DNA of 28,380 nucleotides, taken from the IMG/VR virus record IMGVR_UViG_3300024255_000114, positions 1-28,380 of that record; one strand, 5' to 3'. The notes beneath the pieces are model-generated. The model had not been told where the DNA came from, ran no database searches, and worked only from the letters and a program-made list of their open reading frames with translations. Both the position numbers and the translations under genes were made by a program. Origin of the DNA: a virus. Positions within the stretch are counted from its first letter, which is position 1. Each line of letters begins with the position of its first letter. This document shows positions 1 through 28,380 of the stretch, one piece after another.

Positions 1-77
1 GTGGGGACAATGATCTGCCCGAACTTGTTACGCTGCATAGCAGCGAGAGCGCGGGTCTGATGGGGACGGAGTTGCAT
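1..77 (-). CDS. Superfamily 2 (DEAD/DEAH-type) helicase, N-terminal fragment
   Basis: The minus strand opens an ATG at 77 and stays open to the window edge. It gives 25 complete codons that begin MQLRPHQ and end GQIIVP, with the next codon starting AC. An RPHQ-type motif about 20 residues before a hydrophobic IIVP(T) strand is the usual lead-in to the Walker A loop (motif I) of SF2 helicases, which would lie just outside the window. T4-like phages encode UvsW, an SF2 helicase for branched DNA. T4 UvsW has a sizeable N-terminal domain before this motif, whereas this protein starts right at it, so it is either a shortened UvsW-like protein or a separate phage helicase. No strong Shine-Dalgarno is visible. 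The gene lies beyond a terminator and probably has its own promoter. The family call is fairly likely; the exact gene is not settled. Confidence 0.6.
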   Translation of the reverse strand, partial: MQLRPHQTRALAAMQRNKFGQIIVP

Positions 78-78
78 G

Positions 79-101
79 CTGTATGTCTGATATGAATACA
101 G
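79..101. repeat. Short inverted repeat just upstream of the helicase start
   Basis: CTGTAT at 79-84 is matched by ATACAG at 96-101, giving a perfect 6-bp stem with an 11-nt loop. It overlaps the proposed -10 box and covers the region just before the helicase ATG. It could be an operator or an mRNA hairpin near the start codon. A 6-bp match in AT-rich DNA may also be chance. Confidence 0.35.
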
Positions 102-128
102 TATGACACAAAAAAAGCACCCCGTCAA
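100..128 (-). promoter_or_regulatory. Putative sigma70-like promoter for the helicase gene
   Basis: On the minus strand TTGACG (128-123) matches the -35 consensus at 5 of 6 positions. It is followed after exactly 17 nt by CATACT (105-100), which matches the -10 consensus at 4 of 6. This would place transcription start near 93, about 16 nt before the helicase ATG at 77. The -35 box is the loop of the terminator that ends the preceding operon. T4-like phages transcribe early and helicase genes from host-type promoters, so the placement makes sense. It is an inference from spacing and position only. Confidence 0.45.
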
Positions 129-135
129 GGGTGCT
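109..135 (-). terminator. Rho-independent terminator of the oxygenase operon
   Basis: On the minus strand AGCACCC (135-129) pairs with GGGTGCT (122-116) around a 6-nt loop, followed by an unbroken run of seven T (116-110). It sits 7 nt past the stop codon of the 322-residue gene, so it should end the transcription unit that starts at the late promoter near 7513. GC-rich stem, short loop and T-tract are all present. Confidence 0.85.
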
Positions 136-142
136 GTGACAC

Positions 143-1111
143 TTAATAAACCATCCCACCATTTTTATATGACAGTTCATTACCATCAGAATCATAATAT
201 ATTTTCCATGTACGCGGTTCAGTTAAATTTTCAAACCTATGATACTGCCCAACATATACAATAACATCCACTAATTCAGTTCCTTTAAATATATGCTCAA
301 ATTGTAGTCTATTTTCAGTTGTTGCATCTGCAACAAACGGAATAGAATCTAATACAGCAATATGATCATCAGTCAATACATCATTAGCTCTATATCCTAC
401 AACATGAGATTGACTAATTTCACTATATGATACTTTTTTCTTATTCTTGATTCCAAATGAACTCTTAATCAGGGATCCCTTCATAGATTCTTTCTTGGAT
501 TCACTAATATACTTTGGATATATAAATCCAGAGTATATAGAGACTTCATCATTATTCCTAACAGTTAGGACACCTTCTGACCAGTTAGGAGCAATTTTAG
601 AGTAACGAGCAACATTTTCGAGAGCAGGATTATTGTACGAACTTAAATCATATTCTCTACTCTGAATGGATAGACCTGTAATGTTTCCATTTATATCTTG
701 ATCAACACCAGTAAATGCAGTGACTGGTCTCAATGTTGGCAGAATTACATCGATGAGTTTATCATATAATGGAAAATCTGAAGTAGATGTTTCTATCTTA
801 AACCGTTTTATATTCTCTTCAAATATGGTCCACTTATACTTAACTGTGCTTCTAAAAGATTCAATAGCATCATCTATTGAATACACACAAAGAAACTTCT
901 CTTCATCAAATATTGCTATTACATCTTCAACTTGATATTTGTAACCAAGTACTCTATTAAGAGAATTCTTAATAGAAATAGGAAGATATGGTTTGTATTG
1001 AGGATCAACTAGCGAAGTAAATAACCATGGCATGAAAGAATAGTCTGACAGTCGTTCACCACTGACTAAACTATACCTCTGAAATGCTGTGTAATTGTCG
1101 GAGAATATCAT
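143..1111 (-). CDS. Hypothetical phage protein, 322 aa, last gene of the late operon
   Basis: I do not recognise a family for this 322-residue protein. It has no signal peptide or membrane segment. It is mixed polar and aromatic, with a lysine- and serine-rich stretch around residues 203-230 and a C-terminus that reads like a compact beta domain (PRTWKIYYDSDGNE near residues 298-311). The ATG overlaps the stop codon of the 115-residue gene by four bases (ATGA), so the two are probably translationally coupled. A strong terminator lies just past its stop. Its place behind fibre, fibre-assembly and oxygenase genes suggests a late role in the virion or in tail-fibre maturation, but that comes from position only. 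Confidence 0.85.
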   Translation of the reverse strand: MIFSDNYTAFQRYSLVSGERLSDYSFMPWLFTSLVDPQYKPYLPISIKNSLNRVLGYKYQVEDVIAIFDEEKFLCVYSIDDAIESFRSTVKYKWTIFEENIKRFKIETSTSDFPLYDKLIDVILPTLRPVTAFTGVDQDINGNITGLSIQSREYDLSSYNNPALENVARYSKIAPNWSEGVLTVRNNDEVSIYSGFIYPKYISESKKESMKGSLIKSSFGIKNKKKVSYSEISQSHVVGYRANDVLTDDHIAVLDSIPFVADATTENRLQFEHIFKGTELVDVIVYVGQYHRFENLTEPRTWKIYYDSDGNELSYKNGGMVY

Positions 1112-1455
1112 TCGTTATCCATGATAACTTGACCTTCATCATTATATAATGCATAGAAGATATAACGCTCTTTAGGTGTACCCTCTTGTGATGCGGGAAA
1201 GTTATCAGTGAGAAACTTCTCTGCTTCAGTAATAGTCTCCATCTCTACAATCAGATACTCACTATCACGAAATAGTGTTGTAAAATCTAATGGCAAGATA
1301 TCAGTATATAACTGTATTGATGCATTGATAGCATCTACATCAGTGCTGTTATTCCACCCATAGACACGGAAGAAAATCAGTGGTTTACCAGCTAATGCTG
1401 CATACCTACCAATAAATGTCTCCAAGTTATAAATTTGATATTCTGTGTTATTCAT
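1108..1455 (-). CDS. Small hypothetical phage protein, 115 aa
   Basis: This 115-residue acidic protein has no recognisable enzyme motif, signal peptide or membrane helix. The sequence alternates predicted strands and helices; a segment near residues 75-85 (TITEAEKFLTD) looks helical, and a terminal stretch (YIFYALYNDEGQVI) looks like a beta-hairpin, consistent with a small compact domain. Its ATG lies inside the end of the upstream oxygenase gene (8-nt overlap, ATGAATAA), and its stop overlaps the next ATG by 4 nt. This coupling on both sides says it belongs functionally with its neighbours. I cannot assign a function. Confidence 0.85.
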   Translation of the reverse strand: MNNTEYQIYNLETFIGRYAALAGKPLIFFRVYGWNNSTDVDAINASIQLYTDILPLDFTTLFRDSEYLIVEMETITEAEKFLTDNFPASQEGTPKERYIFYALYNDEGQVIMDNE

Positions 1456-1987
1456 TTGTTCTTAATTTCCAAGCAATAGTAACTCTCAAAAATTTAAAAT
1501 GCCTTGTAGTTCCAGAGGCACAATGTGGTATTTGACCAGGGAAGTAAACTGCTTTATTTCCCGATGGAAATACGCTAAACATCTCTCCTTCACTAATATG
1601 AAAGTTTGTAGATCCGCCCCAAGCATATTGCCAAGATGGATTTACATATAATAATAATGTATGACCATTAGGATCATGAGCATCAACATGAATAGATCCG
1701 TCACAACCATAAGTATGCCCATTAGCATACACCTGCTCTAAACTAAATGATGTATCAAGTTTCTGCTGTATCTTATTTAGAAGATATTCACTGAAGAATC
1801 TATCTTCATCTAATTGCATCTTCCAGAAAGGCACAGATTTTGTAAACTGCGGATCTTTATCACCTAATGATGTGTGTCCATATTGCCAGTTAGATCCAAT
1901 TCCTGTCTTCTCTTTGATTACATTGTAATCTGCTTCATCAAAGAAATTATTGTACTTAACAATGTCACTATAATTATAAGTTGGCAT
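1448..1987 (-). CDS. 2OG-Fe(II) oxygenase, 179 aa
   Basis: A small non-haem iron dioxygenase of the 2-oxoglutarate-dependent superfamily. The Fe(II) triad is visible as H100-V101-D102 and a distal H155 in the segment FPGQIPHCASG. R168 in FLRVTIAW is in the right place to bind the 2OG 5-carboxylate. The GGSTNFHI segment around residues 124-131 is the typical double-stranded beta-helix strand between the two parts of the triad. Such enzymes couple 2OG decarboxylation to hydroxylation of a protein, nucleic-acid or small-molecule substrate; the substrate here is unknown. The ATG overlaps the end of the upstream oxygenase by 14 nt, with a purine-rich GAGAG just before it, and the stop overlaps the next gene by 8 nt. 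It is clearly distinct in sequence from the two other oxygenases nearby. Confidence 0.88.
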   Translation of the reverse strand: MPTYNYSDIVKYNNFFDEADYNVIKEKTGIGSNWQYGHTSLGDKDPQFTKSVPFWKMQLDEDRFFSEYLLNKIQQKLDTSFSLEQVYANGHTYGCDGSIHVDAHDPNGHTLLLYVNPSWQYAWGGSTNFHISEGEMFSVFPSGNKAVYFPGQIPHCASGTTRHFKFLRVTIAWKLRTNE

Positions 1988-2618
1988 ACTCTCTCAACAA
2001 ATTCAATCTCGTATTATCTAATCTTTCATATTGTTCCATTGTGATAGAAGACTTCTCATCATTCAGAAACAGTTGTAACTCTATGAGGATTTCCCTCATT
2101 TTACTGTTAATGACACTACTTTCACCCCATCCAACAATAACTTTTCTGTCTCCAGACAATATCTCATTCACTTTATGACGAACACCTGTATTATATAACA
2201 CACATGTTCCTTTTGATTCCTTGATCTCTATCTCTTTTCCACCTATATCAAGAACCAACTCACCTCCTTCATATTCATCTGGATCATTTAAAAAACAGGT
2301 AAAACTATAATGAGAAGATACTCCTCCACAAGGGAATGCATCCATATGCCAATTATAGTAATCAGATTCTCTATACCAAGCAAGATATGGTTGACTTAAT
2401 CTTTTAATGAGATATGTGTGTAACTTTGGTGTTATTTTATCCCAAAAATATTTACATATATCATTATGACTGCGATGTTTATAGTCAAAAGTAGAACTCT
2501 TTTTTCTACCAACATCTCCATGATTGTCGGAGTTATCAATAAAATTATATGGTGTCCAATCTTTTGTCAGGTGTTCAATATTATCATTGGTCAAAGCATT
2601 ATTAATAATATAGATCAT
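1974..2618 (-). CDS. 2OG-Fe(II) oxygenase, PKHD/PiuC-like, 214 aa
   Basis: Most similar by motif to the PKHD-type hydroxylases (PiuC/YbiX group). The iron ligands are H91-M92-D93 and H148, in YNTGVRHKVNEI, with R158 as the 2OG-binding arginine. Between them is the characteristic strand FLNDPDEYEGGEL (about residues 109-121). The length of 214 residues and the helical C-terminal part (about residues 172-212), which follows the core as in PKHD hydroxylases, also fit. The family acts as soluble dioxygenases with poorly known substrates. The gene starts 5 nt after the upstream 313-residue gene ends and overlaps the next oxygenase gene by 14 nt, so several oxygenases appear to be made together late in infection. 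Family call is firm, substrate unknown. Confidence 0.9.
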   Translation of the reverse strand: MIYIINNALTNDNIEHLTKDWTPYNFIDNSDNHGDVGRKKSSTFDYKHRSHNDICKYFWDKITPKLHTYLIKRLSQPYLAWYRESDYYNWHMDAFPCGGVSSHYSFTCFLNDPDEYEGGELVLDIGGKEIEIKESKGTCVLYNTGVRHKVNEILSGDRKVIVGWGESSVINSKMREILIELQLFLNDEKSSITMEQYERLDNTRLNLLREYANL

Positions 2619-2623
2619 GGTTA

Positions 2624-3565
2624 TTATTCAGTCATTTCTTCTATATCTTCTTCTGTATAGATTTTGGTATAGTCTATTCCACCTTCAACAAAGTCTTCTA
2701 ATCTCAATTCTTTCATAATATCTTTGACAACTTTGTTTGCTCTTCTTTCTGAACTTATGTAATTTTGACGCATACTGATAATATTTGCGAGTCGCGACTC
2801 AATCAAATCTCGGGAAGAATCTGTTTCTCTTTCCACCCACTGACTATCATTTGACAAGTATTCGACCGGATCTCCATTAATATTTAAACCATCAGGATAT
2901 AATTCTCGATAATTTTTAGGGTCTATAGGCCACTTAATAGTATCGATATACTTAAAGAAATCAAGTCCAGTTGCAAACTCACCAGGGTCTCTCATGATAA
3001 GACCTCTAATAGTTTGTCTGTACTTGATCCATAAGTCTTTTTCCCCCTCGTAAGAATCTTCAACATCAGGTAAAATACGCCAATCAGTAGCTTCAAGGAT
3101 ATTATTTTTCTCACGAAGTCTTTTCAAATATGTTTTATCGAAAAATAAATATTCTTTATCAACTTTGCCAAGATACTGGTTGACCTTCAGTTCTTTAACA
3201 AGTTCTGTAGCTTGAAAGAAAGTTATAATCCTTTCTTTAAGAGTATTAGCCTGTTCGGCAGTAAATCCAGTAAATGTATATGTACTATACGCTTTTTGAC
3301 CAGAAACGAAATCATATTTTAATTTCTTTCTTTGGCAAAATACACTACCATCTTCATAAAAAGCAACTGCTTCTAATTTATCATTCTCCGTATGCCAAAC
3401 AGAATCTACATTTTCCATAAACCTGTCAATATACTCATTACCAATATTATATTTGGGAATAGTAATATTACCATCATCCAAAATATATGCTGATTTAGTA
3501 TTCATCAGAATATTATTAACAAGGTCCAACTCAAGAATACTTTTTTTGCCGTAAATTGTTGTCAT
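2624..3565 (-). CDS. Putative tail fibre assembly (chaperone-like) protein, 313 aa
   Basis: The central part, about residues 147-190, has the layout LKRLREKNN-x3-ATDWRILPD, then about 10 residues, then W179-IKYRQTIRGL. The R...(L/A)xxxDWxxLPD...WxxYRQxxR pattern is the hallmark of phage tail-fibre assembly and tail-associated chaperone families (Tfa/APC type), which help fibres fold or cap their tips. The flanking parts are not recognisable: residues 1-145 look globular, and residues 255-313 are charged and helical, ending in a very acidic tail. It begins 3 nt after the P4H-like gene and ends 5 nt before the PKHD-like gene. That places a fibre-assembly factor in the middle of the oxygenase cluster and close to a collar-domain fibre. 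The motif is well seen; function is inferred from it. Confidence 0.7.
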   Translation of the reverse strand: MTTIYGKKSILELDLVNNILMNTKSAYILDDGNITIPKYNIGNEYIDRFMENVDSVWHTENDKLEAVAFYEDGSVFCQRKKLKYDFVSGQKAYSTYTFTGFTAEQANTLKERIITFFQATELVKELKVNQYLGKVDKEYLFFDKTYLKRLREKNNILEATDWRILPDVEDSYEGEKDLWIKYRQTIRGLIMRDPGEFATGLDFFKYIDTIKWPIDPKNYRELYPDGLNINGDPVEYLSNDSQWVERETDSSRDLIESRLANIISMRQNYISSERRANKVVKDIMKELRLEDFVEGGIDYTKIYTEEDIEEMTE

Positions 3566-3568
3566 TAG

Positions 3569-4243
3569 TTATAACCCGTTTTTAACGTACCATCCCGTTA
3601 CTATGTATTTATCCTGTTCCCCTAAAACCAAATTTCCTTTGTGGACATGTGTCAATCCAGCAGGAAAAAATACTACTGTGCCTGCTGATGGTGAAATTCT
3701 TCTTCTTTGATATTGAAATTCTGTCTCTCCACCGTCTTCGATGTCATTTAAGTAGATCATCCAAGTAAGTTCTCTTTGAGCATAATGAACAGAAGCATTT
3801 TCATAATGCCATAAATGATATCCACCACCAGGAGGAGTGCGTTGAAACTTAATATCAGTTGACATCATCCTAATATTTCTCAATTGAGAGAACATATGGA
3901 TGTAATGCATAGCGCATGACTTGAGAAATTGATTAACCTGAACTCCCCATTTTTCACTATGATAGTTCAACATAAAAGATCTATCATGACGATTATGTCT
4001 TCCCTTATACATCTGCTCACCGCTCATTATGTTACATCCATCAGCACCATAATTAACTTCATGACCAGTTTTGTCATCCAAAACTTTGTCGCCATAATCG
4101 ATTAGTTGATCACAAAATGCTTTAGGAACAAAGTTTTCCCAAGTTACGATGAAATCTTTTTCGTGACATTTAGTTAAATCATCATTGATCATTAAGTCAA
4201 GAGGTCTATATGGAGCGAGACTACCATCATTTTGATTACTCAT
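3569..4243 (-). CDS. 2OG-Fe(II) oxygenase, prolyl 4-hydroxylase-like, 224 aa
   Basis: This has the arrangement of the prolyl-4-hydroxylase alpha-subunit fold. H146-Y147-E148 is a HxE variant of the usual HxD, and H201 lies in THVHKGN as the distal iron ligand. K212 in DKYIVTGW is the lysine expected to bind 2OG in P4H-type enzymes. The strand IYLNDIEDGGETEF (about residues 163-176) and FFPAGLTH (about 192-199) are typical. P4H-like enzymes hydroxylate proline in peptides, but members in phages lack known substrates. It is the first gene after the 1072-residue fibre, with a gap of only 5 nt, so it is probably translated from the same late mRNA. Glutamate in place of aspartate in the facial triad is unusual and could lower or alter activity. 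Confidence 0.9.
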   Translation of the reverse strand: MSNQNDGSLAPYRPLDLMINDDLTKCHEKDFIVTWENFVPKAFCDQLIDYGDKVLDDKTGHEVNYGADGCNIMSGEQMYKGRHNRHDRSFMLNYHSEKWGVQVNQFLKSCAMHYIHMFSQLRNIRMMSTDIKFQRTPPGGGYHLWHYENASVHYAQRELTWMIYLNDIEDGGETEFQYQRRRISPSAGTVVFFPAGLTHVHKGNLVLGEQDKYIVTGWYVKNGL

Positions 4244-4248
4244 ATTAT

Positions 4249-7200
4249 CTAGAATGCTTTAATAAGGTATTTTACTTTATGAAACTCTGGTGCTAATGGT
4301 ACAGTTCTATTTGGAGAAAATACTACATCAGGAATGGGTTTCTTTATACTAGTATTTAGGGTGAATACTCCAGGGTTCAATTCCATTCCAACGTCTGCTT
4401 GACTGAACTCAACATCAATATAGGTTTGGGCTGCTCCAAGTCCTTCTCTCCGACTACCCGGACCATTTTGGTTACCAAAACTAAAGTCTTCAGTAGGATC
4501 AATAACTGGTTGTAGTGTCAGAAGATGACTATGAGTTTTGATATTAGCTTGAGATGAATTGGTATTTCCAACATCTTCAGGAGCTCCATCAACAATCTGT
4601 GGTGTATAAGAATCAACTCTTAAGAAACGTGGTCGGGTATCAATAACGGCAGAAACATTTCTTCCTTTAGGTCCAGGAGTTCCTCCAGCTGCTGCAGTGT
4701 CATAATTACCGTCATTTGTTAATGGAGACACAAATTCTAATTCATTTAATGCGGGTCCATCACTAAATGGAGATGCGAAAAACGTATCTGCAGAAAGTTG
4801 TAAAGATTTCTTTGATCGAGATTGCTCATTATTTACGCTGGATGCAACACTTTGAATCAAAGTATCAACAGAAACTTGAAGATCATCAGCGCCAGAAATT
4901 TGTTCCCATTCAACTTGAAAATCAGGAGCTTTTGCACGTAATTTATCAAGATATAATGTAGTTATAGGTGTAGGATCAGCGGCGATAGCTCCATCCTGAA
5001 AATCACGGTAATTATTAAGAGCTCCTGATCCTTGACCTATTCCATCTGAAGTACTATGATTACCCAATTTAGATGATCCTCTAACATTCCATTCAATTAA
5101 CGGATCTCCAGTATTTCCATCAGTTAATCCAGTTACATAAAGATGAGTATGTGCAGGCACATTAACTGCTGTCTCTAATAATGGACCAACTTGAGCATTT
5201 ACATATCCCGCAGCGGGAATAGTAAAATCAACATCAGCTGTAATAGGTGCATTAAATACTGTTTTAACAGTACCAATACTAAAGAAGGTACTTTCTGTTC
5301 CTGTTGTATCATTAGTATCATCAGATATAATTATCTGATCAGGATCTGGTCCAGCAACATCCACATCATCAACATACCACCATCCACCAATTCCTCCTGC
5401 TCTATTGACACTCTTATCATCTTCGGGTGAAACTAATGCAGAACTTCCACGGTTTCCATCAACTACACCAGTTCCTACCATTTTTCTATTTCTATAATCA
5501 GGCACGTTAAAACTACCACTGTATACTTTGGTACCAGAATCATATGATGCATCTCCACCATAATGATTCTTGATTACCTGCCACAACCATGGGAATTCTG
5601 CCGCAAGATACTCTTCTCCATCACACTCAAGATAACCTGGGAATCTAGCATCTAATTTACCAGCAGTGATTGTACCCGCAAGGTCTCCATATGATCCATC
5701 AGGTCTCTTAAGAACTGAAAGGACTGTTCCAATAGCATGACCATCTTCTTTACTTTCAATAACATCACCATCAGTGTTAATATATGCTCCCTTCTTACTA
5801 TACCAGGCACCTTTAAGATCTGGTGGTGGTGGAGCAACAGCATAGTTACTTACTTGCCAAATAAATTGATTTGGTGATCCAGTACCAATAGTAACAGTTG
5901 TAGTTACTCGTCCAGCAGTGACTTGACCATTGCCATCTATAGTAAGAAGATCAGGAGAAGTGTCAATAAAGATACGGAACGAAGTATTTACATTAGGATC
6001 AAATGTAACTGTAGATCCTGTAGCTGGTTGAAAATCAAGAGAGATTCTTGCACCATTCGTAGCAGAAATTGTAATTGGTCTATTAATTTGAGCGACACTT
6101 ACAATAGAGCTAACAATTTCAGAACCAGGAACTTGATTATTTTCATTAGACGGCACTGAAAATACAGCATCAGTATCTGGTCCACTATTTGTAATAATAG
6201 TCCAGGGGGGAATTTGTCTAGTACCTACTTTAATAACAGTTGTTACTGCTGATGAGATAGTTGGAGTGGTAAATGTTTCTGAAGACCTGTTATATAATAC
6301 AATTTTATCACCTATACGTACTTTTGTTGGAAACAATCCAATAGAACTCTCGCCTCCATCTGCATACTGAATCTTAATTCTTGGTTCATCTGCACCAGAA
6401 TCATTAGAAGAAGTACTGCTTATTAATACAACATCAACTTCTCCAGGATCATCATTATTTTCAAAAGCAATGCCAGTATTAGGAGCAGGATCAGAGGCAA
6501 TTAATGCATCTTCTAATACATCATCTACATTTGAGAATGAAAATGCAATAGGAGTAGTTGATGGAAAACTACCAGTACTTACATTCCATGCGGATCCATC
6601 AATTCCATCACCAATACTCAACTGACTGGTGGTTTGTACATTTGCTCCAGGTGCTGTCGTTAATTTTAGTTGAAGAAATTGTCCATTCGTAATTGTTGGA
6701 ATGTCATTAGTGTCTTCAAAAGTTACTCCAGTTAAAACTTCAAATCCATCATCATTAGTCTCTGTATCGTCTGTGTCGGAGATTGCAAAATATAAATTAG
6801 TGTTTGTAGAACTTACAATAGCGGTATCGTTTAATCCTCCGACCGACAAAATATTACTATAAACAACACTATTTAATGCTTGATTAGTAAGGTTAATAAA
6901 AGTTGGAAATGGTTCAGGAGTATTTGGTGGAGATACTTTAGTAATAACCGTCCATCTTTCTGATCTCGCTCCAATAACAAGATCTAAAGTAGAAGCAAGT
7001 CCTTGAAGAATATTGGACTTTAATCTAACTTGAATTTCATCTGTATTTGTTACAGTTAGTGTGCCAGAAACTGGTATAATCCAATCTCCAAATGTAGTTT
7101 CTCCTTCAGAAACTTTCTTGACTCTAATTGAAAAATTATTTACATCTACACTTAAAGAACTAAAAACAGTAACATTTGCTTGAGTTGATGGTGTTAATCC

Positions 7201-7467
7201 AGTTACAGTAACAATGTCTTCTCCAGGTCTAGTTCCATCACCATAGACATACATTATGTCTGCATCTTGATCTTCAAGTGGTGTGAATGGATATGGATCA
7301 GGAGCAAAATCTTCTGGTATCGTAGTGATAAACCAGGAAGTTGATCTTAAACCAATCTGAATACTAACACTTGCTGTTGTAGCCCAAGCTTCAGGAGCTT
7401 TATATTTAAAGCGAACTGTTTGTCCTTCGCTTACATATACTGGTGTAGTAGAATAAGAATATGTCAT
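4249..7467 (-). CDS. Tail-collar-domain fibre protein with N-terminal repeats, 1072 aa
   Basis: A large structural protein in two parts. Residues 1-550 are beta-rich and repeat a signature of the form (I/V)xIGxR or IGxG followed by W and T: near 36-49, 163-176, 284-297, 412-426 and 526-538. Residues 578-670 form a tail-collar domain, with GTVLSVLKRPDG, then FPGYLECDGEEYLAAEFPWLWQ, then FNVPDYRNRKMVGTG, as in short tail fibres. Residues 675-1072 are a receptor-tip-like region with two HxH motifs, H773-T-H775 and H979-S-H981, and the ending YLIKAF. HxH motifs bind metal in trimeric fibre tips such as T4 gp12 and gp37. It is the first gene after the late promoter at 7513. AGGAAG lies 12 nt before the ATG, a long spacing. 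A homotrimeric host-binding fibre is likely. Confidence 0.85.
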   Translation of the reverse strand: MTYSYSTTPVYVSEGQTVRFKYKAPEAWATTASVSIQIGLRSTSWFITTIPEDFAPDPYPFTPLEDQDADIMYVYGDGTRPGEDIVTVTGLTPSTQANVTVFSSLSVDVNNFSIRVKKVSEGETTFGDWIIPVSGTLTVTNTDEIQVRLKSNILQGLASTLDLVIGARSERWTVITKVSPPNTPEPFPTFINLTNQALNSVVYSNILSVGGLNDTAIVSSTNTNLYFAISDTDDTETNDDGFEVLTGVTFEDTNDIPTITNGQFLQLKLTTAPGANVQTTSQLSIGDGIDGSAWNVSTGSFPSTTPIAFSFSNVDDVLEDALIASDPAPNTGIAFENNDDPGEVDVVLISSTSSNDSGADEPRIKIQYADGGESSIGLFPTKVRIGDKIVLYNRSSETFTTPTISSAVTTVIKVGTRQIPPWTIITNSGPDTDAVFSVPSNENNQVPGSEIVSSIVSVAQINRPITISATNGARISLDFQPATGSTVTFDPNVNTSFRIFIDTSPDLLTIDGNGQVTAGRVTTTVTIGTGSPNQFIWQVSNYAVAPPPPDLKGAWYSKKGAYINTDGDVIESKEDGHAIGTVLSVLKRPDGSYGDLAGTITAGKLDARFPGYLECDGEEYLAAEFPWLWQVIKNHYGGDASYDSGTKVYSGSFNVPDYRNRKMVGTGVVDGNRGSSALVSPEDDKSVNRAGGIGGWWYVDDVDVAGPDPDQIIISDDTNDTTGTESTFFSIGTVKTVFNAPITADVDFTIPAAGYVNAQVGPLLETAVNVPAHTHLYVTGLTDGNTGDPLIEWNVRGSSKLGNHSTSDGIGQGSGALNNYRDFQDGAIAADPTPITTLYLDKLRAKAPDFQVEWEQISGADDLQVSVDTLIQSVASSVNNEQSRSKKSLQLSADTFFASPFSDGPALNELEFVSPLTNDGNYDTAAAGGTPGPKGRNVSAVIDTRPRFLRVDSYTPQIVDGAPEDVGNTNSSQANIKTHSHLLTLQPVIDPTEDFSFGNQNGPGSRREGLGAAQTYIDVEFSQADVGMELNPGVFTLNTSIKKPIPDVVFSPNRTVPLAPEFHKVKYLIKAF

Positions 7468-7490
7468 GGACTAAAGTTACTTCCTGCCAT
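7464..7490 (-). other. Possible 8-codon leader mini-ORF (MAGSNFSP)
   Basis: Between the late promoter and the 1072-residue gene, an ATG at 7490 reads eight codons and stops at a TGA (7466-7464) that overlaps the large gene's ATG as ATGA. It could couple translation to the next gene. It could also be a remnant of the true N-terminus after an indel, since the peptide looks like a plausible fibre start. It may equally be chance. Confidence 0.25.
7480..7485 (-). promoter_or_regulatory. Shine-Dalgarno for the 1072-aa fibre gene
   Basis: AGGAAG on the minus strand, 12 nt before the ATG at 7467. It is the best purine-rich candidate in the 49-nt leader. The spacing is longer than usual, which may matter because the mini-ORF runs across it. 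Confidence 0.5.
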
Positions 7491-7505
7491 TACTGGTTCC
7501 CACTT

Positions 7506-7513
7506 TATTTATA
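7506..7513 (-). promoter_or_regulatory. T4-type late promoter TATAAATA
   Basis: The minus strand reads TATAAATA at 7513-7506, an exact match to the T4 late promoter -10 octamer that is recognised by the phage sigma factor gp55 with the sliding clamp. It lies in the only intergenic gap of any size within the structural region (49 nt), 3 nt past the stop of the 571-residue gene. It leaves a leader of about 30-35 nt before the ATG at 7467. It should drive the collar fibre and all genes down to the terminator at 135-109. No other exact octamer on this strand sits at a gene start in the window. Confidence 0.85.
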
Positions 7514-7516
7514 GAC

Positions 7517-9232
7517 TCAAATCCGCTCCACATCTACAAATATACCACTATTATCAATTTCTACCTGAATAGGAGCATCTGCTTTGATTTTTACTGGTAT
7601 GTCTATATCAGTTACTAATACTTGTAAAGTAGTAACTTCTACATCAGGTGTGATGACTGGTGCCTCATCACGAATTTTTTCTTCTGACTCTGGAACATCA
7701 AAAGCATCTGGATCTCGATCAATATTACAGTTAACTATTGGAAGTATTGACTGTTCAGTTAATCCCCCAACACCTACTCCTACTGTTGTATATTGAATAT
7801 TTGCTGGTCCTCGACTATGCCATGGAATGACATGTGTATATGTTGTCTGTGATGTCTCTTGAGAAGCTCCCAAATCAACTGTCTCTGTAGTTACATTATA
7901 ATCTAAATCTGTCATAACAATCGTTAGATTGTATGAACTAGTTGATCTTATTTGGGAATGAGTTAACGTCACATTATTACCATAATCTACCGAAAAAGGT
8001 CCAGCCAAAGAAAGTTCTGGCGCAGTCCATACTGTTAAAGTAACCTCTTCAGTAGCACTACCAGCAGGACCATTAGCATATGCAGTATATGTAGTAGTTT
8101 GTGTTGGAGCAACTTGCTGGAAGGATGAAAGATTACTATTACCAATTCCGGGTTGAATATTAATCGAAGTTGCATCTCCACTAACACTCCACGACAATTT
8201 AGATTGTGTTCCTAAAGGAATTGGATTATCAGAAAGTTCTAAAGTGATTGTAGGTGGAATATAAACAATATGTCCGATATACGCTTGATGACTGCCACCA
8301 CTATAATATAATCTTACTGTCCATGTACCAGAGACCTGTGGTTGTAAACTAATACTAGTTGTTCCCGTAACAGTATATACAGTTCCCTCTGGACTTGTTA
8401 GTGTCATCCTACTAATAAATGATGTATACGTTGTTGACCAAGAGAAGCTTACAACATCACCTCTAATTATAGGATTTCTTGATACTGTAAATGAATTAAA
8501 TGTTGGAGTAGCAAGATCATATTGAAGTGTTGCATAACCATCTCCGTAGTGATTTTGATCACCCCCTGTAGATGTTACGTATGATGATACGTAATAACTT
8601 CCTCCACCTCTGCCGCCCGTGCTTGCATATCCACCAGCACGTCTATCTGCACCCTCACGACCACCAGCACCACCCCGTGCTCCACCGCCGCCTCCACCGC
8701 CTCCACCGCCGTCAAAGCTTTGAGACGTGCCTTGACTACCAGAAGAAATACTACTCCTATAAGAAAGGAACTGCGATGAATTTCCGTTCCCACCTCTCAA
8801 ATAAGAATCAGGGTAGGATGCTCCACCGCCACCGCCACCACCTCCAGCGACAATAATATATTGTCCAGCATAAGTATCATATACTCCACTGGCAGCACCA
8901 CCACCTCCGCCGCCACCAGACCACCCCTGCGGACCAGGATTTCCTCCTCTTCCACCACTTGCTACGCCACCTGATCCACCACTCCCTCTACCAGTATTTG
9001 ACCCAGAAGATGCATTTCCACCAGATTTTCCAATATAAAAATATAGTGTTCTTGAAAAACCAGTATTATTTAATCTAAATGATTTTTTTCTTCCAGGTCC
9101 ACGAGTTCCTCCGGAATTATTTCCATCAACACCACCATTACCACCTTGAGAACCAGCAATTGTTATTCGTACATTAATAGCACGATCTGGTATTGCAACA
9201 GTATGAGTTCCTCTATAGTAAGTATTGTTCAT
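7517..9232 (-). CDS. Fibre paralogue 6: Gly-rich head, Ig-like stalk, conserved C-terminal tail, 571 aa
   Basis: Residues 1-238 are a glycine-rich domain that opens like an ALK/LTK-type Gly-rich domain: a short THTVAIP strand, then VRITIAGSQGG. It contains poly-Gly runs near 106-112, 130-137 and 175-184, a GVYD near 116-119 and the closing strand GDGYATLQYD. Three Ig-like domains follow at about 241-325, 326-402 and 403-503; the second has the LSWSVSGDA and IQPGIG pattern shared by the array. Residues 505-571 are the conserved tail, with DRDPDAFDVPE and DIDIPVKIKADAPIQVEI. The ATG overlaps the previous stop by 1 nt (TAATG), with GTGGAGC as Shine-Dalgarno. It probably acts as an adhesin-like fibre or fibre decoration. 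Its Ig stalk and tail resemble the 516-residue paralogue most. Confidence 0.85.
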   Translation of the reverse strand: MNNTYYRGTHTVAIPDRAINVRITIAGSQGGNGGVDGNNSGGTRGPGRKKSFRLNNTGFSRTLYFYIGKSGGNASSGSNTGRGSGGSGGVASGGRGGNPGPQGWSGGGGGGGAASGVYDTYAGQYIIVAGGGGGGGGASYPDSYLRGGNGNSSQFLSYRSSISSGSQGTSQSFDGGGGGGGGGGARGGAGGREGADRRAGGYASTGGRGGGSYYVSSYVTSTGGDQNHYGDGYATLQYDLATPTFNSFTVSRNPIIRGDVVSFSWSTTYTSFISRMTLTSPEGTVYTVTGTTSISLQPQVSGTWTVRLYYSGGSHQAYIGHIVYIPPTITLELSDNPIPLGTQSKLSWSVSGDATSINIQPGIGNSNLSSFQQVAPTQTTTYTAYANGPAGSATEEVTLTVWTAPELSLAGPFSVDYGNNVTLTHSQIRSTSSYNLTIVMTDLDYNVTTETVDLGASQETSQTTYTHVIPWHSRGPANIQYTTVGVGVGGLTEQSILPIVNCNIDRDPDAFDVPESEEKIRDEAPVITPDVEVTTLQVLVTDIDIPVKIKADAPIQVEIDNSGIFVDVERI

Positions 9233-10989
9233 TATAGTTGCTCCACATCTACGTATACACCACTATCATTAATTTCTACTTGAATAGGAGCATCTGCTTT
9301 GATTGCTACTGGTATATCAATATCATTAATCTGTAACGTTATGGTGCTTTGTTCTTTTGGAGAGTAAACAGGATTTTCACCTTTTATAGCATCATCTGTT
9401 TCAGGTATTATAATTACATCTGGATCCTGGTCAATGTATACATCTACACCTTCCATAGCACTTTGAGTCAAATAATTTGTAGTTCCGGATTCTTCATAAG
9501 AATATCCTACAGCATCTAAATTAAATTCAATTTTATATGGTCCCTTATCTCCCCATGGAGTTAAATTATATACTGCAGTACTATCGACAAGATCCCCAGT
9601 TTCTAACTCAACATTATATTCACTACTCTCCAAAGTTGTCCCATCAACAAAATAAAATTTAGGTCTTAAAGTTAGAGATGTTTCTACATTTGTTGCCTCA
9701 TAAGACACTGATACATCATCACCATAATTTATATCCGCAGGAACAATAATACGAACAGTTGGTGATCGTAACACTATGAGTGTAACTTCCGATTCAGAAA
9801 ATCCACCAATTACTCCATCTGCACGAAGAAAATATGTTGTTGTAGTTGTAGGAGTGACTGCGACTTCACTCACAAAATTACTTCCTCCTTGTGATAATAG
9901 TCCTGGTTCTGCTAATGCCCAATCAGCATCACCAGTAACTTCCCACTCAATAATAGCTGTCTGTCCTTCAATAATAGTATTATTTTCATTATTTTTAACA
10001 TTGATATATGTACGAGTTTCATACTCCATATATACCGATGCTCTGCCAACAGTTCCATTTTGAGCAAATGGAGCAATAGGAGGACCATTCTGATCCCCAG
10101 CAACTCCAATGAAAAGAGAAGTAGTAATATCTAATAGTCCTCTTTCGACTAAATCTGGACGATCTAAAACTCCTGTAATTTCGGCACCACCACCTCCACC
10201 TCTTCCTAACAATGCACTCCTATCACCAGTAATTGATAGACCAAAACTACGAACATAACTGTTGACAGTTCCGGAACCTTGATTTTTTCGCTTACACCAC
10301 CAGACACCAAGACTCGCTGTAGTTTTTGAACCTATTTGCCCATATCCTCTAAATGTACCACCAGCAGCAGTACTCGATGCACTTGATGTTACGTATGCAC
10401 TGTATCTATTGTTATCAAATGTATAATTAAAATTAACTTTATAGTATCGCGACCATGAATATGTTCCGCAAGGGGCATTTTGCGTCGAAGGATTCATTAT
10501 GTCTATACTAATATCAGGGCTATATTCAACCTGTCCTTGTGACCATGGAGGACTATTCCGAAAAACATGATTTACAAAAAAATTATATGTTACTTGTTTT
10601 CCTGTTCCATCACCACCATCTCCGATAAACCTATCATTAAAAGAAGTTGCTGCAGATTCTCCACCATCATTTCTTCCGCCTCCAGTACCATTTGCTAAAG
10701 TTACAGTACTACTTCCTATTAATGCCTCTGGTCTAAAATCATAATTTCCCGTTGATGCTATACCACCATTTCCTCCACCATATTTTGCACCTATACCACC
10801 ACCCTGTCCACCACCAGCTGTCATTCCTAAAAATGTAGTGTCGCCGCCATTGTTTGCGGGTGACGATTGCTCATTTAATCTAGCAATATGCTCGCCACCA
10901 CCACCAGCACCTATTAATGTAAAAACAATTCTTTTTACATTTTCCGGAACTGGTAAAATAGATACATCGCTAGTATAAGTATTTGGCAT
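9232..10989 (-). CDS. Fibre paralogue 5: split Gly-rich head, two Ig-like domains, conserved tail, 585 aa
   Basis: The head (residues 1-325) starts with VKRIVFTLIGAGGGG. It has Gly-rich patches at about 58-77 and 262-269, separated by a non-Gly insert (about 130-250) with aromatic strands and two cysteines (C174, C232), and closes with GRASVYMEYE. This looks like the same Gly-rich fold carrying an inserted beta domain. Only two Ig-like domains follow, at about 326-407 and 408-518, so the first Ig of the other paralogues is absent. The tail (519-585) has IDQDPDVIIIPE and DIDIPVAIKADAPIQVEI. It starts 1 nt after the 458-residue gene ends and overlaps the 571-residue gene by 1 nt. Its last codons (GTG GAG CAA) supply the next gene's Shine-Dalgarno. 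Confidence 0.85.
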   Translation of the reverse strand: MPNTYTSDVSILPVPENVKRIVFTLIGAGGGGEHIARLNEQSSPANNGGDTTFLGMTAGGGQGGGIGAKYGGGNGGIASTGNYDFRPEALIGSSTVTLANGTGGGRNDGGESAATSFNDRFIGDGGDGTGKQVTYNFFVNHVFRNSPPWSQGQVEYSPDISIDIMNPSTQNAPCGTYSWSRYYKVNFNYTFDNNRYSAYVTSSASSTAAGGTFRGYGQIGSKTTASLGVWWCKRKNQGSGTVNSYVRSFGLSITGDRSALLGRGGGGGAEITGVLDRPDLVERGLLDITTSLFIGVAGDQNGPPIAPFAQNGTVGRASVYMEYETRTYINVKNNENNTIIEGQTAIIEWEVTGDADWALAEPGLLSQGGSNFVSEVAVTPTTTTTYFLRADGVIGGFSESEVTLIVLRSPTVRIIVPADINYGDDVSVSYEATNVETSLTLRPKFYFVDGTTLESSEYNVELETGDLVDSTAVYNLTPWGDKGPYKIEFNLDAVGYSYEESGTTNYLTQSAMEGVDVYIDQDPDVIIIPETDDAIKGENPVYSPKEQSTITLQINDIDIPVAIKADAPIQVEINDSGVYVDVEQL

Positions 10990-10990
10990 A

Positions 10991-12367
10991 TTAGATCGGT
11001 CTTACATCTTGGTAATTACCACTATCATCAATTTCTACCTTAATTGGAGAATCAGCTTTAATTTCCACTGGTATATCTATATCATTAATCAATAATCCAT
11101 TAGTATTTAATTGGTCACCAGGAGTAAAAACTGGTTGTTCGTTTTTTATCTTACCTTCAGACTCCGGAATCGCTATTTGATCTGGTTCTTGATCAATATC
11201 TACATTAATAATTATGTTATCCGTATCTTTTTGCTCTCCATATCCTTCAACATTCGCAATATATGCTATTTGTGATGGTCCTCTATCATCCCAAGGTGGA
11301 GTATCTATAAATTCATCATCCAGATCATCACCAGTAGGTAATTCTATCTCTTGTCCGATTGTTTCTATTCCATCAAGAGAGTAATAATATGGTGTTACCA
11401 TAAATTCTGTCGGAATATTTTCACCCTTATATTGTACAGTAACATCCTCTCCATAATTAACCCTTTGAGGACCAATTAATTCTATAGAGGGAGAAGGATA
11501 TACAATTAATTCAATTTCATCAGTATCTTCTCCTGCTATAGAATGACTTGCCTTTGCAGTATATATTGTTGTAACTGTGGGGCTAACTGTTTCAAAGGAT
11601 GCAATATTAGTATTACCAATTCCAGGTTGAATATTCAGCGTAGTAGCATCACCAGTAATAGTCCAAGATAATTCAGATGATTGTCCTTCGTTAATTGGGT
11701 TCTCTGATAACTTTAATGTTATATTAGGCTTATCATAAACGGTTACATATTTAACAGTACTGATTGCTTGTCCACCCGCATTAGTAGCTTTCACCGTGTA
11801 TGAGGTCTCACCAGTTATATTGGAAGCTGGTGATATAACTACAGTTCCACTATTAGCATATAAATTTTTGATACTAACATTGTTTTGTGTTACAATGCGA
11901 CCATAGACAGGAATTGTTGATGATATAGAATATGTAAGGTTGAAAGAAGTAGTGCCTGGTCTAACAATAGAAGTTTTATTTGTTGAAATAGAAATTGTTG
12001 GTTTGGCATAACTACATACAGTTGATAAGGCATTTCCTGGTGTCGCATTAGGAACATAATTAGTGGCTCTATAGTCAGTGCATCCATAAACAATAGGTGG
12101 CGGACATCCCCCTGAACTCAATCCATTATAAGCACCTGACTCTGCCATGCTGGTACTAGCTACCATTGAAGTATAACTTGAGTAGTTACCAGTTGCCCAT
12201 AAGCTTTCATGATAACTTACTCCTCCCGGTTCAGCATATCTACCAAAAAGAACTTTATATGCATTTGAAATACCAGATCTGACAGAATTACCATCAGGAA
12301 AGTACATCACTATTGATGTACAGGAACCGGAGGAATTTGAATAGTAATGACCTAATTTATATCCCAT
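10991..12367 (-). CDS. Fibre paralogue 4: DUF4214-like head, Cys-loop repeat, Ig-like stalk, conserved tail, 458 aa
   Basis: The shortest paralogue. Residues 35-80 (YKVLFGRYAEPGGVSYHESL, later STSMAESGAY) match the DUF4214 pattern YxxLLGRxxDPxGxxYW...SxE, a small helical domain common in secreted and surface proteins. Residues 94-119 are one copy of a GCTDxxAxNYxPxA...C motif, also seen twice in the neighbouring gene. Three Ig-like domains span about 122-211, 212-290 and 291-389. The second carries LSWTITGDA and IQPGIGNTN. Residues 390-458 are the conserved tail with DIDQEPDQIAIPE and DIDIPVEIKADSPIKVEI. The ATG overlaps the 516-residue gene's stop by 1 nt, with TGGAG as Shine-Dalgarno. The head replaces the Gly-rich domain of other paralogues, which points to module exchange. 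Confidence 0.85.
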   Translation of the reverse strand: MGYKLGHYYSNSSGSCTSIVMYFPDGNSVRSGISNAYKVLFGRYAEPGGVSYHESLWATGNYSSYTSMVASTSMAESGAYNGLSSGGCPPPIVYGCTDYRATNYVPNATPGNALSTVCSYAKPTISISTNKTSIVRPGTTSFNLTYSISSTIPVYGRIVTQNNVSIKNLYANSGTVVISPASNITGETSYTVKATNAGGQAISTVKYVTVYDKPNITLKLSENPINEGQSSELSWTITGDATTLNIQPGIGNTNIASFETVSPTVTTIYTAKASHSIAGEDTDEIELIVYPSPSIELIGPQRVNYGEDVTVQYKGENIPTEFMVTPYYYSLDGIETIGQEIELPTGDDLDDEFIDTPPWDDRGPSQIAYIANVEGYGEQKDTDNIIINVDIDQEPDQIAIPESEGKIKNEQPVFTPGDQLNTNGLLINDIDIPVEIKADSPIKVEIDDSGNYQDVRPI

Positions 12368-13917
12368 TAAATTTGCTCCACATCTACAAATGTACCACTA
12401 TTATCTATCTCAACTTGAATTGGTGCGTCTGCTTTAATAGCTACAGGAATATCTACATCATTAATGACAATTTGCATAGAAGTAACCTCTACATCAGGTG
12501 TAATAACTGGTTGCTGATTACGAATTAATTCATCTGACTCTGGAATATCTATTTCATCTGGGCTTTGATCAATATCAATAAAGACAATAAGAGGATCAGA
12601 ATCAGTCAAACCACCTTCAGACTGTCCAAATAAAGTTAGATCTATTGTACGGGGTCCACGAAGTGTATATGTTGGTATATAAGTATATGTTCCTGTTTCA
12701 GATTCACTCGCCCCTAAATCAATAGTTTCCGTGGTACTGTTATTATCTAAATCAGTAGTGCTAACTTGCAATTCAAATGTGTCGTTAGCGTTTTCTTGTT
12801 CATAAGTTATTGTAATCGAATCTCCATAATTTACACGCAAAGGTCCATTTATCGTCACTTCTGGTGGTTGTAATACTACGATCTCAATTTCTGCACTATC
12901 TTGACCACCAAGTCCAGATGCTGATATTGTATATTTGGTAGTAACAGTTGGACTAACAAATTCAAATGAAACTAAATTAGTACTTCCAATTCCTGGTTGT
13001 ACGTTTACTACGGAAGCATCACCAGTAACAGTCCATTCTAATTTAGTAGATTGTCCCAGAATAATAAGTTCACTTTCTGCTGTAAATGTTATCTGTGGAG
13101 GAATATAAACGATCAACGGTTTTGTTACGCTGTTGGTGGTGTATCCATAATAAGATCCACTTAAAGTATAGCTCTTACTGTTTTGTGGAGTAATAGTTGT
13201 ATCACCACTAACACTTACAGAACCAACATCCGTCAAAGATGTTGATGTTGAATAACTCGTAGACCATGTAAGAGTTACAGATTCTCCTCTAATAATTGCT
13301 GATGGAGAAATAGTTAAGTTAAGAATTGGTGTTGGATATGAACATCCACTATTAATATTAGCACTTGGATTATAGTTAGATGCTAAACGATCCATACACC
13401 CATAGACATTATATGTACACCCAGAGCTGACTTGATTTGCATATGGATTGTAGTTATTAGCACGGGAGTCTTTACAACCATATACAAATACAGGAGAATA
13501 CCACGCAACACCTTTAGATTCGTATCCCGATGGCGCAGAATTACTAGTCTTAAACTTATGATCTACAACTGAAGGATTATAAAATTTATAAACTGCTACA
13601 CGATATGCTCCAGGACCAGTATATGCATAACCAATAACACCTTCATAAACATAACCAGCAGGAGTGCCGGAACTAGTTTTGTAAAAGTGATTATATTGAG
13701 TTGGATTCCAATATCGATATACAGGTGCAACAGCCCCAACGATTCCAGGAACGCTACCAGACATAAAAAGATTCCAAACACCAGTGGATACAGCACTATA
13801 TGCAGTGATTGCTTCGCCACCAGAGTTTGAAGTATAGAAAGTATCCGCTCTAAAATAACCAGGATTGAAAGTAGCGTAAAAAGAATCGAATGTATGTAAA
13901 TTACCTGAAGCTCCCAT
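12367..13917 (-). CDS. Fibre paralogue 3: DUF5648-like head, two Cys-loop repeats, Ig-like stalk, conserved tail, 516 aa
   Basis: Residues 64-142 are two rounds of a DUF5648-like repeat: VYRYWNPTQYNHFYKTSSG...GYVYEGVIGYAY, then VYKFYNPSVVDHKFKTSNS...GYESKGVAWY. In bacteria this repeat is found on secreted hydrolases and surface proteins. Two GCxDxxAxNYNPxA...GC motifs follow, at 147-167 and 173-192. Ig-like domains are at about 198-271, 272-349 and 350-448, and the conserved tail at 449-516 carries DIDQSPDEIDIPE and DVDIPVAIKADAPIQVEI. AGGGAG lies 8 nt before the ATG. There is a 2-nt gap from the preceding paralogue and a 1-nt overlap with the next. Stalk and tail are closest to the 571-residue paralogue, although the heads are unrelated. 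Confidence 0.87.
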   Translation of the reverse strand: MGASGNLHTFDSFYATFNPGYFRADTFYTSNSGGEAITAYSAVSTGVWNLFMSGSVPGIVGAVAPVYRYWNPTQYNHFYKTSSGTPAGYVYEGVIGYAYTGPGAYRVAVYKFYNPSVVDHKFKTSNSAPSGYESKGVAWYSPVFVYGCKDSRANNYNPYANQVSSGCTYNVYGCMDRLASNYNPSANINSGCSYPTPILNLTISPSAIIRGESVTLTWSTSYSTSTSLTDVGSVSVSGDTTITPQNSKSYTLSGSYYGYTTNSVTKPLIVYIPPQITFTAESELIILGQSTKLEWTVTGDASVVNVQPGIGSTNLVSFEFVSPTVTTKYTISASGLGGQDSAEIEIVVLQPPEVTINGPLRVNYGDSITITYEQENANDTFELQVSTTDLDNNSTTETIDLGASESETGTYTYIPTYTLRGPRTIDLTLFGQSEGGLTDSDPLIVFIDIDQSPDEIDIPESDELIRNQQPVITPDVEVTSMQIVINDVDIPVAIKADAPIQVEIDNSGTFVDVEQI

Positions 13918-13919
13918 GT

Positions 13920-15611
13920 CTATATCTCCCTAATATCTACATAAATTCCACTGTCACCAATTTCAACCTGAATAGGAGAATCAGCTTTGATCTCCACTGG
14001 TATATCTATATCTCTAACAGTTAGAGTAATTGTAGTATCTTCTCCAGGACTAATAATAGGATTTTCGCCTATAATGGCATCTTCAATTTCTGGAATAACT
14101 ATTGCATCTGGTTCTTGATCAATATCAATATTAACAGTAGTAAAGCTTTCTGACTGTAATCCTCCTTCACCAATTGCATACAACTCATATTCAATGCTAG
14201 ATGGTCCGATATCGTTGTATGCAACTTCATGATCAAAATTTTGATCTATGATATCAGTGCCAGAAACTTCAAATTCTTTAATTAGTTGATAATCAGTAAA
14301 AGTCCCATCAATATAATAATATTTTGCTAATAACTGAAGAGATTGTGTTGCCTGTTGAGACTGACAAATTACAATAACATCTTCTCCATAATTAACCTTT
14401 TCAGGACCAATCAAATTTGTTACTGGCGGTTGAATTACAGTTATAGTAACTTCATCCGATCCTGTTCCCGCAATAGGATGAGACGCAGTTAATGTATATG
14501 TTGTAGATACAGTTGGAGATACTTGTATTCCTGGAGAACCTCCACTAATATTGACAAGACCAATTCCAGCACTCATAGATGCTACAGAAGCATCACCAGT
14601 GATAACCCACGAAATAAACGTAGATTGTCCCAAAATAATAGTTTCATCTGTAGCTGGTGTACTTAAAGTAACTTCTGGCGGAATCAAAACATCAACCACT
14701 TTAGTCAATGTTGCAGTTTCCCCAGGTCCGACAGCAGTTAAGGTGTATGATGAATCATTTTGAGGAGAAATATCAAATTCATCCTCAAAAGGTAAATTTG
14801 ATCCTATAAGATCAATACTTACGCTATTCACAAAACCAGTGACCTTATAACGTAATTCTGCTGTGTCTCCTCTAACAAATTGTTGCGGTATAATTGTAAA
14901 ATATTGAATAACTGGTGGAGCATAATCAAAAGAACAAACAAAAAATCCATCACCATTATTTGAATATCCACTATTATTAGTCCATCGATAATAATTGGTA
15001 TTGGAATACCAAGCAGAGTTACCACCAATACCAGCATATCCATTAGTTGTTGATGTACCACCGGCATCACCAGCGCCACCAGAATCAGAACCTCCTCCAC
15101 CACCTCCACGATGCCCTGCAGGAGCATTACCACCAGATCTTCCACTAAACCCACTTTGCGTACCGCCGCCACCAATACCGCGACCAGCAGTATAATATCC
15201 AGAACTACCAGTATCATTATCATTTTTACCAGCGCCGCCACCGCCGCCAACAATAACAGTATATCTACCCAATCCACTATCATAAACGCCAGAAGCTCCA
15301 CCACCGCCACCACCAGACCGGTGACCATTGCCACCACTTGCAATCCCGGAAGATCCGCCAGATCCACCAGGATTATTTGGTCCGTATCCTTTAGCTCCCT
15401 GACCACCAAGATAGAAAGTTAACGTATATGCAGTATTTCTGGTGACTAATCTAAAATCGCCAGATCTACCAAAACCACCACGCGAATGATTCCATGTAGT
15501 AGATTGAGATCCTCCACCTGATGCAGCTCCTACACTAAATCTTACGTTTGTAGAGTATTCCGGAATGTCTACTTGAAAACTTCCGTATCTATTGCCTGAA
15601 CTAGTTGGCAT
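13920..15611 (-). CDS. Fibre paralogue 2: Gly-rich head, Ig-like stalk, conserved C-terminal tail, 563 aa
   Basis: Residues 1-230 form a Gly-rich domain close in plan to that of the 571-residue paralogue. An initial beta strand (GSFQVDIP, VRFSVGAASGGG) is followed by GGSGGSSGIASGG, poly-Gly then ASGVYD at 106-111, VIVGGGGG at 119-126, another Gly block near 169-174 and the final strand NGDGFFVCSFDY. Ig-like domains lie at about 233-309, 310-392 and 393-496. The tail (497-563) has DIDQEPDAIVIPE and DIDIPVEIKADSPIQVEI. The last third is strongly similar in DNA to the 531-residue gene, suggesting recent duplication or gene conversion. It follows that gene with a 2-nt gap. Probable host-surface-binding fibre component. 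Confidence 0.85.
   Translation of the reverse strand: MPTSSGNRYGSFQVDIPEYSTNVRFSVGAASGGGSQSTTWNHSRGGFGRSGDFRLVTRNTAYTLTFYLGGQGAKGYGPNNPGGSGGSSGIASGGNGHRSGGGGGGASGVYDSGLGRYTVIVGGGGGAGKNDNDTGSSGYYTAGRGIGGGGTQSGFSGRSGGNAPAGHRGGGGGGSDSGGAGDAGGTSTTNGYAGIGGNSAWYSNTNYYRWTNNSGYSNNGDGFFVCSFDYAPPVIQYFTIIPQQFVRGDTAELRYKVTGFVNSVSIDLIGSNLPFEDEFDISPQNDSSYTLTAVGPGETATLTKVVDVLIPPEVTLSTPATDETIILGQSTFISWVITGDASVASMSAGIGLVNISGGSPGIQVSPTVSTTYTLTASHPIAGTGSDEVTITVIQPPVTNLIGPEKVNYGEDVIVICQSQQATQSLQLLAKYYYIDGTFTDYQLIKEFEVSGTDIIDQNFDHEVAYNDIGPSSIEYELYAIGEGGLQSESFTTVNIDIDQEPDAIVIPEIEDAIIGENPIISPGEDTTITLTVRDIDIPVEIKADSPIQVEIGDSGIYVDIREI
13970..14096. repeat. Near-identical DNA repeat, copy A (tail of the 563-aa gene)
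   Basis: This stretch matches 15664-15790 with few mismatches in its first 85 nt, most at third codon positions. It includes an unbroken run of about 39 identical bases. It encodes part of the conserved C-terminal tail (IPE...ISPGEDTTITLT...DIDIPVEIKADSPIQ). Identity at this level between tandem genes suggests a recent duplication or ongoing gene conversion. Confidence 0.75.
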
Positions 15612-15613
15612 AA

Positions 15614-17209
15614 TTAAATCCGTCTAATGTTTCTCCAATTATCATCATCATCAATTTCTACCTGAATAGGAGAATCAGCTTTAATTTCCACTGGTATATC
15701 TATATCTGTAATAGTTAGAGTAATTGTAGTATCTTCTCCAGGACTAATAATCGGAGTTTCATTTATAAGTGCATCTTCAATTTCTGGAATAGTTATTTCA
15801 TCTGGGCTTTGATCAATATATACAGCAACATCAACAATATCAGAGGTATCAAGAAATCCATATCCATCTACAGTAAATGTAAGTTTTACATTTGTTGGTC
15901 CGTAGTCATTATAAGTGACAGGAATGGTATAAGACAAAACTTCTATAATATCTCCAATAGTATTAGGAACATCAATTGCACCTGGTATCTGCACAACTTG
16001 TCCTGATGTATACGTATATTCGGAAACATAACTAACACCTCCATCAGAATTTGTGGCAGAAATACTCACTATAATATCGTCTTCGTAATCAATATTGATA
16101 GGTCCACTTACACTTAATGTAGGTGGTTGCAAAACTGTTACTTTTATCTCTTTAGATGCAACTCCCCCTAAACCAGAAGCTGTAATTGAATATGTTGTAG
16201 TCGTAGACGGTTGTATGAATGTACTAGAATTATTATTGGAAGATCCAACCCCAGGAGTAATTACTACTGTATCGACATCACCAGTAATAGTCCATTTCAA
16301 CGTCCGCTGTTCTCCCAATACAATAGTTATGTCCTCGGATGTTGGTTCTTCTTCATCATCAGTTACAGTAAATGTTATATTTGGTGGTATATAAACAGTA
16401 ACTATGACACTATCTGTTTCTTCATATGCAGGATTGGTAGTGGTTAATCTAAATTCAGTAGTTTCTTCTGGGGAAACATAAAATCCTGTTGAATTATTTC
16501 TAGCTTGTTGACCATAATTATAAACTACGCTTCCATTAACCAATGCTTCTATAATTTCACTATCTGATTCTCCGCCACTAGTGCTCCATGTTAATTTAGA
16601 TCGTGACTCATTACCATCACCACCATCTAATCTAAATGCTAAAGGTGAAGCAGTAATAGAGGGTCTTGGTCTTTCATATGTACAGACACATGCATACATT
16701 GCTCCCTGAATACCATACCTGCAATTACCGCTTCCACCTTGCGTACCGCCCCTACCAATACTAACACTAATATACTGACCAGGACAAGAACCAGCTGATC
16801 CTCTATATCGAACACAACAAGATGCTCCACCACCCCCACCACCATACGATTGTGATCCAGATCTCCACTGACCAGCACCACCTTGACCAAGACCACCATA
16901 TCCTGATGGAGCTCTACTGGAAGGACCAAAGGAATAACCTCCTCTACTTCCGCTTCTCCAAGAACCCCATCCGCCGCCTCCACCACTGTAAAGACTACCT
17001 GCTCCACCACCACCCGAACTAACACTACCAGGACTAATCGAAGTACCTGTTCCTGATCCTGGTGCCGTGAATCCGGGTCTTGGTAAACCAGAAATGTTGG
17101 GATAAGCACCACCACCGCCACCTCCGACAGTGATGTATGTAACATACTTCACATCTGTTGGTACCATGAATCCACAACTTGTTGATCTGTAGATACTATA
17201 CGTTCCCAT
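15614..17209 (-). CDS. Fibre paralogue 1: Cys- and Gly-rich head, Ig-like stalk, conserved tail, 531 aa
   Basis: Residues 1-180 are Gly- and Ser-rich, with poly-Gly near 29-34, 67-69, 76-80 and 123-128, and an unusual seven cysteines (C12, C131, C132, C142, C163, C174, C176). Ig-like domains follow at about 181-272, 273-360 and 361-464; the second has LKWTITGDV and ITPGVG. The tail (465-531) keeps IDQSPDEITIPE and DIDIPVEIKADSPIQVEI but ends with a divergent DDDDNWRNIRRI. This is the first gene of the six-gene array, 12 nt after the 302-residue collar protein. No strong Shine-Dalgarno is seen. It likely forms a fibre or tip component like its paralogues. Confidence 0.85.
   Translation of the reverse strand: MGTYSIYRSTSCGFMVPTDVKYVTYITVGGGGGGAYPNISGLPRPGFTAPGSGTGTSISPGSVSSGGGGAGSLYSGGGGGWGSWRSGSRGGYSFGPSSRAPSGYGGLGQGGAGQWRSGSQSYGGGGGGASCCVRYRGSAGSCPGQYISVSIGRGGTQGGSGNCRYGIQGAMYACVCTYERPRPSITASPLAFRLDGGDGNESRSKLTWSTSGGESDSEIIEALVNGSVVYNYGQQARNNSTGFYVSPEETTEFRLTTTNPAYEETDSVIVTVYIPPNITFTVTDDEEEPTSEDITIVLGEQRTLKWTITGDVDTVVITPGVGSSNNNSSTFIQPSTTTTYSITASGLGGVASKEIKVTVLQPPTLSVSGPINIDYEDDIIVSISATNSDGGVSYVSEYTYTSGQVVQIPGAIDVPNTIGDIIEVLSYTIPVTYNDYGPTNVKLTFTVDGYGFLDTSDIVDVAVYIDQSPDEITIPEIEDALINETPIISPGEDTTITLTITDIDIPVEIKADSPIQVEIDDDDNWRNIRRI
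15664..15790. repeat. Near-identical DNA repeat, copy B (tail of the 531-aa gene)
   Basis: Partner of the copy at 13970-14096. The matching block covers the conserved C-terminal tail codons and the ISPGEDTTITLT segment. Mismatches become more common toward its high-coordinate end, then similarity resumes in a stretch encoding IPEIEDA. Confidence 0.75.
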
Positions 17210-17221
17210 AGTATTTAACTG

Positions 17222-18130
17222 CTAAAATTTAATAATGTAATGAACTAATATAAATGGAGTTACCGTTTGATTTAATACTTCTAAATTTTCTACATCAACA
17301 TCAACGTAAGATTCTATATCAGCAATGTCTACATCGATATTGTCATGAGTATAGTTAAACTTTGGTTGGTTAGATGGTTGATATGTAAAAGGTCTTGTAA
17401 TAGTGTGATCATGAGTAGCTTCTCCAGTTGGAATAGACATTGATGTCTCTTCTAAACTATTTCCAGCAGTAGCATTTGCGCTGTTGGCTCGTGGTCCTTT
17501 TCCGTCACCTGTAGTATCGTGTTGCGTATTTTTATTGACAACTGTTAATCCAGTTCCACCACCAACATTATGATAATGTCCCTGAAATTCATCGATCGAT
17601 AGAGATACAGCACTGGTATCTCTGGATATATTATATTTTGGAGATCCGTTGAACTGGTAAATATCACTCTCTATGATCATATTTCCAATATAATTCACAC
17701 TCGCTCTATTTCCAATATTTGAAATAGGAGTTACTTCTACACCAACCTTACTAGTATTGCTTCCTTCTATAGTAGTTGAGAGATAATCTCCAGATCCTCT
17801 ACTACCAACAATAACTTTCGATCCAAGATCAGGTAATTGAAATTGTCCTAAATCACCTGTTTCAGGATCAGGATTTCTTAATGTAACATTTTCTTTTTTG
17901 AATCTACATTCGTCACCTACGCCAAGAATTTGTGATAATAATAGAAAATCTTTTGCAGATTTAATAGAACCGTCACACTTCAAAAATCCTGCTGGAATAT
18001 TTTTTTTAAAAACCTCACTAGTTGGATCTGCTCCTATAGCAATGTCCTCAATAGTGTGGATTTGAATAGTTCCTGGTATTCCGCCCCAATGAGCTTTAGC
18101 ATGACTATAACTTGTATTTCTAGTAACCAT
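17222..18130 (-). CDS. Tail-collar-domain fibre protein, 302 aa
   Basis: Residues 38-110 form a tail-collar domain: IPAGFLKCDGSIKSAKDF, LLLSQILG, then FQLPDLGSKVIVGSRGSG. The remainder carries two HxH motifs, H185-Y-H187 and H240-D-H242, and the ending FILVHYIIKF, which is a frequent terminal strand of collar-domain fibres. The protein is small for a fibre and could be a tip or short-fibre subunit. It starts 1 nt after the 478-residue collar gene, with CAGGG upstream as a weak Shine-Dalgarno. Position between a larger collar protein and the Ig/Gly array supports a role in the same distal tail structure. T4 gp12 (short tail fibre) is the nearest well-known analogue by domain, but I would not call it gp12 from this. 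Confidence 0.83.
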   Translation of the reverse strand: MVTRNTSYSHAKAHWGGIPGTIQIHTIEDIAIGADPTSEVFKKNIPAGFLKCDGSIKSAKDFLLLSQILGVGDECRFKKENVTLRNPDPETGDLGQFQLPDLGSKVIVGSRGSGDYLSTTIEGSNTSKVGVEVTPISNIGNRASVNYIGNMIIESDIYQFNGSPKYNISRDTSAVSLSIDEFQGHYHNVGGGTGLTVVNKNTQHDTTGDGKGPRANSANATAGNSLEETSMSIPTGEATHDHTITRPFTYQPSNQPKFNYTHDNIDVDIADIESYVDVDVENLEVLNQTVTPFILVHYIIKF

Positions 18131-18131
18131 T

Positions 18132-19568
18132 TTAGTATGCCCTGATAATGTATATAGAAGTTACTCTTGGTTGCTCAATGTTAAAGTCAATCTGTAAAGC
18201 ATTTCTATTAGCTGTATTATCAATTTGGACCGTATTTGGCAGGTTTACATCTACAGTAAGATTACTTTGTGGTCTCATTCGTGAACTATCAAACGCAACA
18301 TCAAACTCATCATGAGTATGTGCCTGAATAAAATCACTTGATGAATTGTTTTTGAAGTTAATTCCAGGATTACTAATTAATAGATCCCCTACCTGACTTT
18401 GACTGTTACTGTAATTATTTCTATATCCGGGGGGAATAGTAATACCATTACCGCCGAAACCATAAGGAACACTAGTTTCAATATATTTACCATTTACAAA
18501 TTCCTGAATTGTACTCAACGGAGAATAAGTGACATCTGCAGGTTTCATGTTAATCGGAGGTTGCTCTGATGTTACTTTAGCAACAGTTGTACCTGAAGTT
18601 CCTGTAAGAAATCCTGATAAAAGGTCTGAAGTAGGCCATTGCAAAGTATAAGTATCTGTAATATTAGCAGAAGATGGTGCAGCATTAGGATTAGAAAGTC
18701 TACCAGCTACAATACCACCAAATTGATTAGAAGTCTCACTTAATGTAATAGAAACTGTGCTACCCTCACCGTCGGACGACGTTTCAGCAGGAGAATCTTC
18801 TTTCCAACCTTCATCAGTATTACTATATCCAAAGTAAAAAGTTTCTCCTGTTTGTTCATCTGCAGTCTCGCCTTCATCCCTGTTAGATCCATCATTATCA
18901 ACAGCTGTTGCAAACAAAGTATAATAGATAGTTCCATATGGAACTACACCATCTCCAGGTTGATTTGGGGAAGTTCTATCAATAGTTTCGATTTTACCTG
19001 CATGATTATGTCGTTTAATATGGTCTCTACCTAATTTTCGAGGACCAACATAAACTGTCTTAAAACCTTCTCCATTAATTAAAGTATTTCCTTTAAGTCT
19101 TCCTTGATATCCTGATCTGTCATTAGGACTAATGTTAAATACCAGATCAACAAAAACATCATTAAAAATAGTAGTGATTCCTTGATCTTCATTAGTTCCA
19201 ATTAATGGATCCATTAATGAGAATGCTACAGAATCTTTATCAGCATCACGACCTGTTCCACCAGATGAAGATGCTCCAGCAAAATAATCACTTTCAATAT
19301 CCATCAGTGTCTTCCCATTTAAATTAGGAATTTTGATGGTACCACCATAATTAGGAAAAGAATTAACACCAGTTCCAACAAAATCGCTAACACCGGAATT
19401 ATAAGTATCTCCAATAGTTTGTGCTAATAAAGGAAAATCTCTAGCATCTAAAGATTGACCATCACAAATAATCCATCCAGCGGGGACTGATGTAAGACCC
19501 CCTGTCCATGGCATAATGGTACCGATTGCAGCACCTCTTGTACTTTTAGATTCTTGGTAAAAAGGCAT
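18132..19568 (-). CDS. Tail-collar-domain fibre protein, 478 aa
   Basis: The N-terminus carries a clear collar domain at about residues 15-95: GTIMPWTGGLTSVPAGWIIC, then DGQSLDARDFPLLAQTIG, then IKIPNLNGKTLMD. Downstream are H187-N-H189 and H417-T-H419, which in trimeric fibres can bind metal ions along the axis, and a terminal SIYIIRAY. Acidic, Ser- and Thr-rich stretches at about 225-275 are probably surface loops. It begins 6 nt after the giant structural gene and ends 1 nt before the next collar gene. It may act as a short tail fibre or as the distal part of a fibre whose proximal part is the giant protein. Collar identification is firm; the exact place in the virion is not. Confidence 0.87.
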   Translation of the reverse strand: MPFYQESKSTRGAAIGTIMPWTGGLTSVPAGWIICDGQSLDARDFPLLAQTIGDTYNSGVSDFVGTGVNSFPNYGGTIKIPNLNGKTLMDIESDYFAGASSSGGTGRDADKDSVAFSLMDPLIGTNEDQGITTIFNDVFVDLVFNISPNDRSGYQGRLKGNTLINGEGFKTVYVGPRKLGRDHIKRHNHAGKIETIDRTSPNQPGDGVVPYGTIYYTLFATAVDNDGSNRDEGETADEQTGETFYFGYSNTDEGWKEDSPAETSSDGEGSTVSITLSETSNQFGGIVAGRLSNPNAAPSSANITDTYTLQWPTSDLLSGFLTGTSGTTVAKVTSEQPPINMKPADVTYSPLSTIQEFVNGKYIETSVPYGFGGNGITIPPGYRNNYSNSQSQVGDLLISNPGINFKNNSSSDFIQAHTHDEFDVAFDSSRMRPQSNLTVDVNLPNTVQIDNTANRNALQIDFNIEQPRVTSIYIIRAY

Positions 19569-19574
19569 GATAGT

Positions 19575-22500
19575 TTATACTTCGATTAGATACCATCCTT
19601 CGTTAGAAGGAGAAACAGCAGTGTTGCCATCAGGATCAGAAGTTCCTGCGTAAACAAGAGCAAAGGCAGCATAAGGTGTTTGTACAACTAATTCACCACC
19701 ATTGAAACCATTTAACTCATTACTACTAATTCCGGAAAGTAATGTATTACCCGTGTTATCAGAAGAATTCTGTACTTTCGTACCAGTTTCTGCTCTGATA
19801 ACCAAAGAAACATTATATGTTAAATTACCAGAAACATCAACGATTCTAATCATATCTCCCAGTTTAGGATTTAGAGGTAATTTTACGACAGTATTTTGAC
19901 TGACTTCCAAGAAGTAATTTGTATTTGCAGCTGCGTCAACTACAAAGCTAGCAGAAGCTAACCACTTACGACCACCCGATGGTGAGAAATAGTTACTAAT
20001 ACCAGCGACCGTTACTCTACCATCATTTTCAACACTGAAGATTGTATCACCTGCCTGATTGATCGTTAGATCACCACCGTTAATTGTCAGATCAGCTGCA
20101 GCATTATATGGGAAGTCAGTATCGGTAGTGCCAAATGCACCACCAATCTGAATAGCACCACCAAACTTACTTGTTCCAGATCCAAGAGCAGAGAATGATC
20201 CGTAGGTAGCAAAGTCTCCAGAAGAATTATCAAAGGTAAGTCTTGGCGTAGTTCCATCAACACCAAAGATATTGAAGTTACCGCCATACATGTCTACATC
20301 ACCAGTTGCAGTATCAATCTGGAATGTTGTTCTCAATGGAGTTCCAGTAGAACCTCCATTAGTGATGGTAAAGAACTCTCTATTTTCAATCGTAGAACCA
20401 TTGATCGTAAGTGTGTTCTCGGTAGTAAGTGTTCCTGCAATATCAGTATTACCTGTAGCAGAATCAACAACTAACTTGTTAAATCCTTGACCAAACTTAA
20501 GATTCCCACTACCAAAAGTGTTACCAGTTGTAGACTCAACCTTAAAGTTGACAGACTCCGGAATTCCACCATCAGTAATTATAAGTGATTGAATATCAGT
20601 AGAAGTTAATTCAACAATCTTAACAATCTCACTGTCAGTAAGAAGAAGATAATCATTTGTAGTAAGGAATCCACCAAATTCAGAAATACCAATACGAACA
20701 TTGGCAGTATCAGCAAGAAGACCAGATGCACTCTTAATATTGACTGTTGCATTAGTATCAAAATCAGACCAGAGCTTGGTTTGAGTAGCATAAGGTCCAC
20801 CAATTTTAATTTCAACAACACTTGACCCAGGTTGAATGCTCTGTTGTACTGGCCAATCACCATTCAGTTCACTTATGTCTGTGCCAGCGATTCTGATAAA
20901 CTCTCCATAATTAACATCAAGAGTTGAGTTAGTTTCACCATTCCAGAAAATTTGAACGATGTCAGTGCCATCAAAAACAATTCTATCTATTTCACTATCT
21001 ACAACAAGGACACTTGATACAGGATCCAATTCACCATTCTCATCAGCGTCAAATCCAGTGATGAACGATGCATTAGTCTGCTTATCCAACTTGTTAAGTA
21101 CACAACCATCAGGGTGATCTGTCCTTGCAGTTGTTCCAAGAATTCCACGAGAAACTGCAAGACGGAAACCAAAAGGATCATTAGGATTGGTTACGTTGGT
21201 TAAACCGACAACCTCAACAATTTCGTTTTGAGATTCATCTTTAGCTAATGTTTGCTGTTGATCATCAACACTATCAGGAGAATTTGCATTTCCTCGTTCA
21301 ATCAAAATCAAATCACCAATCTTGAAATCAGCAACAGATGGTTGAGTAATTGGTATATTGAAAAGATTGCCAGAAGAGTTAACGCCAGCAACTCGGAATG
21401 TTAAGTCTTCTCCACTAGGATTACCCAGAGAAGCAGCAGGAATAGTTAATTGATCTCCGTCACTGTATCCAGTACCAGGAGATGCCAGTACAACCTGTGC
21501 TGTACCATCAGATAGTACCTTAATAGTAAACAGTGCGCCGTCTCCAGCACCTGAACTCTGAACTTCAAGGAATGGATAGTTTGTGTTAGCAACCCATGTC
21601 GAACTTTGTGTTGGTTGAATATTATCAATAGAAGAAATCTGACCACCACCAAGTAAATATGTAGGACCACCCCACATACCTTCACCAGCGGTATCAATAA
21701 CCTTACCACTCTCTTGATACTTGAGGAAAGTAATGTTTGGATTCTCAAGAGATCCAACAATGTGATCAGCAGGACTCGTAGAGAATCTTCCTCTCTCAAT
21801 TTCAACAATACCAGCGTTTAGACCACCAGATAGTTTGATGGATCCCATAACTTCAGCACTTGCAAGAACCTCAAGAGAGTTTCTAACAGTTGTTTTACCA
21901 CCGAGAGAACCAATCTGTATTCTTGAAGCATTGGTGCCCATATTTAAACGGGTTGTTGCTGAACTATCAGCAATGTTTAACGTTGCTGCAGGAGTAAAGA
22001 TACGAGCAGTAGATGTACCAGCAAAAGCAGCAATCTCTAATGTACCAGCAAGTCTGGTTTGATATGTACCAATGTATGTTGTGGTAGCAAGGTTAGGTGC
22101 TCCACCACCAAGTCTAACACTACAGTCACTAGTTACATTATCAGCGACAGTAGCAATATCAACAATAGCATCTTCAGAACGTTCATGAATCTTGAGGGTC
22201 GTTCTTCCTGCATTAGAACCAATTCTAACAGTTTGTGTAGAAGTATCTGCTACAGAATCACCAATACTAATTACTTGAGTTTGTGTTGTGGTGCTGCCAA
22301 GAATGATTGATTCTGCATTAGACAGACCAATGAAGAAGTCAGTGTCATTAATAAGGAACTGGAAAGTTTCTGAAGTGGAGTTAATATCACCACCATCAAC
22401 ACTCAAGTCATCTTCTAATGTCAAGTTACCAGTCATTCTACCATCACCGATAACAACGAAGTTCCTATCAAGTTCGGTAGATGGATCTAAACCGATGCTG

Positions 22501-25500
22501 GTGTTAACACCAACACGACCGCCTTCTCTATAAGTAGCGGATTGATCAACAACCGCGAGATCTGTTGTAGAAACACGAAGAGTTGCGAAATCATCACCAT
22601 CTGAACTATCACCACCAACCAAGAATGCGTTAGTGAGTGGGAAGTATGTCTTACCAGTAGAAGGTTCTGCCAGATAGTTGTTAGTGGAAACTGCTCCAAC
22701 AGCATCATACTGTACTAAATTCTTACCACTGATGAATGCATTACCAACGACATCAAGGTTTGCACGAGGATCTGTTTCTGCAGATACAGTTGCAGTCAGT
22801 GCTGCTTCTTGATTAGTTCTACCAACTGTATTGATGCCTAACTTATAATCGCCAGGAACTTCAGTGTAAGTGCGGATTGCTTCTGCACCCAGAACCATTG
22901 TCTCTTTCCATGAAGATTGAGAAATCTCCATTGTTGCACCATCATCTTCATCTTCCCAAGCTTTAACATCAGCAGCAATTTCATTAAATAGTCTAATTTC
23001 ACAGAAGTTTTCTGCTGGATCTGCACTAATGACATTCCATGAACCACTGAAGAAATTAATGCTAAAATTACTAATGCGAATTTTCTCACCAACTTTAACC
23101 TTAAGGTCTTGGTTGCTGATTCCAGCAGCCCATTCAATTATAATCGTACTGCTATTATCCGAAGTCAGAGTAAAGATCTGCAGATCTGGAATTACAGTAT
23201 AGAAGTTAGAGTATACCGATCCAAGTGAACCAGAATAACCTACCTCTTCACCTTTCCAAAGAATATCACCAGCTCCAGGGTTAGTTGAAGAACCATAAGT
23301 AACATTTTGTAGAGTATACCATGCAGATCCACCATTAGCGATCAGACCGCTATTATTAGGTGTTACGTTAGAGGGCAGACCTCCAGCATAATGAGTTCTG
23401 ATACTATAAACTTGTCCAGTAGAATCTACATTACCACGAGGGTTGAGTTTAAATACACCTGCTCTAACTTGGTTTTTAGTAATAACAACGTCACCTTCGT
23501 TATTATTTCTAAACGAAGATCTATCTAATGTTGGATCTTCACCTTGTGCTACCAGAGATAGAACAGTAAGAGCATCACCATCTTGAGGATCTACATTGAT
23601 TGATACGGGATTATTGAAGAAAGCTTCACCTTCAACAGTAATCTTATCATTAAATGTAACCGCAGTATCAAATGTGGTTACAAGACTGCCGATAGTATCA
23701 CTATCATCACCACTGTCGGCAAGAACTGCCTGCTCAAGGAACGTCTCTTCGCCTGTAATAGCGTTGATCTTACGATTACCAATATAGAGGTCACCGTTAG
23801 AGTTTAGACCCGTGTAGAAGACAATACCGCCGTCTTCACGTTTTGATTGAGCGTAGAAGTCTTGCTTATCAGATAGAACAACTTCCTGACGAAGTGGGAA
23901 ACCAGTTGAGTAGTTACCAGGACCGAATCCAAGATACTCAAATGTGTGGTTACCAGATCTTGCAATAGATGGTCTACGAAGTTCAACATAGAATCTACCA
24001 TCAAGAGGATATACAGAGTCACCATTAATGGGGATCTTTCTATTTTCAGATCCAATCGAAGAATTACCGCTTTGACCTCTCAATCTGTTATCAACAATAT
24101 CACCATCTACATTAGAAGTAGTATTTGTAAATTCATAAGAAAGAAGTGGATCAGTAGCAAGAAAGTCAGCAACTGCTTCTTTAGTCTCACTATACTTGTA
24201 ATCATTAAGTGTTACAAGACCATGAACGTAGTTATCTGCTGCAGCTACTGATGCTGGAGGATCTACAATCGTAACATCTCTGGATCCATCGTCTTGAACC
24301 TGGAACCATAATGGGTCGTTCTTGTAATCCAGAGGATACAGGTTGGAAATAGGTTGAGAGAATCTATAATAGTGGAAGTTATCACCAACACCAGCACCGA
24401 GAGGATATGGTGAGATATTACCACGAACTGCAGTAAGATAATAGATACCATCTTGCTGTGCAGGAATAACTTCTTGAATCTCTTCAACATCAAAGATGTA
24501 GAAAGTATCTTCAATGTCAGGAATATCACTAACAGCACTTACAGTATAAGTATCTCCACCAGGAGTTGTTACTCGGTCTCCAGGACACAGAGTGTAAATG
24601 TTAGCACCCTCAACTCTATAGAGGAAATTATCTCTACTCGATCTGGATGCACCAACATATGGAGATAAGTTATTAAATCCATCAGGTTCTCCAGAAAGAT
24701 TCCAGAAAGCACCGTTAGACTGGGTAAACACTGTAGCAGAATTTCCAGCGTATGCTGAACCAGCAGTGTTGTAATCAAGTTTTCCAGTGACATTCTTGAG
24801 GATAACAAATGCTGTTGCTTCAATAGATGCTGGGAAATATGCATGAACATATGCAGAACCCGTGCAATAACCACTCCAAGTTACGTAGTTGTCCTCATCA
24901 CTATTGAATAAATCTGCTTGAATACCAGGACCCTGTGGAATTCCGATCTCGACAACAGTGAAGATTTCATTCTTCAACCCTTCATTAATAATAGTGTGAT
25001 CAAATGCCGTAATTTCTAATCTACTTTCAAGTAGAGCATTTTGAATTGTTCTTGCACTTTGAATAGTAGTCGCAATTTTAGATTCAAACTCAATCTGCAG
25101 AGGATTTTCATATGGATCATATAGAGTTTCTCTTGCACCAATATCAATACCAGCAGTATCAAGATCTTCTAAAGAAACACCCAGCTGCTCTGTGGGTTGA
25201 GATGGATTGAAGAATTGTGCAACTGCAGGAGCTCCGGATCCAGCTAATGGTTCCAAGATAAACTTCTGTGGGCGCAATCTTCTTCTATCATCAGTTCTTG
25301 TCTTGATGACATAACCATTAAGAGGTTCGCGAACATTGTCAAGATACTGGGGAACAACATAACGCAAGCGGAAGATTCTATCAACTTCAGATCTATTATC
25401 AGAATATCTCTCATACCATGTATCTGCAGTAAAGAGATTACCAGTGCCGTCAACAAAATCAGGATCATGCATTCTGGTTAGAATGCTGTTTGCATTTTGT

Positions 25501-28325
25501 CCACCACTGGATTCATCAACTACATTTAAATACCATCTGTCATAATTAGCAGCATCGAACTTCATTGCCGATGTCTTCTTATCTCCAAAAACAATAAAGT
25601 CGCTTCCACTACCAGCAGTAAAGATTACTTGATTATTACCTGCTTGTGCATCTGCTTGAGTTTCATGTACAGAGAATTTCGTCTTGCTTACATAACGTGG
25701 ATAGTAGTAAACATCTGTTGGAACTGCTCCACCAGCAACATCAGGAAGTTGTGAGTTAGCATCAGAAGAAGTTCTGAAGAAAATCTTTTGTGCTGGTACG
25801 TTTGGAAGCGGAATATCAAACAGGTGAGGAATATCTGTTTCCAGATAAATTCCGTTCACATTAGAAACGTATCTATGCAGATCATATGGTTCATCCAACA
25901 CATACTGCTGAATAATAATCTCTACGTTAGGATCAATACCTTCCGTTTCTGGAGAGTAGATGTAAATACCAGCTGCTGCATTTTCTTTAGTAGCAGCAAG
26001 TAATAAACCTGTTTCAGCAGTAGCGTTAAACTCTGTAGTGTTATTGAATGAGTATGGATAAGTATCTCTACCAGGAGCAATAACGTAATAGATTGTATTT
26101 GTTTCAAATCCTCGTGGTAGTCTGACAAGGCGCTTATCAACAGTATCAGTAAGTGGTCTTGGAACCAATCTTACAGGAGTACCAGTCTGAAGTCCATGAG
26201 GATCAGTTTGTCCAAGCCCTGTATTAACAGTGAATAAAGTTGCTCGACCAGTGAGTGAGCGAGATTCGATTGGAGCTTCAACTCTAACTACTTGATCTCT
26301 ATTGCCAGAAAGGATCAAATTGATATTATCAAAATATCCTTGAATTGCTGTTGCGATATTAGCGCATTCGGGATAATTAGTATCCTGAACAATATCGGGG
26401 TCAGTTATTTTCGTTACTTGAGCGAAACTGGTGATGTTCTCGAAATACAACCAGGCAGTATTAGTAGTTCCAAGAGATTCGTATGCAAGTCCGTTGGTCG
26501 TATCAACCAAAGTGATTGTTTGAAAATCTACAATTTCACCAATAACAATAGTCGGACCATTGATATTGTCAAGAAGTAGTCCCGTTCCTGCAGCAATATC
26601 AATCTTTCCATTGACATAATCATTCTGATCATATTCAGATACTTTCATGCCAGGAACAAGACCTGATGTATCTCCAACTACAACAGTTGCACTACCACTC
26701 GTCAGTTGACAATTTTTAATCAAGAAGTCAAAGTTACGCATTGCGCCGATCATCAGGCGCTTCAGGTAATCATATGCTTCTAAAGTTTCAGTCAGTTCGT
26801 TGTCGATGAAGTCTAACTGACCACCAACTAGATAACCTTCAGCAGCAAGAATTGTATTGATGTTACCACCAAGACGCAAGTCCTTGACAGTAGCGTCAAC
26901 AAAGTAACCAAGATCTCTCTCACACTTGGTGATAGTAATGTTTGGGTTAGTTAATAGTGTAGGATACTTTTCGAGAATATATCCGTATGCTTCTTGCTGG
27001 AACCATGTTCTGTTCTTCTCAATTTGGTTAGCAGCATCTTGTGCATAGTGGAAATCATCATTACCATCACCATCAACATCCATACTAACATTCAGTCCTG
27101 CTGGTGTTAGAGTAGAAAGAGATGTTGAATATGTGGTAAATCCAGATGGTTCCAGTTCTGATGAGTAAGTTTGCTTTCCACCTACACCACCAGAAGACAT
27201 CTTGACGTAGAGTTTTTCACCATTCCTGGCACCAATACGATATCCACTGATAGTAGCTGCAGGTCTATTTGCAGGATCTTGGTTAGTATCACCAGCAAGA
27301 TATAATTTGGTGTTATTACTCTGATCATTTGATGCTTCAATATCAATTGTATAATATTGCTGCTTAATAATTGCTGTAGCAGAAGTATCAACAACCTTGG
27401 GAGGAACAATAGCATCTACATATCCACCTTTATCCTGGTTGAATGCGAATCCTTTGAAACCAATTGCGTGAAGTGAAGTGTTACCGAAGTTGGAGTTCGA
27501 GTTGGTGATAGACATGTCACCACCACTTTCCATCAGGAAGTGATCGTGGAAACCAACCGCGAAGACCGAGACGCACTGAATAAACGCATCATCCGAAGCA
27601 CGGATGTGGAAGTTTCTCCAATCATCCTTCCAGTATGCATCACCTTTTGCGTGGTAAGGAATGGTAGCAAATGCATCAGTTAATGCTGCTTGATTCCAGG
27701 TGTTAGTAAATCTGTCGTAACGAATGAACGCTCTGTCATCTTTCTGAAGCGAAACACCCGTGTACTGTGCAACAACCATCGACTTGAATCCAGTTGCCTT
27801 GGATCCATCCGCCCACATGCCGCACTGACCCCAGGTAGAACGAATCGAGCAGTTGAAAACATATGGTGATGCAGATTCAACCGAGTCAATTTCTGCCTGG
27901 ATAACACCGTTAGTACCAAGACCGTTAGCAGATGTGTATGTTGTGCCGGAAACTAATCCTAAACCAGCAGCATTGATGGGGATAATGTAAGAGAATACTT
28001 TAGGATTGTCCTGATCAACTGTGTCAACCTTGAATGTACCGTTGACATTATCAGCAAGCCCGCTGTTGATAACAGCAACATACTGACCTTTGAAGTAACC
28101 ATGGTCAATCTTTGTGGTTACAGTGATAGTAGCAGAAGATCCAGGAGGAATATCATCGATCCTCATGCTTTCGATTGTTCTGGTATCAGACAGAGGACCA
28201 ACAATACGGTTCTCCTGTACCAGTGCTTGTAAATCACCATCATCAATTGTAGGTTGGAACTGTGCGAATGCTCTACCAACCTTCTCGTAATAACGATCAA
28301 GTTCCTTATTATCCGCATAAGTCAT
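19575..28325 (-). CDS. Giant virion structural protein, fibre/baseplate-like, 2916 aa
   Basis: A very long beta-rich protein without transmembrane segments. The N-terminal 300 residues include a module with HGYFKGQYVAVI and NGTFKVDTV, and a beta-helix-like stretch near 230-295 (FHIRASDDAFIQC and following). Related ligand-like modules recur near residue 705 (DPHGLQTGTPVRLV), near 830 (DIPHLFDIPLP), and as a duplicated pair near 1720-1800 and 2455-2535 (GSWNVI and NGDWPV). Residues about 1960-2160 repeat IGS, GNLTLEDDLS and IGSLGGKTT segments, as in long-fibre shafts. The C-terminus ends in SNEGWYLIEV. It is the first complete gene of the module and its DNA appears less AT-rich than genes further on. 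Giant proteins of this type occur in cyanomyovirus tails; no T4 name can be justified. No clear Shine-Dalgarno precedes the ATG. Confidence 0.85.
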   Translation of the reverse strand: MTYADNKELDRYYEKVGRAFAQFQPTIDDGDLQALVQENRIVGPLSDTRTIESMRIDDIPPGSSATITVTTKIDHGYFKGQYVAVINSGLADNVNGTFKVDTVDQDNPKVFSYIIPINAAGLGLVSGTTYTSANGLGTNGVIQAEIDSVESASPYVFNCSIRSTWGQCGMWADGSKATGFKSMVVAQYTGVSLQKDDRAFIRYDRFTNTWNQAALTDAFATIPYHAKGDAYWKDDWRNFHIRASDDAFIQCVSVFAVGFHDHFLMESGGDMSITNSNSNFGNTSLHAIGFKGFAFNQDKGGYVDAIVPPKVVDTSATAIIKQQYYTIDIEASNDQSNNTKLYLAGDTNQDPANRPAATISGYRIGARNGEKLYVKMSSGGVGGKQTYSSELEPSGFTTYSTSLSTLTPAGLNVSMDVDGDGNDDFHYAQDAANQIEKNRTWFQQEAYGYILEKYPTLLTNPNITITKCERDLGYFVDATVKDLRLGGNINTILAAEGYLVGGQLDFIDNELTETLEAYDYLKRLMIGAMRNFDFLIKNCQLTSGSATVVVGDTSGLVPGMKVSEYDQNDYVNGKIDIAAGTGLLLDNINGPTIVIGEIVDFQTITLVDTTNGLAYESLGTTNTAWLYFENITSFAQVTKITDPDIVQDTNYPECANIATAIQGYFDNINLILSGNRDQVVRVEAPIESRSLTGRATLFTVNTGLGQTDPHGLQTGTPVRLVPRPLTDTVDKRLVRLPRGFETNTIYYVIAPGRDTYPYSFNNTTEFNATAETGLLLAATKENAAAGIYIYSPETEGIDPNVEIIIQQYVLDEPYDLHRYVSNVNGIYLETDIPHLFDIPLPNVPAQKIFFRTSSDANSQLPDVAGGAVPTDVYYYPRYVSKTKFSVHETQADAQAGNNQVIFTAGSGSDFIVFGDKKTSAMKFDAANYDRWYLNVVDESSGGQNANSILTRMHDPDFVDGTGNLFTADTWYERYSDNRSEVDRIFRLRYVVPQYLDNVREPLNGYVIKTRTDDRRRLRPQKFILEPLAGSGAPAVAQFFNPSQPTEQLGVSLEDLDTAGIDIGARETLYDPYENPLQIEFESKIATTIQSARTIQNALLESRLEITAFDHTIINEGLKNEIFTVVEIGIPQGPGIQADLFNSDEDNYVTWSGYCTGSAYVHAYFPASIEATAFVILKNVTGKLDYNTAGSAYAGNSATVFTQSNGAFWNLSGEPDGFNNLSPYVGASRSSRDNFLYRVEGANIYTLCPGDRVTTPGGDTYTVSAVSDIPDIEDTFYIFDVEEIQEVIPAQQDGIYYLTAVRGNISPYPLGAGVGDNFHYYRFSQPISNLYPLDYKNDPLWFQVQDDGSRDVTIVDPPASVAAADNYVHGLVTLNDYKYSETKEAVADFLATDPLLSYEFTNTTSNVDGDIVDNRLRGQSGNSSIGSENRKIPINGDSVYPLDGRFYVELRRPSIARSGNHTFEYLGFGPGNYSTGFPLRQEVVLSDKQDFYAQSKREDGGIVFYTGLNSNGDLYIGNRKINAITGEETFLEQAVLADSGDDSDTIGSLVTTFDTAVTFNDKITVEGEAFFNNPVSINVDPQDGDALTVLSLVAQGEDPTLDRSSFRNNNEGDVVITKNQVRAGVFKLNPRGNVDSTGQVYSIRTHYAGGLPSNVTPNNSGLIANGGSAWYTLQNVTYGSSTNPGAGDILWKGEEVGYSGSLGSVYSNFYTVIPDLQIFTLTSDNSSTIIIEWAAGISNQDLKVKVGEKIRISNFSINFFSGSWNVISADPAENFCEIRLFNEIAADVKAWEDEDDGATMEISQSSWKETMVLGAEAIRTYTEVPGDYKLGINTVGRTNQEAALTATVSAETDPRANLDVVGNAFISGKNLVQYDAVGAVSTNNYLAEPSTGKTYFPLTNAFLVGGDSSDGDDFATLRVSTTDLAVVDQSATYREGGRVGVNTSIGLDPSTELDRNFVVIGDGRMTGNLTLEDDLSVDGGDINSTSETFQFLINDTDFFIGLSNAESIILGSTTTQTQVISIGDSVADTSTQTVRIGSNAGRTTLKIHERSEDAIVDIATVADNVTSDCSVRLGGGAPNLATTTYIGTYQTRLAGTLEIAAFAGTSTARIFTPAATLNIADSSATTRLNMGTNASRIQIGSLGGKTTVRNSLEVLASAEVMGSIKLSGGLNAGIVEIERGRFSTSPADHIVGSLENPNITFLKYQESGKVIDTAGEGMWGGPTYLLGGGQISSIDNIQPTQSSTWVANTNYPFLEVQSSGAGDGALFTIKVLSDGTAQVVLASPGTGYSDGDQLTIPAASLGNPSGEDLTFRVAGVNSSGNLFNIPITQPSVADFKIGDLILIERGNANSPDSVDDQQQTLAKDESQNEIVEVVGLTNVTNPNDPFGFRLAVSRGILGTTARTDHPDGCVLNKLDKQTNASFITGFDADENGELDPVSSVLVVDSEIDRIVFDGTDIVQIFWNGETNSTLDVNYGEFIRIAGTDISELNGDWPVQQSIQPGSSVVEIKIGGPYATQTKLWSDFDTNATVNIKSASGLLADTANVRIGISEFGGFLTTNDYLLLTDSEIVKIVELTSTDIQSLIITDGGIPESVNFKVESTTGNTFGSGNLKFGQGFNKLVVDSATGNTDIAGTLTTENTLTINGSTIENREFFTITNGGSTGTPLRTTFQIDTATGDVDMYGGNFNIFGVDGTTPRLTFDNSSGDFATYGSFSALGSGTSKFGGAIQIGGAFGTTDTDFPYNAAADLTINGGDLTINQAGDTIFSVENDGRVTVAGISNYFSPSGGRKWLASASFVVDAAANTNYFLEVSQNTVVKLPLNPKLGDMIRIVDVSGNLTYNVSLVIRAETGTKVQNSSDNTGNTLLSGISSNELNGFNGGELVVQTPYAAFALVYAGTSDPDGNTAVSPSNEGWYLIEV

Positions 28326-28335
28326 GATGCAGATC

Positions 28336-28380
28336 TTATGGTGCGAATACTCGGGAATCGCTAATGAAGTGAAGTCGGTT
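28336..28380 (-). CDS. C-terminal end of an upstream phage gene (partial)
   Basis: The minus strand from the window edge reads NRLHFISDSRVFAP and then a TAA at 28338-28336, ten nt before the giant gene's ATG. That spacing suits the compact layout of the region, so this is probably the end of the preceding tail or baseplate gene. Only 14 residues are visible and the family cannot be read. The giant gene's own frame is also open up to the window edge, without an ATG, so an earlier start for that gene cannot be excluded. Confidence 0.45.
   Translation of the reverse strand, partial: NRLHFISDSRVFAP

Follow-up and report, generated by a model that had tools for sequence, protein, structure and literature searches.

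The six tandem genes at positions 7517-17209 of the stretch of viral DNA analysed here (28,380 nt; hereafter the window) are probably a recombining array of C-terminally anchored, Ig-stalked virion adhesins, in which N-terminal recognition heads are swapped by way of repeated tails and stalks. Arrays of this kind vary among relatives in copy number and in the set of heads, heads have been transferred between lineages, and recombinant joints are found within stalks and tails. In the mechanism we propose, each protein probably touches the cell surface with its variable N-terminal head and probably docks on the phage particle, in the tail or baseplate region, with a C-terminal tail of ~70 residues; Ig-like domains form the stalk between the two. 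As the same stalk-tail DNA ends every gene, each head would lie between direct repeats, and homologous recombination within these repeats could delete units, add units, replace heads and homogenise the tails within a genome. C-terminal docking combined with N-terminal recognition is suggested by a constant C-terminus that is matched to the genome, an N-terminus that crosses lineages, the Ig stalk and the neighbourhood of tail genes.

The window is a fragment of a member of the Kyanoviridae (T4-like cyanomyoviruses) and all its genes are on the minus strand. Among sequenced phages, S-CAM3 (Kyanoviridae, Charybdisvirus) is the closest to it, with 77% nucleotide identity across the array. In transcription order, a gene for a giant protein of 2916 aa (19575..28325; homologues carry the annotation short tail fiber or virion structural protein, and a Pfam scan gave no match) is followed by a 478-aa collar or short-tail-fibre-like protein (18132..19568, phrog_4591), a 302-aa tail collar protein that forms the upstream boundary of the array (17222..18130, phrog_4714), the six units and, as downstream boundary, a 1072-aa protein annotated as 'short tail fiber' (4249..7467, phrog_4924). 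The motif ATAAATA occurs at 7506-7512, 39 nt upstream of the latter gene, and three 2OG-Fe(II) oxygenases are encoded 3' of it, along with a tail-chaperone-like gene (possibly a chaperone). The collar (phrog_4714) and short tail fibre (phrog_4924) genes flank the array both in the window and in annotated relatives.

Between these boundaries, six consecutive paralogous genes on the minus strand encode proteins of 531, 563, 516, 458, 585 and 571 aa (units 1 to 6) and extend exactly from 17209 to 7517, as a reading of the sequence alone (hereafter the sequence-only reading) had stated; the tight packing it described is also found, with spacers of +2, +2, -1, +1 and -1 nt between the ORFs. Over most of their length, all six ORFs match the virion-protein families PHROG 2155, 9770 and 29022 with best E-values of 1e-126 to 1e-187, a similarity far above chance. 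Each unit has Ig-like domains between head and tail. Unit 1 (15614..17209) carries a Gly-rich head of class h2 (~16607-17209) and a tail at 15615-15830, and unit 2 (13920..15611) a Gly-rich head h5 (~14913-15611) and a tail at 13921-14136. Unit 3 (12367..13917) has a DUF5648 head h7 (~13360-13917), two Cys motifs (YGCxD..NYNP..SGCxY) and a tail at 12369-12575, and unit 4 (10991..12367) a short head of class h13/h10 (~11984-12367), one Cys motif and a tail at 10993-11199. Units 5 (9232..10989) and 6 (7517..9232) again have Gly-rich heads, h1 (~10225-10989) and h4 respectively, and tails at 9233-9448 and 7519-7725. All six genes end at their 3' side in a direct repeat of about 207-216 nt, so that repeated tail DNA lies on either side of every head-stalk segment. 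A search for long inverted repeats at the array returned only two weak pairs of 22-26 nt with 73-77% complementarity, and an invertible, recombinase-switched fibre cassette was ruled out for want of suitable inverted repeats. With regard to a diversity-generating retroelement, no reverse transcriptase was found among the Pfam-scanned ORFs of the window, the contig being a fragment.

The sequence-only reading of the three protein parts was borne out in outline and needed correction in detail. Four of the six heads are indeed Gly-rich, and the DUF5648 assignment in unit 3 was confirmed (PF18885, E = 2.9e-10, 40.9 bits against a gathering cut-off of 25, covering positions 42-133 of the 134 in the profile). 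The DUF4214 label given to unit 4 was dropped, since the domain is absent from the Pfam matches and from NCBIfam at E ≤ 1, and three homologues with an h10 head also lack a Pfam DUF4214 match. A common stalk is present, yet its proposed TGDA, PGIG and NYG(D/E) signatures are not uniform: gene 1 reads TGDV, PGVG and DYED, gene 2 AGIG, gene 5 PGLL and gene 6 SGDA and DYGN. Likewise, 'almost invariant' overstates the conservation of the tail. The last 70 residues share a mean pairwise identity of 59% (49-74%), with 22 of the 70 columns invariant across the six units and 71% identity over the last 30 residues, and are thus conserved nonetheless. For the Gly-rich head of unit 6, a likeness to Gly_rich_2 (PF21722) and to the glycine-rich domain of ALK/LTK was found at the level of its class. 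Gly_rich_2 is matched by two of 16 h4-class homologues (best E = 5.8e-7), unit 6 of the window itself remaining below every Pfam cut-off including that of Gly_rich_2, and the h4 profile can be aligned along the glycine-rich domain of ALK in a match that is marginal and compositionally biased (E = 0.02). This ALK match was the only one that the PDB profile search gave beyond Ig domains.

An AlphaFold2 model of the unit 6 monomer, built with 15 homologues (mean pLDDT 82.7), comprises a Gly-rich head (residues 1-240, moderate to high confidence), three Ig-like domains (~241-503) and a flexible tail (504-571). As residues 509-551 of the tail are modelled with low confidence, virion docking by this part stays conditional. 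The model of the unit 3 head is poor, with pLDDT mostly below 60 over the first 170 residues, and the fold matches of unit 3 therefore bear on its stalk only. Unit 6 is matched in fold by chains of Ig domains, among them the Aureispira grappling-hook protein and Hoc of phage RB49 (E = 4e-7), and a viral search also returns phage Hoc proteins. It is therefore conceivable, although in our assessment unlikely, that the array encodes Hoc-like capsid decoration fibres, which would sit with their C-terminus on the capsid and help the phage to adhere, weakly and optionally, to cells or surfaces, with no tail-based choice of host. In T4, Hoc is an optional chain of Ig domains held by its C-terminus, which is also the polarity proposed for the array proteins, and the Hoc proteins of T4-like phages are chains of Ig-like domains as well (three in RB49 Hoc, three in the unit 6 model). 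This reading also draws on the PHROG category of the array family, 'head and packaging', which may only mirror annotation text, on the variable copy number, and on a viable S-CAM3 isolate whose sixth gene is frameshifted and truncated by a 19-nt deletion; unit 6 may be dispensable on the host of that isolate. However, a match to the Ig fold is generic, as titin and cell-adhesion proteins score like RB49 Hoc, and no Hoc family was matched by sequence in Pfam and PHROG scans. The array moreover lies between the tail collar and short tail fibre genes, near the tail-chaperone-like gene, in the window and in annotated relatives. Hoc is not known to have an exchangeable N-terminal head or to occur as a tandem array.

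The C-terminal region is present in 49 phage records, all of which are cyanophage or marine. For comparison of the arrays, the locus was taken from isolates and IMG/VR contigs and the tails were counted by profile, the distant loci L021-L023 being set aside from the count (L022 has no array gene). Heads were classified by BLAST clustering with single linkage, requiring ≥ 38% identity across 60% of a head. Where one class ends and the next begins varies with these thresholds, and a larger set of sequences unites h10 and h13. Among 42 non-redundant complete arrays, three units are the most frequent number (27 arrays), followed by two (seven), five (three), four and six (two each) and one (a single array). 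A fixed threefold architecture was rejected on these counts, and the maximum of six is reached by the window and S-CAM3. The 42 arrays display 31 different head-class strings, and additional IMG/VR contigs add further variants. S-CAM3 has one-to-one orthologues of all six units in the same order as the window. The relatives of the window show gain and loss around h2-h5 (h2-h5-h4, h2-h5-h7, h2-h5-h13-h4, h2-h5-h7-h13, h2-h5-h7-h10-h4, h2-h5-h7-h1-h4 and h2-h5-h7-h13-h1-h4) and, in some cases, a changed order (h2-h18-h5-h7 and h2-h5-h10-h7). Elsewhere, h1 occurs at positions 1, 2, 3 and 5, and h3 and h6 each occur at positions 1, 2 and 3. Copy number, head set and head order thus vary among relatives. 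S-CAM3 retains the window's order and other relatives do not, so the constant order and head type across all relatives that the sequence-only reading had named as a refutation is not what the arrays show, and its expandable cassette array with exchangeable heads is strongly supported.

Close relatives reveal how these differences arise. Two S-RIM44 isolates, W2_07_0710 (h3-h16-h9; in this region 99.8% identical to Syn1) and Np_42_0711 (h3-h6-h9), share 96-98% identity next to the array and differ in the head of gene 2. On the right, identity resumes within the tail, ~180-220 nt before the stop codon of gene 2, and on the left it fades within the stalk and tail of gene 1. Each of the two S-RIM44 head groups contains four GenBank isolates, as judged by match positions. 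Similarly, gene 2 is swapped between ACG-2014j and S-CAM4 (about 94% identical) apart from its last ~205 nt. Loci L029 and L045 are 96.7% identical over 15.3 kb and differ by an in-frame deletion of 3,072 nt, which in L029 joins an h7 head and its first Ig region to the stalk end and tail of an h4 unit through one crossover in the stalk near the NYGD motif. We judged an assembly artefact unlikely as the source of this deletion, because the longest exact match between the two parent genes spans 42 nt and events of this type also occur in isolates. Heads are exchanged by recombination.

Exchange also reaches across genera. The h6 heads of S-RIM44 and S-CAM4, which belong to two genera, are ~83% identical, compared with 39% for the Ig part, 49% for the tail and ~46% for the collar protein. 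Between the window and S-CAM3, the dS of the unit 3 head is 0.18 and that of the other five heads 0.58-0.74, a low value that suggests a recent exchange at unit 3 as well. Head dN/dS is below 1 and, in most pairs, no higher than stalk dN/dS, so the signal is one of exchange and not of point diversification; elevated point diversification of the heads was ruled out on this basis.

These observations bear on a different history, in which an ancient large array would have undergone lineage-specific loss of units and homogenisation by gene conversion, the heads being fixed structural subunits and not exchanged recognition modules. The order h2-h5-h7-h13-h1-h4 is often kept, with gaps, in the clade of the window, tail conversion is real, and S-CAM3 retains orthologues of all six units, as such a history would predict. 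On the other hand, a head as similar as h6 across genera with divergent collar proteins and stalks argues against it, the S-RIM44 isolates differ by head replacement and not by loss, and the order does change (h2-h5-h18 versus h2-h18-h5-h7, and h10 before h7 in L043). We regard it as very unlikely.

Heads and C-termini evolve apart. In a tree of the C-terminal parts, the six C-termini of the window and the six of S-CAM3 form a single clade (support 92/93) of one-to-one pairs, while the heads of these two phages recur in other genera. C-termini from distant loci are on average 31.1% identical where the head class is shared and 30.4% where it differs, compared with 44.1% within one genome (redundant loci included in all three values). 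By these measures, C-termini track the genome and not the head between lineages. The tail DNA of unit 2 is 83% identical to that of unit 1 and 66% identical to that of its own S-CAM3 orthologue, and the first two units of L045 are 87% alike, from which it appears that tails are converted within genomes and that the unit 2 tail of the window derives from unit 1.

The same comparison speaks to the polarity of the proteins. Phage fibres are mostly anchored by their N-terminus and the C-terminal part is the most conserved part of the array proteins, which would fit a reversed arrangement with the variable N-termini as adapters for different virion sites and the C-terminus as the binder of a common host component. 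We consider this very unlikely. The C-termini follow the genome, undergo homogenisation inside it and gain no similarity between lineages when the heads are the same, which would suit a part that has to fit its own virion. Heads cross genera, which would suit a part that has to fit the hosts. In addition, fused units (see below) place a tail between two heads. The array proteins would accordingly dock with their C-termini on the virion and recognise receptors with their heads, and the exchange of heads would diversify host-surface binding.

Homologues of the six units are annotated as virion structural proteins in database records, and their identification as virion proteins rests on that annotation; by extension, the six proteins of the window are presumably present in the particle of this phage. 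By profile and genome position, the proteins are the same as those of PHROG 2155, 9770 and 29022 (S-PM2p223-225 and S-CAM3 gp229-234), families that have no functional assignment. In the open-access literature, to which the search was confined, no description was found of the head, stalk and tail modularity, the variable copy number, the swaps or the fused multi-unit forms.

Among the characterised systems, the gp37/gp38 module of T-even phages (T2, PP01, S16) resembles the array as a host-specificity module with Gly-rich motifs. Recombination at conserved motifs is reported to exchange its adhesin specificity (Tetart et al. 1998, as cited in PMC12529663 and PMC4919323), and the structure of gp38 is that of a Gly-rich adhesin with receptor loops (PMC12892980). 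In the array, heads are swapped by recombination, which may affect specificity. In contrast, the fibre tip bears gp38 as its one adhesin and the array consists of up to six tandem paralogues, in which an Ig stalk carries the variable part at the N-terminus and the conserved tail forms the C-terminus. The six units gave no sequence or profile match to gp38 families in Pfam and PHROG scans, and gp38, with its polyglycine-II sandwich fold, is not among the best 50 PDB fold matches of unit 6, a list dominated by Ig domains. Haloarchaeal hafunaviruses encode a Gly-rich adhesin in a hypervariable locus, and haloarchaeal myoviruses of one species carry different adhesin groups, which set their different host ranges (PMC8651126). 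Their adhesin gene is not described as an array of tandem paralogues, and their host range has been tested, whereas the array is known from its genes. The array is set apart from these systems by its tandem, variable copy number, its N-terminal heads on Ig stalks, its constant C-terminal tails and its multi-headed fusions.

Marine T4-like cyanophages lack recognisable homologues of the T4 tail-fibre genes g34, g35, g37 and g12, and unassigned cyanophage structural proteins have been suggested to fill this gap (PMC2984593). The array locus is a concrete candidate for the cyanophage host-recognition module. If the heads set adsorption, host range could be read from the array string, e.g., h2-h5-h7-h13-h1-h4, and a rapid turnover of host range among close relatives would be explained simply by recombination between repeated tails. 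The S-RIM44 isolates, nearly identical around the locus with different heads, offer natural test pairs. In its main text, a study of S-PM2 coevolution over 500 days reports mutations in the neighbouring genes d218, d219, d220 and d224 and does not name the array genes d221-223 as mutated (PMC9910659), which, as far as that main text goes, counts against the adhesin model. In the S-PM2d laboratory lineage the three array genes are unchanged, a further point against it, and S-PM2 laboratory passage was set aside as evidence of selection on them, no differences having been found.

An extension of the adhesin reading, which we put forward tentatively and rate at somewhat below even chances, is that one virion shows several recognition heads on a shared anchor. 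Such a mixture of adhesins would be tunable by recombination and supplied by separate genes or by a two- or three-headed polypeptide, with copy number setting the breadth of surfaces recognised. That several head types share one particle is supported indirectly by fused forms: in several relatives, two to three complete head-stalk-tail units make up one ORF, so different heads are made together in those lineages and, unless the product is cleaved, carried together. In L073, h6, h1 and h3 heads and three tails are contained in a single ORF of 1691 aa.

A 19-nt deletion causes a frameshift in the sixth array gene of S-CAM3 isolate 0910TB04 (KU686198; locus L105: 8105-10222), and the resulting product of 302 aa keeps its head and is without stalk or tail. 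Two lake phage contigs (L052 and L053) are 99.98% identical over 20.7 kb, and their second array genes differ by an in-frame deletion of 237 nt. Where relatives encode two or three complete head-stalk-tail units in a single ORF (L010_2, L016_2, L059_1, L073_1 and L079_1), the linkers after internal tails have a VGGNS-like motif in common, as in RQI-GTPPYVQGSSVGGNSLP and RQI-GAVGGNSIAP. This motif is possibly a processing site or a spacer.

In the two units with non-Gly-rich heads, both on the minus strand, head and stalk are linked by Cys motifs of the form YGCxDxxAxNYNPxA...SGCxY, present twice in unit 3 (12367-13917) and once in unit 4 (10991-12367). In the BFVD search, several phage proteins that match the model of unit 6 bear the UniProt name 'receptor protein-tyrosine kinase', which probably derives from an ALK-type glycine-rich domain.

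ATAAATA, the core sequence of a T4-like late promoter that has been reported in cyanophage S-PM2, occurs only three times in the window (12 expected by chance). None of these occurrences lies upstream of the array genes; one (7506-7512) is located 39 nt upstream of the 1072-aa 'short tail fiber' gene.

The array and tail-fibre genes are followed by three predicted 2OG-Fe(II) oxygenase genes (1448-4243, minus strand), a neighbourhood that recurs in most relatives. These oxygenases might hydroxylate Pro or Lys in the Gly-rich virion proteins. The window protein at 1448-1987 and S-CAM3 YP_009321297.1 have homologues that several phage records label 'DNA endonuclease V'. This is likely a misannotation; the sole profile matches of the window protein are 2OG-Fe(II) oxygenase profiles, with scores just under the cut-off.
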